NCBI RefSeq assembly: GCF_027359925.1
Contig: NZ_CP114767.1
Span: 496,001 to 560,000 of the forward strand
From: Hymenobacter canadensis
GTDB taxonomy: Bacteria > Bacteroidota > Bacteroidia > Cytophagales > Hymenobacteraceae
Direction of reading: 5' to 3'
DNA length: 64,000 nucleotides
Positions 1-64,000 of this stretch are shown here, piece after piece. The first letter of the stretch is position 1; every line of letters begins with the position of its first letter. The notes below the pieces were generated by a model. It made no database searches and was not told the DNA's origin. It saw nothing but the letters and a program-made list of their open reading frames with translations. The position numbers and the translations under genes were made by a program.

Positions 1-260
1 TTCAGGGCCTGAAACGAGAACAGCGACGAGGCGCAGGTGATGATGCCCGCTGCAATCAGAAACAGCCAGGTGCGGCGGTCAATCTGAGCTACCTGCGGCA
101 AATGGCCCTGCCAGGCCACTACGCCCCACGCCACACCCACAATCAGCACCGACTGGATGGCAAAGGCTACGCTGGACTCGATATTCTTGACGCCTACCTT
201 GGAGAGCGTAACTACCACCGCTGCCGACAGCGCCGCCATCAACGAAAAAACTATCCACAT
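1..260 (-). CDS. EamA/DMT-family transporter, N-terminal part (runs off the window)
   Basis: The reverse strand reads from an ATG at 260 into an uninterrupted hydrophobic frame that leaves the window at base 1, so only about 86 residues are visible. It begins MWIVFSLMAALSAAVV, followed by LSKVGVKNIES, a second hydrophobic segment around VAFAIQSVLIVGVAW, and a third beginning RRTWLFLIAAGI. This start, the first helices and the KxGVKN-like loop are typical of EamA/drug-metabolite transporters, which are usually about 140 or 290 residues with 5 or 10 helices. The substrate cannot be inferred. The upstream DNA is A/T-rich but shows no clear promoter. Confidence 0.7.
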   Translation of the reverse strand, partial: MWIVFSLMAALSAAVVVTLSKVGVKNIESSVAFAIQSVLIVGVAWGVVAWQGHLPQVAQIDRRTWLFLIAAGIITCASSLFSFQAL

Positions 261-416
261 ACACGAGAAAAAAAAGGAGGGCTATCTGGTAACGTACGCA
301 GCCGGGCCGGCTTTTGATGGCATAACACCACCAAAAGCCTTGTGCAACAGGCTATATAGGCCGTGTAGCATCCTCCACTATCTTGTGTCTAGGTACCATC
401 CACGCTATCTGCCACT

Positions 417-1400
417 ATGAAATGGGTCGCAATGAAGTTGTTATTACTGGCGGTCTGCCTGAGCTTACCGGCCCTGCCGATACCCGCCCAGACCGGCCGC
501 GCCAACGCCAGGCTACCCCGGGTTCCGGAACCGCCGGGCACCATCCGTCTGGCCGAAAATCTGTTCGTGGATGAGTCGGAAATGGACAACCTGCACTGGC
601 TGGAATACCTGCAGCGCATCCGGCTGGATTCCTCCACCGCCTTCTACCGTAGCCAACTGCCCGATTCTGCACTGTGGGTGGGACTCACGGCTGCACCTCC
701 GGCCGGGGCTGCCAGCGGCCCCAGCACCGAGTATTATTTCCACTACCCGGAACTGCGCTATTGCCCGGCCGTGGGCATCAGCTACGAGCAGGCCACGGCC
801 TATTGCCGGTGGCGCAGCACCCTCGTCAACGAGTCGATGCGGCAGGGGCCGGAGTTTCGCAAAAAGCACCCCGAACTGCGCGACTACGACGTGACGGTGG
901 AGTACCGCCTGCCCACCGAAGCCGAGTGGCAGCAGGCGGCTTTCGGGACGCTCGGTAGCGGCCCGGCGCCGGCCGGCTTGGTGCCGCTGAAGTCCGCCGG
1001 TAAGCCGCGCCCGGTTGCGCTCCGCCAGCAGGCCCTGGTTGCGGCCTGCCTCACCGCCCAAGCCCTGCCAGCGGCGCAGGTGCTCTACAAACTGCCCTAT
1101 AACCTCCGCGAAGACTACTACGTGGCCGAAACCGGCCGCGCCTTCGAGTGCCTGCCTCCCTCCGGCCAGCCAGGCCTGGAGTACGTGTACGTGAACCCGG
1201 CCAACTACCTGGGCCTCTACAACATCATCGGCAACGCCGCCGAAATGACGGCAGCGAAAGGCGTGGCAAAAGGTGGCTCGTTCAAAAGCTCCGTCCTGGA
1301 CCTGAAGCCCGAGGCGCAGCAGCGCTACCAGGGCCCGCAGAGCTGGCTGGGTTTCCGCTGCGTAGCCACCGTGCGGCTGGTGCGGCGGGTGGGGGAGTAA
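417..1400 (+). CDS. Secreted SUMF1/FGE-sulfatase-domain protein
   Basis: A 327-residue protein with an N-terminal signal peptide; the second Met (position 432) gives the cleaner signal MKLLLLAVCLSLPALP and may be the real start. The body carries SUMF1/EgtB/PvdO-type landmarks: EQATAYCRW, RLPTEAEW, GNAAEM, KGGSF and WLGFRC. In this superfamily the fold supports formylglycine generation or iron-dependent chemistry, but many Bacteroidota members, including the gliding-motility GldJ/GldK group, are non-catalytic structural proteins. The long insert between RLPTEAEW and GNAAEM resembles that group. I do not see the paired active-site cysteines of true FGE, so a structural or envelope role is more likely. 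It stands alone between divergent genes. Confidence 0.75.
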   Translation: MKWVAMKLLLLAVCLSLPALPIPAQTGRANARLPRVPEPPGTIRLAENLFVDESEMDNLHWLEYLQRIRLDSSTAFYRSQLPDSALWVGLTAAPPAGAASGPSTEYYFHYPELRYCPAVGISYEQATAYCRWRSTLVNESMRQGPEFRKKHPELRDYDVTVEYRLPTEAEWQQAAFGTLGSGPAPAGLVPLKSAGKPRPVALRQQALVAACLTAQALPAAQVLYKLPYNLREDYYVAETGRAFECLPPSGQPGLEYVYVNPANYLGLYNIIGNAAEMTAAKGVAKGGSFKSSVLDLKPEAQQRYQGPQSWLGFRCVATVRLVRRVGE

Positions 1401-1528
1401 AATTGGTAGTAGTCTGAAATTACGGCCAATTCTGTCCGGGCCATTGAGGGTATTGGTCAACACTATGTTGAGCTAACAATCGAGTGACAATAACCTGGCA
1501 AACGCCTAAGGTTCCTGTTCTATAGCGC

Positions 1529-2380
1529 TCAATCGCCCCCACAGCCCCCGCCGCAACCACCGCAGCCTGAGTCTCCCCCGCAACCAGAGTCGCTGCCGCA
1601 CCCGGAGCCGCCAGAACCATCACTATCGGCGCCATCGGCATGGCTGTCGAAGTGGTGGCCGCAGTCGTGCCAGGAGTCGATGCCGTCGCTGCTACCCGAC
1701 CAATCGGCTCCGCTGGTTTGCTCTTGCTCGCGCTGGGCCCGATATAGTTCTTGGTCAAGCACGTGGCCATCGGGCGACTGAAACGTGGGCAGCAGAAACA
1801 GCACTCCCCCAAGTTGAGCAGCCAGCGCCGTGGCGGCAACGGCATCCTGCAAGGTTAACTGGCCCAAAGTCGTGTCGTAGCCGATAATCTTGCTTTCCAG
1901 CTTATGACGCAGCGTGGTACCGGCTGGCGTTAGGTGCCAAATCCCCAGCGCCCAGCGCCACCAGCTGAGCTTGTACAGACCGACTAAGGGCCGATGCTGG
2001 CGCACTAGCTTCCCAAACTGCCCCGCCGACTGCGCCGCCCGAAAAGCTAGCTTTACGAAATGCTTGAGCAGTATTTCAGGCAATGAATTCTGCGTAAATG
2101 GGCGTAGCAGCAGCGCTTCATAAGGGCGGGGTTGGTAATCTATAAAGGTGGGGCCGAGCCGTAGGTAACTGCTGTAGCTAATCGGGTCGGAGGGGTGGGG
2201 CTGCACGGCGCGGTTTTCCAGTACCAGCACTTGCCGGCGCAGCAGTTCCAAAAACGTGAGTCGTAGCTGTTGCCGCAGTGACGGGTTGGCGTCAGCCAGT
2301 AGCAGCAACAGTTCCGTAGGCCGGGCGTCGATCAGGAAGTTATCTACTTGTTGCGGTTGCGAAAGCGCCGGAGTGGCCAT
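1529..2380 (-). CDS. TIGR04222-like membrane protein with Cys/Gly-rich C-terminal tail
   Basis: About 283 residues from the ATG at 2380, which lies inside the end of the upstream gene (37-nt overlap), suggesting translational coupling. The frame stays open to 2461, but the earlier residues are unlikely to be translated. The N-terminal half begins with VDNFLIDARPTELLLLLAD and is mostly helical. The last 50 residues change abruptly to a His/Asp/Ser-rich stretch (WHDCGHHFDSHADG) and then a Gly-Cys tail with five Cys, ending CGGCGGGCGGD. This architecture resembles TIGR04222-domain membrane proteins, whose function is unknown. The tail suggests metal binding or disulfide anchoring. It pairs with a glycine-rich-domain protein just upstream. 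Confidence 0.6.
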   Translation of the reverse strand: MATPALSQPQQVDNFLIDARPTELLLLLADANPSLRQQLRLTFLELLRRQVLVLENRAVQPHPSDPISYSSYLRLGPTFIDYQPRPYEALLLRPFTQNSLPEILLKHFVKLAFRAAQSAGQFGKLVRQHRPLVGLYKLSWWRWALGIWHLTPAGTTLRHKLESKIIGYDTTLGQLTLQDAVAATALAAQLGGVLFLLPTFQSPDGHVLDQELYRAQREQEQTSGADWSGSSDGIDSWHDCGHHFDSHADGADSDGSGGSGCGSDSGCGGDSGCGGCGGGCGGD

Positions 2381-2862
2381 AACTGGGGAAGTAGCCAATG
2401 GGTAGATAAGTTGACGCGTTGAAAATGAGCTGGCCGAAAACGAACGGCGGGCGGCGGCCACAGGTCGGGCGGCGGCGCTTGCCCGAACACGGCGGTGTAG
2501 TGGGTGAGTGTGCGGCCATACCAGTCGTCGAACTTGGCGTGCTCCTGGCTGCCGCCGCGTGTGGGGCCGTGGTGAATGGGTTGGCTTATCGTATGCTGGC
2601 AGAAATCAACCCAGTAAGAGCGGGTATACAGCAAGTGCAGGTGCCAGACCTGGTCTACTTCGTCGGAAGGCGTGAGCGGCTGCTGGGTGACGCAGAGCAG
2701 AAAAATAAAGCGCTTATACTCCAGCACGGCCCGCAGGCAGAAGGGCAAGCTCCATCCATTTTCGCGGGCTAGCCGATCAGTAAAGGAAAACGCGGCGGCC
2801 GTGTCATCCAGCTCAAACCGCTGAATTTTGTCCCACAACTCAGGCTGGAAGGCTGGTGTCAC
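2344..2862 (-). CDS. Glycine-rich-domain (GRDP-like) protein
   Basis: The core motif DEVDQVWHLHLLYTRSY followed by WVDFC, HHGPTRGG and FDDWYGRTL matches the conserved block of glycine-rich-domain-containing proteins (GRDP/PF07173 type), a family without an established biochemical function in bacteria. The frame is open up to an ATG at 2952 (202 residues). However, an exact Bacteroidota -7 box on this strand (TACATTTG, 2943 to 2936) sits inside that extension, so I place the start at the GTG at 2862, giving VTPAFQPELWDKIQ and 172 residues. Conserved His and Cys residues could bind metal. It overlaps the TIGR04222-like gene and is likely co-transcribed with it. Confidence 0.6.
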   Translation of the reverse strand: MTPAFQPELWDKIQRFELDDTAAAFSFTDRLARENGWSLPFCLRAVLEYKRFIFLLCVTQQPLTPSDEVDQVWHLHLLYTRSYWVDFCQHTISQPIHHGPTRGGSQEHAKFDDWYGRTLTHYTAVFGQAPPPDLWPPPAVRFRPAHFQRVNLSTHWLLPQLWPLRRFRNRNK

Positions 2863-2935
2863 GGAATGCGCGAAGTAGACAGAAGTAGGCAACGGCAATT
2901 CACACTGCCAACCACGGAAACGGCGGCGGCAAAAG

Positions 2936-2943
2936 CAAATGTA
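2936..2943 (-). promoter_or_regulatory. Bacteroidota -7 box for the GRDP-like gene
   Basis: The minus strand reads TACATTTG, an exact match to TAnnTTTG. A T-rich TTTTCG lies about 19 nt upstream (2961-2966), a partial -33 element. Transcription would start near 2930, downstream of the ATG at 2952, which favours the GTG start at 2862. Confidence 0.5.
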
Positions 2944-3005
2944 AGGCAACAACGTTGAGGCGAAAAGGTGATTTTCACTGGCTTCAAATCGACCTTTCCG
3001 CGCCT

Positions 3006-3013
3006 TATCTTTG
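3006..3013 (+). promoter_or_regulatory. Bacteroidota -7 box for topoisomerase III
   Basis: TATCTTTG matches TAnnTTTG exactly, divergent from the promoter at 2936-2943. A start near 3018 would exclude the ATG at 2968 and supports the TTG at 3076 as the real initiation codon. Confidence 0.5.
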
Positions 3014-3075
3014 TTGATTCCTGGCTGGCTTCCACCTCTGCGAAATCAGCGTTTAAATCAGCAACCTCTGCGAAT

Positions 3076-5625
3076 TTGAAAGTCTGCATTGCCGAAAAGC
3101 CCAGCGTGGCCCGTGAAATTGCCAGCGTGCTGGGCGCCGACCGGCGCATGGACGGCTACTACGAGGGCAACGGCTACCAGGTAACCTGGACGTTTGGGCA
3201 CTTCTGCCAGCTGCGCGAGCCCGAGGACTACCGCCCCGAGTGGAAGCGCTGGAGCATCCATGACCTGCCCATGGTGCCCGAGCAGTTCGGCATCAAGCTC
3301 ATGCGCCGCGACGACGGCGTGGTGCGCCAGTTCAACGTCATCAAAAACCTGCTGGCCAATGCCGAGGAGGTGATAAACTGCGGCGATGCCGGCCAGGAGG
3401 GCGAAGTCATTCAGCGCTGGGTGCTGATGGAAGCCAAGTACCGCAAGCCCTTCAAGCGCCTCTGGATTTCCTCGCTCACCGAAGAAGCCATCCGTCAGGG
3501 CTTCCAGAACCTGCGCGACGGCTCGGAGTTCGACAACCTCTACCAGGCCGGCAAAAGCCGCGCCGCCGGCGACTGGCTGCTGGGCCTGAACGCCACCCGC
3601 CTGTTCACGCTCAAGTACGCGCCCGGCCAGCGGCAGGTGCTCAGCATCGGGCGCGTGCAGACGCCCACGCTGGCGCTGCTCGTCGACAGGTACCACGAAA
3701 TCCAGAACTTCCGGCCTGAGCCGTATTGGGTGCTGCGCACCGAGTACCGCGGTACGATGTTCAGCCACGTGGCCGTGCTGAAAAAGGGCAAAGACGACGA
3801 CGAACCCGACGAAAAAGCCCGCCTGAAAGCCCGCGGCTACTTCGTGACGCAGGAAGAAGCCGACGCCGCCCTGGCCCAGGTGACCGGCCAGCCGCTGACG
3901 GTGACCAACGTGGAAATCAAGAAGGCGCTGGAGAGCCCGCCGGCGCTGTTCGACCTGACCGCGCTGCAGGTGCAATGCAACAACCAGCTGGGCCTTTCGG
4001 CCGAAGACACGCTCAAGACGGTGCAGGGCCTCTACGAAAAGAAAGTGGTGAGCTACCCACGCGTGGACACCACCTTCCTGCCCGACGACCAGTACCCCAA
4101 AATTGCGGGTATCATGCGCGGGCTGGGTGGCGCGCACGGCGCGCTGGCCGCGCCGCTGCTGGCGGCCGGCAAAATCCGCAAAAGCACCAAGGTCTTCAAC
4201 AACAACAAAGTCACCGACCACCACGCCATCATTCCGACCGGGGCCAGCGCTAACAGCCTGCACGGCACAGAAAGCAGCGTCTACGACATCATCGTGCGCC
4301 GCTTCCTGGCCGCGTTTTACCCCGACTGCGAAGTGTCGAACACCACCGTGACGGCCGATGTGGCCGGGCGCACGTTTCGTGTCCGGGGCCGCCAGATTCT
4401 CAGTCCAGGCTGGCGCGAGGTGTACGGCGACCCGGAAAAGCAGCAGGCGCCCTCGGCCCCGAAAGCAGCCGGCGAAGGCGACGACGATGTGGTGAATACC
4501 GTGCTGCCCAGCTTCGTGAAAGACGAAACCGGCCCGCACAAGCCCCGCCTCGACGCCAAAATGACCCAACCGCCGCGCGACTACACCGAGGCCATGCTGC
4601 TGCGCGGCATGGAAACCGCCGGCCGCAACGTCGACGACGAGGAGCTGCGCCAGGCCATGAAGGAAAACGGTATCGGCCGCCCTTCTACCCGCGCCGCCAT
4701 CATCGAAACGCTGTTCAAGCGCGGCTACATCCGGCGCGACAAAAAGAAGATTGTGCCCACGCCCACCGGTGTCGAGCTGATTGGCCTGATCCGCAACCCC
4801 ACGCTGAAGTCGGCGGAGCTGACCGGGCAGTGGGAGCGGAAGCTGCGCCAGATTGAAGGCGGCCAGCTGGAATCCAGCCAGTTTCTGGGCGAGCTGCAGC
4901 AGCTGGTGCGCGAGATGGTGCACGAGGTCAAGCAGGACGGCTCAGGCCGCGGCATCAGCATCCACAAGCCTGAGTTGGCCGACCTCACCGGCCAGAAAGC
5001 CGGCGCCACCGCCAAAGCCAGCCCGCCGAAAGCCGCCGCCACGCCGGCCGTGCCGGGGGCGCTGGGTCCGTGCCCGGCCTGCGGCAGCGGCCACGTGCTG
5101 CGCGGCAAGTCGGCGCTGGGATGCTCGCGTTGGAAGGAAGGCTGCCAGTTCCGGCTGCCCACCGAGTTCGAGGGCAAGAAGCTCACCGACAAGCAGGTGG
5201 GCGAGCTGCTGAAAAAGGGCCGCACGCCGGTGATGAAAGGTTTTCTGGACGATGCCGGTCAGAAGTTCGACGCCGCCATCCGCCTCACGCCGGCCCGCAC
5301 GCTGGAGCTGGTGCGCGCCGCCGAAAGCAAGCCCACCACGCCCCAGGACCCCGGCCAGATTCCGTGTCCGGTGTGCCGGCTGGGCCAGATGCTGCGCGGC
5401 AAAAGCGCCTGGGGCTGCTCCCGCTTCCGCGAGGACTGCCAGTTCCGCGTGCCCTTCGAGTGGGGCGGCAAAACCCTCACCGACACCCAGATGAACCAGC
5501 TGCTGCGCAAAGGCAAAACCGGCGTCATCCGCGGGTTTATGTCCGCCAAAACCGGCAAGAACTACGAAGCCATTCTGCAGATCAATCCGGAAGGAAGGAT
5601 AGAGCCGGTATTTGGGCAGAGCTGA
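3076..5625 (+). CDS. topB: DNA topoisomerase III (type IA)
   Basis: Type IA topoisomerase that cuts one DNA strand through a 5'-phosphotyrosine; it relaxes and decatenates DNA. I start at TTG 3076, giving the family-typical LKVCIAEKPSVAREIAS; the frame runs back to an ATG at 2968, but those 36 residues do not look conserved and a promoter lies within them. The TOPRIM acidic site is GDAGQEGEVIQ near residue 104 and the catalytic Tyr is in VVSYPRVDT near residue 327. About 849 residues. The C-terminus holds two tandem four-Cys repeats (CPACGSG...GCSRWKEGCQF and CPVCRLG...GCSRFREDCQF), each followed by a GKxLTDxQ helix, as in topoisomerase C-terminal domains. The stop overlaps the next start by one base. 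Confidence 0.93.
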   Translation: MKVCIAEKPSVAREIASVLGADRRMDGYYEGNGYQVTWTFGHFCQLREPEDYRPEWKRWSIHDLPMVPEQFGIKLMRRDDGVVRQFNVIKNLLANAEEVINCGDAGQEGEVIQRWVLMEAKYRKPFKRLWISSLTEEAIRQGFQNLRDGSEFDNLYQAGKSRAAGDWLLGLNATRLFTLKYAPGQRQVLSIGRVQTPTLALLVDRYHEIQNFRPEPYWVLRTEYRGTMFSHVAVLKKGKDDDEPDEKARLKARGYFVTQEEADAALAQVTGQPLTVTNVEIKKALESPPALFDLTALQVQCNNQLGLSAEDTLKTVQGLYEKKVVSYPRVDTTFLPDDQYPKIAGIMRGLGGAHGALAAPLLAAGKIRKSTKVFNNNKVTDHHAIIPTGASANSLHGTESSVYDIIVRRFLAAFYPDCEVSNTTVTADVAGRTFRVRGRQILSPGWREVYGDPEKQQAPSAPKAAGEGDDDVVNTVLPSFVKDETGPHKPRLDAKMTQPPRDYTEAMLLRGMETAGRNVDDEELRQAMKENGIGRPSTRAAIIETLFKRGYIRRDKKKIVPTPTGVELIGLIRNPTLKSAELTGQWERKLRQIEGGQLESSQFLGELQQLVREMVHEVKQDGSGRGISIHKPELADLTGQKAGATAKASPPKAAATPAVPGALGPCPACGSGHVLRGKSALGCSRWKEGCQFRLPTEFEGKKLTDKQVGELLKKGRTPVMKGFLDDAGQKFDAAIRLTPARTLELVRAAESKPTTPQDPGQIPCPVCRLGQMLRGKSAWGCSRFREDCQFRVPFEWGGKTLTDTQMNQLLRKGKTGVIRGFMSAKTGKNYEAILQINPEGRIEPVFGQS

Positions 5626-6596
5626 TGAGTTACTTTCTATGGTTCGTATGGGGATTGTTAACTGCCCAAACCGGACAGCCTGCTTCGTCGCGAGCGGTAC
5701 CCAGTGCTATTGATGCGGTGGCAACTGCTAGGCAGGTTGAGCAACTGCTACAAACTGTTGATTCAACTTATATACAGTTTAAGGTTGATTCATTGCTGCG
5801 CTTTACAGATAAGCGGGTGCAGCATCAGTACTGGCAAGCGGGGGTGAAGGCTTGGGAGAAGGCTGATTTTGATGGTAATGGCCGAACTGACCTGCTGGTT
5901 ACGGGGAGCTATTCCGATGACGGCAGTAAGGTTTTGTGTTTGCTGGATCTGGGCAACGGAAAGTTGGTAATTGAGCCATTTGACCGTCAGTTTTATAGAA
6001 GCTGCCCAATAGTGCGGGTCGAATACCAGAGACAGCAGCCCTTGCTAAGGTATCAGGACTACGCGCCCTCAATTCTGGAAATAGATAGCCTTGATGGCAA
6101 AGAGGATTTCCTACTTACCTATAAGTTTGGCGGCTTTGTGGAATACAATCCGCAGTCCGCAGCTACAGCAGCATGGGATAGTATTACCTATCGTTCTGAG
6201 TTTGCTTACGACGAGTACGAGGAGTTTAAGCTAGTGCTGGATGCTAATGGCAGGGCCACATATCATTCCCGAAGCTGGCCGGTGCTGCAGAAAAGGAAGA
6301 AACGCTATGAAGCAATAACTACTCAGGTTACGGCTGGTACCCTAGACAGTATCAGCGCCCTTATAGCCTACATCGCCCCAGCTAAGTTGAAAAGTGAATA
6401 TGTGGTACGGATGAACCATGTGCCTTATACTGAACTTACCATCGCCCAGCATAAAGCGCCAAAAATAAAGCTGCTTGATGTGGGAGAACAGGGTGCTTTC
6501 GGCTTAGTAAGGCTATATGAATTGCTACGTCAGCTTCGCAGAAACCAGTCATGGCTAGCTATATATCCAGTATCCAAAAAGCGGCCTGCCAAGTAA
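5625..6596 (+). CDS. Hypothetical secreted protein, first of a tandem paralogous pair
   Basis: Starts at the ATG sharing one base with the topB stop (TGATG). The frame stays open upstream because it shadows topB, but residues before MSYFLWFVWGLLTAQT are not real. A short signal peptide is followed by a 300-residue soluble region with ADFDGNGRTDLLVTG and a matching VLCLLDLGNGKLV, close to a Ca-binding FG-GAP/VCBS-like turn (DxNGxxDLL). Base composition is visibly more A/T-rich than topB. The downstream gene has the same order of motifs (ADFDQNGRPDLLVL, FCVLDMG, VDYNPKPA), so the two are duplicates. No function is recognised. Confidence 0.7.
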   Translation: MSYFLWFVWGLLTAQTGQPASSRAVPSAIDAVATARQVEQLLQTVDSTYIQFKVDSLLRFTDKRVQHQYWQAGVKAWEKADFDGNGRTDLLVTGSYSDDGSKVLCLLDLGNGKLVIEPFDRQFYRSCPIVRVEYQRQQPLLRYQDYAPSILEIDSLDGKEDFLLTYKFGGFVEYNPQSAATAAWDSITYRSEFAYDEYEEFKLVLDANGRATYHSRSWPVLQKRKKRYEAITTQVTAGTLDSISALIAYIAPAKLKSEYVVRMNHVPYTELTIAQHKAPKIKLLDVGEQGAFGLVRLYELLRQLRRNQSWLAIYPVSKKRPAK

Positions 6597-7483
6597 CTCT
6601 TCTGTTGCTGGCGGGCGTGGTCCAGGCTCAATCTCCCAGCCGCATTGCCGCGCTGCAAACCGATGCGCAGGTGCTGGAACTCATCCGGCCGCTGGGATGG
6701 GAATATAAGGAGGCTGTGCTGGGGGATTCCGTCGGGGCAGTATACAGTCCGTACAGATTTACTCGGTTTGCTGTGCGTGGCGGCCAAACGTGGTTCAGGG
6801 CCGACTTCGATCAGAATGGTCGGCCTGATCTGTTGGTGCTGACCCGTAGAAAGGAGATTCCGTTCGTGTTCTGCGTCCTGGATATGGGCCACGACAGCCT
6901 ACGTGTGGTACGCAATTTCTACAACGCCGTGCAGCGCCGCAGCCCGGTTGCACGCGTCATACAGCAGCGCAACCAAGACCTATTGGAATACGCTGATTTC
7001 GCCCGCAGCCGTGGTTCCCGTGGCCAGCTACGGAACCGACGCACGCAGCAACTGGCCTACGTGTCGGGCGGGTTTGTAGACTACAATCCGAAACCAGCTC
7101 AGCACCACATTCAGCGGGTGACATATGAGAGTTATTCTGTGTATCACCAGGCAGTTAAGACGCGAATAGTGGTTGCTGAAGATTCCAGCCACTTCTGGCA
7201 GCGCCGGACCGAAATACGGGACTCTACCAAAGTCACGCATCAGCAGTACCATACGCCACTACATCCCGCGCAACACCAGCAACTATCGGTATTGCTGAAT
7301 TATCTCGACTTCCCCCGGCTGCGAAACGCCTATGATAAAGTGTATCGGAATCATCATCCCCATGTTACGCTCACTGTAGAGTACGATAATGGGCAACGTA
7401 AAATAATCGAGGACCTTAATGGTATGGGCACCACAGGATTAAGACGCTTATATGCTTTACTGTATGAGTTAAGCATGCCCTAA
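6551..7483 (+). CDS. Hypothetical secreted protein, second of a tandem paralogous pair
   Basis: 310 residues, overlapping the previous gene by 46 nt. MASYISSIQKAACQVTLLLLAG leads to a signal-peptidase site after VVQAQ. It repeats the layout of its neighbour: a gated N-terminal region, WFRADFDQNGRPDLLVL, a FCVLDMGHDSL strand, a central FVDYNPKP motif and a C-terminal LLNYLDFPRLRN helix (compare ALIAYIAPAKLKS in the first copy). Both probably sit in the periplasm or outside the cell. The low-GC composition and lack of recognisable relatives suggest a fast-evolving, lineage-restricted family. Confidence 0.68.
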   Translation: MASYISSIQKAACQVTLLLLAGVVQAQSPSRIAALQTDAQVLELIRPLGWEYKEAVLGDSVGAVYSPYRFTRFAVRGGQTWFRADFDQNGRPDLLVLTRRKEIPFVFCVLDMGHDSLRVVRNFYNAVQRRSPVARVIQQRNQDLLEYADFARSRGSRGQLRNRRTQQLAYVSGGFVDYNPKPAQHHIQRVTYESYSVYHQAVKTRIVVAEDSSHFWQRRTEIRDSTKVTHQQYHTPLHPAQHQQLSVLLNYLDFPRLRNAYDKVYRNHHPHVTLTVEYDNGQRKIIEDLNGMGTTGLRRLYALLYELSMP

Positions 7484-7495
7484 TGCTGCCGCACC

Positions 7496-7723
7496 ATGCC
7501 CCTACATCCCGGTAAAACGCTCGTCATCCTGGGTCTGCTGCTGGCCGCTTTCGGCGCTTTTCTGTGGTTGGGCGGCAGCAGTTTGTTAGGATGGTTCGGC
7601 TACCTGCCCGGCGACATCCGCATCAAGCGGCCCGGCTTCTGACTCTACGCACCTATTGTGTCCATGCTGCTGGTGAGTCTGGTACTGAGTATGGTGTTGT
7701 GGCTGTGTCGGAGGTGGGGTGGA
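7496..7723 (+). pseudogene. DUF2905-family small membrane protein interrupted by an in-frame TGA
   Basis: From the ATG at 7496 the frame reads MPLHPGKTLVILGLLLAAFG, then YLPGDIRIKRPGF, and hits TGA at 7640-7642. Directly after the stop the same frame continues LYAPIVSMLLVSLVLSMVLW and LCRRWGG, which is the second helix and basic end of DUF2905. Family members (about 70 residues, two helices around an LPGDIxI(K/E)R loop) normally have Ser or Thr at the stop position, so one change, TCA to TGA, would explain it. The frame also lacks a natural stop at the expected end and runs to 7795 into the convergent gene. Either a recent pseudogene or a sequencing error. Confidence 0.7.
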
Positions 7724-7730
7724 TGCGAAC

Positions 7731-9569
7731 TTACTTGCCGAGCCGGCGGCTCAGCCGAAGACCCAATTGGCGCTGGGTGGGGTTGCCTAGGGTAAGGAAG
7801 GTACTGGCGCCCCACTGCGGAGTCAGCTGGCCCTTGGCCTCAGCAAAGCCCGACCAGCGGGAGTTGCCGGGTATCAGGGCGTAGTTCTTGGCTACTGCTG
7901 CGCCAGCTATCAGTTGCCACCGGGTGCTGCCAAACCCCGTGCCCATGCCGATGCGGTGCTGCGGATTGCCGGAACCATAACCCAGATAGTTGAAGTCGAA
8001 TTGCCCGAATGCCCATTCGCGGCGGCCGAGGCGCAGCGAAACCTGAAAGTCGCCGGGGTTTATCTGGTCGCCGGAGCGGGGGCGGTGGTAGCCGAGCGGG
8101 CCCAGCAGCAGCCCCAGGCCGAGGCCGAATCCTGGCCGGTCGGCCTGCAAATACGGATTAAAGCCCCCGATGACAGTGCGCTTGACAGGGTTGTCGGGAT
8201 ACAAAACCGACAGCGAATCAGAAAATGTCGGCAGCTGCCGGTCGGTGCCAACGTGCAGGCGGAGGCCAAAGGTGACATCGGCCTTGTGTTCCTGGCCTTT
8301 GGCATCGGTGCCGGCAGTACGGGTACGGGCCAGGTCCAGGGTGCCTGTTGTGTAGCGGTGCTGGTAGGGCAGCAGGGGCGAACTACCGCCACAGCCGCCT
8401 TCCGTATTCTGGAGCCGCTCAAACTCACCGGTACTCACGCCCGCACTCAGGGTGGTGTAGTGTTCCCGCTGGTTTTCAGCTACCGGGGTCTGGCTGGTGA
8501 GCACCAGGACGCCGGCGGCCAGCGTGAGGGGCAGCGCCACGCGGGCGGGTCGGATAGTGGTGGCCGCCCCCAGCAGCAGCGCGCCGCCTTCCAGTACCAG
8601 CACCGTGAGCAGCAGCGTCTTTACCACCAGTACCTCGGGCCGCGTGAGAGCCTGCGGCCCCAGCCAGGCCGTGAGCAGTAGCAGCCCGGCCACGGCCAGC
8701 AGGTTGCGTATCGGGTTTGGCGTGGGCATCTGCTCGGGCTGCAGCACCGTGTGCCGGCTGCGGTAGATCAGCCACGCCCAGCTGCCCAGCACCAATGGAA
8801 CTAGCAGCAGCAGCGCCCATTGCACCTGTTTCAGGGCTAGGCCGGCGTGGGTATGGAAGTCGGCACCCACCTGCTCGCCGGCCGGGTCGCGCCAGAACTC
8901 AATCAGGAAGCGGCCGGCCAGCAGTAGCCCCAGGTGCAGCAGGCGGCGGCTGCCGCCCGGCCACGCCCGGTGCCGCGTGAGCAGCAGCACACCACCCACG
9001 GCCAGACACAGTACCAGCGAATACAGCTGCGTAGGATGCACCGGCAATGAGTGAACGGCATCAGGTGCAATCAGCCCGCGGGACTCCTGCCACAGATAGG
9101 GCAGCGTACCAGGCGCGTAGGTGAGGCCCCAGCCCCCGGCCGTCAGCTCGCCGAAGCAGCAGCCGGTGAGCACGCAGCCCACGCATTGCACCGCCAGCGC
9201 CGCACACATTGGCAACGTGAAGGCGTCAAATACGTGCCAGCTGAACCCGAACGGCCGGCGCAGCGCCAGCAGCGTGAGCGTGCCGGCCAGGGCCCCGCCC
9301 AGCACCGTGCGCGCCCCGGAATCCGGCCAGTGCCCCGTGTGCAGCAGCTCCCGCCATTCCGGCCCCGACAGCGCCAGCAGCTTGGTGCCCAGAATGAAGC
9401 TGAGGGTGGTGCAGGCCAGCAGCACCAGCCACGTGCGCATGGGGTAGGCGCGGCGGTGCCCTTCCCACACCAGCAGCGCTAGATTCAGGCTGAAGGCCAG
9501 CAGGTAAAACATAGTGTAGTAACTATGCCCGACGGCAGTGGGCAGGGGCAGTGTAACGGTGCAAAGCAT
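7731..9569 (-). CDS. Lgt-like (prolipoprotein diacylglyceryl transferase family) membrane protein fused to a beta-rich domain
   Basis: From the ATG at 9569 (an in-frame TTG lies at 9620), 612 residues. The N-terminal half has about seven hydrophobic segments with Lgt-like marks: VHPTQLYS near the end of the core and GRFLIEFWRDP; but the usual GRxGNFxN signature is replaced by GCVLTGCCFGE, as in a side branch of Lgt-like proteins. Three further membrane segments follow. The last 230 residues (from about ENQREHYTTLSAG) are non-helical and rich in alternating Gly/aromatic strands (FGLGLGLLLGPLGY, FGQFDFNYLGYGSG, RQLGLRLSRRLGK), resembling outer-membrane or periplasmic beta structure. True Lgt is about 270 residues, so this is unlikely to be the housekeeping enzyme. 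Confidence 0.65.
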   Translation of the reverse strand: MLCTVTLPLPTAVGHSYYTMFYLLAFSLNLALLVWEGHRRAYPMRTWLVLLACTTLSFILGTKLLALSGPEWRELLHTGHWPDSGARTVLGGALAGTLTLLALRRPFGFSWHVFDAFTLPMCAALAVQCVGCVLTGCCFGELTAGGWGLTYAPGTLPYLWQESRGLIAPDAVHSLPVHPTQLYSLVLCLAVGGVLLLTRHRAWPGGSRRLLHLGLLLAGRFLIEFWRDPAGEQVGADFHTHAGLALKQVQWALLLLVPLVLGSWAWLIYRSRHTVLQPEQMPTPNPIRNLLAVAGLLLLTAWLGPQALTRPEVLVVKTLLLTVLVLEGGALLLGAATTIRPARVALPLTLAAGVLVLTSQTPVAENQREHYTTLSAGVSTGEFERLQNTEGGCGGSSPLLPYQHRYTTGTLDLARTRTAGTDAKGQEHKADVTFGLRLHVGTDRQLPTFSDSLSVLYPDNPVKRTVIGGFNPYLQADRPGFGLGLGLLLGPLGYHRPRSGDQINPGDFQVSLRLGRREWAFGQFDFNYLGYGSGNPQHRIGMGTGFGSTRWQLIAGAAVAKNYALIPGNSRWSGFAEAKGQLTPQWGASTFLTLGNPTQRQLGLRLSRRLGK

Positions 9570-10068
9570 AGGCGTAGCGGAAATACAGACAGTAAAAGCC
9601 AGGGCTATTCTCACCGGCAAAGCAACCGCAGGTACAAAAACTGAATGGCCGTCAATCCAGAAGAAAGACGGCCATATACACCTTGCAGGTCACTAAAATC
9701 AGCGCGCCGGCCCAGTCCGGCCCGGCTTTCATAAGAATAGGGTGGTAACGGAGGCTAAGCTACCAGTCGCCCCCTGTGGTCGCCAACCAAGATTACGTTC
9801 TGTCAGACTTTCTATAGAACATTGAAAGTTGTTATGTATCAGATAGATAGAGTATTGTGCTATATGCTATAGGACTTTTGGTTGGCGAAATAATAACATC
9901 ATTATGCTGATTTTTTGTACACATGTCAGACGAAGAGCCATTCCAGCTTCCTGCAGTGCTATCTGTTGTTCATAGCTGCGCCGGCTAAACAGCATCAGCA
10001 ACGACGAGACGCGAAGTGTCGCGTCTCTACATCGTTCGGTCTACTGCACTGCTGACTAAAGCCGCTGC
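9570..10068. other. Intergenic region, no gene seen
   Basis: About 500 nt between two minus-strand genes. The first part is GC-rich, and 9780-9950 is A/T-rich with no ORF of interest. Apart from the small inverted repeat at 10006-10027 I see nothing recognisable. Confidence 0.6.
10006..10027. repeat. Short palindrome, GAGACGCG family
   Basis: Perfect 8-bp arms GAGACGCG/CGCGTCTC around the loop AAGTGT, preceded by CGAC and followed by TAC. A shorter relative occurs at 45924-45938 with the same flanks (CGAC..TACG), so it is a dispersed family rather than a unique site. No poly-U tract follows. Confidence 0.7.
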
Positions 10069-11562
10069 TTACGCGTGCTGCTTGGCCGGCACAGCTGGCT
10101 GTGGCAGCGGCACTGAGTCGCCGTAATGCACGATGTTCTCAATCATGCCCTTAAAGATGATAAAGTGAAACGGTACCAGCGAGTACCAGTACAGTCGCCC
10201 GGCCAGGCCGCGCGGGCGGAAGGCGGCCAGCTGCTCCAGGGTGTGCGAGCCGTCGTCATTGGGTAGAAGGCGGAACTGCAGCCACGCCTCGCCGGGGAGC
10301 TTCATTTCGGCGTAAAGCAGCAGCCGGCCTTGGGCCCGGTCGGCCACGAGCACGCGCCAGAAGTCGAGCGGGTCGCCGGCGCGCAGGTCGGTGGGGGAGC
10401 GGCGGCCGCGGCGCAAACCCACGCCGCCCACCACCTTGTCCATGAGGCCCCGGATGCGCCAGAGCCAGTCCACTTTGTACCAGCCCCGCTCGCCGCCGAT
10501 GCTCCACACGTTCTGCAGCACCTGCTGCGGGTCGCGGGTGAAGCGCAGCGTCTGGCGGTCCTGCAGCAGGCCGTACTGCGGAATCCGGATGTGGTCCATG
10601 TAGTTGCGGGGCATTACGCCGCTGCTCAGCGCGTCGCTCCAGCTGCTTACCACTTCGTTCTGCTCGATGCGCTGGAAGGCCAGGTCCACGGCCTGCCGGT
10701 AGCTCATGCAGGTGTGCGGCACCACGGCCGCAATGCTGCGCTTGGGGTTGGCCACGGTATCGTTGCGCAGACTTTCCACTAGGCTCTGGGCCAAGGAAAA
10801 CGTGGTGCGCGTGACCAGAAACAGCCACCACGACGACAGCCGCGGCGTGAGCACCGGCACCGTAACGATGTAGCGCCGGTAGCCGCGGGCGGCGGCCAGC
10901 TCCAGCAGCATCTGCCGGTAGGTTAGTACGTCGGGCCCGCCGATATCGAAGGAGCGGCCGCGGCAGGCGTCGTTGTCGAGCACTTCGGTGAGGTAGTGCA
11001 TCACGTCGCGGATGCCGATGGGCTGGCAGCGCGAGTTCAGCCAGCGCGGCGTAATCATCACAGGCAGCTTCTCCACTAGGTCCCGGATAATCTCAAACGA
11101 CGCCGACCCCGAGCCGATAATGATGCTGGCCCGCAGCACCGTGAGCGGCACGCGGCCTTTGCCCAGAATCTTTTCCACGCCCTTGCGCGAGCGAAGGTGC
11201 ACGCTCAGCGCCCTGTCGTTGGCGATGCCCGATAAATAAATCACCTGGCGAGCGGTGGTGCGGTCGAGGTAGTCGCGGAAGTTGAGCGCCGACTGCTGCT
11301 CCAGCCGGAAAAAGTCCTTGTCGTGCCCGCTCATCGAGTGCACGAGGTAGTATGCCGCGTCGATTTCCAGCGGCAGCTGGGCCAGGGTTTCGGGCTTGAG
11401 CAGGTCGCCTTCGGCCACCGTCACGCTGGCGCTCAGGCTGTCCGGCAGCTCGAAGCGGCGCGGGTCGCGCACGAGGCACACTACGTGGTGGCCGGCCGCT
11501 ACCAGCAGCGGCAGCAAACGCTGGCCAATGTAGCCGTTAGCTCCGGTAAGCAGAATGTTCAT
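10069..11562 (-). CDS. SDR-family NAD(P)-dependent protein with C-terminal DUF2867 domain
   Basis: 497 residues. The N-terminal 300 form a Rossmann domain: TGANGYIGQRLLPLL is the dinucleotide-binding loop, followed by CLVRDP, VAEGDLL, VIYLSGIAND and LRASIIIGSG, which places it in the atypical/extended SDR group (NmrA/YwnB-like). The remainder, from about LQDRQTLRFTRDP through WRIRGLMDKVVGGVGLRRGR and LDFWRVL to YWYSLVPFHFIIFKGMI, matches DUF2867, a membrane-associating lipid-binding-like domain often fused to such SDRs. Substrate unknown; a lipid or isoprenoid ligand is plausible by analogy. Transcribed alone, with a palindrome on its upstream side (11642-11731). Confidence 0.85.
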   Translation of the reverse strand: MNILLTGANGYIGQRLLPLLVAAGHHVVCLVRDPRRFELPDSLSASVTVAEGDLLKPETLAQLPLEIDAAYYLVHSMSGHDKDFFRLEQQSALNFRDYLDRTTARQVIYLSGIANDRALSVHLRSRKGVEKILGKGRVPLTVLRASIIIGSGSASFEIIRDLVEKLPVMITPRWLNSRCQPIGIRDVMHYLTEVLDNDACRGRSFDIGGPDVLTYRQMLLELAAARGYRRYIVTVPVLTPRLSSWWLFLVTRTTFSLAQSLVESLRNDTVANPKRSIAAVVPHTCMSYRQAVDLAFQRIEQNEVVSSWSDALSSGVMPRNYMDHIRIPQYGLLQDRQTLRFTRDPQQVLQNVWSIGGERGWYKVDWLWRIRGLMDKVVGGVGLRRGRRSPTDLRAGDPLDFWRVLVADRAQGRLLLYAEMKLPGEAWLQFRLLPNDDGSHTLEQLAAFRPRGLAGRLYWYSLVPFHFIIFKGMIENIVHYGDSVPLPQPAVPAKQHA

Positions 11563-11641
11563 GGCGCGGCGCGGTAGGTGTAACTATGTAACTCCCAGAG
11601 CGCGCAGAGGTTGCCGCGTGCTGTGGCACGTCCGAATCACA

Positions 11642-11731
11642 GAACGTCATGCAAAGCGGAGCGAAGCATCTCGCCATTGTGGTGAATATACCACACTGAT
11701 GAGATGCTTCGCTCCGCTCTGCATGACGTTC
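11642..11731. repeat. Long inverted repeat between SDR gene and lysA
   Basis: Arms 11642-11672 and 11701-11731 are 31 nt each with one mismatch, each carrying a core like CGGAGCGAAGCATCTC and its complement. The 28-nt loop contains a smaller GTGG/CCAC hairpin. It lies between the lysA stop and the SDR start, both on the minus strand, so it could end the lysC-lysA transcript. It belongs to a class of dispersed palindromes in this window whose arms contain GAGCGAAG or similar. Confidence 0.85.
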
Positions 11732-11754
11732 CTTCGCTAGCAATAACAGTACAG

Positions 11755-12903
11755 CTACCCGCCCACGTACACCGCCGCCACCTTCTCGCGCAGGTTATAG
11801 CCCGACGACATCACCTCACCATAGGCCCCGGCCGAGCGGATGGCTACCAGGTCGCCGCGCCGGGTTTCGGGCAGCGCCACGGCTTTGCGGAACGTGTCCG
11901 ACGACTCGCAGATGGGGCCCACCACATCGTAGAGCAGCTCGGGGGCGGTGCTGCTCAGGTTCTGGATGTGGTGGTAGCTGCCGTAGAGCGCCGGGCGCAT
12001 CAGCTCGGTCATGCCGGCATCCAGAATGGCGAAGCGCGTGGACTGGCTTTGCTTCACGTAGAGCACCCGGCTCAGCAGCGTGCCGCACTGCGCCACCACG
12101 GCGCGGCCCAGCTCCACGTGCACCTGCTGGCCCGGGCGGCGCACCAAGTGCCGGTCAAACATCGAAAAGTAGCCCTCGAAATCCGGAATCAACTGGCCGT
12201 CGGGCTGCTCGTAGTTGATGCCGAGGCCGCCGCCCACGTTGAGGTGCGGCAGCTGGTGGCCCTGGCTTTCCAGCCAGGTCTGCAGCTCGTTGAGGCGCTG
12301 GCTGAGCTCGGCAAAAACGGTCAAATCGGTAATCTGGGAGCCGATGTGGGCGTGCAGACCCACCAGCTCCAGGTGCGGCCAGCTGCCGAACTGCGCCACC
12401 ACAGCCGGCAAATCAGCGAGGCTGATGCCGAACTTGTTGGCCTCCAGGCCAGTGGTGATGTAGGCGTGGGTGTGGGCGTCCACGTTGGGGTTCACACGCA
12501 GGGCCACCCGCGCCGTGCGGTCCTGCGCGCCGGCCAGCTCGTTCAGCACCGCCAGCTCCTCCGCCGACTCGGCATTGAAGCACCAGATATCTGCCGCCAG
12601 CGCCAGCCGGATTTCGGCGTCGGACTTGCCCACGCCCGCAAACACCACGTGCTCCGGCGCGAAACCGGCCTCCAGGGCCCGCTGCACTTCGCCGCCGCTC
12701 ACGCAGTCAGCACCCAGACCGTGGGCTTTGATGCGGGCCAGCACGGGCAGGTTGACGTTGGCCTTGAGGGCGTAGTGCACCTGAAAATTGCGCGGCCGGG
12801 CCGCCTGCTGCAGCGCTGTGAGCGTGGCATCCAGCAAACCCAAGTCGTAGTGGTAGAAGGGAGTGGGCTGCGCGTGCAGCTCGGGGGCAAGGGTAAAAGG
12901 CAT
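11755..12903 (-). CDS. lysA: Diaminopimelate decarboxylase
   Basis: PLP enzyme (group IV decarboxylase) converting meso-diaminopimelate to L-lysine, the last lysine step. 382 residues. The PLP lysine is K47 in VHYALKANVN; the fold-III barrel continues with GADCVSGGEVQRAL, FAGVGKSDAEI and RVNPNVDAHTHAYITTG. The catalytic Cys region is DVVGPICESSDTF and the substrate Tyr lies in GAYGEVMSSGYN; the end LREKVAAVYV is typical. It lies downstream of the aspartate kinase gene on the same strand, with 115 nt containing a long inverted repeat between them. Together they supply the entry and exit of the lysine/DAP branch. Confidence 0.95.
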   Translation of the reverse strand: MPFTLAPELHAQPTPFYHYDLGLLDATLTALQQAARPRNFQVHYALKANVNLPVLARIKAHGLGADCVSGGEVQRALEAGFAPEHVVFAGVGKSDAEIRLALAADIWCFNAESAEELAVLNELAGAQDRTARVALRVNPNVDAHTHAYITTGLEANKFGISLADLPAVVAQFGSWPHLELVGLHAHIGSQITDLTVFAELSQRLNELQTWLESQGHQLPHLNVGGGLGINYEQPDGQLIPDFEGYFSMFDRHLVRRPGQQVHVELGRAVVAQCGTLLSRVLYVKQSQSTRFAILDAGMTELMRPALYGSYHHIQNLSSTAPELLYDVVGPICESSDTFRKAVALPETRRGDLVAIRSAGAYGEVMSSGYNLREKVAAVYVGG

Positions 12904-12910
12904 AGAGGCG

Positions 12911-13077
12911 GGGCCTCACCCCCTAGCCCCCTCTCCCGTGGAGAGGGGGGACTAGTTTCTAGCCTAGTAAAAGGTTAGAAACTGGTTGAAGGTGAGGTGT
13001 GAAAGTGTGAGCTAGAAGTTACTTGTTTAGAGCTAGTCCCCCCTCTCTTTGGGAGAGGGGGCTAGGGGGTGAGGCCC
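12911..13077. repeat. 45-nt inverted repeat pair flanking the lysC-lysA gap
   Basis: Left arm 12911-12955 and right arm 13033-13077 are complementary over 45 nt with about three mismatches; each arm includes CTCACCCCCTAGCCCCCTCT or its complement. Each arm also contains its own small hairpin (CCTCTCCC..GGGAGAGG type). The right arm overlaps the 3' end of the aspartate kinase gene and encodes its last residues. This CCCCTAGCCCCCTCTCC element is a familiar dispersed repeat in Hymenobacter-type genomes (from memory, not searched). Confidence 0.85.
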
Positions 13078-14395
13078 GCTGAAACAGGCCGGCATTCAGG
13101 GCTTTCAACGTCCGTACTTTGTCGGAGGAATGCACCAGCAGGCTGATGTTGTTGGGCGAGCCGCCGTACGAAATCATGCGCAGCGGCACGTCGGCCAGCG
13201 AGTCGAATACGAGGCGGGCGGCGCCGTTGGTTTCCTGAATCAGGTTGCCCACGAGGCAGATGATGGTCTGGTCGCGGTCCACCGTCACGGTGCCGAAACC
13301 GCGCAGCTCCTCCAGAATCTGGGGCAGGTGCGTGGCGTCGTCGATGGTGAGCGACACGGCCACTTCCGAAGTCGTAATCATGTCGATGGACGTGCGGTGC
13401 CGCTCGAAGACCTCGAACACGCTGCGCAGGAAGCCGTGCGCCAGCAGCATCCGGCTCGACTTGATGTTGATGGCCACCAGCCCGTCTTTGGCCGCTACAG
13501 CCTTGATGGGCTCGGAGCCGGTCTGGCTGGAAATGAGCGTGCCGGGGGCCTCGGGCTGCATGGTGTTCAGCAGGCGCACCGGAATGCCGTGCTTGGCGGC
13601 CGGCAGAATGGAGCTGGGATGCAGAATCTTGGCCCCGAAGTAGGCCAGCTCGGCTGCCTCGTCAAACGACAGCTCGCGGATCGGATAGGTGCCTTCCACC
13701 ACCCGCGGGTCGTTGTTGTGCAGCCCGTCGATGTCGGTCCAGATCTGAATTTCGGTGGCGTCGGCGGCGGCCCCGATCAGCGAGGCCGAGTAGTCGGAGC
13801 CGCCGCGCTTGAGGTTGTCGGTTTTGCCGTGCGCGTTGCGGCAGATGTAGCCCTGCGTGACGAACAGCGGCCGGCCTTCGTGCTGCGCCAGCTGGGTTTG
13901 CAGGTGCTCCCGGATGTAGTCGGCGTCGGGCTCGTCGTTGTGGTCGAGGCGCATGAACTCCAGCGCCGGCAGCAGCACGGCGTCGCGGTGGAGCACGCCG
14001 GTCAGGTAGTGGTGGAACAGGCAGGTGCTCAACAGCTCGCCCTGGGCCAGAATCACCCGCTCGCCCGAGGCCGACAGCGGCTGCCGCGTGAGGTCGAACA
14101 GGGTGTGGAATACGGTGTCCAAGTCTTTGCTGGCGGCGGCGGCCAGGGCGGCATCGGGCAGCAGCTCGCGGGCCACCATCAGGTAGTCCTGGCGCATGAT
14201 TTCGATGCGGGCCGTGGCGGCGGCCACGTCCTCGGTGCGCAGCAGCTCAGCGATGCCTACCAGCGTGTTGGTGGTGCCGCTCATGGCCGACAGCACCACG
14301 ATGCGCCGCTCCTGGGGCGCATGAATCAGCTCGGCTACCTCGCGCATCCGCTGCGCCGACCCGACGGACGTACCGCCAAACTTGAGAACTTTCAT
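13019..14395 (-). CDS. lysC: Aspartate kinase (monofunctional)
   Basis: Phosphorylates L-aspartate, first step of the lysine, methionine and threonine family. 458 residues: MKVLKFGGTSVGSAQRM is the ATP/aspartate site, then VVLSAMSGTTN, TQGYICRN, RGGSDYSASLIGAA and WTDIDGLHNNDPR, followed by two ACT domains (VAAKDGLVAINIKSSRML and TIICLVGNLI). ACT domains normally give feedback control by lysine or threonine. The protein should end near LNAGLFQ; instead it runs on with RASPPSPLSQREGGLALNK, read from the right arm of the inverted repeat at 13033-13077. The tail is unlikely to be functional. No homoserine dehydrogenase domain is fused. Confidence 0.94.
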   Translation of the reverse strand: MKVLKFGGTSVGSAQRMREVAELIHAPQERRIVVLSAMSGTTNTLVGIAELLRTEDVAAATARIEIMRQDYLMVARELLPDAALAAAASKDLDTVFHTLFDLTRQPLSASGERVILAQGELLSTCLFHHYLTGVLHRDAVLLPALEFMRLDHNDEPDADYIREHLQTQLAQHEGRPLFVTQGYICRNAHGKTDNLKRGGSDYSASLIGAAADATEIQIWTDIDGLHNNDPRVVEGTYPIRELSFDEAAELAYFGAKILHPSSILPAAKHGIPVRLLNTMQPEAPGTLISSQTGSEPIKAVAAKDGLVAINIKSSRMLLAHGFLRSVFEVFERHRTSIDMITTSEVAVSLTIDDATHLPQILEELRGFGTVTVDRDQTIICLVGNLIQETNGAARLVFDSLADVPLRMISYGGSPNNISLLVHSSDKVRTLKALNAGLFQRASPPSPLSQREGGLALNK

Positions 14396-14466
14396 AGTGC
14401 AGGAAACCGAATTGGAAGGTCGGGAAAGGCGCCCGCCAGGTTGCGGACAGAGTGAAACATCAGGCT

Positions 14467-14500
14467 AAAAAAAAGCGCCGATCCTGGGGAGGACCGGCGC
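14467..14500 (-). terminator. Rho-independent terminator after the small ORF
   Basis: On the minus strand a GC-rich hairpin (AGCGCCGGTCCT / AGGATCGGCGCT with one mismatch, loop CCCC) is followed by eight U. It lies between the small ORF at 14545-14691 and lysC, both on the minus strand, so it would end the small gene's transcript before lysC. Confidence 0.75.
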
Positions 14501-14544
14501 TGGAAAGTTCAGTGGTAGGGAGGTACGACGAACGGTTGCGACGG

Positions 14545-14691
14545 TCAGGTCGGGTTACGTTTCTTCGATTTCTTGACCATCATCAGGCCCAGGGTCAGGC
14601 CGGCCCGCTTGCTGCTCTTCCGCACTACGCACCCTGCGCCGGCACAAGCCAGCGAGGCACAGGAAGCAGACGAAACAGCGGAAAGGCGCAT
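14545..14691 (-). CDS. Possible 48-residue basic small protein
   Basis: Begins MRLSAVSSASCASLACAG, a weak signal/lipoprotein-like N-terminus with a Cys-rich stretch, and ends in a strongly basic tail (VVRKSSKRAGLTLGLMMVKK then SKKRNPT). The frame is open further upstream to 14778, but the Met at 14691 gives the better N-terminus. The strong terminator just downstream argues that something here is transcribed. I do not recognise the family; it could be a short lineage-specific envelope peptide or chance. Confidence 0.4.
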   Translation of the reverse strand: MRLSAVSSASCASLACAGAGCVVRKSSKRAGLTLGLMMVKKSKKRNPT

Positions 14692-14888
14692 GATGGGAGG
14701 GGCAAAGGCTGGCGCGAGGAAAGAGCTTCCGCGCCGTTTTGCGGCCGCAAGTACGGCCGCAGTTGTGGTAACTTCCAAATCGGACCCGTAAAAAGTGCCG
14801 CTACAGCTGCTGGCAGCACACCGTTTCTGTGCTGCCAGCAGCCACGCCGACGTACAGTGATTGGGCGGCTTGCAGCAGCCCGCCCTGC

Positions 14889-15656
14889 TTACGAAACCGT
14901 GGTAGCCGACTGCCCTTGCGTGAAGCCCCGGGCCAGATTGGTAAACTCCGACGGGATGAGCACCACGGTGGTCGTGTTGTTGTCGATGCCGATTTCCGAG
15001 AGCATCTGCATGCGGCGCAGCTCCAGGGCCATGGGGCTGTTTTCCATCTCGCGGGCACCCTGGGTGAGCTTCACGCTGGCTTCCAGCTCGGCTTCGGCCT
15101 TGATGATGCGGGCCCGCTTCTCGCGGATGGCTTCGGCCTCGCGGGCCATGGCGCGCTGCATGGATTCGGGAATCTCCACGTCCTTGATTTCCACCAGCTC
15201 AATCTTCACGCCCCAGGGCTCGGTGGCGGCGTCTACCAGCTGCAGCAGGGAGGCGTTGATCTGCTGGCGGCCGCGCAGGACCTCGTCGAGCTGGTGCTGC
15301 CCGATGATGTTGCGCAGCGCCGTAACGGCCAGCTGGTACACTGCTTGGTTGAAGTTGGCCACCTTGATGATGGCGTTGGCCGGATCCACTACCTTAAACC
15401 AGAGCACGGCGTTTACCTTAATAGTTACGCTGTCTTTGGTGATGGTTTCCTGTTGCTCCAGATCCACGGTTTTGGTGCGGATGTCGATGGTTTGCCGGCG
15501 CTCAATGAACGGGATAATCCAGTACAGCCCCGGCCCGCGCTGCCCCACATACCGGCCCAGCCGAAACACAATAGCCCGCTCGTATTCCTGCGCAATGCAC
15601 AGGCCCATGAAGAGCAACACCAGCCCCAAGGCAAGAAAAATATACAGCGTAAGCAT
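14889..15656 (-). CDS. Slipin / stomatin-like SPFH-domain membrane protein
   Basis: 255 residues from the ATG at 15656, chosen because MLTLYIFLALGLVLLFMG is the expected N-terminal membrane anchor; the open frame upstream to 15761 looks non-coding. The SPFH/band-7 domain follows: AQEYERAIVFRLGRYVGQRG, GPGLYWIIPFIERRQTID, then VTIKVNAVLWFKVVDP and ALRNIIGQHQLDEVL. An Ala/Glu-rich helix (MAREAEAIREKRARIIKAEA) mediates oligomerisation. Slipins scaffold membrane microdomains and often pair with NfeD proteases; no nfeD gene lies next to it here. Confidence 0.9.
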   Translation of the reverse strand: MLTLYIFLALGLVLLFMGLCIAQEYERAIVFRLGRYVGQRGPGLYWIIPFIERRQTIDIRTKTVDLEQQETITKDSVTIKVNAVLWFKVVDPANAIIKVANFNQAVYQLAVTALRNIIGQHQLDEVLRGRQQINASLLQLVDAATEPWGVKIELVEIKDVEIPESMQRAMAREAEAIREKRARIIKAEAELEASVKLTQGAREMENSPMALELRRMQMLSEIGIDNNTTTVVLIPSEFTNLARGFTQGQSATTVS

Positions 15657-15851
15657 AATCAGGAGTGGCCTAGGGCCGCAAAAGTGAAACTGTTGCGACA
15701 GGTGGTACACGCGCCATGCCAGCCGCTGGTTTGCTTGGCATGAAAGCGGATTACGCTTCAAAAACGAAGTTTTCAGCAGCAGTGGAAGTGGCAGCTAATT
15801 ATTCTGCCACCCCATTTTGGTAGGGTGCGCCACCGAAATGGTAAGGGCGCC

Positions 15852-16250
15852 TCAGGGCAGCGGTGGCAGGTTATGCCAGTCGTGCGTGCAGCCGTGCTGG
15901 CATTCTGTGCGGCGGCGGTGCGCGTCGGCGCTGCTGAACAGGCTCAGCAACGCCCGGAAGGCATTCGGATACTCAGGTGGGGGCAGTTGCTGGATGCGGC
16001 GCAGTGCCTCCGGCAGGCCGTGAACCCGCAGCAGCACCAGCGGGGTGGCGGTGGGCTTCACGGGGGCTTCCGCCAGGGCCTGCTGCACCAGCGCTGGGGT
16101 GGGGTGCGCCTGTTGGATGTAGTCCGCCAGCTCCGCCAGCCGGGCCTGCTGCTCCACCGCGGGCAACGCGGCAAACCACGCCCAGGCCCATTCCCACGGC
16201 AGCTGCAGCTGGGCCAGTCGGTTGAGGACGTTATCGGGTGTGGATTGCAT
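15852..16250 (-). CDS. Conserved hypothetical protein (DUF5958-like, tentative)
   Basis: 132 residues, no signal peptide. N-terminal helices (NRLAQLQLPWEWAWAWFAAL, EQQARLAELADYIQQAHP) are followed by PTATPLVLLRV and a conserved-looking end: YPNAFRALLSLFSSADAHRR then CQHGCTHDWHNL. The AF.LL.LF..AD.RRR...C..GC.H.WH pattern reminds me of DUF5958, an uncharacterised family of this length, but I am working from memory. The Cys/His cluster could bind metal. No informative neighbours. Confidence 0.6.
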   Translation of the reverse strand: MQSTPDNVLNRLAQLQLPWEWAWAWFAALPAVEQQARLAELADYIQQAHPTPALVQQALAEAPVKPTATPLVLLRVHGLPEALRRIQQLPPPEYPNAFRALLSLFSSADAHRRRTECQHGCTHDWHNLPPLP

Positions 16251-16325
16251 GGGTGAGGGCAGGCGCTGAAAGCTATGTGGTGACGCCAGCGTCCGCCAAG
16301 AACGCCCACCCGCAACGCAGGATAC

Positions 16326-17315
16326 CTACTTCTTCACGGTAATGGCTTCGACAATGGCCGTGAGTTCGTTCAGGCCGTCGGGGGAAGCGCTGTGGACGAA
16401 TACGTGAGCCAGCGGTCCGCTTTTGCCCAGGGCGGCCGGAATAATCTGCTCCCGCCAGTACAGCTGATCCGTAGGCTTGCTGAAGCCCATCCACTGGATT
16501 TTTTTACCTAAAAAGTTGCCATCCAGCGGCTGCGCGGTACTGGCGGGCACGCCTTCGTCGCGGTAAACCGGGCTGGGGTGGTTGCCCAGGTACACCGTAA
16601 TGCCGCTGGTGCTTTCCGCGAGCAGGGGCGTCATGGGCCGGATGCTGTACACGAAAAAATCGTAGCTCTGCTTGCGGCTCAGGACGTAGTTTTCCGGCAG
16701 CTGAAACACCAGCCTGTCCTGCGTTTCAGTGTGGGCTTTGCGGCTGAGCAGGCGTTTGCCAGGGCGCACCGTGCGGAATACGCTGTCTGCCAGCGCCTCG
16801 TATCTGGCCTTGCGCGGAAAGCCCTTTGGGTTCACGTATGCATCTACCACCAACACGGTGTTGTCGATGGTGCGCACGAGGAGCCGCTTGAGCAGAATGG
16901 CCGAAGCTGCCGTATCGTGGCGGGTGGCGGTGCTGACCACTGCCGTCAAAGAATCGGTATTGCCAATGACCTGAGTGGTAGCAGGAAAGCGGCCCGCCTC
17001 GAAAGCAGCGGCCTGGCTGACGAACTGCTTATCTGCCAGCCGGAACAGCTCACGGGCAAAAAACACCACCCGATGCTCCCCAAAGTCCATCACGACCCGG
17101 GTTTCCAGCTGCTCGTCCGGCTTGGCCGACATAATATCCACCGGCCGGGCCGAGCTGACTGCGCTGGCTGGAAAACGCAGGTAGGCCCGCCCATCCAGAA
17201 TAGAGGCTTGCTTCGGTAGCGCGCCCGGCGCTTTCGTCTGCGCCCAGCCTGCCTGGGCAGCCATCAATCCGGCCGTAATCAGCCCGTAAACCGCAGTGCG
17301 AAAATGGATAGGCAT
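16326..17315 (-). CDS. Hypothetical secreted protein
   Basis: 329 residues from the ATG at 17315, which gives a clear signal peptide (MPIHFRTAVYGLITAGLMAA...GWAQ); the open frame to 17417 has no such start and overlaps a probable promoter. The mature part is soluble with no Cys clusters, with FGEHRVVFFARELFRLADKQ and YFWREQ-like motifs and a C-terminal HVFVHSASPDGLNELTAIVE. I do not recognise a family. Probably periplasmic or exported. Confidence 0.7.
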   Translation of the reverse strand: MPIHFRTAVYGLITAGLMAAQAGWAQTKAPGALPKQASILDGRAYLRFPASAVSSARPVDIMSAKPDEQLETRVVMDFGEHRVVFFARELFRLADKQFVSQAAAFEAGRFPATTQVIGNTDSLTAVVSTATRHDTAASAILLKRLLVRTIDNTVLVVDAYVNPKGFPRKARYEALADSVFRTVRPGKRLLSRKAHTETQDRLVFQLPENYVLSRKQSYDFFVYSIRPMTPLLAESTSGITVYLGNHPSPVYRDEGVPASTAQPLDGNFLGKKIQWMGFSKPTDQLYWREQIIPAALGKSGPLAHVFVHSASPDGLNELTAIVEAITVKK

Positions 17316-17348
17316 TGAGAATAGAATGCGTCGTAAAGTGATTTTAGG

Positions 17349-17378
17349 GCAATATAGGCACTTGGCTAGGTCTGGCAA
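17349..17378 (-). promoter_or_regulatory. Possible Bacteroidota promoter for the secreted protein gene
   Basis: The minus strand reads TTG (17378-17376), 19 nt, then TATATTGC (17356-17349), close to the TTTG-N19-TAnnTTTG layout with two mismatches in the -7 box. The ATG lies 34 nt downstream. Confidence 0.3.
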
Positions 17379-17414
17379 TAGCACAGCAGCGTTGCGCCCT
17401 GAAAAAACGGCGCC

Positions 17415-17449
17415 CACAAAAAAGCCCTCCCGCCTTGGCGGAAGGGCTT
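17415..17449 (-). terminator. Terminator downstream of the M28 peptidase gene
   Basis: On the minus strand GCCCTTCCGCC / GGCGGGAGGGC forms a stem with one mismatch and a CCAA loop, followed by six U. It lies 26 nt past the stop of the M28 gene. Confidence 0.75.
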
Positions 17450-17474
17450 CAGGAATACCAGAGCCGGGGCCGCG

Positions 17475-18833
17475 CTACCGCACCGGTTTCGGCAGCACCG
17501 GCAGGCTCTCGTGGCCCTCGGCGTCCACGCTAACCACCCCGAAGATGAAGTTGTCCTTGCTGTGGGGTAGGTCGGCTTTGGTGTCGGTCACGAAGAACTT
17601 CTGCTGCCACTCGGGGGCGCTGGTTTCGCGCATGAGCACGTAGTAGCCGGCCGGCTTCTCGCCGGCTTTCGGGGCTTCCCACTTCAGCTCGGTGCGGTTG
17701 GTGAGGTTGGCCGTGAGCACTCCCACGTTCTCGGGGGCGGCGGGGGCCAAAGCCAGCGAGGCCAGCGTCGCCAGGTTCACGCCGGTGTTTTTGCGCAGGT
17801 AGGCGAAGTCCATGAACTTGGCGTGGTCGCCGTATTCCTCGCCGTTTTCAGTGCGCAGGTCCTGGTGCTGGTGGCGGAAGTCCTCGTTTACCTCCGAGAA
17901 GCGCACCGCCGTGAAGCCCTGCTGGTTGAAGGGCGTATGGTCGCCGCCGCGCAGGAACCGGTCGGGGCGGTACTCCAGCACTACCTCGTGGCCGGGCACG
18001 TACTGTTTGGTGGCCTCGCGGCTGTAGCGGGCCAGCTGCCGGCTGGGCGAGTCGTTTTCAGAAGAAAGCGTGCGGCGCACCTTGGCTTCGTCGGGCGTTT
18101 CGGTGGCGGGCACGCCTTCACTGAATACGCGCAGCTGGGTGGTGTTCTTGATTTCGGGGTCGTGGCCGGTGGAGTTGCCCATGATGTCGTTGTTGAGCAT
18201 CGCCACCAGGTTCCAGCCTTCTTTCTTGGCGCGCTTGGCCAGGTACGTGGAGCCGTAGAGGCCCTGTTCCTCGCCCTGCACCGCCACGAAGATGATGGTG
18301 GCCGGGAACTGCTGCTTGCTCATCACGCGGGCCAGCTCCATCACGGCTACCGTACCCGAGCCGTCGTCGTTGGCGCCGGGCGCGTCGGCGGTGGCGTTCA
18401 TCACGTCCGTCACCCGCGAGTCGATGTGGCCGCTCACGATGAAGACGCGCTTGTCGGTGGGGTCGGTGCCGGGCAGCGTGGCCATGACGTTGGCCATCAG
18501 CACGGGCCGGTTAATGCGGCGGCCGTCGGGCTTGATGGTGAACGTGTCCTGCTCGACTTTCAGGCGGTTGCCGCTGGCTTTGGCGTACTTGCGGAACTCG
18601 CCTTCCACCCAGTTGCGGGAGGCCCCGATGCCGCGCTTTTTGCTTTTGGTATCCGACAGCGTGTGGCGCGTGCCGAAGCTCACAAGCTTGTCGATGTCGT
18701 CGCGCAGGTTCTTTTCGGAAATTTCCTCCACCATCTGCCGGATCAGCGGGTTGGGCGTGGTGGTGGGTTTGGTCTGGGCGAGGGCAGTGGCCGTGAAGCC
18801 CAGCGAAAGCAGAAAAGGAGTGAGGAAGCGCAT
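17475..18833 (-). CDS. Secreted M28-family zinc metallopeptidase
   Basis: 452 residues from the ATG at 18833; the frame stays open upstream to 19532, but that part overlaps the neighbouring kinase gene's frame and repeats. MRFLTPFLLSLGFTATALAQ is a signal peptide. Two-zinc aminopeptidase/carboxypeptidase motifs are present: VSGHIDSRV (Zn His), GANDDGSGTVAVME (bridging Asp), VAVQGEEQGLYGS (catalytic Glu pair), MLNNDIMGN and a late RGGDHTPFNQQGF (Zn His). A C-terminal fibronectin-III-like segment (ENVGVLTANLTNRTELKWEAP to VVSVDAEGHES) follows. Probably an exported aminopeptidase degrading peptides. A near-consensus -7 box (TTACTTTG) lies at 18900-18893. Confidence 0.9.
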   Translation of the reverse strand: MRFLTPFLLSLGFTATALAQTKPTTTPNPLIRQMVEEISEKNLRDDIDKLVSFGTRHTLSDTKSKKRGIGASRNWVEGEFRKYAKASGNRLKVEQDTFTIKPDGRRINRPVLMANVMATLPGTDPTDKRVFIVSGHIDSRVTDVMNATADAPGANDDGSGTVAVMELARVMSKQQFPATIIFVAVQGEEQGLYGSTYLAKRAKKEGWNLVAMLNNDIMGNSTGHDPEIKNTTQLRVFSEGVPATETPDEAKVRRTLSSENDSPSRQLARYSREATKQYVPGHEVVLEYRPDRFLRGGDHTPFNQQGFTAVRFSEVNEDFRHQHQDLRTENGEEYGDHAKFMDFAYLRKNTGVNLATLASLALAPAAPENVGVLTANLTNRTELKWEAPKAGEKPAGYYVLMRETSAPEWQQKFFVTDTKADLPHSKDNFIFGVVSVDAEGHESLPVLPKPVR

Positions 18834-19159
18834 AGTAGAAAAAGGTAGAATTACAGGGACGCAGCCCGCCCGCACAACGTTGCGGCCGGCCGCAAAGTAA
18901 CGCCAATCTTTTCCCCGCCATCCGGGATATATTCCGGCCTCCGTCAGGCTTGGGCGCAGCTGAAGCCTGACGGAGGCAGGGCAGGGCCTGGCATAGAAAA
19001 CCAGGCAGCCAAGCCGGCCAAAAGCCAGGGTGGGAGCCCGCCGCAGAACCGACGCTGCTTCCAACCGTCCGCACACAAAGCCGCCCGCCGGCAGAGCGCA
19101 GGCGGGCGGATGAAGAAAGTCCTTGCAACTATCCGCGGACAGGCCCGCACAGCGTTGCT
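18834..19159. repeat. Intergenic region with two hairpins
   Basis: The gap after the kinase gene holds a 14-bp inverted repeat (CCTCCGTCAGGCTT at 18938-18951 with its complement at 18963-18976) and a second GC-rich hairpin near 19081-19108 (CGCCCGCC..GGCGGGCGG type). Neither has a strong U tract. Probably transcript ends or dispersed repeats; no ORF is convincing. Confidence 0.6.
18893..18900 (-). promoter_or_regulatory. Near-consensus -7 box for the M28 peptidase gene
   Basis: The minus strand reads TTACTTTG, one mismatch from TAnnTTTG. A transcript would have a leader of about 55 nt before the ATG at 18833. I do not see a convincing -33 element. Confidence 0.35.
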
Positions 19160-22100
19160 TCAAGCCTCCATATTGGCTGTAATCTGGGCCGTTACCTGGC
19201 GCAGCAGCTTGTCGGTTTTGCCAACCAGGGCTTCCAATGCGGGCTGGTCGAAGGGGCCGTCCCAGTTTTCGAGCTGCTCCATCAGGGCCAGCACCTGCTT
19301 GATCTGCAGGTGCCGCAGGCTGGGCTTTATTTTGTGCGCTGCCCCACGTAGCGCCGGCAGGTCCTGGGCGGCCAGGCCGGTGTGCAGCGTGTGCAGCACA
19401 TCGGTGCTGCTGCTCACGAAGGTGCGCAGCATGAACGTCACAAAGTTCGCGTCGTCGTGGGCGGCCTGCCGCAGCAGGTCGGTGCGGTAGAGGCAGTTGG
19501 CGGCCTCCGTATTGGGCGGCGAGAGCAGCCACTCGTGCACCATTTTCAGCAGCTCATCCTCATGAAACGGCTTCGACAGGTAGTCGTCCATGCCCGCGGT
19601 CAGGCAGGCTTGGTTGTCGCCGCGGATGGCGTTGGCCGTGAGGGCAATGATGGGAATGGTCAGGCCCAGCTCCTTGCGCAGCCGCGCCGTGGCCTCGTAG
19701 CCGTTCATGATGGGCATCTGCACATCCATCAGCACCAGATCGAAGGCTTGCCGGCGGGCCAGGTCCACGGCAATAGCGCCGTTTTCGGCTTCGATGACTT
19801 CGATGTGGGCCTGACGTAGAAACGACTTGGCCAGCAGGCGGTTGTACTCGTTGTCTTCCACCAGCAGCACTCGCTTGCCGCGCATGCCTTCCCGGATGAA
19901 CATCGAGCCCAGGGTAAGTTCCTTGCGGGGCAGGTCGGAGACGGAACCCGTGGGCAGCACCAGCGTGAAATTGCTGACCGTGCCCTGGTATTTTTCGCTC
20001 TGAATCTGAATTTCGCCACCCATCAGGTGCACCAGGCTGCGCGAAATGCTCAGGCCCAGGCCCGTGCCGCCAAACTTGCGCGACACCGACGAGTCTTCCT
20101 GGCTGAAATTCTCAAACAGCCGCTGCAGGTAGGCCGGGTCGATGCCGATGCCGGTATCGCGCACGCAGAAATCAACGATGGTAGCATGTTCGACGGTGCC
20201 CGCCAGCTCGCACGACACCACTACGTGGCCCTTCTCGGTGAACTTGATGGAGTTGCCGGCCAGGTTCAGCAGCACCTGCGTGATGCGGTACGGGTCGCCG
20301 ATGAGCACGTCCGGCACGTCGGGGCTGACCTCCAGCAGAAAGCTCAGGCCTTTGTCTTCGGCCTTGTAGCGCAGCGTTTTCTCCACCTGCTCGCACACGC
20401 GGCGCAGGCTGAAGCCGATCCGCTCGATGGCCATCTTGCCCGCATCAATTTTTGATAGGTCCAGAATGTCGTTGATGATGACCAGCAGGTTTTCGGCCGA
20501 GGTGGAAATGGCGTGCAGGTAGTTGTGCTGCTGGCCCGAGAGCGACGTTTTGTTGAGCAGCTGGCTCATGCCCAGAATGGCGTTCATGGGCGTGCGGATT
20601 TCGTGGCTCATGTTGGCCAGGAACATCTCCTTGGCCCGCGTCGATTCCTCGGCGTGTTTCTTGGCCTCGCGGAGCTTGGTTTCCATCTGCTTCTGGTGGG
20701 TGATGTCCAGGTGCACGCCAATCGAGCCGATCATCTGCTTGTCTCGGTCGAAAAGCGGTGAGCGGCCCACCAGCAGCCATTTCAGCTCGCCCTGCTTGGT
20801 TTTGATGGGCAGCTCGTAGGTGTCGGTGAGGCCGGCCGTGTGGGCGGGGCGGTTTTCCTGCACCAGGCGCTGGGCGGCCTCGTTCACCAGCAGGTGGTCG
20901 AGGCGGCGGTTCAGAGTTTCCTCCTTGGAGTAGCCGCTGATCTGGCAGTAGCTCTCGTTGGCAAACAGCACCTTGCCGTCCAGGTCGATTTCCAGCAGGC
21001 CCAGGTTGAGGTTTTCCAGAATGCTGCGGTACTTTTCCTCGCGCCGCCGCAGTAGCGCATCATCGTTGTTGCGCTTCGTGATGTCCTCGTATTTCCACAG
21101 AAAGCCGATGTAGTTGCCGTTGGCGTAGATGGGCGTCGCCTGCCGGTCGAGGGTGCGCCCATCTTTCAGCCTGACCACCATGCTGTCGGAAGCCAGGTAC
21201 TGGCGGGTGCTCCGGCTGGCCCCGATAAAGTCCTGCTGGTCCAGAAACTGGCCCCCGATCTGCTGCACCAGCCAGCGGCAGTCGGAGCCTACCAGCTGCT
21301 CGGGCGTGTAGGGCAGGGCAAACATCTCGCAGAAGGACTCATTCACCAGAATCACCCGCTCGTTTTCGTCTTCCAGCAGCACGGCCCGCTGAATGCTGGC
21401 AATGGTGCTGCTGAGCCGCAACGAGGAGGCCTCCAGCTCCAGCTTGGCCTTCGTGATTTCCGTGACGTCGGTGTGAGTGCCCGTCACCAGCAGCGGGTTG
21501 CCCTGCGCATCGCGCTGCGTGATCATGCCGCGCGACAGAATCCAGCGGGATTCGCCGTGGGCATCGAGCACCCGGTACGTGGCCGAGTAAACAGCCGCTT
21601 CGCCGTTGAGGTAAGCCATAGCTGCCCTGTGGGCTTCTATCTGGTGCTCGGGCAGAACATTATCGAAGCAAAGCCAGGACGCGGCGGATTGGTCGAGCTC
21701 CAGTGGCTTCTCGTTGTAGCCCAGCAGCGTCCGGTACTTCGCCGACAGCACGTGCTGCTGCGTCTGGCAGTTGTATTCCCAGGTGTCATTGCCGATGCCA
21801 TCCCGAGCGGCCTGCCAGCGCTTTTCGCTTTCCTGCAGCGCCATCTGGCTTTCCACCAGGCTGGTTACGTCCTGCAGAATGGCCCGAAAACGTACGCCCA
21901 GCGGGCCCGCCTCGGATACTTCGGCCGTGCCGCGCCACCAGCGCATGGGTTGGCCGGCTATCAGCGCCCGTCCCTCAAACTGCCAGCTGGTCTGCTGCCG
22001 CATGGCAGTTTCCAGGGAATGCAGCACCTGCAGGCGGTCTTTCGGGTGCACAAAGCCGATCAGGTCCCGAACATCGTTGCAGGCCACGCCAAACAGCCGG

Positions 22101-22360
22101 TGCAGCACCGGGCTCATGTATACGGTCTGGCAGGTGCCGTCGGGGCGCTGATACCATTCGCAGAGGGCACCGGGCACGCCTTCGGCCAGGTCCTGCAGGG
22201 CCGGCAGCGGCGCCACGGGGCCCGCGGCCAGCCGGGCCTGCAGCTGCTGAATTTCCTGCTGCTGCTGCTGCACCGTGGCGCGCAGCCGCTGCTGCCGCAG
22301 CACGCGCGACGCGGCTTTTTTCGGCGATGATGAAGAAAACGGGGGTAGGAGTACACTCAT
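19160..22360 (-). CDS. Hybrid sensor histidine kinase with multiple PAS domains, receiver and Hpt domain
   Basis: 1066 residues. An N-terminal coiled coil (RATVQQQQQEIQQLQARL) leads into four or five PAS/PAC domains, e.g. GVACNDVRDLIGFVHPKD and DVTEITKAKLELE. No membrane segment is evident, so it is probably a cytoplasmic sensor. The HisKA box FLANMSHEIRTPMNAILG is near residue 587; the ATPase domain has NILDLSKIDAG, DTGIGIDP and GGTGLGLSISRSLV. The receiver has LLVEDNEYNR and the acceptor Asp in LVLMDVQMPIMNG (near 877); the Hpt His lies in RGAAHKIKPSLRHL (near 1010). It follows a sigma-54 response regulator with a 4-nt ATGA overlap, so the two probably form one phosphorelay. Confidence 0.95.
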   Translation of the reverse strand: MSVLLPPFSSSSPKKAASRVLRQQRLRATVQQQQQEIQQLQARLAAGPVAPLPALQDLAEGVPGALCEWYQRPDGTCQTVYMSPVLHRLFGVACNDVRDLIGFVHPKDRLQVLHSLETAMRQQTSWQFEGRALIAGQPMRWWRGTAEVSEAGPLGVRFRAILQDVTSLVESQMALQESEKRWQAARDGIGNDTWEYNCQTQQHVLSAKYRTLLGYNEKPLELDQSAASWLCFDNVLPEHQIEAHRAAMAYLNGEAAVYSATYRVLDAHGESRWILSRGMITQRDAQGNPLLVTGTHTDVTEITKAKLELEASSLRLSSTIASIQRAVLLEDENERVILVNESFCEMFALPYTPEQLVGSDCRWLVQQIGGQFLDQQDFIGASRSTRQYLASDSMVVRLKDGRTLDRQATPIYANGNYIGFLWKYEDITKRNNDDALLRRREEKYRSILENLNLGLLEIDLDGKVLFANESYCQISGYSKEETLNRRLDHLLVNEAAQRLVQENRPAHTAGLTDTYELPIKTKQGELKWLLVGRSPLFDRDKQMIGSIGVHLDITHQKQMETKLREAKKHAEESTRAKEMFLANMSHEIRTPMNAILGMSQLLNKTSLSGQQHNYLHAISTSAENLLVIINDILDLSKIDAGKMAIERIGFSLRRVCEQVEKTLRYKAEDKGLSFLLEVSPDVPDVLIGDPYRITQVLLNLAGNSIKFTEKGHVVVSCELAGTVEHATIVDFCVRDTGIGIDPAYLQRLFENFSQEDSSVSRKFGGTGLGLSISRSLVHLMGGEIQIQSEKYQGTVSNFTLVLPTGSVSDLPRKELTLGSMFIREGMRGKRVLLVEDNEYNRLLAKSFLRQAHIEVIEAENGAIAVDLARRQAFDLVLMDVQMPIMNGYEATARLRKELGLTIPIIALTANAIRGDNQACLTAGMDDYLSKPFHEDELLKMVHEWLLSPPNTEAANCLYRTDLLRQAAHDDANFVTFMLRTFVSSSTDVLHTLHTGLAAQDLPALRGAAHKIKPSLRHLQIKQVLALMEQLENWDGPFDQPALEALVGKTDKLLRQVTAQITANMEA

Positions 22361-23715
22361 ATTTCACCTTCCTGAACCATTTTATAAATCGTAGAGCGGC
22401 CGATATCCAGCTTCTGCGCTACCAGGGGTACATTGTTCTGATACTTGTTGAGGTGGTGCCGGATGATGGTGCGCGTGTATTCGCGCAGCGTCTTCTCCTC
22501 CAGAAGCAGCTCATTGCTTCTGGCCGAAGGCGTAAACACAATGTCGGAAAGCTGGATTTCGGTGCCGTTGCTGAGTACGGCCGCCAGCTCCATCGTGGTT
22601 TTCAGCTCGCGCACATTGCCGGGGTAGTCGTAGGCCAGCAGCTTGGCGCATACCCCCGACCCCAGCTGCAGGGGCGGCTTGCGGTACTCCCGGCAGAAAT
22701 CGTCCACGAAATGCTTGGCCAGAAACACAATGTCGCTGCTGCGTTCCCGCAGCGGCGGCAAATTGATGGGCAGCCCGATGATGCGGTAGTACAGGTCTTC
22801 GCGGAAGCCGCCGCCCCGCACCTCGTCGGCCAGGTTCTTGTGGGTGGCCGTAATCAGGCGCACGTTCAGCTTGATGGTTTCGCTGCCGCCCACCCGCTGC
22901 AGTTCCCGCTCCTGCAGCACCCGCAGCAGCTTCGACTGGATGGCAGCGGGCAGCTCGCCGATTTCGTCCAGAAACAGGGTGCCACCATTGGCCTCCTCGA
23001 AGCGCCCGATTTTGCGGCCCTGCGCGCCCGTAAAGGAGCCTTTCTCGTGGCCAAATAGCTCACTTTCCACCAGCTCCGACGGAATAGCCGCCATGTTCAT
23101 GGCCACGAATGGCCCTTTGTGCCGTTCCGAGTTCATGTGGATGGCCTTGGCCACCAGCTCCTTGCCCGTGCCCGTTTCCCCGGTAATGGACACGTTAACG
23201 GGCGTCTGGGCCGCCTTTTCCATTAGCGCGAAGGTGGCCTGCAGGGCAGGGCTGTTGCCTTTGAGCAGGTTGTTGAACGTGTATTTCTCGTGCAGCTGCT
23301 GCTCCAGGCGCTTCACTTCCTGCTTCAGGCTGGCGTTTTCGCGCACCCGCAGAATGGCGTTCCAGAGCAGCTCCTTCGTGTTTTCATCCTTGATAAGGTA
23401 GTCGGTGGCACCTTGCTTGAGCAGCTCCACAGCCGTCACAATCTTGCTTTGCGAGCTGATGACGATGACCGGCAGCCCTGGATATTTACCTACCAGCTTT
23501 TTGAGCAGTTTGTCACCGCTGATATCCGGCAGCGAAAAGTCGATGGTAATGACATCAGGGCGCGTGGTTACCTTCTCAAAAAACTCCTGCCCCGAGGCAT
23601 ACAGACTAACGCAGTAATCGGGGTTGAGCGAGAGCTGATACTGCAGCAACTGTCCGTACCAGGGGTCGTCCTCGATAATGCAGATGGTGAACTTTGAACT
23701 GGAATCGGTTTTCAT
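22357..23715 (-). CDS. Sigma-54-dependent response regulator (NtrC family)
   Basis: 452 residues from the ATG at 23715 (MKTDSSSKFTICIIEDDPW); the frame upstream to 23778 is unlikely. Receiver with acceptor D59 (ITIDFSLPD), then the AAA+ domain: Walker A GETGTGKE at 179-186, GSFTGA loop at 226-231 (commonly GAFTGA; Ser at position 2 occurs), Walker B GGTLFLDE at 244-251 and RIIGLPINLPPLRER. A Fis-type helix-turn-helix ends the protein (VAQKLDIGRSTIYKMVQEG). It activates RNA polymerase carrying sigma-54 once phosphorylated, presumably by the overlapping hybrid kinase. The exopolysaccharide cluster starts 0.7 kb away in sequence, making it a candidate target (inference). Confidence 0.95.
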   Translation of the reverse strand: MKTDSSSKFTICIIEDDPWYGQLLQYQLSLNPDYCVSLYASGQEFFEKVTTRPDVITIDFSLPDISGDKLLKKLVGKYPGLPVIVISSQSKIVTAVELLKQGATDYLIKDENTKELLWNAILRVRENASLKQEVKRLEQQLHEKYTFNNLLKGNSPALQATFALMEKAAQTPVNVSITGETGTGKELVAKAIHMNSERHKGPFVAMNMAAIPSELVESELFGHEKGSFTGAQGRKIGRFEEANGGTLFLDEIGELPAAIQSKLLRVLQERELQRVGGSETIKLNVRLITATHKNLADEVRGGGFREDLYYRIIGLPINLPPLRERSSDIVFLAKHFVDDFCREYRKPPLQLGSGVCAKLLAYDYPGNVRELKTTMELAAVLSNGTEIQLSDIVFTPSARSNELLLEEKTLREYTRTIIRHHLNKYQNNVPLVAQKLDIGRSTIYKMVQEGEI

Positions 23716-24431
23716 ACTCGGTAAGGCTGGGTGCCGCAAAGCGGCGAAGCGGATGACGAAATCAAAGCGGGCAATCAATTACCCGAAATGGCAGGCAGCT
23801 GGCCTCCACAGCCCGGTAAGCTGTAGAGGGCAGGCCAGTTGTGGCACGTTGCCAGGCTATTCCGGCAGATACACCGGGTGGCCAGGTGCTGGAATATTTC
23901 GATGCCCCGAAGGCACCGACGCAGATAGGTAGGGTAGCAGTAGGTTGGTAGTGGTGCTGGGTAGATTATTATTTTTCATACAATATATTTGCCTTGAATC
24001 CAGGAGGAATAAAAAATCCGTAGTTGAAAATATGCAACTAATAACCATAGTTAGGATTGGCCCGTAGACCAGGTAGCAATTACCTCATGGTAACCAAAAG
24101 GTAAAAATACGCAATCAAACCTGCGGATAATAAACGGTGATACTATTCGCAACAAGTTGATAGACAGGTTTCTCAATATTAGAAAGTTGAAAAATTGGTT
24201 ATTTATCAATAATCTAATAGTTGGCTGCACGCTAAGGCATAAATACAATATCAATATGCTGTGTGCGTATACTATAAACCGGAATATTCTCAAAATGGAA
24301 GTGCTGATTCCTTATTTAGGATGAGCTGTATCTTTTGTGTTTGTATGGGTATTGTTATATTATTTGAGCGTGAATTGTTGCTATTTGCTGAGGAGCTTCC
24401 TGCTTAGATGGGCAGTAAATGAATGCAGGGC
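23716..24431. other. A/T-rich intergenic region
   Basis: About 715 nt between the regulator gene and the last EPS glycosyltransferase, clearly lower in GC than the surroundings, especially 23940-24420. It holds an exact TATATTTG (23984-23991, plus strand) with no plus-strand gene after it, and a possible 40-residue ORF on the minus strand. Otherwise I see nothing recognisable. Confidence 0.6.
23857..23979 (-). CDS. Possible 40-residue Pro-rich peptide
   Basis: From the ATG at 23979 the frame reads MKNNNLPSTTTNLLLPYLSA and then SVPSGHRNIPAPGHPVYLPE before a TAG. It starts within the A/T-rich gap, 142 nt before the regulator start on the same strand. Composition (Asn/Thr/Pro/Leu) does not resemble a shadow of another gene, but there is no homologue I recognise and no clear promoter. 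Could be a small peptide, an upstream ORF or chance. Confidence 0.25.
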   Translation of the reverse strand: MKNNNLPSTTTNLLLPYLSASVPSGHRNIPAPGHPVYLPE

Positions 24432-25646
24432 TTACGCTTCGTGCTCATAAAACATATTGAGGGCCTGATAGTGGCCCAGCTGGTTCTGCAGCAGCACTTC
24501 CTGGCTGAACTGGCTCAGGCGCGGCTGCAGGCCGCCTTTTTCCGTGGCGGTGCACACGCTATGAATGAGGTAGTTGTATTTGCGGGCCACCACATCCCAG
24601 GTGTAGCGGCGGCGGGCAATGGCCTGCATCGTGGCTCCCTGGCGCTGCCATTGCGCAAACGCAGTGCTCTTGATAGTGGCTTTGATATCTTCCTGCGTGC
24701 TGAAAAACAGGGCTTTGTGCTCGGTGGTGGCCTTGTTGAACGAAACCCCAAAGGCCAGCACCGGCAGGCCCAGAGACATAGCTTCCACCAGCGACGGATT
24801 GGTACCGCCTGCGCTGTGGCCGTGCACATACACAAAGCAGTTGCCGCGCAGTACATTCAACTCGTTCTGGTCGTAGATCGGGTCGAGCAGGTGCAGGTTG
24901 GGGTAGGTGCCGTAGCGGGCCTTCATGGCGCGGCCAAACTCGCTGTTGTTCCAGTTGCCAACCAGCACCAGCGGATACTCGGGCAGCTCGGCAAACGCCG
25001 CCAGAATCATCGGCACGTTGTTTTCGGGTTCGATGCGGCACACCTTGAACGCGTAGGGGTGGCACAGAAATGGGTAGCGGATTTTGTGCTCCTGGGTGAT
25101 GGGCTGGCGGGCAGCATGGTCGCCGCCGTACTCTACCACCCGGCTGCGGGTGCTGTAGGTCTGGGCCGTGTAGTCCTGGATGGCGTCGTTGTCGGAGATG
25201 TCGGCGTGGGAAAACCGGACGGCCAGGGCCTCGGCCAGCCGCAGATACCAGCGGGCCAGGAAGTTCCACTTGGCCCGCCGCCACTCAATCCCGTCAATAG
25301 ACACGATGATGCGCTTGTTGGTGAACAGCTTCACGAAAGGCAGCATAATGCCGCCTGACACGCCCAGGACCAGCAATACGTCGGCGTAGAACAGCGCGTG
25401 CAGGATGGAAAAGCAGTCGTAGAGGATGCTCTGGATGCCATTGGCATCGAAGGGCAGAAACACCAGCCGGGCCCCGTCGCAGTGCGACTGGCGCTGGGCT
25501 TTGGGGTAGCGCTTGTTGGTGCAGTACACCGTGAAATCGTGTTCCTGGCTGAGATGCTTGACCAGGTAGGCGGTCAGGGTTTCGAAACCACCGTAGCAGG
25601 CGGGCAAACCAACGGTGCCGATAATGGCTACTTTCTTGCTGGACAT
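24432..25646 (-). CDS. Glycosyltransferase with DUF1972 (rhamnosyltransferase-like)
   Basis: 404 residues. The N-terminus VAIIGTVGLPACYGGFETLT is the DUF1972 signature (IxGTxGIPxxYGGFET) found in GT-B rhamnosyl- or related transferases of capsule clusters. The donor-binding half shows YAFKVCRIEPENNVPMIL, LVLVGNW, YVHGHSAGGTNPSLVEAMSL and GLPVLAFG, a GT4 pattern with the nucleotide-sugar Glu. Predicted cytoplasmic enzyme adding a sugar to the lipid-linked exopolysaccharide repeat. Last gene of the minus-strand EPS cluster; 76 nt separate it from the preceding glycosyltransferase. Confidence 0.88.
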   Translation of the reverse strand: MSSKKVAIIGTVGLPACYGGFETLTAYLVKHLSQEHDFTVYCTNKRYPKAQRQSHCDGARLVFLPFDANGIQSILYDCFSILHALFYADVLLVLGVSGGIMLPFVKLFTNKRIIVSIDGIEWRRAKWNFLARWYLRLAEALAVRFSHADISDNDAIQDYTAQTYSTRSRVVEYGGDHAARQPITQEHKIRYPFLCHPYAFKVCRIEPENNVPMILAAFAELPEYPLVLVGNWNNSEFGRAMKARYGTYPNLHLLDPIYDQNELNVLRGNCFVYVHGHSAGGTNPSLVEAMSLGLPVLAFGVSFNKATTEHKALFFSTQEDIKATIKSTAFAQWQRQGATMQAIARRRYTWDVVARKYNYLIHSVCTATEKGGLQPRLSQFSQEVLLQNQLGHYQALNMFYEHEA

Positions 25647-25721
25647 GAGGGGGAAAGAAAAACCAGGCTGGCGGTGCCGGGCCGGGGTAGCAGAATAGGA
25701 ATAAGGGAAAGCGAAAAAAGG

Positions 25722-26870
25722 CTAGGCGCGGGCCGTAACGTGGCCCGGCACATAGGCCGGAGCTGTGGGCCGCGCCGACGACACCACTTCGGCCTGAAAC
25801 TGCTGCTGCAGCTGCTCGGCAAAGCGCGCCGGCGAAAAGTAGGCGGCGCGGTGGCGGCAGGCGGCGGCCATGCGCAGGTAGGTGGGGCGGTTGGTGGCCA
25901 GCAGGTTCAGGGCCAGCCGCAGGGCCGGCAGGTTGTGCCCGTCGATGGCGAAGCCGGTCTGGCCTGCTTGGTTGACTTCGGCCACGCCGCCCATCGTGGG
26001 CACCAGCACCGGCCGGCCGTGCTGCAGGGCCTCCAGAATGGTCATGCCGAAGGTTTCCACCCACTCGGTGGGGCGCGACAGGTTGGCTACCACGGCCGCA
26101 CGGCGGTAGAAGGGGTGCATGTCGTGCACCGCCGCAAATAGCGCGAGGTTGGGCGGCAGCGTGTGCTGCTGCCGGTAGTGCTGAACCTGCGCGGCCGGGG
26201 CGTTCAGCACCAGTTCGAAGTGCAGCTCGGGCATGGCCGCGGCCAGCGCCACAAACTCGGGCACACCCTTGTAGTCTTTCAGCGAGCAGGCCATAAGCAC
26301 TGTGAACGGCCCGTCGGCAGCCGGCCCGTCGGCCTCGGCCTCGGCTATAAACTCCGCCGACAGCACGTTGGGCACCACGGCCTGCTGCGGCACGCGCAGC
26401 GCCAGCGTCCGGCGTACATACTCCGACACAAACAGGGCCCGGTGGGCCGTATGGTTGGCCACCGCGCGCAGCAGCCGCATCAGCAGGGCCGGCCGGATGG
26501 ACACTTCGTGCAGATGATACACTACCCGCGCGCCCCGGCAGCGGGCCGCTAGTGCCGCCGCCGCCGGCAGCAGCGAGTTGACGTAGACCACCGTGCCGGG
26601 CCGCACCAGCCGCAGCACCTGCCCGAATACCACCAGCTGCACCCACGCAAAGCGCAGCAGCGTGCGCCAGCGGCTCGGCGACCATTGGTAGGGCAGGGCA
26701 TGGGTGCTGATGCCAGGCAGGTCGCTCAGGAAGCCGGTTTCGCCGGTCGGGGTGCCCGTGAGCAGGTCGATGTGGAAGCCGGCGGCGCGCAGGCTGAGCA
26801 GGGCGTTGCGCAGCACCAGCGGGCTGCCGCTGCGGTCGTTGAGGAGATGGACGGCAAGGATGCGTTTCAT
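25722..26870 (-). CDS. GT4-family glycosyltransferase
   Basis: 382 residues from the ATG at 26870 (MKRILAVHLLNDRSGSPLVL), which overlaps the upstream stop as ATGA; the frame upstream to 26957 is not used. N-terminal GT-B fold with VYVNSLLPAAAALAARCRGA and VVYHLHEVSI; donor domain with VLMACSLKDYKGVPEFV, then SRPTEWVETFGMTILEALQH and GRPVLVPTMGG, including the E-x7-E type acidic site. Transfers an unknown sugar in EPS repeat-unit assembly. Confidence 0.88.
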   Translation of the reverse strand: MKRILAVHLLNDRSGSPLVLRNALLSLRAAGFHIDLLTGTPTGETGFLSDLPGISTHALPYQWSPSRWRTLLRFAWVQLVVFGQVLRLVRPGTVVYVNSLLPAAAALAARCRGARVVYHLHEVSIRPALLMRLLRAVANHTAHRALFVSEYVRRTLALRVPQQAVVPNVLSAEFIAEAEADGPAADGPFTVLMACSLKDYKGVPEFVALAAAMPELHFELVLNAPAAQVQHYRQQHTLPPNLALFAAVHDMHPFYRRAAVVANLSRPTEWVETFGMTILEALQHGRPVLVPTMGGVAEVNQAGQTGFAIDGHNLPALRLALNLLATNRPTYLRMAAACRHRAAYFSPARFAEQLQQQFQAEVVSSARPTAPAYVPGHVTARA

Positions 26871-28117
26871 GACTGCGACAGGGCTTGCTGATAGACGTGG
26901 GCCAATTGCTGGCCGCGCCGCGCCCAGGTGTGGTGGTCGGCGACGTGGGTGCGGCACAGCTGCGCCTCGGTGGCCTGCAAAGTGGGGCTGGCAAACAGGG
27001 CCGTCAGCTGGGCCGCGAAATCGTGGATGTTTTGCCGGAAGGTGCCGTAGGGCACCGTCAGCCGCGAGGCGGGCGGCACCAGCTCGCCGGGGCCCTCGTT
27101 GCGGTAGCAGAGTACCGGCACGCCGTAGCTCATGGCCTCCGCCACCACCATGCCCGCCCCCTCATGCGACGGGAAAAAAAACACGGCGGCTTCGCGGTAG
27201 AGCGTCAGCAGCTCGGTGCGCTCCAGCCAGGGCCGGTGCCGGGCGCAGGCGGCTAGGCCCCGGCGCTGCAGCAAGTGCAGCAGCTGTGCCTGCTCAGGCC
27301 CGCTCCCGATGAGCAGCAGCTCGGCGCGGGCCTGGCTGGCGGCGGGCAGGGCGTGGTAGAACTCGGCAAAGGCCTCAATCACCATATCGAAGCCCTTAAG
27401 CGGCACCATGCGGGCCGCAATCATCACCACAAACCGGCCATCGGCGGTAGGCCGGAGCTGGTGGGGTGTTTCGGGGGGCAGGTCTACGGCTACGGAAGGC
27501 ATGATCTGGAAGCGGCCGGGGCGCAGGCGCAGGCGCGGGGCCACGGTGGAGTTCATGCACAGCACCTGGTGGGCCGAGCGGCGCGTAACGCGCAGAAAAG
27601 GGTCGAGGCGCCAGAAGCTGTGCTTCATGAGCGTCAGTAGGCGGTCTTTGCCGTAGGCGGCGGCGCCGTACTGGCGCAGGTGGTCGGCCGGAATGGGCGG
27701 GTGGTGCCCGATAGGCCCCCACACCAGCGGCCGGCGCAGCAGCCACAGAAACGAGGGCGTCCAGTCGTTGTGGAAGTTGAGGTTGTGCACCAGATCCACG
27801 GCCGGCCGGCGGTGCCACAGCCACAGGCCCAGCCCCAGCTGCCACATATAAAAGTAGAGCACCGACAGCAGCGGCCCCTTTTTCCACCAGCGCATCCAGG
27901 CCGGCAGATCGAAGTAGTCGAACTGAATGCGCGCGGCCAGTGGGGCCAGCTCGGGATGGGCGGCCAGAAACTGCTCGATGGGCGGGCGGTTGTTGCGCCG
28001 CGTCACGGCCACTACCCGGTGGGTGGCGGCGGCCTGCAGAATGAAGTTCCAGCCCATGCCGTCTTCGGAGCCTTTGTACGGATTCACGGCATATGCCGTC
28101 AGCAGGATGGTTTTCAT
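26867..28117 (-). CDS. GT4-family glycosyltransferase
   Basis: 416 residues, linked to both neighbours by 4-nt overlaps. Begins MKTILLTAYAVNPYKGSEDG, the typical AYACNPxxGSE opening of a GT4 subgroup, then VHNLNFHNDWTPSFLWLL and PLVWGPIGHHP. The donor half includes MIAARMVPLKGFDMVIEAF, LLLIGSGPE, AAVFFFPSHEGAGMVVAEAM and GVPVLCY. Probably one of four glycosyltransferases building the exopolysaccharide repeat unit; sugar specificity is not readable from sequence. Confidence 0.88.
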   Translation of the reverse strand: MKTILLTAYAVNPYKGSEDGMGWNFILQAAATHRVVAVTRRNNRPPIEQFLAAHPELAPLAARIQFDYFDLPAWMRWWKKGPLLSVLYFYMWQLGLGLWLWHRRPAVDLVHNLNFHNDWTPSFLWLLRRPLVWGPIGHHPPIPADHLRQYGAAAYGKDRLLTLMKHSFWRLDPFLRVTRRSAHQVLCMNSTVAPRLRLRPGRFQIMPSVAVDLPPETPHQLRPTADGRFVVMIAARMVPLKGFDMVIEAFAEFYHALPAASQARAELLLIGSGPEQAQLLHLLQRRGLAACARHRPWLERTELLTLYREAAVFFFPSHEGAGMVVAEAMSYGVPVLCYRNEGPGELVPPASRLTVPYGTFRQNIHDFAAQLTALFASPTLQATEAQLCRTHVADHHTWARRGQQLAHVYQQALSQS

Positions 28118-28842
28118 AGAGCCAGCTCGGCAACGTGAGGCGTGGCCGGCTGGGGCTCACGCGAAGAAAGAATGCGGGCCGGCACCCCGCCCAGCACGCT
28201 ACGCGCCGGAAACGAGCGGGTAACCACGGCCCCGGCCGCCACCACGCAGCCCTCGCCCAGCACCACGCCATCGAGCACCGTCACCTTGCTGCCAATCCAG
28301 CAGTTGGGGCCGATGTGAATGCCGCGGTGCGTGACGCCCTGCTGCCGGATGGGCGTGGTCAAGTCGGCGTACTGGTGGTTTTCGGGGTGGCAGCTGAAAT
28401 ACTGCCCGATGATGCAGTCATCGTCGATGCGCAGGCCGCCGGCGCCGCCCAGGTAGGCAAACTCGCCGATGCCGACGTGGTGCCCGATGCGGATAAACGC
28501 CCCCGGCTGCTGCAACGACGTGGACACAATCACCTGGCTGAATGCCCCGATGCTGACGCTGTGGCCCAGCGTGAGGCCGCCGGTGGAGAGCCCGCTGAAC
28601 CGCACCTGGTCGCCGGCTTTCAGCCAGCGGCCAAACCGGATGCCGCTCAGATACTGAAACGACACGCCCCGGCCCAGCATGGCACCGTGGCTGGCGCGCC
28701 CCCGCAGCCAGAGCTGCGTGCCGCGCAGCATGGCGCCGGCTGTGCGCAGTGCAAAGCCCGCCAGCCAGCCCACCGGCACCGCCTCATGGATAGAAAAATG
28801 CGGGTTGCGGCGGCGCACCCAGGTTTCGAGCAGCTGTTTCAT
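28114..28842 (-). CDS. Left-handed beta-helix acyltransferase (WcaF-like)
   Basis: 242 residues. Hexapeptide repeats run through GGLTLGHSVSIGAFSQVIVS, IRIGHHVGIGEFAYLGGAGG, LRIDDDCIIGQYFSCHPENH and GPNCWIGSKVTVLDGVVLGE, ending in VVAAGAVVTRSFPARSVLGG and VPARIL, the standard end of O-acetyltransferases of this family. The catalytic His is probably in SCHPENHQY. Likely O-acetylates a sugar of the polysaccharide. A hydrophobic stretch near 25-45 (VGWLAGFALRTAGAML) may associate with membrane. It overlaps the three-domain protein upstream by 4 nt. Confidence 0.88.
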   Translation of the reverse strand: MKQLLETWVRRRNPHFSIHEAVPVGWLAGFALRTAGAMLRGTQLWLRGRASHGAMLGRGVSFQYLSGIRFGRWLKAGDQVRFSGLSTGGLTLGHSVSIGAFSQVIVSTSLQQPGAFIRIGHHVGIGEFAYLGGAGGLRIDDDCIIGQYFSCHPENHQYADLTTPIRQQGVTHRGIHIGPNCWIGSKVTVLDGVVLGEGCVVAAGAVVTRSFPARSVLGGVPARILSSREPQPATPHVAELAL

Positions 28843-31295
28843 TTGATTTCCTGTTGGAGGTAGCCGCCGATGAGGGCGAGGGTGTCGTCGAGGTTGTGGT
28901 TTTCGATGGGCACGTACTGCGACTGGCGGTAGCGCCCGGCCAGCTGCCCGAACAGGTCCTGGTACTTGGTGGTGAGCTGCACGATGGTTTCGCCGGACAG
29001 CTCCTGCTTGCGGCGCAGAATCACCTCGGGCGCGGCGTAGAGGAAGAAGTTCAGGCGTGGCTTATTCACGAAGGCGTACAGGGCGCGGGTCAGGCGCTCG
29101 GGCACCGCAATGTTGCTGCGGCGGCTGTCGTTGATGAAGTCGAAGTAGTACCGGTCGTAGAGCACGATGTGGCCGCGGCAGGTGTATTTCAGCCACACCA
29201 CGCCCTGGCCCAGCACGTAGTCGAGGTAGTAGTAGGCGAAGCGGGCCAGCGAGGAGGTCAGGCGCTGGTTGGCGCCCTGGCGCGGCAGCGAGGCCCCGGC
29301 GCGTTGCTCGGCCCCGGCCCGGCCGTACTTCCAGGCGCTCAGAATGGGCAGCACCGACGGCCGGTGCCGGATAACTACCACCCGCTTGCGCCACTTCTTC
29401 TCCAGCCGCTCCTTCACGTGCTCTATCACCGTGGACTTGCCGGCGCCATCCACGCCGCTGAACGTTACCACGAAGCCATTGGGCCGGAAAAACGACGCCA
29501 CCGTGCTCAGGCCGTAGCGCACGGTGCGCGCCAGCCGGCGCACCGTCGAGTTGCTGGGCTGGTTGCGGATCATCAGGGCCAGCTGCCGGCCAATCAGCGG
29601 CTGGTACTGCGCCGCCGAAGCCACGGAGTCGAAATGCAGGTTGTATTTATCCACGAGGTGGTGCAGCAGCTCCTGCTGCTCCTGTGGGCTCTGCTGCTGG
29701 AAGTAGTGCAGGTGGCCGGCCGGCATGCTGCTTTGGTTCAGCCAATAAAACAGCCAGGTGTATTCGAAGTCGTGGTGCAGGGCCAGCACCGGCACGCCGG
29801 GCGCGCTGGGGTCTACATGGTCCAGCACGTCGTCGGTATCGAGCAGCTGCAGGCCTTTGCGGTGCAGCTGGTGCAGCAAGTCCACCGATAGAAAGGAGCC
29901 GTCCTGAAAAAAACAATCCACGGAAACCATGTGGGCCTGGCGCCGCACCCCCGCCGAGCGCACCAGCGGAAAGGTGCGCAGCCACCCGGCCAGCTCCCCG
30001 GCGTTGAGCCGGGGCAGCAGCAGGTCCACGTCGGAGGTAGGGGCGGGGTAGTAGGCATTGGCGGCGCGCTGCTTCAGCACCACCCCTTCGTGGGCCGGCA
30101 GCGCGTCGAGCAGGTCGAACAAGCACAGCTGGCGGTGCTCGGTGTGGGCGGCCAGCTCCAGCGTCAGGAGCGCGCTCCAGCCGCCGAGCAGCCACTCCAC
30201 CTGCGTGTGCCACTCCGGCTGGGCGTGGTAGATGAGGGCGTAGCTGGAAACCTGGTGCAGCAGGTAGAGCTGCCAGGCCAGGCGCAGCTGGGCTTCCGGA
30301 ATGGCCGGAAAATGCGCCTGCGCCTGCGCCCATAGTTGCCTCCGGATCTGGGCGGCGGGGCGGCGGCTCATCAGCAGCCCCTCCTGCACCCCGAAATGAA
30401 ACAGGTCGTAGAGCTGCGGGGCGGCGTCCTGGGCAAATTCCAGGTCGTAGATGGCCAGCTCGTTGCGCCCCAGCCAGCAGTTCCAGGGCGTGAAGTCGCC
30501 GTGGGCGAAGGCCAGCGCCACGGTCTGCTCCGGTTCGATGCTGCCCATAACCAGCTGCAGCTTGGCGCGCAGGCCGTAGGGAATGCGCGTTTCGCGCAAT
30601 TCCCCCAGCTCCGTGAGCTGGCGCACCACGGTGTGCCAGAACGGCGTGGCGGCCAGCGTTTGGTGGGTGGTGGTGGTGCGCAGCTGCTCTTGCAGAAACC
30701 GGAAGTGGGCCGGCATGAGCCGGGTAGCACGGCGGGCGTGGGCGGGCTTCACACTGCGCTGGGCCAGCAGGCCGGGGCGGGCCGTCACCACGGCCGGCAC
30801 CCGGTAGGTGGTGGCGGGGCGGGCCGCCAGGCTGCGTAGGGCTTGGGCTTCGGCCTGCACCTTGGCATCGGCGGCCGGCGTGAGCGGCAGCTTGGCAAAC
30901 AGCAGCTGGCCGGCTCCGTCGGGGTAGCAGCACACGGCTTTCCGAAACGGGCCGGGCGTGCCCAGGAACAGGGCAAAGCCCACCGGCGACCAATGCTGGG
31001 TGCCAGCGCAGGCATAGCGGCCCGGCAACACCGGAAACAGCCAGCGGTGCAGCCCCAGCCAGAAAGCCAGCTGCACCAACCCTCCAAACAGCCGCGCCTT
31101 GGGCGAAGCAGCACTGTAGAATTCCAGAAAGAGCGGCTGGCGGAGCGTGGCGGCCCACACCCAGCGCAGGCTGCCATTGGGGTTGCGGATGCCGCGCAGC
31201 TGCGTGCCGCCCTGCGCCACTGGCACGTAGCCCAACCGGCCCATCAGGCCAGAGAGCAATTGCTGATCTGTATCAAATAAGGTAGTCGTGGTCAT
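28839..31295 (-). CDS. Three-domain protein: APH-like phosphotransferase, nucleotidyltransferase-like, thymidylate-kinase-like
   Basis: 818 residues. Domain 1 (about 120-390) has the aminoglycoside-phosphotransferase/choline-kinase catalytic loop HGDFTPWN at 265-272 and a metal-site DLE at 284-286. Domain 2 (about 390-560) carries KQRAANAYYPAPTSDVDLLL, where SDVDLL at 421-426 looks like the acidic pair of a nucleotidyltransferase fold. Domain 3 (about 605-818) is a P-loop kinase: FSGVDGAGKST (Walker A at 614-622), VVVIRHRPS, YDRYYFDFINDSRRS and a C-terminal LIGGYLQQ helix, most like thymidylate kinase. It heads the second half of the EPS cluster. The natural substrate is unknown; phosphorylation or nucleotidyl activation of a polysaccharide building block is the simplest idea. 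Confidence 0.75.
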   Translation of the reverse strand: MTTTTLFDTDQQLLSGLMGRLGYVPVAQGGTQLRGIRNPNGSLRWVWAATLRQPLFLEFYSAASPKARLFGGLVQLAFWLGLHRWLFPVLPGRYACAGTQHWSPVGFALFLGTPGPFRKAVCCYPDGAGQLLFAKLPLTPAADAKVQAEAQALRSLAARPATTYRVPAVVTARPGLLAQRSVKPAHARRATRLMPAHFRFLQEQLRTTTTHQTLAATPFWHTVVRQLTELGELRETRIPYGLRAKLQLVMGSIEPEQTVALAFAHGDFTPWNCWLGRNELAIYDLEFAQDAAPQLYDLFHFGVQEGLLMSRRPAAQIRRQLWAQAQAHFPAIPEAQLRLAWQLYLLHQVSSYALIYHAQPEWHTQVEWLLGGWSALLTLELAAHTEHRQLCLFDLLDALPAHEGVVLKQRAANAYYPAPTSDVDLLLPRLNAGELAGWLRTFPLVRSAGVRRQAHMVSVDCFFQDGSFLSVDLLHQLHRKGLQLLDTDDVLDHVDPSAPGVPVLALHHDFEYTWLFYWLNQSSMPAGHLHYFQQQSPQEQQELLHHLVDKYNLHFDSVASAAQYQPLIGRQLALMIRNQPSNSTVRRLARTVRYGLSTVASFFRPNGFVVTFSGVDGAGKSTVIEHVKERLEKKWRKRVVVIRHRPSVLPILSAWKYGRAGAEQRAGASLPRQGANQRLTSSLARFAYYYLDYVLGQGVVWLKYTCRGHIVLYDRYYFDFINDSRRSNIAVPERLTRALYAFVNKPRLNFFLYAAPEVILRRKQELSGETIVQLTTKYQDLFGQLAGRYRQSQYVPIENHNLDDTLALIGGYLQQEIK

Positions 31296-31579
31296 GCCAG
31301 CACCTCTGCGAAGGCTGGGCCAAAAAGAAATAACTTATTAAATCACTGATAGCAAGAGTTTTATTTTATATAGATAATGCCGTGTACTCCATAAAGTGGA
31401 CGGCCTATCCAGTTTATGGGGTTACATAGAATCATAAGATTGTTCAAAAACAGGCCAAATAGAAACTGCACACATTATCAGGCAGCGGGGGCTTGTGAGT
31501 AGGGAACACCGTTATGCTGAGCCTGCCGGAGCCTTTCTGCTCCTGACGGCAGCAATACTGCCACCGAGGATGGCCCACA
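31296..31579. other. A/T-rich intergenic region
   Basis: Separates the small gene ending at 31645 from the three-domain gene, both on the minus strand. It is markedly A/T-rich (31320-31480) and presumably contains the promoter for the downstream EPS block, but I find no exact TAnnTTTG on the minus strand. Confidence 0.45.
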
Positions 31580-31610
31580 AAAAAGCCGGCTGCACATCAG
31601 GCAGCCGGCT
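31578..31610 (-). terminator. Terminator after the small EPS-cluster gene
   Basis: Perfect 10-bp hairpin AGCCGGCTGC (31584-31593)/GCAGCCGGCT (31601-31610); on the minus strand it is followed by a run of six U. It lies 35 nt past the stop at 31645 and splits the EPS cluster into two transcripts. Confidence 0.85.
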
Positions 31611-31644
31611 ATGGTACATGGCAAATTGCGGAGTCAGCGTAGAG

Positions 31645-32031
31645 TCATTTGCGGGACGGCATAAGGATGGCCATCCAGCGCTTGGCGCCGCTTTTTTTGG
31701 CTTGCTCCGACGAACTGAACGAGGTTCTGGGCACTGAGTCGCGTTTGCCGGCACCGGCGGCGGGCTTGCGCTTGTGGTGCAGCACGATGCCCTTGTGCAC
31801 ATGCTGCCGGCAGCCGCGGCGTACTCGTATCACATCCTGATAAGTGCGGGGCCCGGGGCCGTTGGAAACCAGCAGGGCGGGCACTTCCGCCGGGCCGTCT
31901 GCCTCCACCAGGTAGTCGCTTTCTGACAGGGCCTGGTCGGTGAGCTGCGGCGAAATAATGCGGGAGATGATCAGAAGGCTCATTAGGGCTGCAAAGCGTG
32001 CGAGGAGCATAAGGGAACTGACGGCATGCAT
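31645..32031 (-). CDS. Hypothetical small exported protein within the EPS cluster
   Basis: 128 residues from the ATG at 32031, giving a hydrophobic N-terminus (MHAVSSLMLLARFAALMSLL). The mature part contains LVEADGPAEVPALLVSNGPG, RVRRGCRQHVHKGIVLHH and a very basic Ser/Lys C-terminus. The upstream open frame to 32145 has no better start. A strong terminator 35 nt downstream supports it as a real transcribed gene. No family is recognised; a lipoprotein or periplasmic accessory role in polysaccharide export is only suggested by location. Confidence 0.55.
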   Translation of the reverse strand: MHAVSSLMLLARFAALMSLLIISRIISPQLTDQALSESDYLVEADGPAEVPALLVSNGPGPRTYQDVIRVRRGCRQHVHKGIVLHHKRKPAAGAGKRDSVPRTSFSSSEQAKKSGAKRWMAILMPSRK

Positions 32032-32233
32032 GGGAAGAAAGGAAGAATGGTGGAAGATAAACCGTGGCCATTCGGGGGCAACGGCAGGGGAAAAAGTGAG
32101 ATTCTGTGGATCTGGGGCAGAAACTGGCTGGGTTGGGGAGGACATGCCGGTGGCAGACTACCCCGAAAGCCGGAGTAGCAGAACACCGAGCAGCGGCCCG
32201 GACGAATCCCGGCCCACCAGTAGGAAATTGGAC

Positions 32234-33523
32234 TTAGGCCACGGCCAGCTCGGGGCGGCGGCGTTGCAGAAACAGCCGTTCCGGCGCTGTCAGGCGCGGG
32301 TTCACCTGCAGGCTCACGAGCAGGATCAGGAACTGGTAGAACAGGATGCCGTAGTTGGTCTGGCCGAAGATGCCGAACTCGGTTACGGAGTTGATCAGCA
32401 GCGGAATAAAGAGGCCGATGAACAGCAGGCGCTGGGCGCGGTCGGGCGTGTGGGCAAAGCCGCGCAGCGTGAATAGCAGCTGCGCCAGCACCAGCCCGAA
32501 GCCCACCAGCCCCAGGTTCATGAGCACCTGAATGAAGGTGTTGTGAGTCATTTGGGCGGCGTAGGTGTGGGTGCTCTGGAAATAGTCGGTGTAGGCAATG
32601 CGCATGAAGCCGAAGCCCAGCAGCGGCTCCTGGGGCAGGCCCTCCGTGAGCAGGGCTTCCCAGAACGGCAAGCGGCCGGTCAGGCTCATCACCTCACTCA
32701 CCCCGCCCTGCTTGATAAACACCGTCTGGACCACCACCGGCACAGCCAGCAGCACCGCCGCAATGCCGGCCAGCCGCAGCCGGGCGTTGCCGGAGTTCCA
32801 GAGGTAGAACAAGGCCACCAGCAGCAGCCCGATCAGCGACGAGCGGGAGCCAGTGAGCACCAGCGCATACACTACGGGCAGGATTTTGAGAACCGTCAGC
32901 AGAGACTGGTGGCGGCGCAGCAGGTCGGGCAGCAGGCAGGCCACGCACACGCCGCACAGCATCCCCAGCTCGTTGGGGTTCATCAGGAAACCGCCAAGGC
33001 GAGCTTCCTCGCCGCCGTGCGTGAAGCGGTAGAACACGTCGGGTGCCACCACCATTCCCACCAGAAAGCCCACAATCAGGATCCAGGCGGCGGTGGCCAG
33101 CACCCGGTGCAGGCGCAGGTTGCTGCCCGGGAAAAAGGTATTGAGCAGCAGAAAGCACTTCACGAAGTAGTAGGCAAACACGAAGCTCTCCACGTCCATG
33201 AGCAGCTGCAGCAGCGAGTAGCCCGGCGCCGTCGACCACATGACGGAGGCCGCGCCCAGCAGCAGGTAGGCCCCGTAGAAAAGCGGCGCCAGACTGTGCT
33301 GCCACCGAAACGAGCCGACGGCGCCCCGGTGCAGCACCCGCCGGTAGAGGGCGTAAGCGGCCATGGTCATGCCCACGCGGCTGATGGTTTTGAAGATCTG
33401 GGTGAAGACCACACTGTCGCTCCAGGTGAAGAAGCCGGCCAGCTTGATGAGCAGCACCACGGTGAGCAGCACCTGCATGCTGCGCAGGAAAGAGCGGTGG
33501 TTGGGGGGCGTGGCGTTACGCAT
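32234..33523 (-). CDS. O-antigen ligase/polymerase-family membrane protein (Wzy/WaaL-like)
   Basis: 429 residues with 10-12 hydrophobic segments. The O-antigen ligase core is visible: LGGFLMNPNELGMLCGVCVA, then VLTGSRSSLIGLLLVALFYL and the long periplasmic loop RLPFWEALLTEGLPQEPLLG, ending MTHNTFIQVLMNLGLVG, a conserved His-Asn-x-x(I/L) motif. In this cluster it is the most likely polymerase joining lipid-linked repeat units, although ligases share the fold. It overlaps the upstream glycosyltransferase gene by 8 nt. Confidence 0.88.
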   Translation of the reverse strand: MRNATPPNHRSFLRSMQVLLTVVLLIKLAGFFTWSDSVVFTQIFKTISRVGMTMAAYALYRRVLHRGAVGSFRWQHSLAPLFYGAYLLLGAASVMWSTAPGYSLLQLLMDVESFVFAYYFVKCFLLLNTFFPGSNLRLHRVLATAAWILIVGFLVGMVVAPDVFYRFTHGGEEARLGGFLMNPNELGMLCGVCVACLLPDLLRRHQSLLTVLKILPVVYALVLTGSRSSLIGLLLVALFYLWNSGNARLRLAGIAAVLLAVPVVVQTVFIKQGGVSEVMSLTGRLPFWEALLTEGLPQEPLLGFGFMRIAYTDYFQSTHTYAAQMTHNTFIQVLMNLGLVGFGLVLAQLLFTLRGFAHTPDRAQRLLFIGLFIPLLINSVTEFGIFGQTNYGILFYQFLILLVSLQVNPRLTAPERLFLQRRRPELAVA

Positions 33524-34640
33524 GGCAGGCGCGCTGATACATGCTGTGGTATTGCGTCAGGAGCTGCGGCCAGGCGAAGGCCGTGGCCACCATGTGCTGG
33601 CTGCGCAGGCCGCGCTGCTGGCGGGGAGTGTTGCGCCACTGCTGGTGCATCTGCTGCAGGCTCATGGCCAGCTGGGTCGGCTTGGCCTCGGGCAGCACTT
33701 GGCCGCATGCATACTGGCGCACGTAGCTGCCCAGGTTGGTGGCTTCCGTCACCACGCACGGAATACCCAGCGCGGCCGCTTCCAGCACGGCCGTGGGCAA
33801 ACCCTCGTAGTGCGAAGTGTGGGCAAAAACATCAAGCTGGCTGAGGAGCGCCAGCTTTTCGGCCCCGAAGCGGCTGCCCAGCACGTGCACCGTGCCAGCC
33901 GGCACGGCCGAGGCCCAGTTTTCCACTCTGGCGCGGTCGGGCCCGTCGCCGATAATCCACAGCTCGGCATCGGGGCGGGTGCGGGCAAACTCGCCGAAGC
34001 CCGTAATCAGGCAGTGCAGGCCCTTGTGGTTGTCGTCGAGGCGGCCGCAGAAGCCCACCCGGAACACCTCGGCCGAGGCGGTGCGCGGCCAGGTGGTTTC
34101 GGTGGGGTTTACTTCGTAGCCGTAGGGCAGCAGGCAGGGGCTGAGGCCGGGCAGCCGGCGCTGCAAACCCTGTACTTCGCTCTGGCCCAAGCAATGCACC
34201 TGCGCGGCATTCTGCAGCACAAACTGCTCGCACACGCTCAGGTACACCCGCTTGACAAGGCCGTTTTTGCGCATGGCCTGGGTGCTGTAGCTGCCGTGGG
34301 GCGTGAGCACATACGGCAGGCCCAGGGCTTTCATTTGGCGGGCCGCCGAGAAGTAGGCTGGCACGAAGCCGCCGTGCAGGTGCACCACCGCCGGGCCCTG
34401 CACCGCCGCCAGCGCCGCCAGCAGCTGCCGCGATAGCTGAAACGGCGTGCGCTGCGCCTGGAACAGCCGCGTCAGGAACTCGTGGTGGGGGTGGCCGGCC
34501 TCTACGTCGCGGGTGATGCCCCACACTTCCACGTCCCAGCCGGCGCGCTGTTGCTGCGTGGCCATGGCGTGCACCACCTTGTTCACGCCGTTCATGCGCT
34601 CAGGGTTGGCTTTGCCCAGAATCAGGTGAATAACTTTCAT
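33516..34640 (-). CDS. GT4-family glycosyltransferase
   Basis: 374 residues. MKVIHLILGKANPERMNGVN is the GVNxVV acceptor-domain start; VVHLHGGFVPAYFSAARQMK and YVLTPHGSYSTQAM follow. Donor domain: VGFCGRLDDNHKGLHCLITG, ELWIIGDGPDRARVE, VFAHTSHYEGLPTAVLEAAA and GIPCVVTEATN. All are GT4 features. Overlaps both neighbours (4 nt with the flippase gene upstream). Sugar specificity unknown. Confidence 0.9.
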   Translation of the reverse strand: MKVIHLILGKANPERMNGVNKVVHAMATQQQRAGWDVEVWGITRDVEAGHPHHEFLTRLFQAQRTPFQLSRQLLAALAAVQGPAVVHLHGGFVPAYFSAARQMKALGLPYVLTPHGSYSTQAMRKNGLVKRVYLSVCEQFVLQNAAQVHCLGQSEVQGLQRRLPGLSPCLLPYGYEVNPTETTWPRTASAEVFRVGFCGRLDDNHKGLHCLITGFGEFARTRPDAELWIIGDGPDRARVENWASAVPAGTVHVLGSRFGAEKLALLSQLDVFAHTSHYEGLPTAVLEAAALGIPCVVTEATNLGSYVRQYACGQVLPEAKPTQLAMSLQQMHQQWRNTPRQQRGLRSQHMVATAFAWPQLLTQYHSMYQRACHA

Positions 34641-35932
34641 GGTGTTTCAAGTCGGGCCGGGCCCGGGTTAGTTGGAAGAAGTTGGGCCTGCGCCCGCCAC
34701 ACGGCCAGCGCCCAGTAGAGGCCCATCGTGAGCTGAGCCACAATCCAGCCCAGCACCACGCCGCTGGCCTGCCAGTGCGCCACCAGCCCGCGGGCCAGCG
34801 CAAACGACACCACAATGCTCAGGGCGTAGCCAATGAAGTAGGGCCGGGCATTGTGCAGCAGCCGCACCGTGAGGCGTAGCGGATACACCAGCAGAAGCAC
34901 CACGTAGAGCAGGCAGCACCAGCGCAGCACAGCGGCGTTGGGGGCGTTGCCGGCCTGCAGCCACCCCACAATGGGTTCGGCCAGCCCAAACAGCAGCCCG
35001 ATGGGCCCGGCCGCCAGCAGCAGCATGGTGCGCCACAGCTTGGCGCGCTGCTGCACAAACAGCTGGGGCTGGCTGCGGAAGCTCTGGCTGAGCCTGGGCA
35101 GCGCGTAGTTTTCCACGGCCTGCAGGCCCACGTTGAGCACGCCCATAAATGTTTGGGCCAGCCGCAGAATCCCCAGCATCGAGGCACTGCCCGCGAAGCC
35201 GGCAAACACCAGCAGCGCGTTCGACGAGGCCCACTGCAGAAGCACCGTTGGCAGCAGCCACCGCGCCTGCTGCCCGTGCCGGCCCGCTAACTCCAGCGTT
35301 GTGCGCAGGGAAAGCTGCCACCGCAGCCCCAGCGTGCGGGCCGAAAGCGCCAACGCGGGCACCGTCGTCAGGCCCACCACCCACAGCACCGCCGCCAGCG
35401 ACGGCGCCCCCGGCTGCAGCGCCCAGTACAGCAGCACCAGCAGCTGCCCGCCCGCCGACACTAGGTCGCTGAGCAGCGCCCACCGCACCTGGCCTTCGGT
35501 CAGGAGCAACTTGCGGGCCGTATCCTGGGTGCAGGCGGCTACCAGGCACACCAGAAAGGCGGGCAGCACCGAGGTATCGTAGGGGAGCAGCAGGGTGGCA
35601 GTAGCCACGGCCGCCACGGCCAGCGTGCTGAACGTGAGCTGCATCCCCAGCAGCGCCTGCCGGTAAGCGGGCTGCTGCGCCGGGCTGGTGGCGCCGTGCA
35701 CCAGTTGCATCGGCTGGCTGATGAGGGCGCCCTGCACGGCCAGGGCCAGCAGCAGCACCAGCTGCCAGGCGCTGTAGGCCCCAAAAGTGGCCAGCCCGCA
35801 CAGCTTGGCCAGGAAGATGTTGGTCAGGAACGAGGTGGCGCTGACCACTGCCTGGCCCGCTACCACCCAGTAGCGGGCCGGCAGGGCCGCCAGCCTATGC
35901 CGTAGCAGGTGCGCCGGCCGGGCGGGGAGCAT
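34637..35932 (-). CDS. Polysaccharide flippase (Wzx/MATE-type)
   Basis: 431 residues from the ATG at 35932 (an in-frame TTG lies two codons upstream). Twelve or so membrane helices, beginning YWVVAGQAVVSATSFLTNIF and LAKLCGLATFGAYSAWQLVL, the usual start of MVF/polysaccharide-synthase flippases; late segments are LLYVVLLLVYPLRLTVRLLH and GYALSIVVSFALARGLV. Should move lipid-linked repeats across the inner membrane before polymerisation. The start overlaps the end of the chain-length gene by 38 nt. Confidence 0.85.
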   Translation of the reverse strand: MLPARPAHLLRHRLAALPARYWVVAGQAVVSATSFLTNIFLAKLCGLATFGAYSAWQLVLLLALAVQGALISQPMQLVHGATSPAQQPAYRQALLGMQLTFSTLAVAAVATATLLLPYDTSVLPAFLVCLVAACTQDTARKLLLTEGQVRWALLSDLVSAGGQLLVLLYWALQPGAPSLAAVLWVVGLTTVPALALSARTLGLRWQLSLRTTLELAGRHGQQARWLLPTVLLQWASSNALLVFAGFAGSASMLGILRLAQTFMGVLNVGLQAVENYALPRLSQSFRSQPQLFVQQRAKLWRTMLLLAAGPIGLLFGLAEPIVGWLQAGNAPNAAVLRWCCLLYVVLLLVYPLRLTVRLLHNARPYFIGYALSIVVSFALARGLVAHWQASGVVLGWIVAQLTMGLYWALAVWRAQAQLLPTNPGPARLETP

Positions 35933-38015
35933 CAGCAAATTTCCAGCTGGCCTGCCGGGCCTGGCGCTTGCGCAGCAGGTGCCACATGCCCGGCTCGTAG
36001 CCTTCGCGGTTCAGGCAGAAGTACACGTTCGGCAGCTTGTATTCCTCCACCAGCATCTCCAGCTCGTGCAGGCGATGCAGCGGCGTGGTGCAGCTGTCAA
36101 TCAGCACGAGGTTCACGTCGGCGCCGGCCATCACGGCCAGGCTGTGGCTGTCGTCGTCGAGGGGCAGGTTGTGCACCAGCAGCAGTTCCGTGGGCATGGC
36201 CGCCGGGTCTGGCGACTGCGGGTCGGCGATGCGCAGGCCGCGGACTTTTTTGCCCTGGGCCAGCAGCGCCGCGTTCAGGTTTTCAAACACGAAGCGCTGG
36301 CCTTCTTCCTCGGTGAACGACGTCACCACCAGCTTCTGGCCCAGCGAAAGCAGCCCTTTCAGCTCCAGGCGCGTAGTGAGCTGCCGGAAATAAGCGGCGC
36401 GCTGTGCCGCGGCCGGCAGAAACGGAATGCTGGCGGCCAGCGGAATGCGCGACTCCTTCTGCACGTACATTGTATTGGTAGGCGTGGCGCGGATGGCGGC
36501 CAGCATATACACCAGCCCGATGCCGGCCACCATGCCCAGGAAGCCCGACACCAGCACAATCAGCGTGCGGTTCGGCGACACGGGGTCGGTGGCGGGTACG
36601 CCCTCCGAGATAATGCGGTGCGACGAAGTAGGCGTGGCCTTGGCAATTTCGGCCTCCGTTTTCTTCTCGTGCAGCATCGTGTAGAGCTTCTCGTTCAGCT
36701 GGAAATTGCGCTCCAGAATGGCCATGTTCTTCTCGCGGGTCGGCAGGCCCACAAATACCTGCTCCGACTGCCGGATGGTCTGGTCGATTTCGCGGAAGCG
36801 GATGGTGAGGGCGTTGCGCGTGTTCTTGATGCTTTCCAGCAGGTAGTTGTTCAGGTCGGCCATTTTCTGGTCGATAGCCACCACTTTCTCATCTTCGGGC
36901 TTGAAGCGCAGCAGCAGGTCGCGGCGGTCGGCCTGCAGGTCCTTCATCTTCTTCACGATGTCGTTGGAGAGCAGGTCGTTGAACGCCTCGAAGGTTGGGG
37001 CCAGCTCGAGCACGTTCTTGCTGCCTGAGCGCATGTAGCGGTACAGGTCGTTGGCGGCGGCCAGGCTCATGCTCAGGTTGGCGCGCTGCAGCTTCATCTC
37101 CGCAATCTTGTGCAACTCGGTGTCGGTTTCCTGCCCGATGTTTACGATGCGCTTCTGGTCGCGGTAGCCTTCAATAGAATTTTCCGACTGGGCCAGGTTG
37201 GCGCCCACCGACTGCAGCTGGCGGTCGATGAAATCGACGGTGGTATTGGCCACCTTGTACTTGTTTTCCAGGTAATCGTCCATGTAGGTGGCCGTGAGGG
37301 CATTCACCAGGTCGGCCGCCTTTTCCGGCACGGCACTCCGGAAGCTCACCCGAATCACGGCCACGTCCTTGTCCACGCTGGTGATGTCGAGGCGCTCCAG
37401 CACTTCCTGCATCAGCTGGGCGCGCGAGTGCTGCACAAACTCGTAGTTGTCCTGCAGCTCCAGGCCGGGCTTGGCGCTGAGCAGCTGCCGGTTTTTGCCA
37501 ATCACGATGTCGGCGCCGGCACAGTGCAGGCGCTGGCCGAAGCGGCCGTTGAGCGTTTCGCCGCCCGGCGTCGTCAGCGCAAACCGGTCAGCCGACTGAA
37601 TTTCCAGCTGGAAGGGCTCATCCTGCCACAGTGCATTGTGGAGCTGCAGGTTCACCGAAAACGGGCTTTCGCGGTACATTTCCGTTTTCCGGATTTCGCC
37701 CACCCGGTAAGTGCTCAGGTCGAAGGCCAGCCGGTCGAGGGCTTTGCTCACCAGCATCCGCGACTTGAGCAGCTCAACCTCGGCGCCGGTCTTGTTGTTG
37801 GGCGAGAAGGCATCGGTGGTTTTCACCAGGTTGCTGTTCACGGCGCTTTCGTTGGCTTCCGCCAGCCGGATTTTGGCCGTGCTTTCGTACACCGGCGTGG
37901 TGTAGCGCAGGTATTGCATGGCGGCCAGCATGGCCAGGCCGGTGCACAGCAGGATCAGGGGCAGGCCGCGCCAGAGCGGGCGCAGCACGCGCAGGTTGTT
38001 GGTCAGTTCGTTCAT
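35895..38015 (-). CDS. Wzz/GumC-type polysaccharide co-polymerase with degenerate BY-kinase domain
   Basis: 706 residues. N-terminal membrane helix PLILLCTGLAMLAAMQYLRY, Wzz domain (YESTAKIRLAEANESAVNSN; VELLKSRMLVSKALDRLA), a long coiled coil (DFIDRQLQSVGANLAQSENS), a GNVR-like region and a second helix (TLIVLVSGFLGMVAGIGLVY). Normally a tyrosine-kinase domain with a GEGKST P-loop follows. Here it reads LVVTSFTEEEGQRFVFENLN near residue 562: the Gly-Lys-Ser/Thr is replaced by GQRF, the Walker A' DxD is ADPQ, and no C-terminal Tyr cluster exists. The fold (later NLVLIDSCTTP, the Walker B area) seems retained without catalysis. It should regulate chain length and export together with the Wza-like protein. 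Confidence 0.88.
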   Translation of the reverse strand: MNELTNNLRVLRPLWRGLPLILLCTGLAMLAAMQYLRYTTPVYESTAKIRLAEANESAVNSNLVKTTDAFSPNNKTGAEVELLKSRMLVSKALDRLAFDLSTYRVGEIRKTEMYRESPFSVNLQLHNALWQDEPFQLEIQSADRFALTTPGGETLNGRFGQRLHCAGADIVIGKNRQLLSAKPGLELQDNYEFVQHSRAQLMQEVLERLDITSVDKDVAVIRVSFRSAVPEKAADLVNALTATYMDDYLENKYKVANTTVDFIDRQLQSVGANLAQSENSIEGYRDQKRIVNIGQETDTELHKIAEMKLQRANLSMSLAAANDLYRYMRSGSKNVLELAPTFEAFNDLLSNDIVKKMKDLQADRRDLLLRFKPEDEKVVAIDQKMADLNNYLLESIKNTRNALTIRFREIDQTIRQSEQVFVGLPTREKNMAILERNFQLNEKLYTMLHEKKTEAEIAKATPTSSHRIISEGVPATDPVSPNRTLIVLVSGFLGMVAGIGLVYMLAAIRATPTNTMYVQKESRIPLAASIPFLPAAAQRAAYFRQLTTRLELKGLLSLGQKLVVTSFTEEEGQRFVFENLNAALLAQGKKVRGLRIADPQSPDPAAMPTELLLVHNLPLDDDSHSLAVMAGADVNLVLIDSCTTPLHRLHELEMLVEEYKLPNVYFCLNREGYEPGMWHLLRKRQARQASWKFADAPRPAGAPATA

Positions 38016-38752
38016 AGCGCAAACAGCAGACGGGTGAAGACAATGATGGCGGTCACGCTCGAAGCAATGGCCAGCGTCGAGCCCGATTTTTTATCGAACT
38101 GCTTGCCATTGCGGGCAGGTACGTACACCACATCGCCGGGCAGCACCACCACGTTTTTGAGGTCGAAATTTTCGATGCGGGTCAGGTCTACTTCAATTTC
38201 GTGGGTTTCGGAGCCGCTGGCGCGCAGCACGCGCAGGTGCTCCTTGTCGGCGTGCATGCTGAAGTCGCCAGCGCGGCCCAGCACCTCCACCAGCGTGTTG
38301 CGCTCCTTTTCCAGTAGCTGCGTGCCGGGGGCGTTTACTTCGCCCAGCACCGTGATTTCCTTGTTGAGGACTTTGATGTTGACCTGCGGATTCACAATCC
38401 ACTGGCTGAGCACCTGCTTCAGGTTGTTTTCGGCATCCTGAATGGTGAGGCCTTCCACCGGAAAGGCGCCCACTTTGGGCAAGGCAATTTTGCCGTTCAC
38501 GTCAACCAGCAGCCACTTGCCGTAGATTTCGTTGGAGTTGTAGATGCTGTAGATCGAGCCGACGCTCAGCTCCTCGTGGTCCCAGACGCTCACGCTCAGC
38601 TTGTCGTCTTTGCGGATCTGGTACTGGTATTCGGGGTCCAGCGTCAGGCGCTTGTATTCCGTCTGGCTCGACGACTGAAACAGGTTTTGGGTGCAGCCGG
38701 TCAGCAGGCTCAGCAGTAGGAGCAGTAGCCCCAAGGGTACGTGTTTTTGCAT
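38012..38752 (-). CDS. Polysaccharide export lipoprotein (Wza-like)
   Basis: 246 residues. Lipoprotein signal MQKHVPLGLLLLLLSLLTGC with the acylated Cys at 20. Poly_export domain follows: YQIRKDDKLSVSVWDHEELS, then VDVNGKIALPKVGAFPVEGL and a SLBB domain (ITVLGEVNAPGTQLLEKERN, LVEVLGRAGDFSMHADK, VVVLPGDVVYVPARN). A C-terminal helix (LAIASSVTAIIVFTRLLF) spans or inserts in the outer membrane. Forms the outer-membrane channel for the polymer; overlaps the co-polymerase gene by 4 nt and follows the receiver gene by 4 nt. Confidence 0.93.
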   Translation of the reverse strand: MQKHVPLGLLLLLLSLLTGCTQNLFQSSSQTEYKRLTLDPEYQYQIRKDDKLSVSVWDHEELSVGSIYSIYNSNEIYGKWLLVDVNGKIALPKVGAFPVEGLTIQDAENNLKQVLSQWIVNPQVNIKVLNKEITVLGEVNAPGTQLLEKERNTLVEVLGRAGDFSMHADKEHLRVLRASGSETHEIEVDLTRIENFDLKNVVVLPGDVVYVPARNGKQFDKKSGSTLAIASSVTAIIVFTRLLFAL

Positions 38753-38756
38753 GGTG

Positions 38757-39242
38757 TTAAAAATTGTGAATTGTCAGCCCGCCCATCAGCAGGCTGATCA
38801 GGCTGAGGAAGTTGAAAAAGGAAAGAAGCCGTGAGGGGCGGTTGTGCTGCTTGCGGTCCAGCATGGTGCGCATCAGCTTGATTTTGGCCAGCACGTTGCC
38901 AATCTTGGCCGCCAGCTGCTCATCTTTGACGATGTAGTCGAAGGCCCCAAACTTGAGCGATTCGACGGCCACCTCCACCTGCTGCTGCCCGCTCACGAAC
39001 ACCACGTAGATGTCGGGGTTGAAGCGTTTGATGGCCTTGAGCGTATCCGTGCCCGACACGTTATCCATGATCTGGTCGAGGAAGATAATGTCGGGCTCTT
39101 CGGTCAGGGCATTCAGGCACGAGGCTCCGTTTTCAAAGGCATATACATTTTCATAGCCATTGGTGCGAAGGGCGTGCTCCAGCAGTTGCCGGCAGAATGG
39201 GTCGTCGTCTACCAGAAAAATCTTTTGTTTGTGCTGTCGCAT
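38757..39242 (-). CDS. Membrane-anchored single-receiver response regulator heading the EPS operon
   Basis: 161 residues from the ATG at 39242 (MRQHKQKIFLVDDDPFCRQL); the frame runs back to 39263, but those residues look spurious. A complete receiver domain: acidic pocket VDDDP, acceptor D56 (IIFLDQIMDNVSG), switch Ser in VVFVSGQ and Lys in YIVKDEQ. Instead of a DNA-binding domain it ends with a basic linker and one hydrophobic segment, LLSFFNFLSLISLLMGGL (139-156). It is the first gene of the EPS block, 4 nt from the export lipoprotein gene, so it may convey phospho-signals to the secretion machinery at the membrane. No kinase is adjacent. Confidence 0.85.
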   Translation of the reverse strand: MRQHKQKIFLVDDDPFCRQLLEHALRTNGYENVYAFENGASCLNALTEEPDIIFLDQIMDNVSGTDTLKAIKRFNPDIYVVFVSGQQQVEVAVESLKFGAFDYIVKDEQLAAKIGNVLAKIKLMRTMLDRKQHNRPSRLLSFFNFLSLISLLMGGLTIHNF

Positions 39243-39742
39243 AGTGGTCGTTTTGGTCAGCAATAGACCAGTTGCGTACCAACTTTGCTTTTATTATTAA
39301 GTAATTGTAATTCAATGATATAATAAATTGCCAAGGGCTGTGCCAGCTCTTTTTTATGGACTTGGCTCCAGAAAATGGAGTCGAAAGCAGGCTTTCGGTG
39401 CCGATGCCGTGGGTCAGGAAAACCGTCCGCCATATTGTGTTTCGCGCAAGGGAGCAGCGGCCTGGCACACGCCCGCCGCACCGGTAGCATCCGGCAGCAG
39501 TTATGTGCCACCTTCTCGCCGGTAAGTGGCCTCTTCGGGGGGTGTCCGGGGCCAAAATGCTCCAGAAAACAGACCGATTGTCCATCTGCTGGACGGATTT
39601 ATGAATATGGCGGGTGATGTAAGATTCTGTATAGTAAGAGTATAGGTGTTGATTGGGTGGTTGGTCTTTCTTTCGCTAACGGGGTCCCGAACATTTCCTG
39701 CCGATTGGCTTCACTATCGTCCTTCACCTCACTCTCCTTTCT
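39243..39742. other. Divergent intergenic region upstream of the EPS operon and the repeat protein
   Basis: About 500 nt. The EPS side (39260-39340) is A/T-rich as expected for a promoter; TATCATTG on the minus strand is one mismatch from TAnnTTTG. I see no convincing gene. Confidence 0.45.
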
Positions 39743-41197
39743 ATGGCTACATCTACTATTGCTCCTGCTCGCGGGTCTGAGCGCACGACTGGCTTGCAAG
39801 ATTCCCGGCAATGGGTCCGTCGGCTGGCCGGGCTGGCCGGGCTGGTGGCGGGCAGCCATCTGCCGGCCCTGGCACAGCAGGCACCGCTCGATGCCGCCTG
39901 GCGCTGGGTAGCGCACTCCACCGAAAGCGGGGCCGCGGTAGTGCAGAAAGCCACCACCGATGCAATGGGCAACAGCTACATTACCGGGCGCTTTAGCAGC
40001 CAGGTGCGGTTCGGGGCCTTCCGGCTGCAGAGCGCCGGCAGCAGCGACATCTTTGTGGCCAAAATTTCGCCGGCCGGCGAGTGGCTGTGGGCCATTGCCG
40101 CCGGCGGCTCCGGCTCCGATATGGCCACCGGTATCGTGCTCGATGCGCAGGGTAATATTGTGGTGGCGGGTTCCTTTTCGGCCACGGCCGCCTTCGGCAC
40201 GCTCGCGCTCCGCAGCCAGGGCAGCCAGGACGTATTTGTGGCTACGCTCACGCCCGATGGCCACTGGCGCACCGTCAGCAGTGCCGGCGGCCCCGACCAG
40301 GACCAGGCTACTGCGCTGGCCATTGATGCGCAGAACCAGGTGCTGGTGGGTGGCCGCTTCCGGGGCACTGCCCGCTTCGGCGACTATGCGCTCAGCGGCG
40401 CGTCGGATTCCGACGGTTTCGTGGCCAAACTCGATACCCACGGCCAATGGGCGTGGGCCAGCCAGTCGGTTGGCACCGAGCAAGCCGCTGTCAGTAGCCT
40501 GACCGTAGACGCGGCCGGCAACACGTATGCCGCCGGGTACTTTGCCGGCACCGCGGCTTTCGGGGCCAGCAGCCTCAGCACCGCGGGCACCCACGATGCC
40601 TTTGTGGCAAAGCTCGCCCCTAACGGCACTTGGCTGTGGGGCACGGCCGGCGGCGGCAGCAGCACCGACTATGCCAAGGGCGTAGCCGTTTCTCCCGATG
40701 GCAGCGTGTTCGTAACGGGCTCGTTCAGCGGGCACGCCCGGTTTGGAACCACCGACCTGACCAGCCTGGGCGGCGACGATGCCTACGTGGCGCGACTCAG
40801 CAGCCAGGGCGAGTGGCAGTGGGTGTACACCATCAAGGGCAATGCCCTGGAAGATGCCACCGACGTATGCATGGGCCCCGGCGGCAGCATCTATGTCACG
40901 GGGCGTTTCAGCCGGGGCGCGCAATACGGCACCACGCCCCTGGCCAGCAAAGGCAGCACCGACGTATTTGTGGCCCGCCTGAGCAAAAACGGCCGCTGGC
41001 TGGACTTCTTATCCGCCGGCAGCACCTCATCGGATGAGGCCAATACCATCAAGCCCAGCCCAATCGGCGACGTCTTCGTGGGCGGCACCGTAGGCACGGC
41101 CGGCAACTTCGGCAACGTAGCCGTCGGCGAAGCCAACCCAGCCGTCTTCATCGGCCGCCTGCAGTTTCCGACCCGTTCCACCGTCGAAATGTATTAG
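39743..41197 (+). CDS. Secreted seven-repeat beta-propeller-like protein
   Basis: 484 residues. A long N-terminus with a hydrophobic stretch (RRLAGLAGLVAGSHLPALAQ) ends in a likely signal-peptidase site after ALAQ. The rest is seven copies of a unit with the pattern N-x-Y-V-T-G-x-F-S-G-x-A-x-F-G ... G-x-D-x-F-V-A-K-L ... G-x-W-x-W. The anchor Gly falls at 82, 143, 204, 265, 326, 387 and 448, an exact 61-residue period. This is an SBBP/Kelch-like blade and predicts a seven-bladed propeller. No C-terminal T9SS sorting domain is visible; it ends STVEMY. Transcribed divergently from the EPS operon; a 24-bp perfect terminator hairpin follows. Confidence 0.82.
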   Translation: MATSTIAPARGSERTTGLQDSRQWVRRLAGLAGLVAGSHLPALAQQAPLDAAWRWVAHSTESGAAVVQKATTDAMGNSYITGRFSSQVRFGAFRLQSAGSSDIFVAKISPAGEWLWAIAAGGSGSDMATGIVLDAQGNIVVAGSFSATAAFGTLALRSQGSQDVFVATLTPDGHWRTVSSAGGPDQDQATALAIDAQNQVLVGGRFRGTARFGDYALSGASDSDGFVAKLDTHGQWAWASQSVGTEQAAVSSLTVDAAGNTYAAGYFAGTAAFGASSLSTAGTHDAFVAKLAPNGTWLWGTAGGGSSTDYAKGVAVSPDGSVFVTGSFSGHARFGTTDLTSLGGDDAYVARLSSQGEWQWVYTIKGNALEDATDVCMGPGGSIYVTGRFSRGAQYGTTPLASKGSTDVFVARLSKNGRWLDFLSAGSTSSDEANTIKPSPIGDVFVGGTVGTAGNFGNVAVGEANPAVFIGRLQFPTRSTVEMY

Positions 41198-41225
41198 GCG
41201 CCTGCTGACAGGGGTTTTTCCAGTA

Positions 41226-41280
41226 AAAGAGAGTGCGGCATCCCCAACGAAGCCTACGTTGGGGATGCCGCACTCTCTTT
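41226..41280. terminator. Bidirectional terminator (24-bp perfect hairpin)
   Basis: Arms 41226-41249 and 41257-41280 are perfectly complementary (AAAGAGAGTGCGGCATCCCC... and its complement) around a 7-nt loop. The arms end in AAAGAGAG/CTCTCTTT, so both strands get a short U-rich end. It lies between convergent genes and can end both transcripts. Confidence 0.85.
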
Positions 41281-41322
41281 GGATTTTGCAATCAGCGCCT
41301 TATCGGGGCTGATAGTACCCGC

Positions 41323-42588
41323 TCATCCCCTCAGTTCCACCACCGCGCTGGCCGCGTTGCCGCCGAAACCGGCGGCATTCACTAGAATGCGCCGGATAGG
41401 CTTGTCAGCGGCCGTAGCCAGATCGGTGGCAAACGGAGCGGTAGGCCACTGCTGGGTTTCCAGCACGTGGCAAGCGAAGTCCAGGCTCAGGGCCGCCGAA
41501 GCGCCCAGCGTGTGCCCAATCAGCCATTTGTTGGAAAGGAGCAGCGGTAGCTCCGGCCCGAATACAGTCCGCAGGGCGGCCCGTTCGGCCGCGTCGCCGG
41601 CGGGCGTGCCGGGGCTGTGCAGCACCACGGCGTCGATGTCGGTTGGGGCGAGGCCGGCTTGGGTCAGGGCCTCGTGCATGGCCAACTGGAAGTGCCGGCC
41701 TTCGGGCGAGAGGCCGGTTTTGCTGCCGATGGCCTCGAAGCCGAAGCCTACGCCGGCCAGCACCAGCAGCGGCCCGGGTTCAGTGGCCAGCTGGGCGGCG
41801 GAAAGCTGCTCCAGGGCAAACACGGCCGCGCCTTCGCCCAGCACAAACGTGGAGGGCCGCCCCGCCCCGGGCCGGCAGGGCCAGTTGGCGGCCGCCAGGG
41901 GCGAGTAGATGCCGATGGCGCGCATCTGGGCCAGGGTGAAATCGGTGAGCGGGGCCTCGGTGCCGCCGGCCAGAAACCGGTCGGCCATGCCGGCTTTCAG
42001 CCAGGCCCGCGCGTTGCCCAGGGCCTGAAACGCGCTGCTGCAGGTGCTGGAGTGGCTCAGGGCTGCGCCGCCGTCTTGGCCCGCATCAAAGGCCACCCAG
42101 CTGGCCACGTTGCCCAACGTGGTGAGGGGCGAAGCGGCGGCCGGTACGCTGCCTTCGGCCAGAAACTCCGCGTGAAACTCTTCCAGCCGCCCCGTCGCGC
42201 CCCGGCTACTCCCGATGCTGACGGCCAGTGGTGAGGTGGTGGGTTGGTGGATTGGTGGGTTGGTGGATTGATGATTTCCCGTCTCACTAACCCCCCAATC
42301 CACTAACCCACCATTTCCCCACCCGGCCTGGGTAGTGGCCTGGCGGGCGGCCAGCAGGGCCAGCAGCACTGTGCGGTCGAGTTGGCGGTAGGCGGGGTGG
42401 CTGCGGCGCAGGGCGGCCACGGCGGTTTCGGCGGAGGCGGGCAGGGCGGCGACGGGTACGCCAGTAGTGTGTTGGGTGAAGGTTGAAGCTTCATTATCAG
42501 CTGGAACTGCCGCCAGGCCCAGCGCCGACACGCGGCCCCGGCCCCGGATAACGGTGATGGAAGCAGGGGCGCTTAGCGGGTTAGTCAT
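41323..42588 (-). CDS. Beta-ketoacyl synthase of the biotin cluster
   Basis: 421 residues from the ATG at 42588, overlapping the bioA stop by 8 nt. Thiolase-fold ketosynthase with the Cys-His-His triad: C183 in SSTCSSAFQAL, His in VVLHSPGTPAGD and His in NKWLIGHTLGASAA. Residues about 88-121 (GWGNGGLVDWGVSETGNHQS and on to HQPTTSPL) are not family sequence; they derive from a GGTTGGTGGATT-type repeat in the gene. Being last in bioB-bioF-MT-bioD-bioA-KAS suggests it extends the pimeloyl precursor chain for biotin (inference). Condenses acyl-thioesters with malonyl-ACP. Confidence 0.85.
   Translation of the reverse strand: MTNPLSAPASITVIRGRGRVSALGLAAVPADNEASTFTQHTTGVPVAALPASAETAVAALRRSHPAYRQLDRTVLLALLAARQATTQAGWGNGGLVDWGVSETGNHQSTNPPIHQPTTSPLAVSIGSSRGATGRLEEFHAEFLAEGSVPAAASPLTTLGNVASWVAFDAGQDGGAALSHSSTCSSAFQALGNARAWLKAGMADRFLAGGTEAPLTDFTLAQMRAIGIYSPLAAANWPCRPGAGRPSTFVLGEGAAVFALEQLSAAQLATEPGPLLVLAGVGFGFEAIGSKTGLSPEGRHFQLAMHEALTQAGLAPTDIDAVVLHSPGTPAGDAAERAALRTVFGPELPLLLSNKWLIGHTLGASAALSLDFACHVLETQQWPTAPFATDLATAADKPIRRILVNAAGFGGNAASAVVELRG
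42225..42316. repeat. Low-complexity repeat inside the ketosynthase gene
   Basis: Plus strand shows GGTTGGTGGATT units repeated with slight changes (42241-42270) followed by the complementary AATCCACTAACCCACC (42298-42313). Together they form an imperfect inverted repeat of about 90 nt, translated in frame on the minus strand as a Gly/Asn/Gln/Pro-rich insert. Confidence 0.7.
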
Positions 42589-43912
42589 GCAGAATTTCCG
42601 GCAGGTTGGGGGCGGGGATGAAGTCGAGAACCAGGGCATGCATGCGGCGTAGCACGGCGTAAAGCAACTCTAATTCCTCCTTTGAAGTGCAGTAGGGCGG
42701 CAGCAGGTACACCACGTTGCCCAAGGGGCGCAGAACCACGTGGTTATCCAGCGCTAATTGGTAAAATGCGTCGCGGAGGCGGCTGAAGTAGCTGGTGCCC
42801 TCGCCGGGGTCGTACTCCACGGCCAGGATGGTGCCCCGGTGCCGCACCGCCCGGATGCCCGGCTGGCCTTCAATTTCCTGCCGGAACGCGGCGTGGCCGG
42901 CCTCGATGCGCTGGCGCTGTTGGGTGCACAGGTCGGCCCGCGTGAGCTCCAGACTAGCCAGGGCGGCGGCGCAGGCCACCGGGTTGGCTGTGTAGGAATG
43001 CCCGTGAAAGAGGGCCCGCATCTTGTCGTGGCTGAGGAAAGCCTCGTAGATGGGGGCGGCGCAGGTGGTCAGGCCCATGGCCAGGGTGCCGCCGGTGAGG
43101 CCCTTGGAGAAGCACATGATGTCGGGCTGCTCCGTGAGTAGCTCGCTGGCAAACAGCGGTCCGGTGCGGCCGAAGCCGGTCATCACCTCATCCGAAATGC
43201 CCAGCACGCCGGCCCGGTGGCAGCGGCGCAGCATTTCGCTCAGCACTTCAGGCTCATACATCACCATGCCGGCCGTGCCCAGCACCAGCGGCTCGAAGAT
43301 GAAGCCGGCCACATCGGGCCGCTCCAGCAGCACATCCAGCTGCGCCAGCACCTCAGCCTCCCGGCCCGGCACCGGCACGTCGAGGAATTCCACATCGAAC
43401 AGCAGCGGCCAGAACGGCTCCGTAAAAACCCCGCGGGCACTTACGGCCATGGCCCCGAAGGTGTCGCCGTGGTAGGAGTTCTGGAAGCAGAGGAAGGTGC
43501 GGCGCGCGGGCTGGCCCTGGTTGTGGAAGTACTGCAGTACCATTTTCAGGGCTACTTCCACGGCCGTCGAGCCGTTGTCGGAGTAGAACACGCGGGCCTG
43601 GTTGGCGGGCAGCAGGGCCAGCAGCTGCTCGGCCAGCTCCACGGCAGCGGGGTGGGTGAAGCCGGCAAACAGCACGTGCTCCAGGGTGCGCAGCTGTTCG
43701 CTCACGCGTTCGGCAATGGCGGGGTGGCTATGGCCGTGCAGGTTCACCCACCACGAAGAAATGGCGTCGAGGTAGCGGGTGCCATCTTCGGCAATCAGCC
43801 AGCTGCCTTCGCCCCGCACAATGGGGATGGGCAACGGGGCGGTTTGCATCTGGGTATAAGGGTGCCACAGGACGGCGTGGTCGCGCTGGGCAAGGGAAGT
43901 AGGTTGGGGCAT
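42581..43912 (-). CDS. bioA: Adenosylmethionine--8-amino-7-oxononanoate aminotransferase
   Basis: Transfers the amino group of SAM to KAPA, giving DAPA (biotin synthesis). 443 residues from the ATG at 43912 (MPQPTSLAQRDHAVLWHPYT); the frame runs back to 43945, but an exact -7 box (TAGCTTTG, 43950-43943) overlaps it. Class-III PLP aminotransferase: HPYTQMQ, DAISSWWVNLHGHSHP (Trp pair of BioA), YSDNGSTAVEVALKM, QNSYHGDTFGAMAVS, SDEVMTGFGRTG and the PLP Lys in MCFSKGLTGG. Ends FIPAPNLPEILHD. Overlaps the ketosynthase gene by 8 nt. Confidence 0.96.
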   Translation of the reverse strand: MPQPTSLAQRDHAVLWHPYTQMQTAPLPIPIVRGEGSWLIAEDGTRYLDAISSWWVNLHGHSHPAIAERVSEQLRTLEHVLFAGFTHPAAVELAEQLLALLPANQARVFYSDNGSTAVEVALKMVLQYFHNQGQPARRTFLCFQNSYHGDTFGAMAVSARGVFTEPFWPLLFDVEFLDVPVPGREAEVLAQLDVLLERPDVAGFIFEPLVLGTAGMVMYEPEVLSEMLRRCHRAGVLGISDEVMTGFGRTGPLFASELLTEQPDIMCFSKGLTGGTLAMGLTTCAAPIYEAFLSHDKMRALFHGHSYTANPVACAAALASLELTRADLCTQQRQRIEAGHAAFRQEIEGQPGIRAVRHRGTILAVEYDPGEGTSYFSRLRDAFYQLALDNHVVLRPLGNVVYLLPPYCTSKEELELLYAVLRRMHALVLDFIPAPNLPEILHD

Positions 43913-43942
43913 TGCGGGTGGGGCCGGAGGTACCGGCCGCTG

Positions 43943-43950
43943 CAAAGCTA
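43943..43950 (-). promoter_or_regulatory. Bacteroidota -7 box upstream of bioA
   Basis: The minus strand reads TAGCTTTG, exact TAnnTTTG, about 31 nt before the bioA ATG. No clear -33 element. It suggests bioA and the ketosynthase can be transcribed separately from bioD. Confidence 0.4.
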
Positions 43951-44011
43951 CAACCGCCCGCGCAGGTGGCGGTTTGGGGTGGGGTTTTCGGGTGGCGGCG
44001 TTACTTCTTAT

Positions 44012-44118
44012 CTGTCATCCTGAGCATGTCGCGGATAAAGCGAGGACGAAGGACCTTATCACATTGGAACGTGTATCGTTCCGATGTGATAAGGTCCTTC
44101 GCAAGCTCAGGATGACAG
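44012..44118. repeat. Palindrome between bioD and bioA (CTGTCATCCTGAGC family)
   Basis: Outer arms CTGTCATCCTGAGC (44012-44025) and its complement (44105-44118); inner arms 44047-44070 and 44077-44100 with one mismatch (GAAGGACCTTATCACAT core). Same family as 47095-47187 and 52156-52253. A 24-nt interruption follows the left outer arm. Confidence 0.85.
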
Positions 44119-44120
44119 AT

Positions 44121-44738
44121 TTACAGCCCAAACCACGTCCGAAACTCGGCGGCGTAGCGGCTGATTACGGCGGGCGTTACCTCAGGCTCGGGCAGGATGC
44201 GGGGCATTAGGGGGACGCCGGTGTGCTCGGCAATGAAGGTTTCGGTGGCGGGCGTGGGCTCGCCGTTGAACACGAGGCCGCGCACGCGCAGGCCGCGGGC
44301 CTGCAGGGCTTCCAGCGTGAGCAGGGTGTGGTTGATGCTGCCCAGGTAGTTGCGCGATACCACCACCACATCAAGGTCGAATTGTTGGGCCAAGTCGGCA
44401 ATGAGGAAGCCGGAAGCCAGAGGGACCAGCAGGCCACCCGCGCCTTCTACCAGCAGGTGGTTGTTGGTGGCGGGCAACTGGAAATCCGCGGCGCGCAACG
44501 TGAGACCCTCGGCGGCGGCGGCGGCGTGGGGCGAAGCCGGCAGCTGCAACCGGTGCCGCTCGGGCCAGAAGTGGCTGACGGGGTTCTGCACGAGGCCGCG
44601 CACGGTGGCCGCGTCGGTGGCAGTGAGGCCGGCCTGCACGGGCTTCCAGTAGTCGGCCTGCAGGGCTTCGGTGAGAATGGCCGAAACAAGGGTCTTGCCC
44701 ACGTCGGTGCCAATGCCGGTGATGAAAAGTCGTTCCAA
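44121..44738 (-). CDS. bioD: Dethiobiotin synthetase
   Basis: ATP-dependent ring closure of DAPA with CO2 to dethiobiotin. 205 residues. Starts at a TTG (44738), which gives the family-typical MERLFITGIGTDVGKT with the P-loop at residues 10-16. Further: YWKPVQAGL, PHAAAAAEG, LLVEGAGGLLVPL (metal/ATP site) and VVVSRNYLGSINHTLLTLEA. There is no ATG alternative that keeps the P-loop. It lies between two palindromes, upstream of bioA. Confidence 0.95.
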   Translation of the reverse strand: MERLFITGIGTDVGKTLVSAILTEALQADYWKPVQAGLTATDAATVRGLVQNPVSHFWPERHRLQLPASPHAAAAAEGLTLRAADFQLPATNNHLLVEGAGGLLVPLASGFLIADLAQQFDLDVVVVSRNYLGSINHTLLTLEALQARGLRVRGLVFNGEPTPATETFIAEHTGVPLMPRILPEPEVTPAVISRYAAEFRTWFGL

Positions 44739-44772
44739 TGGAGAAAGAAGAATTATGGGGATTTAGGGCGAA

Positions 44773-44854
44773 TTGTCATTCCGAGCGAAGTGAGGAATCT
44801 GGGTTAGTCATCCAATGGTCCGACCCAGATTCCTCGCTGCGCTCAGAATGACAA
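44773..44854. repeat. Palindrome between methyltransferase gene and bioD
   Basis: Arms 44773-44804 and 44823-44854, 32 nt with a few mismatches, cores GAGGAATCTGGGT and its complement. Related in style to the CTGTCATCCTGAGC family (left end TTGTCATTCCGAGCGAAG). Confidence 0.85.
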
Positions 44855-44861
44855 CTGGGAT

Positions 44862-45653
44862 TTAAGTCAGCGGCTTGCGGCAGCGGAAATGCAGGAAGTA
44901 CGGCACCACCCGGGCCTTGCGCAGAAACGGGTGCGCCACCATCTGCTCGTCGGTGGGGCAGGGCTCCTGTAGGCCTTCCAGCACGAAGCCGGCCGCTACG
45001 ATGGCCGCCACCCATTGGCTCATCGTCAGGTTGAACACCGGCACCCGGAACGGCTCGTAGCGGGCCTGCTCCTGGGCCGGGGCGGCGTGAAACATCCACT
45101 CCTCGGGCTGGCCGTGCTGGTAGTCGAAGTAGCCGCCCACTTCCACGGCGTACGGCCGGCCCTGGGCGTCGCGCAGGTTCTGGCGGTGGGGCGTGGTGAA
45201 GCAAGGGTGACTGATGGAAAACTGCAGAAACCCGCCCGGCCGCAGCACCCGGAACGCCTCGCGCAGGGCCAACGCCGGGTCGGGCACGTCCATCAGGCAC
45301 ATGAAAGAGGTGGCGAAGTCAAATGCCTCCGCTGCAAACGGCAGGGCGGCGGCGCTGCCCACCAGATACCGGATGCCCAGCGGCTCGGCGGCTTCGGTCT
45401 GCTGCGCCGCCTCCACGAAGGCGGGCGCAATGTCGAGGGCCGTGACGTGGGCCCTCTGTTGGGCCAGCAGGCGCGTGTTGTACCCTTCGCCGCAGCCGAT
45501 GTCGAGGCCCGCCAAGCCGGCCACCGGGGGTAGCCAGGCGAAGAAGGCGGGCGTGTTCAGGTGGTTGCGGTACACGTCGTAGCCAGCGCGGGCCAGGGTC
45601 GTCCAGGCCGGGGCGTTGCGGTTCCAATATTCTCCAACTTCCTGGTCGTTCAT
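44862..45653 (-). CDS. Class I SAM-dependent methyltransferase (possible BioC role)
   Basis: 263 residues. SAM-binding motif GLDIGCGEGYNTRLLAQQ, then VTALDIAPAFVEAAQ, SAAALPFAAEAFDFATSFMC and ALREAFRVLRPGGFLQFSIS. This is a Methyltransf_11-type enzyme acting on a small molecule. It lies between bioF and bioD; BioC methylates the malonyl carboxyl at the start of pimelate synthesis, so a BioC-like role fits the location, but the sequence is not diagnostic. The C-terminal half (HPCFTTPHRQNLRD) resembles generic ubiquinone-type methyltransferases more than E. coli BioC. Confidence 0.8.
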   Translation of the reverse strand: MNDQEVGEYWNRNAPAWTTLARAGYDVYRNHLNTPAFFAWLPPVAGLAGLDIGCGEGYNTRLLAQQRAHVTALDIAPAFVEAAQQTEAAEPLGIRYLVGSAAALPFAAEAFDFATSFMCLMDVPDPALALREAFRVLRPGGFLQFSISHPCFTTPHRQNLRDAQGRPYAVEVGGYFDYQHGQPEEWMFHAAPAQEQARYEPFRVPVFNLTMSQWVAAIVAAGFVLEGLQEPCPTDEQMVAHPFLRKARVVPYFLHFRCRKPLT

Positions 45654-45736
45654 AAGCGGTTTGGGTCGGTGGTGAACGGGTCGTTGAACGATTGGGAACG
45701 AGTCGTTAGCATTTCTCCTGCTTCGTTCGGTTCACT

Positions 45737-45760
45737 AGCCCAGGGTTTGAACCCTGGGCT
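45737..45760. repeat. Short perfect hairpin upstream of the methyltransferase gene
   Basis: AGCCCAGGGTT (45737-45747) and its complement (45750-45760) with a 2-nt spacer. No U tract. It lies in the bioF-methyltransferase gap next to two other palindromes. Confidence 0.6.
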
Positions 45761-45852
45761 ATGGAGCGGTTGTGGTTGGCACGGCAGTGACTGAAGTTGC
45801 GGAGCGGAATGTAGCGCGAACTTTGTAGGTCGTGCCCCCGCGCCGTTGGAGC

Positions 45853-45938
45853 AGCCCCATGGGAGCAGTAGCGCGAACTTTATAGTTTGCGCTACTGCTC
45901 CCATGGGGCTGCTAATCCACGACGAGACTATGCGTCTC
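45853..45938. repeat. Two adjacent palindromes between bioF and the methyltransferase gene
   Basis: First: arms 45853-45878 and 45885-45910, 26 nt with one mismatch, containing GCAGTAGCGCGAAC, shared with the 38-bp palindrome at 49632-49718. Second: GAGAC..GTCTC at 45924-45938 with flanks CGAC and TACG, like the element at 10006-10027. A half copy of the first (TAGCGCGAACTTTGTAGG) also lies just upstream near 45810. Confidence 0.8.
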
Positions 45939-47077
45939 TACGCCGTTGCAGAGGCCAGCACTTCAGCCAACCCGTCAATTTCAGCTTCCAAATTATACGA
46001 ATGGATGATGAGCCGCAGCCGCTCGGTACCCACCGGCACCGTGGGTGAGACGATGGCGCGCACGTCGAAGCCGGCGGCCTGGGCGGCGACGGCTACGGCC
46101 CGGACGTGGGCAGGGCCGGGGGTGCTGGTGAAGAACACGGGGTGAATGACGTGGCTTTCGGCCGGGACGTGCAGGCCGGGCACGCTGTTCAGGCGGGCTT
46201 TCAGATAGTCGGAGAGGGCAAACAGCCGGGCGCGCTCCGGCCCGAGGTCGGGCAGCAGCTCGTAGGCGGCCGTGAGGGCGGCCACCGTGAGCGGGGGCAG
46301 GGCCGTAGTGTAGATAAAGGGCCGGCTGAAGCTCAGCAGGTAGTCGCGCAGCACGGCCGGGCCGGCCACGGCTGCACCCTGGCTGCCCAGGGCCTTGCCG
46401 AAAGTGAGAATGCGGGCGAATACGGCGTCTTCCAGCCCCAGTTCCGTGACCAGCCCTTCGCCCCGGGGGCCGTAGAGGCCGTTGGTATGGGCCTCATCCA
46501 CCACCAGATACAGGCCCTGTTCTTGGCAGAAATCAGCCAACTCGGCCAGCGGGGCCACGTCGCCATCCATGGAATACAACGCCTCCACGGCCACGAACAC
46601 GCTGCCGGTGGCGCGGGCCAGCTTGCGGCGCAGGTCGGCTACGTCGTTGTGGCGGAAGCTCCAGGCGGTGGCGAAGGAGCCGCGAATGCCGTCCTTGACA
46701 GAGGCGTGGGAGGTTTCGTCATAGAGAATCGTGTCGCCGCGCTTGGGCACGGCGGCGAAGAACCCCAGGTTGGCCGCGTAGCCGGAGTTGAACAGTAGCG
46801 CCGCCTTGGCCCGGTGGAAACGGGCCAGGTGGCTTTCCAGGGCTTCGGCGGCGGCGGAGTTGCCTGTGAGCAGGCGCGAGCCGGTGCTGCCGGCGGGCGC
46901 GTGGGCAGTGGCCTGCACGGCTGCCCGCACCTGCGGGTGCTGGCTCAGCCCTAGGTAGTCGTTGGAGCTGAAATCCACGAGGCCGGGCGCGGGCGGGGCG
47001 GGCAGGCGGCGCCGGGTGCCTGCAGCTTCGCGGCGGGCCAGCTCAGCCTGCAGGCGTTGATGGAGAGGAGAGGACAT
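45938..47077 (-). CDS. bioF: 8-amino-7-oxononanoate synthase
   Basis: PLP enzyme condensing pimeloyl-thioester with L-alanine to KAPA. 379 residues. N-terminal LVDFSSNDYLGLSQHP, then GSTGSRLLTGNSAAAEALES, LLFNSGYAANLGF, DETSHASVKDG, VVDEAHTNGLYGPRGEG and the PLP Lys in ILTFGKALGSQGAAV (near residue 235). DEAHTNG has Asn where many relatives have Thr/His. Ends RLRLIIHSYNLEAEIDGL. Follows bioB with a palindrome between them. Confidence 0.94.
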   Translation of the reverse strand: MSSPLHQRLQAELARREAAGTRRRLPAPPAPGLVDFSSNDYLGLSQHPQVRAAVQATAHAPAGSTGSRLLTGNSAAAEALESHLARFHRAKAALLFNSGYAANLGFFAAVPKRGDTILYDETSHASVKDGIRGSFATAWSFRHNDVADLRRKLARATGSVFVAVEALYSMDGDVAPLAELADFCQEQGLYLVVDEAHTNGLYGPRGEGLVTELGLEDAVFARILTFGKALGSQGAAVAGPAVLRDYLLSFSRPFIYTTALPPLTVAALTAAYELLPDLGPERARLFALSDYLKARLNSVPGLHVPAESHVIHPVFFTSTPGPAHVRAVAVAAQAAGFDVRAIVSPTVPVGTERLRLIIHSYNLEAEIDGLAEVLASATA

Positions 47078-47094
47078 TGAGAAACCGGTAAAAA

Positions 47095-47187
47095 GCTGTC
47101 ATCCTGAGCAAAGCGAAGGACCTTACTACGCTGGAACGAAGGACGTAACAACGTAATAAGGTCCTTCGCTTTGCTCAGGATGACAGC
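47095..47187. repeat. Palindrome between bioB and bioF (CTGTCATCCTGAGC family)
   Basis: Arms 47095-47130 and 47152-47187, 36 nt with one mismatch, containing GCTGTCATCCTGAGC and AGCGAAGGACCTTA. The 21-nt loop includes an extra GAAGGACG copy. Confidence 0.85.
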
Positions 47188-47211
47188 CGGAACTAAAGAG
47201 TACGTCTCAGA

Positions 47212-48219
47212 TTACGCCTCCACAGCCGCCGTGCGGCCGAGTACCGTAGCGCCCTCGGGTACGTCCTTGAACGACTTGCGGGGCTTGAGGCCGAGCAAAG
47301 CGAACATCTGCTTGTCGGCGTCGAAATCGGGGTTGGGGGTGGTCAGCAGCTTCTCACCCGAGAAGATGGAATTGGCGCCGGCCAGGAAGCAGAGGGCCTG
47401 CTCCGTTACGGGCATTTCCTGGCGGCCAGCCGAGAGGCGCACCATGGTGTGCGGCATCAGGATGCGGGCCGTGGCAATCATGCGCAGCATTTCCCATACG
47501 CTCACGCGGGGCTGATCGGCCAGGGGTGTGCCCTGCACGGGTACCAGCGCGTTTACTGGCACCGATTCGGGATGGGCGGGCAGGGTGGCCAGCGTGTGCA
47601 GCATGGCAATACGGTCCTCGTCGGTTTCGCCCAGGCCGATGATACCGCCCGAGCACACCGAAATACCGGCTTTGCGCACGTGCTCCAGCGTGTTCAGCCG
47701 GTCGTCGTAGGTGCGGGTCGTGATGATGTCGTCGTACTTCTCGCGGCTGGTGTCGAGGTTGTGGTTGTAGGCGTAGAGGCCGGCCTGCTTGAGGCGCTCG
47801 GCCTGGTACTCGTTCAGCATGCCCAGCGTGCAGCACACTTCCAGGCCCAGGCCGTTCACCTGCTCCACCATGCCCAGCACCCGGTCAAAGTCGCGGTTGT
47901 CGCGGATTTCGCGCCAAGCGGCGCCCATGCAGAAGCGGGTCGAGCCTGAGTCTTTGGCGCGCTGAGCCGAGGCCAGTACTTCGGCGTCGGGCAGCAGCTT
48001 GTGGGCCTGCACGCCGGTGTGGTAGCGGGCGGCCTGGGGGCAGTAGGCACAGTCTTCGGGGCAGCCGCCGGTTTTCACGCTCAGCAGGGTGCACACCTGC
48101 ACTTCGCCGGTGGCCTGGGTTTGGGCATGAATGGCGGCAGCCTGCGTGACCAGTTCCAGCACGGGCTGGTTGTAAATAGCGTGTACTTCGTCGAGGGTCC
48201 AGTCGGTGCGGAGCGTCAT
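47212..48219 (-). CDS. bioB: Biotin synthase
   Basis: Radical SAM enzyme inserting sulfur into dethiobiotin. 335 residues from the ATG at 48219 ([20 protein letters not shown]); the frame upstream to 48309 is not coding. The radical-SAM Cys triad is C53/C57/C60 in [12 protein letters not shown], next to the second cluster environment; further [52 protein letters not shown] and [20 protein letters not shown]. First gene of the bio cluster. Confidence 0.97.
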
Positions 48220-48338
48220 GGGTGGGAAGAGTTTCGGTGGTTGATAGACGTATGGCAACGGGGCCAAACGGGGCGGGCCGCCGCAGCCAAAGCTGCCAGC
48301 GGCCCGCAAGATACAGGAGAAGCGGATTTGTCGGGCAG

Positions 48339-49076
48339 TTATAGCGGTGTTCCAGTGGCAGGAAGAGCCGCAACCAGGTTGTGAGCCAGAGAAATTGCCT
48401 GAGCAAATTCCTCATTGCGAGTTTCTTCCTGAAAAAAGTCGGCTTCCAGAACCGGGAGCTGCCGCCCCAGCCACTGCCGTAACTCCATACTGTGCTGGGT
48501 CGCATCGGCCGGATTGAGCGTGCGGATATGATGCTCCAGTTCGTTAAGATTCGGTACTGTGCGCACTAGATTTTCGAACGCCCAGCCCAGCGCGGCGGGT
48601 TTCCAGGCCTGCAACAGTGGGCTGATGGTTCCCAGCAGACGAATCAGCCAGCCCAGTACTTCCTCCTCAAAAAAGCACTCGTGCTGAATGTGCTGAGCCC
48701 ACCAAGCCAGCAGCACTTCCCGTACGGCTGCCTGTTCCGCCGCCGGCCAGGAAGTCCAATCGGCAAGCTCCAGCTTGCTGAACACGGTCTCTTTCTCAAT
48801 CTCCGCATCCGGCCGCAACGACAGTTCCAGCAGTCGGGGCAGGAAGTAGCGGAAATCGGCGGCGTTTCCCCAGGTCGTCATGGCTTTGAACGCGTAGCGT
48901 TGCAGCTGCGCTTCCTTTAGGCCGGCCAGTGGCGCAGTAAACAAAACTCGGTTTTCGGCGGCAGTAATACAGCAAGGGCAGGCATCAGGTAGTTGCCGCA
49001 ACTGCTGATGCGAAAATGTGGCGTATAACGCAGCCAGAGCTTCCGATAACGATAGGTTGGCAGCAGTTGAAGCCAT
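48339..49076 (-). CDS. Hypothetical protein
   Basis: 245 residues from the ATG at 49076; the open frame to 49529 overlaps the acetyltransferase gene and is not used. [20 protein letters not shown] opens a helical protein with an early DACPCCITA motif (two adjacent Cys pairs could bind zinc), then [20 protein letters not shown] and helices down to ATGTPL. No known domain recognised. It starts 2 nt after the acetyltransferase stop and is probably co-transcribed. Confidence 0.72.
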
Positions 49077-49078
49077 GC

Positions 49079-49624
49079 TCACAGCGTCCGAATTACCCGG
49101 CAGGGGTTGCCCACGGCCACCACACCAGCCGGAATATCGCGCGTGACCACGCTGCCGGCCCCAATGGTAGTGCCCGCGCCAATTGTCACGCCCGGCAGCA
49201 CCAGCACACCCGCGCTCAGCCACACATTGTCGCCAATGTGGATGGGACGGGCAAACTCCCAGCCGGCAATGCGTGGCGCTACCTCCACTGGGTGGCCGGC
49301 CGTGCTCAGCACCACGTTGGGCGCCACAAACACGTTGTCGCCGATGACGACCGGGGCGCAGTCTAGCACCGTGAAGTTGTAGTTGGCGTAGAAATTCCGG
49401 CCCAGCTGGATATTGTAGCCATAGTCGCAGCGGAAGGGCGCCTCGATGTGGGCGTCGGTTTCCTGGCCGAGCAGCTCGGCCAGCACCTGCCGGTTGAGGT
49501 CCACGGGCTCTTGGTTGTAGCGGTGGCAAAGCTGCTTGGCGCGCAGGCGTTCGGCTACCAGCTCCGGGTCGTTGGCGAGGTACAACTCGCCGGCCAGCAT
49601 CTGTTGTTTCGGGGTCAGGCTCAT
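49079..49624 (-). CDS. maa: Sugar O-acetyltransferase (maltose/galactoside acetyltransferase type)
   Basis: 181 residues. N-terminal Mac domain (KQQMLAGELYLANDPELVAE, LCHRYNQEP), then left-handed beta-helix: FRCDYGYNIQLGRNFYANYN, DCAPVVIGDNVFVAPNVVLS, catalytic His in TAGHPVEVAPR, and GDNVWLSAGVLVLPGVTIGA, ending in VVTRDIPAGVVAVGNPCRVI. Acetylates sugars with acetyl-CoA in the cytoplasm; detoxification of non-metabolisable sugars is the usual idea. Upstream partner of the hypothetical gene. Confidence 0.92.
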   Translation of the reverse strand: MSLTPKQQMLAGELYLANDPELVAERLRAKQLCHRYNQEPVDLNRQVLAELLGQETDAHIEAPFRCDYGYNIQLGRNFYANYNFTVLDCAPVVIGDNVFVAPNVVLSTAGHPVEVAPRIAGWEFARPIHIGDNVWLSAGVLVLPGVTIGAGTTIGAGSVVTRDIPAGVVAVGNPCRVIRTL

Positions 49625-49631
49625 AGCTAAA

Positions 49632-49718
49632 AGTAGCGCGAACTTTGTAGTTCGCGTCCCCGCGCCGTTATAACCGTTCGAACGGCGCGGGGACGCGAAC
49701 TACAAAGTTCGCGCTACT
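49632..49718. repeat. Perfect 38-bp palindrome (GTAGCGCGAACTTTGTAG family)
   Basis: Arms 49632-49669 and 49681-49718 are perfectly complementary over 38 nt, with an 11-nt loop (ATAACCGTTCG). The arms contain AGTAGCGCGAACTTTGTAG and CCCCGCGCCGTT. Related arms occur at 45853-45910 and near 45810. No U tract. Confidence 0.9.
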
Positions 49719-49726
49719 GCTGGCTG

Positions 49727-50149
49727 CTAGTTATGAAACGTCGATTCCGGCTCCGGCGCGGCGGTAGTTTTGGCGTCGCGGGTGTTTTTCTGCACCGCAA
49801 TAGCGCCGAACAGACTCAGCAGAAACGCCATGCCGTAAAAGCCTTTTTCGCTCAGCAGCAGCGTGGCGTTCCACAGACCCACCGTGAGCAACCCGATAGC
49901 CAGAATGGTGGAAAACCAGCTCAGGCCGTAGTAAATGCCGGTTACGGGAATGCCTTCCAGCTGGTCGCGCACCGATTTCTGGAGCGAAATGCCGGAGAAA
50001 AGCCCGTACATCAGCACCGTGAAGTAGTAGCCTTTCTCGTTGAGCGCCATCTGCGCGTTCCAGAGGCCGACGATGAAAGCGGCCATGCCGGCCAGCAAAG
50101 CAAACCAGGAAGCGGCAATAAAGGCGTTGGAGGGTTTGGCGGTGTTCAT
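49727..50149 (-). CDS. YiaA/YiaB-type inner membrane protein
   Basis: 140 residues from the ATG at 50149; the frame upstream to 50236 overlaps an exact -7 box and is probably untranslated. Two copies of a two-helix unit: [20 protein letters not shown] with [20 protein letters not shown], and [20 protein letters not shown] with [20 protein letters not shown]. The LWNA...L.EKG(F/Y)Y repeat is the YiaA/B hallmark. Function unknown; multi-pass inner membrane protein. Confidence 0.88.
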
Positions 50150-50199
50150 GGCAATCAGGCGGAAAAGGAGGTCAGAACCGGGGTAACTCCCCGACGCCT

Positions 50200-50207
50200 C
50201 AAACATA
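50200..50207 (-). promoter_or_regulatory. Bacteroidota -7 box for the YiaA/B-like gene
   Basis: The minus strand reads TATGTTTG, an exact TAnnTTTG, about 51 nt before the ATG at 50149. No convincing -33 box. It makes the earlier possible start at 50236 unlikely. Confidence 0.4.
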
Positions 50208-50440
50208 GACGGTTGCCGATAGAATACGCTACTCATCTTCTCGCCTAATTAGACTTTAGAAAACCTGCCTGATTGCTGATGGGCCTGCTCATGTACCGGC
50301 TAAATACGTCGTGCACAAACTTGTTGAGTACCAATAAAGCGCAATTTCACGCAGATATATGTCGGCTGATTTCCGGCTTGAAATGAAAGCTGAATCAGAC
50401 TTTTTGATTGTGGAATTTCCCCTCTTTGCCATGGATGAAA
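50208..50440. other. Intergenic region, nothing recognised
   Basis: Between the rluF terminator and the YiaA/B promoter; moderately A/T-rich, no ORF or repeat of note. Confidence 0.5.
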
Positions 50441-50475
50441 ATAAAAACGGTCTGCTCGTTTCGAAGCAGACCGTT
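50441..50475 (-). terminator. Terminator after rluF
   Basis: 11-bp perfect hairpin AACGGTCTGCT (50446-50456)/AGCAGACCGTT (50465-50475), followed on the minus strand by UUUUUAU. It lies 41 nt past the rluF stop. Confidence 0.85.
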
Positions 50476-50515
50476 CAGAAAACAGGAAGTAGCGCAACGC
50501 CTTAGAGGCTATACC

Positions 50516-51649
50516 TTATCCGCGCTTACCGGGGCGGCTGGCCCCGCGGGAGCCGCGGCTTGATGGTTTGCCTTTCGGCGGGCCACTGGCGGCGCTGCGG
50601 CCAGCACTGGTCGGACGGCCAGGGCCAGCCGGGCGGCCGGGCCTGGTGCCCGCCTGGCCCGAAGGCCGGCCCGAGCCAGCGGTTCGGCCGGCGGTAGACA
50701 GGCCTTTGCCCGGAAAGCCCGGCTTGGACTTGCGGCCGGCTGGTTTCTCTACCCAGGCACCGGCCGGGGCGGTTTTAGGCTTGCGCGGCGCCGAGTCGTC
50801 GAGGGGGTTGGCGGGGGTGCGAATGATGGTTTTTGGCAGGCCGGAGCCCGGGCGCGACGTCTTGTGCGAAGGCCGGTCGGCCCAGCTGTCGGCGGTGGAA
50901 ACGGTTTTGCGGCGGCGCGGCACCGAGCCGTCGTCGGTACCGCTGGAGTGCTCGATCATCTCAAACAGCACCTTCAGCTCCTTGTCGGTCAGCTCGCGCC
51001 ACTCGCCGGGGCCGAGGCCTTTCACATTCACGTTCATCACCCGGATGCGCTCCAGCTGTACCACTTCGTAGCCGAAATGCTCGCACATGCGCCGGATCTG
51101 GCGGTTCATGCCTTGGATGAGGGTGATGCGGAAGATATAGGGCGTCTCCTTCGTGACCTTGCACTTCTGCGTCATCACGCCCAGAATGGGCACGCCGTGG
51201 GCCATGGCGTCGATGAACTGGTCGTTGATGGGCTTGTCGACCATCACCACGTATTCCTTTTCGTGCTGGTTGCCGGCCCGCAGAATCTTGTTGACGATGT
51301 CGCCGTTGCTGGTGAGCAGAATCAGGCCCTGCGACTCCTTATCGAGACGGCCGATGGGGAAGATGCGCACCGAGTGCTTGATGTCGCGGATGATGTTGTC
51401 GCGCACGCTCCTGTCGGTGGTCGTGACGATGCCCGGCGGCTTGTTGTAGGCAATGTACACGGCATCTTCCTCGGCCCGCGGCTCGATGGCCACGCCGTTG
51501 ACCACCACCCGGTCCTTGATGGTCACCTGGTCGCCGACGTGGGCGCGTTTGCCGTTTACCAGCACGTTGCCCTGCTCGATGTGGCGGTCGGCCTCGCGCC
51601 GGGAGCACACGCCGCTTTCACTGATGTATTTATTAAGACGGGTCGCCAT
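50516..51649 (-). CDS. rluF: 23S rRNA pseudouridine synthase (RluF/RluB type)
   Basis: 377 residues. N-terminal S4 RNA-binding domain ([20 protein letters not shown]) then the RsuA-type catalytic domain: [13 protein letters not shown], catalytic D103 in [20 protein letters not shown], and [20 protein letters not shown]. The short MCEHFGYEV pattern favours RluF (U2604) over RluB. The last 130 residues are a Gly/Arg/Lys/Pro/Ser-rich disordered tail, frequent in Bacteroidota S4/pseudouridine synthases and probably RNA-binding. Confidence 0.92.
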
Positions 51650-51703
51650 GGAGTTAATGCGTAGGGCCTGGTGCTTGGTGCATAGGCACTTGGGCAGGCG
51701 GGT

Positions 51704-51743
51704 AAAAAACAGGCTGCCGGCCCCCTGGAGGGTCGGCAGCCTG
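51704..51743 (-). terminator. Terminator between the 118-residue gene and rluF
   Basis: Hairpin CAGGCTGCCG (51710-51719)/CGGCAGCCTG (51734-51743); on the minus strand UUUUUUACCC follows. It ends the transcript of the upstream gene, 29 nt past its stop. Confidence 0.8.
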
Positions 51744-51772
51744 CAAAGATACGGTATAGCGCGGCGGCAGCC

Positions 51773-52129
51773 TTACACCGATGGCCGGGTTTCGCGGAAA
51801 AGCGCAAACAAGGCCGTTTCCAGTTCGGCGGGCAGCGTGGGTGGCAGCACGGGGCGCAAGGCCAGCGCCGGGCCGGTGCCAGTAGGCGTGTAGGTGCCTT
51901 CTGAGGCATTGAACTGCAGCCGGCCCTGTGCAAACTCACGCTGCTGCTCGTCGCCGTCGGCGTTCATCGACACGAAGGTGAGGTGGCTGAGCTGGCGGCT
52001 GGTACGGTCGAAATACAGCCAGAAATACACGTCGCCGGGGTTGGCACTCTGCACATCAAGGCGCTTGATTTCGAAGATGCTGGCCGTGGCGGATTCCAGC
52101 AGGAAAAGGGGACGATAGGGGAAGGTCAT
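51773..52129 (-). CDS. Hypothetical protein
   Basis: 118 residues from the ATG at 52129 (MTFPYRPLFLLESATASIFE); the frame upstream to 52195 reads through a repeat arm. All-beta-looking: FEIKRLDVQSANPGDVYFWL, FVSMNADGDEQQREFAQGRL, then a helix PAELETALFALFRE. No signal peptide. No family recognised. It is flanked by a palindrome upstream and a terminator downstream, so probably monocistronic. Confidence 0.65.
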   Translation of the reverse strand: MTFPYRPLFLLESATASIFEIKRLDVQSANPGDVYFWLYFDRTSRQLSHLTFVSMNADGDEQQREFAQGRLQFNASEGTYTPTGTGPALALRPVLPPTLPAELETALFALFRETRPSV

Positions 52130-52155
52130 GGGGGTAGTATGCGAGGGACTAAGAA

Positions 52156-52253
52156 CTGTCATCCTGAGCTTGCGAAGGATCCTGTCACGCTGCAACGAGC
52201 CGTTTGGTAGTAATCCAGGCGTGATAGGGTCCTTCGCAAGCTCAGGATGACAG
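52156..52253. repeat. Palindrome (CTGTCATCCTGAGC family)
   Basis: Arms 52156-52190 and 52219-52253, 35 nt with a few mismatches, containing CTGTCATCCTGAGCTTGCGA. Third copy of the family also seen at 44012-44118 and 47095-47187. Confidence 0.85.
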
Positions 52254-52277
52254 GCGGTTGGGCTGCTTCTGCAGCTT

Positions 52278-53354
52278 CTACAGCTTCACCTTTTTCTCGC
52301 CCCGGTCCACGGCTTTCATCCACCGGATCAGGCCGCGCATGTAGGTGGGCTGGTCGTCGTAGAAGCTCATGTGCGAGCCGTTGGGGCAGATGAGGGCGGT
52401 GCCATGCTGCACCTTCTGGGCCACCATGCGCATGTGCTCGGGGTCCATGGTGTCGTACTTGCCGCCGATGCTGAGCACCGGCACGCGCAGCTTGGGCAGG
52501 TCGGGCACGCGGTTCCAGTTGAGCAGCTTGCCCGACACGCCAAACTCGCTGGGCCCCTGCATCGTCACGTACAGCGACTGGTTCATTTTGGCGAAGGAGC
52601 GGTTCACGGGCTCGGGCCACTCGGCCGGCGGGCGGCGCAGAATGTGCTCGGCGTAGAAGTTGGGCAGCAGCAGCTCCATGTAGCGCGGGTTCTGGAAGTC
52701 CTTGCGCGCCTCAATGGCCCGGATTTCCTTCAGCACCTCGGGCTTGAACTGCGGGGCCAATACCTCCTCAGCATACTTGCCGTAGTCGGGAATGCTCATC
52801 ATCATATTCGAGATGACGAGGCCCTTTAGGTGCTGCTGGTACTTGAGGGCGTACTCGGCGGCCAGGATGCCACCCCAGCTGTGGCCGAGCAACACGAAGT
52901 TGCTGCTGTCGAGCTTCAGGGCCTGGCGCACCTGCTCCACTTCCTCCACGTAGCGCGGCAGGCTCCACATGCTGGTATCCCGCGGGTTGTCGGAGTTGCC
53001 GCAGCCGAGCTGGTCGTAGTAGATGATTTCCACGCCTTCGCGGGGCAGGAAGCTCTCCATGCACTCGAAGTACTCATGCGTGGCGCCCGGGCCGCCGTTG
53101 AGCAGCAGCAGCTTCAGGCGCGGGTTGTTGCCGATACGCTTGGTCCAGACGTTGAACTTGCCCTTGGGCGTGTTGATGGCCACCATCTGCACGCCGCCAG
53201 TCTGCAGCTTCGTGGTGTCGGGGGCGGGGAAGTAGCTGCTGAGGCTGGGCGTTTCCGTAGCGCCGGTTTCGGTGGGAGCGGGGGCGGAGCAGGCGGCTAA
53301 CAGGCCCAGCAGAAGCAGGCTGAGCGGGGTCGATGAAAGTAGCTTTTTGAACAC
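52278..53354 (-). CDS. Proline iminopeptidase-family alpha/beta hydrolase (lipoprotein)
   Basis: 358 residues from a GTG at 53354, which gives a lipoprotein signal (FKKLLSSTPLSLLLLGLLAA then Cys); the longer frame to 53465 has no sensible start. Alpha/beta-hydrolase: oxyanion region LLLNGGPGATHEYFECM, DQLGCGNSDNP, nucleophile Ser in LLGHSWGGILAAEYAL, late Asp in SIGGKYDTMDPEHM and His in CPNGSHMSFYDD. Matches prolyl aminopeptidases/proline iminopeptidases, which remove N-terminal Pro from peptides. As a lipoprotein it is in the periplasm or at a membrane. Confidence 0.88.
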   Translation of the reverse strand: MFKKLLSSTPLSLLLLGLLAACSAPAPTETGATETPSLSSYFPAPDTTKLQTGGVQMVAINTPKGKFNVWTKRIGNNPRLKLLLLNGGPGATHEYFECMESFLPREGVEIIYYDQLGCGNSDNPRDTSMWSLPRYVEEVEQVRQALKLDSSNFVLLGHSWGGILAAEYALKYQQHLKGLVISNMMMSIPDYGKYAEEVLAPQFKPEVLKEIRAIEARKDFQNPRYMELLLPNFYAEHILRRPPAEWPEPVNRSFAKMNQSLYVTMQGPSEFGVSGKLLNWNRVPDLPKLRVPVLSIGGKYDTMDPEHMRMVAQKVQHGTALICPNGSHMSFYDDQPTYMRGLIRWMKAVDRGEKKVKL

Positions 53355-53414
53355 GTAGCAGAGGGGCGAAGGTGGAAAAGTTAAACCTACCCAACTTCGC
53401 CGCCACCACCAAAC

Positions 53415-53450
53415 GCAAAGCGGGCCGCCCCACTGGAGCGGCCCGCTTGC
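53415..53450 (-). terminator. Terminator downstream of the YebC gene
   Basis: Perfect 10-bp GC hairpin AGCGGGCCGC (53419-53428)/GCGGCCCGCT (53438-53447), loop CCCACTGGA; minus strand continues UUGCGUUU, a weak U tract. It lies about 50 nt past the YebC stop. Confidence 0.6.
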
Positions 53451-53495
53451 GTACGAATCATCCACAAAATCCGTGAAATCCGGAAAATCCGTGAT

Positions 53496-54230
53496 TTAGC
53501 CGAGCGTGTGGTACACGGCCTGCACATCGTCGTCGTCCTCGAACTTTTCGATGAGGTTCATCACTTCTTCCAGCTCGTCGCCTTCGAGGTGCACGGTGGT
53601 GTTGGGTACGCGCTGCAGCTGCGCCGATACCACGTTCAGCTGCTTTTCTTCCAGTGCCTTCTGCATCTGGCCGAAGTCGGTGAAGGCGGTTTCTACTACG
53701 ATGTAGTGCTTCTCATTGCCGTGCTCGTCTTCGTCTTGGTCGGCGTACACGTCTTCGGCGCCGGCGTCAATCAGCTCCAGCTCCAGCTCGTCCAGCTCCA
53801 GACCTTCGGCGGCCAGCTTGAACACGCCCTTGCGGGTGAAGGTGTAGTCGGAGGAGCCGGCGGTGCCCAGGGCGCCGTTGCCGCGGTTGAAGTACATGCG
53901 TACGTTGGCCACGGTGCGGGTGGGGTTGTCGGTGGCAGTTTCAATCACCACGGCCACGCCGTGGGGCGCGTAGCCTTCGTACACCACTTCCTGGTAGTCT
54001 TTCTCCTCGCGGGAGCTAGCCCGCTTGATGGCGGCTTCCACCCGGTCTTTGGGCATGTTCACGCCCTTGGCGTTCTGCATGGCCGTGCGCAGGCGCGAGT
54101 TGGTATCGGGGTTGGCGCCCGACTCCTTCACGGCCATCACAATTTCGCGGCCGATGCGGGTGAAATCTTTGGACATCCGGTCCCAGCGCTTCATTTTGCG
54201 GCCTTTGCGGAATTCAAACGCGCGTCCCAT
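53496..54230 (-). CDS. YebC/PmpR-family protein
   Basis: 244 residues. Typical opening MGRAFEFRKGRKMKRWDRMS, then DFTRIGREIVMAVKESGANP, LRTAMQNAKGVNMPKDRVEA and EGYAPHGVAVVIETATDN, with later RKGVFKL and an acidic C-terminal half ending FEDDDDVQAVYHTLG. YebC-family proteins are described both as DNA-binding regulators and as factors helping ribosomes through difficult sequences such as polyproline; which applies here cannot be told. Confidence 0.94.
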   Translation of the reverse strand: MGRAFEFRKGRKMKRWDRMSKDFTRIGREIVMAVKESGANPDTNSRLRTAMQNAKGVNMPKDRVEAAIKRASSREEKDYQEVVYEGYAPHGVAVVIETATDNPTRTVANVRMYFNRGNGALGTAGSSDYTFTRKGVFKLAAEGLELDELELELIDAGAEDVYADQDEDEHGNEKHYIVVETAFTDFGQMQKALEEKQLNVVSAQLQRVPNTTVHLEGDELEEVMNLIEKFEDDDDVQAVYHTLG

Positions 54231-54430
54231 CTATAAGTAAGGTGATTAGGTGAGGAGGAAATTGGGTGAGTGGGTCCGGGCAGGGCCGAACGGGCCGCAA
54301 GTTAGCAGAAAGCCCGGCCGGGCGCAACGCACGCCGCCATCGTACCCCGAAGCAGCCCGGTGGCCCGGCGGTGCCGGGCTGCGCGGTAGCAGGTCGGTGA
54401 GCCGCCGCGCCGCCTTGGGGTACCGCCCGC

Positions 54431-54868
54431 TTACTGCGCCCGCAGGGTGTACACGCTCTGGTTGCCGGCCGGGTAGCCCAGGATAGTTAGCGTCAGGATG
54501 CCGTTGACCAGCCGGAAAGTGCCCTCGTCGGTGCGCGCCTGGCCTTTCTTGTCGGTGTAGACAAAGGCAATCCGGTCGGCGGTGAAACGGAACCGGCCCG
54601 TTTGGTCGAAGCGCATGGTGCCGCCGTTACCGGCAATGATCATAGCTTTCTGGTAGGTGCCATCGGGACGGAGGCTGAGTGTGCCGCCCACGCCCTTGGC
54701 GGCCATGGGCACGGCGCTGGTGCCCTTGTCGAGGATGGTGTAGCTGAGGTAGGTGTAGGTGCTGAAAAACGACGGAGCCAGCCGGGGCGTGGCCGCTGGC
54801 CGGACCTGGGCCTGCGCGGCCGGAGCCGCCAGCAGCAGGCCCGCCAGCAGCAAAAGAAGCTTATTCAT
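54431..54868 (-). CDS. Hypothetical secreted lipocalin-like protein
   Basis: 145 residues with a strong signal peptide (MNKLLLLLAGLLLAAPAAQA). The mature part is beta-rich: GVGGTLSLRPDGTYQKAMII, GGTMRFDQTGRFRFTADRIA, GTFRLVNGILTLTILGYPA. The repeated Gly-x-Tyr strands resemble small lipocalin/META-like domains found singly in Bacteroidota. Unknown function. Confidence 0.72.
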   Translation of the reverse strand: MNKLLLLLAGLLLAAPAAQAQVRPAATPRLAPSFFSTYTYLSYTILDKGTSAVPMAAKGVGGTLSLRPDGTYQKAMIIAGNGGTMRFDQTGRFRFTADRIAFVYTDKKGQARTDEGTFRLVNGILTLTILGYPAGNQSVYTLRAQ

Positions 54869-54892
54869 GCCCTAAGATACAGTGCGCCGGGT

Positions 54893-55315
54893 TTAGCAGC
54901 CAGCCTCCAAGAGCCAATGCTGCGCTTCCTCCATCTGGTCGAAGTCGAAGCTGGCCACGAAGGGCTGGGACGTATATTGGAGCGACGAGGCTACGCAGCT
55001 GCGGGCCGGCCAGTCCATGGCATTCACCCAGGCAATAGCTTCCATGCCGGCATGCTGCAGCTGAGGAACAAAGACAGAGCCGATCCAGATGGCTATTTCC
55101 TTCCATTCACCAAACGCTTCACTGCTGTCGTTGAGCAGGTGGGTGCTGCCAGTGTTGTACACTTCCTGCAGCAGCCGCTGGCAACCCAGCCGCACCGACT
55201 CAGAATCGTGCTGTCCTCGCCATTCTGCCAGCAAGTAATGGTGTTTGGGACTGTGGTAAATCATCAGCGAAGCGGAGTCTACCAGAACGCGTAATGGGGG
55301 TAAGCTTAAAACCAT
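54893..55315 (-). CDS. Hypothetical SpoIIAA/STAS-like protein
   Basis: 140 residues from the ATG at 55315 (a TTG lies four codons upstream). Strand-helix pattern YLLAEWRGQHDSESVRLGCQ, RLLQEVYNTGSTHLLNDSSE, WKEIAIWIGSVFVPQLQHAG, EAIAWVNAMDWPARSCVASS and FVASFDFDQMEEAQHWLLEA. This resembles a group of SpoIIAA-like proteins common in Cytophagales, often regulators of unknown partners. Not certain. Confidence 0.65.
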   Translation of the reverse strand: MVLSLPPLRVLVDSASLMIYHSPKHHYLLAEWRGQHDSESVRLGCQRLLQEVYNTGSTHLLNDSSEAFGEWKEIAIWIGSVFVPQLQHAGMEAIAWVNAMDWPARSCVASSLQYTSQPFVASFDFDQMEEAQHWLLEAGC

Positions 55316-55484
55316 TGAAAATTGCAATTGTGATAGAAATTTAACCGGCTCATGAACAGGCTTCCAGGTGGAATAGTTCGGCTTTTTTTTGAATCAAAAC
55401 AGACTTAATAAATAAATAAATATATTTCTTGGATAGTATCGGCTGTTAATCTGTGCTGGCCGCAAATAATACTTTGGCACTACG

Positions 55485-55748
55485 GTGACTTTCATAAATA
55501 AGCTGATTCGGCCGGCGGTTGAGCTGCCCGAGGCTGATGTTTGCCTGGTGGGTTTGCCCCTGGATTTCGGGACGGTGCTGGAAGGCGGGCGGGCCACGGA
55601 AGCTGCTTTCCTGGCTGGTCGCCAGCGTGAAGTGCGGCTGTTTGAAATCATGGAGCTTAACCCGGTTTTCTACCGGGACCACCAGACGGCCCGGCTGGCG
55701 GCTACGGTGCTAACCGCTTACCTTACCGGCGTGGCGGCTGGGCGCTAA
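55485..55748 (+). pseudogene. Internally deleted arginase/agmatinase/formimidoylglutamase-like gene
   Basis: The 87-codon frame (GTG start) reads like the two ends of a ureohydrolase joined together. N-terminal: LPEADVCLVGLPLDFGTVLE, matching the first strand of arginase-type enzymes. C-terminal: REVRLFEIMELNPVFYRDHQ and TARLAATVLTAYLTG, matching the last strand and helix (the usual DIxExNPxxDxxxxTAxLA pattern). The middle of about 200 residues with the Mn-binding His/Asp motifs is missing; the junction lies near GGRATEAAFLAGR. The frame itself is open, so the deletion was in phase. Formimidoylglutamase (HutG) belongs to this family and a hutU remnant lies 2.3 kb away. Confidence 0.6.
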
Positions 55749-55796
55749 CCTGGTTTCGCCGCCCCGAATGCTACCCGTCCCTGAACTGTCCTCGCT

Positions 55797-56639
55797 GTGA
55801 AATACCCGCTTTTCGCCTTGCTGCTCGTAGCGCTGGCTGCTCCCGTGGCTGCCCAGACACCCCCTGTGCCCGCCTTTCAGTTCAAATGTGAAGACCATGC
55901 CAACACCCAGCTGCGCAAAACCTACTGCGAAACCCGCGACCTGACTTTGCCCGCCCCGCCGGCTGGCACGCCGCTTTCCGTAGATGCGCGCCTGAACGGC
56001 AGTATCACGGTGCGGGGGTGGGCCGGCGCCACGGTGCGGGTGCGGGCGCTGGTGCAGGCGTCCTCCGGCGAGCTGGCCGATGCCCGGGCGCTGGCAGCCA
56101 GTGTCCGGATCAGTACCAGCGGCCACCAGGTGCAGGCCGCCCGCGCCAACGGCAGCCTCGACGACTGGGGCGTGAGCTACGAGGTACTGGTGCCCACCAA
56201 TACCAGTCTGGCGCTGCACGCCACCAACGGCGGCCTGCGCCTCGAAAATGTGCAGGGCACCATCCGCTTCGAAACTACCAATGGCGGCGTGCAGCTGCTG
56301 AACCTAGCCGGCGACGTACGCGGCAAAACCACCAACGGCAGCTTGGCCCTGGTGCTAACCGGCGCCACCTGGGACGGCACCGGCTTCGATGTGCAGACTA
56401 CCAGCGGCAGCATACGGTGCGAGGTGCCGGCCACCTACGCGGCCACCCTCACTGCGCGCACCACCAACGGCCGCGTGAAAGCCTCGTTGGCTCCGGCCAC
56501 CCGCAAGCAGCTGCTACCCCGTAGCCTCATGGCCACCTTCGGCAAAGGCGGCCCGCAGCTGCGCCTTGCCACCATCAATGGCAGTATTGAGGTGCAGCAG
56601 CCGGCCGCCGGCTCGTCGCTAGCGCCCGGGAAAGAATAG
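55797..56639 (+). CDS. Secreted DUF4097-family beta-strand-repeat protein
   Basis: 280 residues from a GTG (VKYPLFALLLVALAAPVAAQ is the signal peptide). The body is a right-handed beta structure with repeats: SVDARLNGSITVRGWAGATV, LALHATNGGLRLENVQGTIR, FETTNGGVQLLNLAGDVRGK, TTNGSLALVLTGATW and DVQTTSGSIRCEVPATY, each with the T(N/S)G(G/S) turn typical of DUF4097. Extracellular or periplasmic; function unknown. A large hairpin follows at 56648-56720. Confidence 0.85.
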   Translation: MKYPLFALLLVALAAPVAAQTPPVPAFQFKCEDHANTQLRKTYCETRDLTLPAPPAGTPLSVDARLNGSITVRGWAGATVRVRALVQASSGELADARALAASVRISTSGHQVQAARANGSLDDWGVSYEVLVPTNTSLALHATNGGLRLENVQGTIRFETTNGGVQLLNLAGDVRGKTTNGSLALVLTGATWDGTGFDVQTTSGSIRCEVPATYAATLTARTTNGRVKASLAPATRKQLLPRSLMATFGKGGPQLRLATINGSIEVQQPAAGSSLAPGKE

Positions 56640-56647
56640 CGGAAAAC

Positions 56648-56720
56648 ACCGTGCCCCGACGGCCGACAGTCGGTTACAACCCGCTTGGGTGTAGCCGCCT
56701 GCCGGCCGTCGGGGCACGGT
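56648..56720. terminator. Large hairpin between convergent genes
   Basis: 18-bp perfect arms (56648-56665 and 56703-56720) containing GTGCCCCGACGGCC and its complement, with an inner CGGTTACA..TGTAGCCG hairpin. The flanks are AAAA on the left and AAAAAA on the right of the plus strand, so only the minus-strand direction ends in U; it probably ends the MBL gene's transcript and may also block the DUF4097 one. Confidence 0.75.
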
Positions 56721-56742
56721 AAAAAATGACGCGGTGCGGCTA

Positions 56743-57735
56743 CTAATGCCGCACTACCTCGCCGGTGCGCTCATGGCGCGGACCATCGGGCTCGGTGGTG
56801 GGATAGGCGTTCTGCTGATGCGTTTTCTGCTTCTTAACGAAGTACGCAGCGGCGGCCATGGCACCCAGGGCAGCGCCCACAATGGCGAGCTTGGTGCGCA
56901 GCGGATCGGAAGGGGCGGGGGGCACCGAGGCAACGCCGTTGGCGTCGAGGCGGGCGGGTTGCTGTACGTAGCGTCCTTTGGTTGGCATGGGGAAGTTATC
57001 GGCTAAGTGTTGGAGTCCTTGGGTGGCTTTGGGGCCAGTGATGACGGGGCCGTGGCCGCAGCCAATGGCCTCGGGGCGCAACACCGCCAGCTTCTGCACC
57101 GACTCGCGCACCTGCTGCCAGTCGTAGTTGAAGGGCGCGCCGGCCACGCTGATTTCGGGTACCTGCAGCAGCAGCTTCGGTACCGACTCGTGGTTGGCAG
57201 TAGCAAAGGCATCAGCGCCCAGCAGCGTGCGGTCCGACTCGCGGAACAGCGCCAGCTGGCCGGGCGCGTGGCCGGGTACGTGCACCCAGCGCCAGCCCAG
57301 CAGGTAGGGCACCTCCTCGGTGTCGGTAGGGAAGGCCTGCACGTAGCGGGAGAGCTGGAACGACTGTGGTGGGAAAAACCGCGCCACAAACGCCAGGGAG
57401 CCGCCGTTTTCCACCGTGGGGTCGGCGGCCGGGTACACGGCGCGGGCCGTGAGGAAGGGCAGCTCCAGCGGGTGGGCCAGCACCGGCACCTTCCAGTGCT
57501 CGGCCAGCGCCTGCACCGAGCCGGAGTGGTCCATGTGGCCGTGCGTCAGGATGATGGCTTGGGGATGGGTGCCGGGGTAGAACAGTTTGTCGGCGGCGGC
57601 AATGATGTCCTTGTCGGAGCCCGGTAGGCCGGTGTCTACCAGCACCCATTCGCCGGCATGGCCGGTTTCCACGAAATAAAGATTAACGAAGCGCTGAATC
57701 TGAAGCTGGGTTACGCCAGCGGCTACCTGTTTCAT
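56743..57735 (-). CDS. MBL-fold metallo-hydrolase with C-terminal membrane segment
   Basis: 330 residues. Metallo-beta-lactamase motifs: VDTGLPGSDKD, ILTHGHMDHSGSVQAL (HxHxDH), HVPGHAPGQLALF (third metal His), LLGADAF (bridging Asp) and GCGHGPVI. After the domain comes RTKLAIVGAALGAMAAAAYF, a single membrane helix, then a polar tail ending RTGEVVRH. Substrate unknown; the domain resembles hydroxyacyl-glutathione hydrolase-like or lactonase-like hydrolases. The C-terminal anchor suggests it faces one side of the membrane. Confidence 0.88.
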   Translation of the reverse strand: MKQVAAGVTQLQIQRFVNLYFVETGHAGEWVLVDTGLPGSDKDIIAAADKLFYPGTHPQAIILTHGHMDHSGSVQALAEHWKVPVLAHPLELPFLTARAVYPAADPTVENGGSLAFVARFFPPQSFQLSRYVQAFPTDTEEVPYLLGWRWVHVPGHAPGQLALFRESDRTLLGADAFATANHESVPKLLLQVPEISVAGAPFNYDWQQVRESVQKLAVLRPEAIGCGHGPVITGPKATQGLQHLADNFPMPTKGRYVQQPARLDANGVASVPPAPSDPLRTKLAIVGAALGAMAAAAYFVKKQKTHQQNAYPTTEPDGPRHERTGEVVRH

Positions 57736-58456
<721 letters not shown>

Positions 58457-58538
58457 ACTCGCAGCGGCTCCTGAGGGAATATTCTGCCTGCCGCCGTTGT
58501 TGCTTTCGTATCTTTCCTTAAACCAAGACCCGCAAGCC

Positions 58539-58769
58539 ATGACATTAGTATTGGTAGAAGTTTCCGACGATGCCGCTGTAGAGGCCCTGCGCCGGCAACA
58601 GGGCGTACGGGTAGTGGGGGTGGTGGCGGCAACCGCTGAGGCAGCACTGCCGCCGGTTGCGCCACCACGCAAGTGGGCTGGTGGGCTGGCTGCCATATCC
58701 ACCACCCCGGCCGAGGAATGGGACAAGCACTTGCACGAAATCCGAAACGAATGGGAGCGGGATATATAG
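58539..58769 (+). CDS. Probable type II antitoxin of a VapBC-like pair
   Basis: 76 residues from the ATG at 58539; a near-consensus -7 box (TATCTTTC, 58509-58516) lies upstream. MTLVLVEVSDDAAVEALRRQ and QGVRVVGVVAATAEA open a small protein ending in ISTTPAEEWDKHLHEIRNEW. The C-terminal WDKHLHEIRNEWERD amphipathic helix is the type that wraps a PIN toxin. It overlaps the toxin gene by 19 nt. The N-terminal DNA-binding fold is not identifiable. Confidence 0.7.
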   Translation: MTLVLVEVSDDAAVEALRRQQGVRVVGVVAATAEAALPPVAPPRKWAGGLAAISTTPAEEWDKHLHEIRNEWERDI

Positions 58770-59158
58770 CCGATACCAATGTCGTTATCGATCTGGTACT
58801 GGGTCGGCTGCCGATGTCCAGTGCCACTTGGCTCGATACGCAGTTGGCCGCACAGCAGATTGCCGTTTCTGTAATCACCCGTATCGAGTTGCTGGGAAAG
58901 CTTGTGCCTGATTCGGAAGCCTCATTTCTGCAGTCCTTCGTGCAAGCCGTGGCGATTTTGCCAATTGATGAGCCCGTCGTTCAGCAAACGATTCTGTTGC
59001 GTCAGCAGCACCGCATCAAGCTGCCCGATGCCCTTATTGCCGCCACTGCCATAGCGCACGGCCTGCCACTGCTCACCCGCAACGTCAGCGACTTCAATAG
59101 CATAATCGGAATACAAGTGCTCAATCCACATGAAGCAGCACAGCTGCCGCCTCTGTGA
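58751..59158 (+). CDS. PIN-domain ribonuclease toxin (VapC-like)
   Basis: 135 residues from the ATG at 58751 (MGAGYIADTNVVIDLVLGRL); the frame upstream to 58673 shadows the antitoxin. PIN-domain acidic residues: D in ADTNVVIDL, E in VITRIELLGKL, D in LPDALIAATAIAHG and the final NVSDFN. VapC toxins cleave tRNA or rRNA when free of antitoxin. The small paired gene upstream, overlapping start and lone location fit a chromosomal toxin-antitoxin locus. Confidence 0.85.
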   Translation: MGAGYIADTNVVIDLVLGRLPMSSATWLDTQLAAQQIAVSVITRIELLGKLVPDSEASFLQSFVQAVAILPIDEPVVQQTILLRQQHRIKLPDALIAATAIAHGLPLLTRNVSDFNSIIGIQVLNPHEAAQLPPL

Positions 59159-59334
59159 AGAAGGACGTCGAGTAATTACTGCTATTCCCACCCAACGCCG
59201 CCCGAGCCCCGCTCCGGCGGCGTTGCTCGTTCTAGGCTATCCGGGAAGAAAAAAGCAAAACCTACACCTCCGCTGTTCAGTAACCTATACCTGCGCCGGT
59301 CCATCACCGGCGCACCAACCAAAACCACGCAACT

Positions 59335-60063
59335 ATGAACATCGGAATCATTGGCGCCGGCCACATCGGCAGCGCCCTGGCCGTGCGGCTCACCAGTCTC
59401 GGCCATTCGGTATATATCGCCAACTCCCGCGGCCCTGAAACGCTCAAGGACGTGGCCCAAAAAACCGGTGCTACGCCCGTTACGGCCGAAGAAGCGGCCC
59501 GCCACGGCAGCGACATCATCGTGGTAACCATCCCGCTGAAAAACATTCCCGACCTGCCCAAAGACCTGTTCACCAGCGTGCCGGTTGAGGTGCCCGTCAT
59601 CGACACCAGCAACTACTATCCCCACCTGCGCGACGGCAAGATTGCGGAGCTGGAAACCGGCTCGCTGACCGAAAGCGAGTGGGTGCAGCAGCATCTGGGC
59701 CGCCCTGTGGTGAAGGTGTTCAACAACATCTACGCCGACCATCTGGAAAATAAGGGCCAGGACGCCGGCACGCCCGGCCGCATCTCGCTGCCCGTAGCCG
59801 GCGACGATGCCGCCGCCAAGCAGAAGGTAATGGCCCTGGTTGACGAGCTGGGCTTCGACGCCGTAGACGACGGCACCCTGCACGAGTCGTGGCGCCAGCA
59901 GCCCGGCACCCCGTCCTACGGTGCCGACCTGCCTGCCGACAAGCTGCGCGAGCATTTCGTGAGCCTCGGCACCGAGCGCACCGAGGCCCAGCACGCCGAG
60001 TACCTGGCCAACCACGCCAAGGCGGAGCAGGCTATGGAGGCCCAGGGCATCAAGCTGAAGTAG
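59335..60063 (+). CDS. F420-/NADP-dependent reductase family protein
   Basis: 242 residues. MNIGIIGAGHIGSALAVRLT is a Rossmann GxGxxG motif, followed by VYIANSRGPETLKDVAQ (NADP-type Ser-Arg), DIIVVTIPLKNIPDLP and VIDTSNYYPHLRDGKI. It belongs to the NPD (coenzyme F420:NADPH oxidoreductase-like) group; in F420-lacking bacteria these proteins have other or unknown substrates. The end is Ala/Glu-rich helix. A GC hairpin lies before the gene (around 59290) and a terminator after it. Confidence 0.86.
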   Translation: MNIGIIGAGHIGSALAVRLTSLGHSVYIANSRGPETLKDVAQKTGATPVTAEEAARHGSDIIVVTIPLKNIPDLPKDLFTSVPVEVPVIDTSNYYPHLRDGKIAELETGSLTESEWVQQHLGRPVVKVFNNIYADHLENKGQDAGTPGRISLPVAGDDAAAKQKVMALVDELGFDAVDDGTLHESWRQQPGTPSYGADLPADKLREHFVSLGTERTEAQHAEYLANHAKAEQAMEAQGIKLK

Positions 60064-60117
60064 CCAACGGCCCGGAGCAGTTCCGGCTGCGAGGTCATGG
60101 AAGTGCCTCGGCAAACT

Positions 60118-60160
60118 GAAAAGTGTCGCTTCAGGAAACTGAGGCGGCACTTTTCGTTTC
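60118..60160 (+). terminator. Terminator after the NADP-reductase-like gene
   Basis: Stem GAAAAGTG (60118-60125) with its complement CACTTTTC (60148-60155), a further CGC/GCG pairing inside, then GTTT. It lies 55 nt past the stop. Confidence 0.65.
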
Positions 60161-60221
60161 AGGTGATTACCACGAAAGCACCAGTTTCAACCCCTGCGTG
60201 GGTCTCCGCGTATCCGCACGT

Positions 60222-60656
60222 ATGCATCCTATTGTGCCTTGGCTACCCCTGCTGTTTATCCCTATTTTTGGAGCCTTCTGGTGTCTGGTTGTCTTCATGA
60301 TATCCCGCATGGGCTGGAGCCGCCTGGCTGAGGCGTATGCCGCAACCGAAGCCCCCGCCGCCGTGTACCGGCAGACACTAACCTATCTGCGCATTGGTGT
60401 GGCGAAGTACAATAATGCAGCTCGCATGGGCATCACCCCGGAGGGCCTGCACCTGTCCACCTGGAAAATTTTCTTTGTGGGCCACCCACCGCTGTTCATT
60501 CCCTGGTCGGCTTTTGGACTGGTGCAGGAAGAAACGTTTCTGTGGGTGAAAACCTACACCACCCACATCAGCTGCCCTAGCGGGGCCGTCCGCTTCCAGT
60601 TCACCAGCGACCAGTTGCGGGCCGCGCTGTCCACACCTTTGGGTGCTCCGCGGTAG
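60222..60656 (+). CDS. Hypothetical membrane protein
   Basis: 144 residues from the ATG at 60222 (MHPIVPWLPLLFIPIFGAFW), a better start than 60123, which reads through the terminator. One or two membrane segments (LPLLFIPIFGAFWCLVVFM), then a cytoplasmic part: GITPEGLHLSTWKIFFVGHP and PLFIPWSAFGLVQEE, ending GAVRFQFTSDQLRAAL. The PxxIPW motif is PH-like and common in small Cytophagales proteins of unknown role. Confidence 0.7.
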   Translation: MHPIVPWLPLLFIPIFGAFWCLVVFMISRMGWSRLAEAYAATEAPAAVYRQTLTYLRIGVAKYNNAARMGITPEGLHLSTWKIFFVGHPPLFIPWSAFGLVQEETFLWVKTYTTHISCPSGAVRFQFTSDQLRAALSTPLGAPR

Positions 60657-60792
60657 GCCAGGGTGTGCGTGCACGGAGTGCCTGCGGAAAGCAAGAGTAA
60701 GGCTTCATTATTTTTCGCCAGTGATACGCTGGGTGGCAGCCGCTACGTTGAATATCAGCGCTGTTATGTGTTGCATCTCTAGGTCTTGGTCC

Positions 60793-61278
60793 ATGTATAA
60801 AGTCTTCTTTACAATGCTCGGCTGCTTGGCGGCCACCGCGGCCACTGCCCAAACTGACTGCTCTGCCCCCGTACTGCAAGTATTGCACAATGGGCAGGCC
60901 ATACCAGCCACCGGCAGCGCACTGCCCGCCAGTGCGCAGATGCGTCTGGTGCCCGCGCCTGGCTGCCCAGCGGCAGGCAGCTACTGCGCCACTGGCGCCG
61001 AAGTCACGCTGGTTCGGGCCGGCCGGCCAGTGCTGCCCATCATGCTCGTGCCTCAGTCCCGCCTCGACCTGCGGCCGTTGCAGCGCATAGCCCAGCCCGG
61101 GGACCATCTTTTCGTGTTCATCCCCTATGAAAACCTGCTCGTAGTAGCCGCCGACGGTTCACAGCGCCCTTACGCCAAACCCACACCTAAGCCCGGCCGG
61201 CTGGATCTAACCCCCGACGACGCGAAAGGCATAAGTTTCAAGTGGCTCATAGTACAGCCGGGATTGGGCGCAAAGTAG
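60793..61278 (+). CDS. Hypothetical secreted protein
   Basis: 161 residues from the ATG at 60793; signal peptide MYKVFFTMLGCLAATAATAQ. The mature protein has four Cys (TDCSAPVL, PAPGCPAAGSYCATG) that may form disulfides, then RPVLPIMLVPQSRLDLRPLQ and PGDHLFVFIPYENLLVVAAD. No recognised family. It overlaps nothing and ends just before a convergent channel gene. Confidence 0.68.
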   Translation: MYKVFFTMLGCLAATAATAQTDCSAPVLQVLHNGQAIPATGSALPASAQMRLVPAPGCPAAGSYCATGAEVTLVRAGRPVLPIMLVPQSRLDLRPLQRIAQPGDHLFVFIPYENLLVVAADGSQRPYAKPTPKPGRLDLTPDDAKGISFKWLIVQPGLGAK

Positions 61279-61293
61279 CGTGCGTACGCCCCG

Positions 61294-62136
61294 CTACAGC
61301 TTCTCGCCGCAGCGCCAGCAATACTCAGCGTCGGGGCGGTGCTCCGGGGCCTGGCACACGTGGCATAGCGCCTGCCTGAAGGCGGGCGGGGCGGCGGGGC
61401 GGCCGCTGGCCGGCAGCGCCATCTGGGCCGACACGATGCCCGTGGGCACGGCAATGATGGCGTAGCCCATAATCATCAGCACCGACGCCAGGCTCTGGCC
61501 CAGCACCGTGGCCGGCGAAATGTCGCCGTAGCCTACCGTCGTCAGCGTCACGATGGCCCAGTATACGCTTTTCGGGATGCTGGTGAAGCCGTTCTGGCCG
61601 CCTTCCACCACGTACATGAGCGTGCCCACCACAATGGTCAGGGTGAAAACGGCCGTCAGGAACACCAGAATCTTGAAGCGGCTGGCCCGCAGCGCCTGCA
61701 CGATAAACTCGCCTTCGCCCACAAACTGCCCCAGCTTGAAGATGCGGAACACCCGCAGCAGCCGCAGCGTCCGAATCACGAGCAGGTAGCGGCTGCCGGC
61801 CAGCACCAGCGCCGCCAACGTGGGCACTATCGACAGGAAGTCGATAATGCCGAGCAGACTTAGCGCGTAGGCCAGCGGTCGCCGCACCACCAGCAGGCGC
61901 AGCACATATTCCACCAGAAACAGGCCCGTAAACACCCATTCCACCACCCGCAGCGCGGGCCCATACTGCGCCTCAATGCTGCGGACGCTTTCCAGCATCA
62001 CAGCCAGCACGCTCAGCACGATGGCCACCAGCAGCACAATATCAAACAGCTGCCCCGCCCGCGTATCAGATTCGAAGATGATGCGGTAGGCGTTTTGCTT
62101 CCAGGCAGGCGCGTTTTCGCGGGGGCGGATATTCAT
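61294..62136 (-). CDS. Voltage-gated-type K+ channel with C-terminal zinc ribbon
   Basis: 280 residues. Six hydrophobic helices: DIVLLVAIVLSVLAVMLESV (S1), VEWVFTGLFLVEYVLRLLVV, a basic S4-like segment RYLLVIRTLRLLRVFRIFKL, then KILVFLTAVFTLTIVVGTLM, the selectivity filter TLTTVGYGDISP near residue 203 and the last pore helix GQSLASVLMIMGYAIIAVPT. After this comes ALCHVCQAPEHRPDAEYCWR and CGEKL, a CxxC...CxxC zinc ribbon. The channel passes K+ with a voltage-sensing-like domain; the ribbon may bind a regulator or metal. Confidence 0.9.
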   Translation of the reverse strand: MNIRPRENAPAWKQNAYRIIFESDTRAGQLFDIVLLVAIVLSVLAVMLESVRSIEAQYGPALRVVEWVFTGLFLVEYVLRLLVVRRPLAYALSLLGIIDFLSIVPTLAALVLAGSRYLLVIRTLRLLRVFRIFKLGQFVGEGEFIVQALRASRFKILVFLTAVFTLTIVVGTLMYVVEGGQNGFTSIPKSVYWAIVTLTTVGYGDISPATVLGQSLASVLMIMGYAIIAVPTGIVSAQMALPASGRPAAPPAFRQALCHVCQAPEHRPDAEYCWRCGEKL

Positions 62137-62261
62137 AGGCGGCAGGAAGGCGGCAGCAGGAGAGAAGAATCTCGTTGCCGACCACCGGGGTAGGTCCTGG
62201 CTTACGAAAAATGCCTGAGCCCGGCCGACGCGCTAACGTGCGGAACGGATTGCCAGCGCGG

Positions 62262-63218
62262 CTACTGGCGCCCGGCCAGCACTTCGTGCACTTGCGTCCA
62301 CCGGATTTCGGGGTACCGGTCGTTGTCGAGCGGTTCGGCCAGCTTGGCCTGCCCGCTGAACATATTGTGCAGGTACTGCATGCCCTGCCACGGCGGAAAT
62401 ACCTCGTTGCTGGCCGGCATCAGCGCTTTCGTCACCTGTACCACCTTGCCGAAAGCGCCCAGCCCGCCTACCCGAAACAGCTTGTACGGCTGCCCCGTGG
62501 CCCGCGTGGCCGCTGCCTGCAGCCCCCGGATGCTCGCCACCTCGCCCGCCACGCGCAGGTAGCGCGGCGTAGTGGGGTCGAGGGCGGCGGCGGCCGTGAA
62601 TTCGGCGGTGTTGGTCATGGTCGTGAAGTCCAGCGGCTGGTCGGCGTCGCCCCAGTACACCACGCGCTTCGGGCCCGGCAGCACCACGGGCGCCTGCCCG
62701 GTCAGCAGGTCCATAAACATGCCGTTGAGCACCGAGGTGGCCTGAATGGGCGCCTGCTCCAGCCGCCGCTGAAACTCGCGGCGCAGGTCGAAATTGCGGT
62801 TCGAACCCTCGGGCAGCCGCGTGAAGTCAGCCGAAAAGTCGGAGGGGATGAAGCGCTGTACGCTGGCCGCCACGGCCGCATCGAGCAGCTGCGTCTGGGC
62901 GTCCACAATCACCTCCCGCAGCCCCGAAAGCGCCGATACTACGCACGATGCCCCGGCGCAGGCCGCCGTCAGCGCCGCCGCGTCGGAGTAGTCGGCAGCT
63001 ACTACTTCCACGCCCTGCAGCCGCAGCGAAGTGGCCTCGGCCCCGGCCACGGCACCGGGGCGCACCAGGGCCCGCACGGTGGCCCCGCGCTGGCGCAGGA
63101 AATGAGCAATCAGCAAGCCCAGCTGCCCGGTAGCGCCGGCCAGCACCACAGTGCCGCGCGAGGTGGGAATAGCAGAGGAGGCGGTAGCGGAGCGCGGGGC
63201 TGAGGAAGCAGAATCCAT
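62262..63218 (-). CDS. NmrA-family NAD(P)-binding protein
   Basis: 318 residues. A Ser/Ala-rich leader precedes VVLAGATGQLGLLIAHFLRQ, the Rossmann GATGxxG motif, then RALVRPGAVAGAE, VEVVAADYSDAAAL and IPSDFSADFTRLPEGSNRNF, typical of NmrA/isoflavone-reductase-like (aromatic alcohol reductase-like) proteins; the usual catalytic Lys neighbourhood is not obvious. May be a redox sensor or small-molecule reductase. The first 20 residues lack structure, so a downstream start is possible. Confidence 0.86.
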   Translation of the reverse strand: MDSASSAPRSATASSAIPTSRGTVVLAGATGQLGLLIAHFLRQRGATVRALVRPGAVAGAEATSLRLQGVEVVAADYSDAAALTAACAGASCVVSALSGLREVIVDAQTQLLDAAVAASVQRFIPSDFSADFTRLPEGSNRNFDLRREFQRRLEQAPIQATSVLNGMFMDLLTGQAPVVLPGPKRVVYWGDADQPLDFTTMTNTAEFTAAAALDPTTPRYLRVAGEVASIRGLQAAATRATGQPYKLFRVGGLGAFGKVVQVTKALMPASNEVFPPWQGMQYLHNMFSGQAKLAEPLDNDRYPEIRWTQVHEVLAGRQ

Positions 63219-63424
63219 ACAAAGGAAGTGTCGGCGTGAGGGCGTAATACCCAGATGTGCCCCCGAAGGTTATGCAGAGCAACTGCCAGTCGTTGCTTGA
63301 ACATATTGCCACCCAGGTACCCCGCGGTAGCTTGCTTTGCCGGCTTAAAATCGGTATTTTCATCTATTGTGGCAGGCCGTAGATCTGGTCTGGAGTTGCT
63401 TTTTGCTGCCGCAAGGTTTGGCGT

Positions 63425-63853
63425 ATGCACCATATCGTCTATCAAAGCACCGCCGTAGGGCATCCTACCACTGCCGCTCTCCGGCAGTTGCTCCGGCAGG
63501 CGCGCAGCAGCAACCGGCAACTGGGAATCACGGGCTTGCTGCTGTTCAGCAACGATAGTTTCCTGCAGGTACTGGAAGGCGAGCAGTCCGCCACGGAAGC
63601 CCTTTACAGCCGCATTACCGCCGACTACCGCCACACCTGTATCCTCCGGCTTTCCAACGGTTTCATTCCGCAGCGTATCTTCCCCGACTGGTCTATGGGC
63701 TTTCAGTCGCTCTCCGGCGAGGATTTCGGGCGCCTGACCGGCTACATAAACCCTTACCGCTCCGACTTCCTCGACAGGCACCTACCCGAAATGGATGAAG
63801 GCATGCTTTGTCTGCTCCGGTCGTTTGTGGTGGAAGACGGCTGGCAGCTCTGA
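63425..63853 (+). CDS. Single-domain BLUF photoreceptor
   Basis: 142 residues. BLUF (blue light using FAD) key residues are present: Tyr in MHHIVYQSTAV, Asn in ARSSNRQLGITGLLLF, Gln in NDSFLQVLEGE, and the Trp/Met pair in FPDWSMGFQ. Further RHTCILRLSNGF and a C-terminal capping helix. Senses blue light by rewiring the flavin-Gln hydrogen bonds and passes the state to a partner protein. No effector domain, so a partner must exist elsewhere. The last gene of the window. Confidence 0.9.
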   Translation: MHHIVYQSTAVGHPTTAALRQLLRQARSSNRQLGITGLLLFSNDSFLQVLEGEQSATEALYSRITADYRHTCILRLSNGFIPQRIFPDWSMGFQSLSGEDFGRLTGYINPYRSDFLDRHLPEMDEGMLCLLRSFVVEDGWQL

Positions 63854-64000
63854 CGCCTTCTGAACGCGGGCCCGTCAAAGCCGGGCAGCACACAAAACCA
63901 GTTGATTTGCTCCGCGCCAGTAGACTGCGTGGCCGAAGCCGGATACTATTTCCACGAATAGCGGCCAAAGTGAATAAAATCTTAAAAGTGCCGTTTATCG
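63854..64000. other. Window end, nothing recognised
   Basis: The final 147 nt contain only short frames on both strands that look like shadows. Confidence 0.3.

Follow-up and report, generated by a model that had tools for sequence, protein, structure and literature searches.

A single open frame of Hymenobacter canadensis joins an APH/choline-kinase-fold kinase, a pol-beta-type nucleotidyltransferase (NT) and a thymidylate-kinase-like P-loop kinase (TK) within a Wzx/Wzy exopolysaccharide (EPS) cluster, and sequence comparisons indicate that the three modules very probably work together in one polysaccharide pathway. The evidence for one pathway is strong, because the modules are fused in two different orders and, where split, are encoded by genes that cluster together. 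With a probability of roughly 0.5, we consider the fusion to be a three-enzyme unit of the Wzx/Wzy pathway that provides a phospho-substituent or a nucleotide-activated building block through the chain of transfers proposed below. The window, that is, the whole stretch of 64,000 nucleotides analyzed, contains the gene and its modules at the following positions:

28839..31295, minus strand: three-domain fusion gene, one open frame, 818 aa, ATG at 31295
30141..31295, minus strand: module 1, residues ~1-385, conserved N-terminal part and APH/choline-kinase-fold kinase (K135, E149, H265-D267-N272, D284-E286)
29496..30140, minus strand: module 2, residues ~386-600, pol-beta-type NT (K408, D422, D424, D472)
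28842..29495, minus strand: module 3, residues ~601-818, TK, Pfam PF02223 (SGVDGAGKST 613-622, DRYYFD 714-719, R762)

In the translated frame, the motifs reported in the initial annotation lie where it placed them (HGDFTPWN at 265-272, DLE at 284-286, SDVDLL at 421-426, DRYYFD at 714-719, and the P-loop), and the three domains are of the kinds it proposed, as judged by predicted folds for the kinase and, less strongly, the NT, and by Pfam for the TK. An alignment of 54 same-order family members with mutual identity below 65% reveals one more invariant NT aspartate, D472, beyond the acidic pair of that first reading, and the invariant residues of the alignment take in all three active sites. 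Residues ~20-100 are conserved along with the kinase, also in relatives with a rearranged module order. The fusion protein is probably cytosolic. An antisense frame of 345 aa is present at 28854..29891, and we see no reason to call it a gene.

When the fusion protein (P0001) was searched alone, only Thymidylate_kin (PF02223) exceeded its Pfam cut-off (27.5 versus 27 bits), and the APH model was absent from the matches at E ≤ 10. Across the 54-member set, the TMPK model matched all members, the APH model 43 at E ≤ 1, and NTP_transf_5 a single member (E 0.0037); NTP_transf_2 was above cut-off in the rearranged relative P0136. Since Pfam alone names only the TK, the APH and NT assignments are based on relatives and predicted structures. 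Among solved structures, the single sequence gave no match at E ≤ 0.001 (best 0.0023), and the family profile retrieved only two thymidylate kinases at that threshold. The classical NT signature is an hG[GS] motif ahead of DxD; this motif was not found in module 2, where the fusion reads PAPTSDVDLL and a rearranged member reads LHGWQGLPEHLLSDLDI.

Structure prediction, the check suggested in the initial annotation, covered modules 1 and 2 and agreed with both proposed folds. The predicted structure of module 1 matches the APH/choline-kinase fold (VIA-align), sharing this fold and the catalytic loop with APH(4)-Ia, LicA and choline kinase; identity to this superfamily is ~11%, and module 1 differs from these proteins in being fused to an NT and a TK. 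The predicted structure of module 2 matches the pol-beta-type NT fold, with weaker support in the Foldseek listing; the fold and the three acids are as in ANT(2'')-Ia, JHP933, TM1012 and MenT, with identities of 7-15% among the best 11 matches, whereas module 2 is fused and lacks the classical G[GS] motif.

The active sites proposed to be intact are indeed retained: all 17 key residues checked are kept in 122 of the 124 full-length same-order relatives. Kinase residues K135, E149, H265, D267, N272, D284 and E286 occur in 124/124, as do D472 of the NT and G614, K620, T622 and D714 of the TK, while D422, D424 and R715 are found in 123, 122 and 123, respectively. The two exceptions, P0012 and P0128, carry changes at the NT acids and, once, at R715. 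Conservation among the modules is highest in the TK (mean pairwise identity 0.59 versus 0.30-0.34), which contains its own conserved stretches, RHRP and RFxYYYxDY, in the same-order form.

A homology search scored 8000 candidates and identified 407 homologues at E ≤ 1e-3, with identities to the fusion of 52-100% in the best 51 of the 120 homologues listed; together with the conservation of all 17 residues in 122/124 relatives, this argues that the fusion is not a chance event. The kinase-NT-TK order recurs across Bacteroidota with a patchy distribution. The full-length gene is present in 15 of 200 family genomes and, by our reading of the search output, in 8 of 395 phylum genomes, with three further split cases and one shortened case; the raw phylum tally of 134/395 consists mostly of weak P-loop matches. 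The cassette of Hymenobacter swuensis resides on a plasmid typed as mobilizable. The initial annotation knew of no characterized protein with this order and we likewise found none in the literature, but an uncharacterized family already exists in databases, where labels such as "thymidylate kinase" or "phosphotransferase" are attached to some members. All three modules fall into known superfamilies; no description of the fusion, or of the trio as an EPS-synthesis unit, was found in the literature searched, from which subscription papers were mostly missing.

A second module order, NT-TK-kinase, was first reached by a search with the same-order family profile, and a search with one rearranged protein as query found 318 relatives. 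Module order was assigned by HMMs, each model built from 55 of 62 representatives, in 258 distinct proteins (120 listed from each of the two homologue searches, with 407 and 318 found, plus 76 from the profile search): 128 were kinase-NT-TK, 49 NT-TK-kinase, 74 TK-kinase with an NT below the HMM, four kinase-NT, two kinase only and one NT-TK. Between the two orders, hhalign matched the NT profiles over 134 columns (96.8%, E 2.5e-10), acids against acids, in profile comparisons where one option was ignored for the template alignment. All 19 residues checked are kept in 108 of 121 rearranged proteins, the 13 exceptions including H697L in five, D85H in three and gaps at the NT acids in three; catalytic residues are thus mostly non-degenerate among homologues of both orders, a point on which the proposal could have failed. 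Records with the rearranged order come from other bacteria and some archaea, and many are metagenome-assembled genomes (MAGs); source names include Chloroflexi, Inmirania, Thermodesulfobacteriota, Deltaproteobacteria, Tectomicrobia and Methanomethylicaceae. HMMs and profile comparison identify all three modules in uncharacterized proteins such as those from Inmirania (P0178), Chloroflexi (P0172) and Methanomethylicaceae (P0192), with catalytic residues mostly kept; these relatives differ in module order, and C-lobe residues invariant in the same-order form, such as Q365 and W373, are absent from the rearranged conserved list. No relative was found in the viral contigs scanned with P0178.

The modules also occur as separate genes. 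The cassette of one Bacteroidota genome (G237) is the same but has two frames between Wzy and the acyltransferase, the first (484 aa) for the kinase and the second (432 aa) for the NT-TK. In genomes G354 and G377, the kinase and the NT-TK are adjoining genes, and the NT-TK of G354 shares 76% identity with a rearranged fusion. Plasmids of Agrobacterium leguminum, Leisingera and Legionella adelaidensis each bear a polysaccharide cluster in which a gene annotated as "phosphotransferase" is accompanied by a "hypothetical protein" gene for the NT-TK. A Streptomyces plasmid cluster encodes a phosphotransferase whose catalytic loop is intact, a TK on its own and a GDLD-motif protein that may be the NT; because this NT candidate is recognized only by its motif, the case is only suggestive of three separate genes. 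Except in Streptomyces, the NT and TK stay joined in split forms, and the kinase is the separable partner.

The placement of the gene in an EPS cluster, as initially proposed, is borne out by the window, in which the fusion lies among genes for Wza, Wzz, Wzx-like, Wzy and glycosyltransferase (GT) proteins:

19160..22360, minus strand: hybrid histidine kinase (HK)
22357..23778, minus strand: sigma-54-dependent response regulator
24432..25646, minus strand: DUF1972/Cps2T-like glycosyltransferase
25722..26870, minus strand: GT4 glycosyltransferase GT4c, start set at an internal ATG where homologues begin
26867..28117, minus strand: GT4 glycosyltransferase GT4b
28114..28842, minus strand: hexapeptide acyltransferase, its start overlapping the fusion stop in ATGA; next gene in 45/51 loci
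32234..33523, minus strand: Wzy (O-antigen ligase family)
33516..34640, minus strand: GT4 glycosyltransferase GT4a
34637..35938, minus strand: Wzx-like gene, no Pfam match, labeled from position, length and general look
35895..38015, minus strand: Wzz/Wzc-type chain-length protein
38012..38752, minus strand: Wza-type export protein
38757..39263, minus strand: response regulator (RR) heading the cassette

The syntenic order Wza-Wzz-Wzx-GT-Wzy-[fusion]-acyltransferase-GT is conserved across Bacteroidota; no description of this cassette was found in the literature searched. Loci were fetched for the best 78 of 319 relatives, and counts cover the 51 flanked by 8.5 kb or more on each side; the other 26 of 77 loci lack such flanks and were left out, as was L095, whose fusion gene ORF clustering failed to place. 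As this clustering may split families, the following counts are lower bounds, and "Wzx" and "PHPT" are our own labels. In the 51 loci, the acyltransferase was present in 45, GT4b in 45, GT4c in 47, the DUF1972 GT in 48 and GT4a in 44; Wzy in 44 (as the previous gene in 34), the Wzx-like gene in 43, Wzz in 42 and Wza in 40; and the RR in 39, PHPT in 36, the HK in 29 and the sigma-54 RR in 23. The fusion therefore co-occurs with Wzx- and Wza-type genes, the neighborhood pattern suggested beforehand as support for a shared pathway. By their titles, the locus records belong to Bacteroidota and related groups (e.g., Balneolales), except for a MAG titled Limnohabitans (L064).

Two fusion orders, split partners in the same clusters and a conserved EPS cassette together back the shared pathway put forward in the initial annotation. 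In the chain that we propose, the APH-fold kinase would phosphorylate a hydroxylated acceptor, the pol-beta-type NT would transfer a nucleotidyl group (or phospho-substituent) to or from the phosphorylated acceptor, and the TMPK-like TK would either phosphorylate the product once more or re-phosphorylate a released nucleotide; a phospho-substituent or nucleotide-activated building block would thereby be made or attached and used by the cassette. The tight NT-TK pair and the separable kinase fit such a chain, in which a phosphorylated acceptor is followed by the NT and then by a finishing or recycling TK. Catalysis by all three modules in vivo, the order of steps, a single common substrate and the product are what we infer here; successive transfers on one substrate, yielding an activated sugar, polyol or phospho-substituent, were likewise a conjecture of the initial annotation.

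The identity of the TK bears on this scheme. The dTMP-kinase NCBIfam equivalog TIGR00041 scores it at 25.9 bits, far under the cut-off of 83.25, and a gene found at full length in only 15/200 family genomes cannot be the family's source of an essential activity. A role as housekeeping dTMP kinase was rejected on these two grounds, which also weaken the earlier suggestion of dTTP as a substrate; the TK probably does not serve the cell as dTMP kinase, and an accidental fusion of an ordinary dTMP kinase is extremely improbable. Its Pfam Thymidylate_kin score just above cut-off, and the lack of another Thymidylate_kin match in this genome, would favor the latter reading, although the same kind of search missed the fusions of G141 and G147, which another search found, and its control gave no match in Bacteroides. 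The TK shares the P-loop and the DRY-type motif with thymidylate kinase (Tmk), but lies far below the dTMP-kinase cut-off and has the RHRP and RFxYYYxDY stretches of its own. Comparison with one canonical Tmk by hhalign gave 86%, with the P-loop and DRY aligned; the middle is not reliably aligned, so that no residue-level conclusion on dTMP binding can be drawn.

Other roles in the same cluster can be weighed against the proposed chain. The kinase could generate phosphocholine, phosphoethanolamine or a similar group, with the NT serving as the cytidylyl- or phospho-transferase that acts on the glycan while the TK recycles the nucleoside monophosphate, as in LicA/LicD-like decoration. This is conceivable though unlikely: the predicted likeness to the LicA/LicD phosphocholine pathway is confined to the fold of module 1, which antibiotic phosphotransferases fit equally well, and no LicC- or LicD-type match appeared among the window proteins scanned (GT4c being scanned only in a wrong frame). 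LicD is also not among the NT fold matches listed, which excludes nothing. It is rather more doubtful that the unit phosphorylates and nucleotidylates a sugar of the lipid-linked oligosaccharide, licensing Wzx flipping or Wzy polymerization. The immediate neighbors, Wzy before the fusion in 34/51 loci and the acyltransferase after it in 45/51, speak for this role, as may an analogy with Actinoplanes, where deletion of wpsI yields squashed sporangia, as does deletion of the whole wps-1 Wzx/Wzy cluster (PMC13390465); the TK module is not readily explained by it. WpsI is a protein-kinase-like-fold protein needed for the cluster phenotype, and the sections that describe this name neither an NT nor a TK for the cluster (PMC13390465). 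A regulatory or scaffolding role, with domains that sense nucleotides rather than act on an EPS precursor, might be suggested by the regulators that often accompany the cassette (RR 39, HK 29 and sigma-54 RR 23 of 51 loci); it appears very unlikely, as the catalytic sites of all three types persist together across ~35% identity and in either module order, and split partners sit among biosynthetic genes. Anti-phage defense was also considered and rejected, PADLOC matches being no more than weak and partial for P0001, P0135 and the Agrobacterium NT-TK, and absent for the Agrobacterium kinase.

The methyl-phosphoramidate capsule pathway of Campylobacter employs a kinase, a nucleotidyltransferase and a second kinase, of enzyme families other than those of the fusion. 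To our knowledge it offers the nearest published logic, as an analogy rather than a case of membership; two of its kinases, a glutamine kinase and a cytidine diphosphoramidate kinase, are named in the reference list of PMC11924219. Architecturally, the NT-TK pair also recalls other enzymes. CoA synthase and PAPS synthetase each fuse a nucleotidyltransferase to a P-loop kinase; their nucleotidyltransferases have another fold. In a scheme of this type, the kinase would form X-P, the NT nucleotide-P-X, and the TK would phosphorylate the nucleotide ribose to give a new 3'-phosphonucleotide-activated donor or a CoA-like carrier for an EPS substituent. We give this scheme little credence; if true, it would be present in bacteria of several phyla and possibly in archaea.

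For the proposed three-enzyme unit, the genomic case is strong, tying three enzyme types without a known common job to one polysaccharide pathway. Its product, once worked out, would account for hundreds of proteins (407 and 318 found) that are now unnamed or named for one domain, and would give chemistry to the EPS cassette of Bacteroidota.

Across the Bacteroidota loci that encode relatives of the kinase-nucleotidyltransferase-thymidylate-kinase-like fusion protein (L026-L103), a syntenic gene order recurs: Wza-Wzz-Wzx-like-GT-Wzy-fusion-acyltransferase-GT-GT-GT. A shortened form of this exopolysaccharide cassette occurs at locus L148 of genome G212. Its 634-residue fusion frame comprises the kinase and nucleotidyltransferase modules and lacks the thymidylate-kinase-like module, and within the 19 kb examined, the genes from Wza to Wzy and the acyltransferase gene were unmatched. 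The gene labeled PHPT, present in 36 of the 51 relatives with at least 8.5 kb on both sides of the fusion gene, was not seen in the window's cassette; a 36%-identical homologue is located away from it, at G000:C1:3914151-3915131 of the Hymenobacter canadensis genome.

Two further features of the window are:

25722..26870, minus strand, GT4c glycosyltransferase gene, in a different frame from the 566-residue frame at 25294..26994
31645..32145, small frame that separates Wzy from the fusion gene

The 566-residue frame had no homologues among the proteins encoded around the fusion loci. The small frame had a single one (42%) and no family matches.

With the fusion set aside, the whole H. canadensis genome yielded no dTMP-kinase match above the cut-off. 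The top match to the dTMP-kinase model TIGR00041 is a 236-residue frame that reads like a deoxynucleoside kinase. A match to PF02223 (Thymidylate_kin) at E<=0.001 was absent from 29 of the 39 genomes searched, H. canadensis included, in a search that also overlooked known fusions and was silent in the Bacteroides control.

A complete cassette is found at L064, in a metagenome-assembled genome titled Limnohabitans, reflecting either cross-phylum transfer or a binning error. The cassette is also borne by plasmid pHsw1 of Hymenobacter swuensis (L108), which is typed as mobilizable; this carriage may account for the patchy spread of the cassette.
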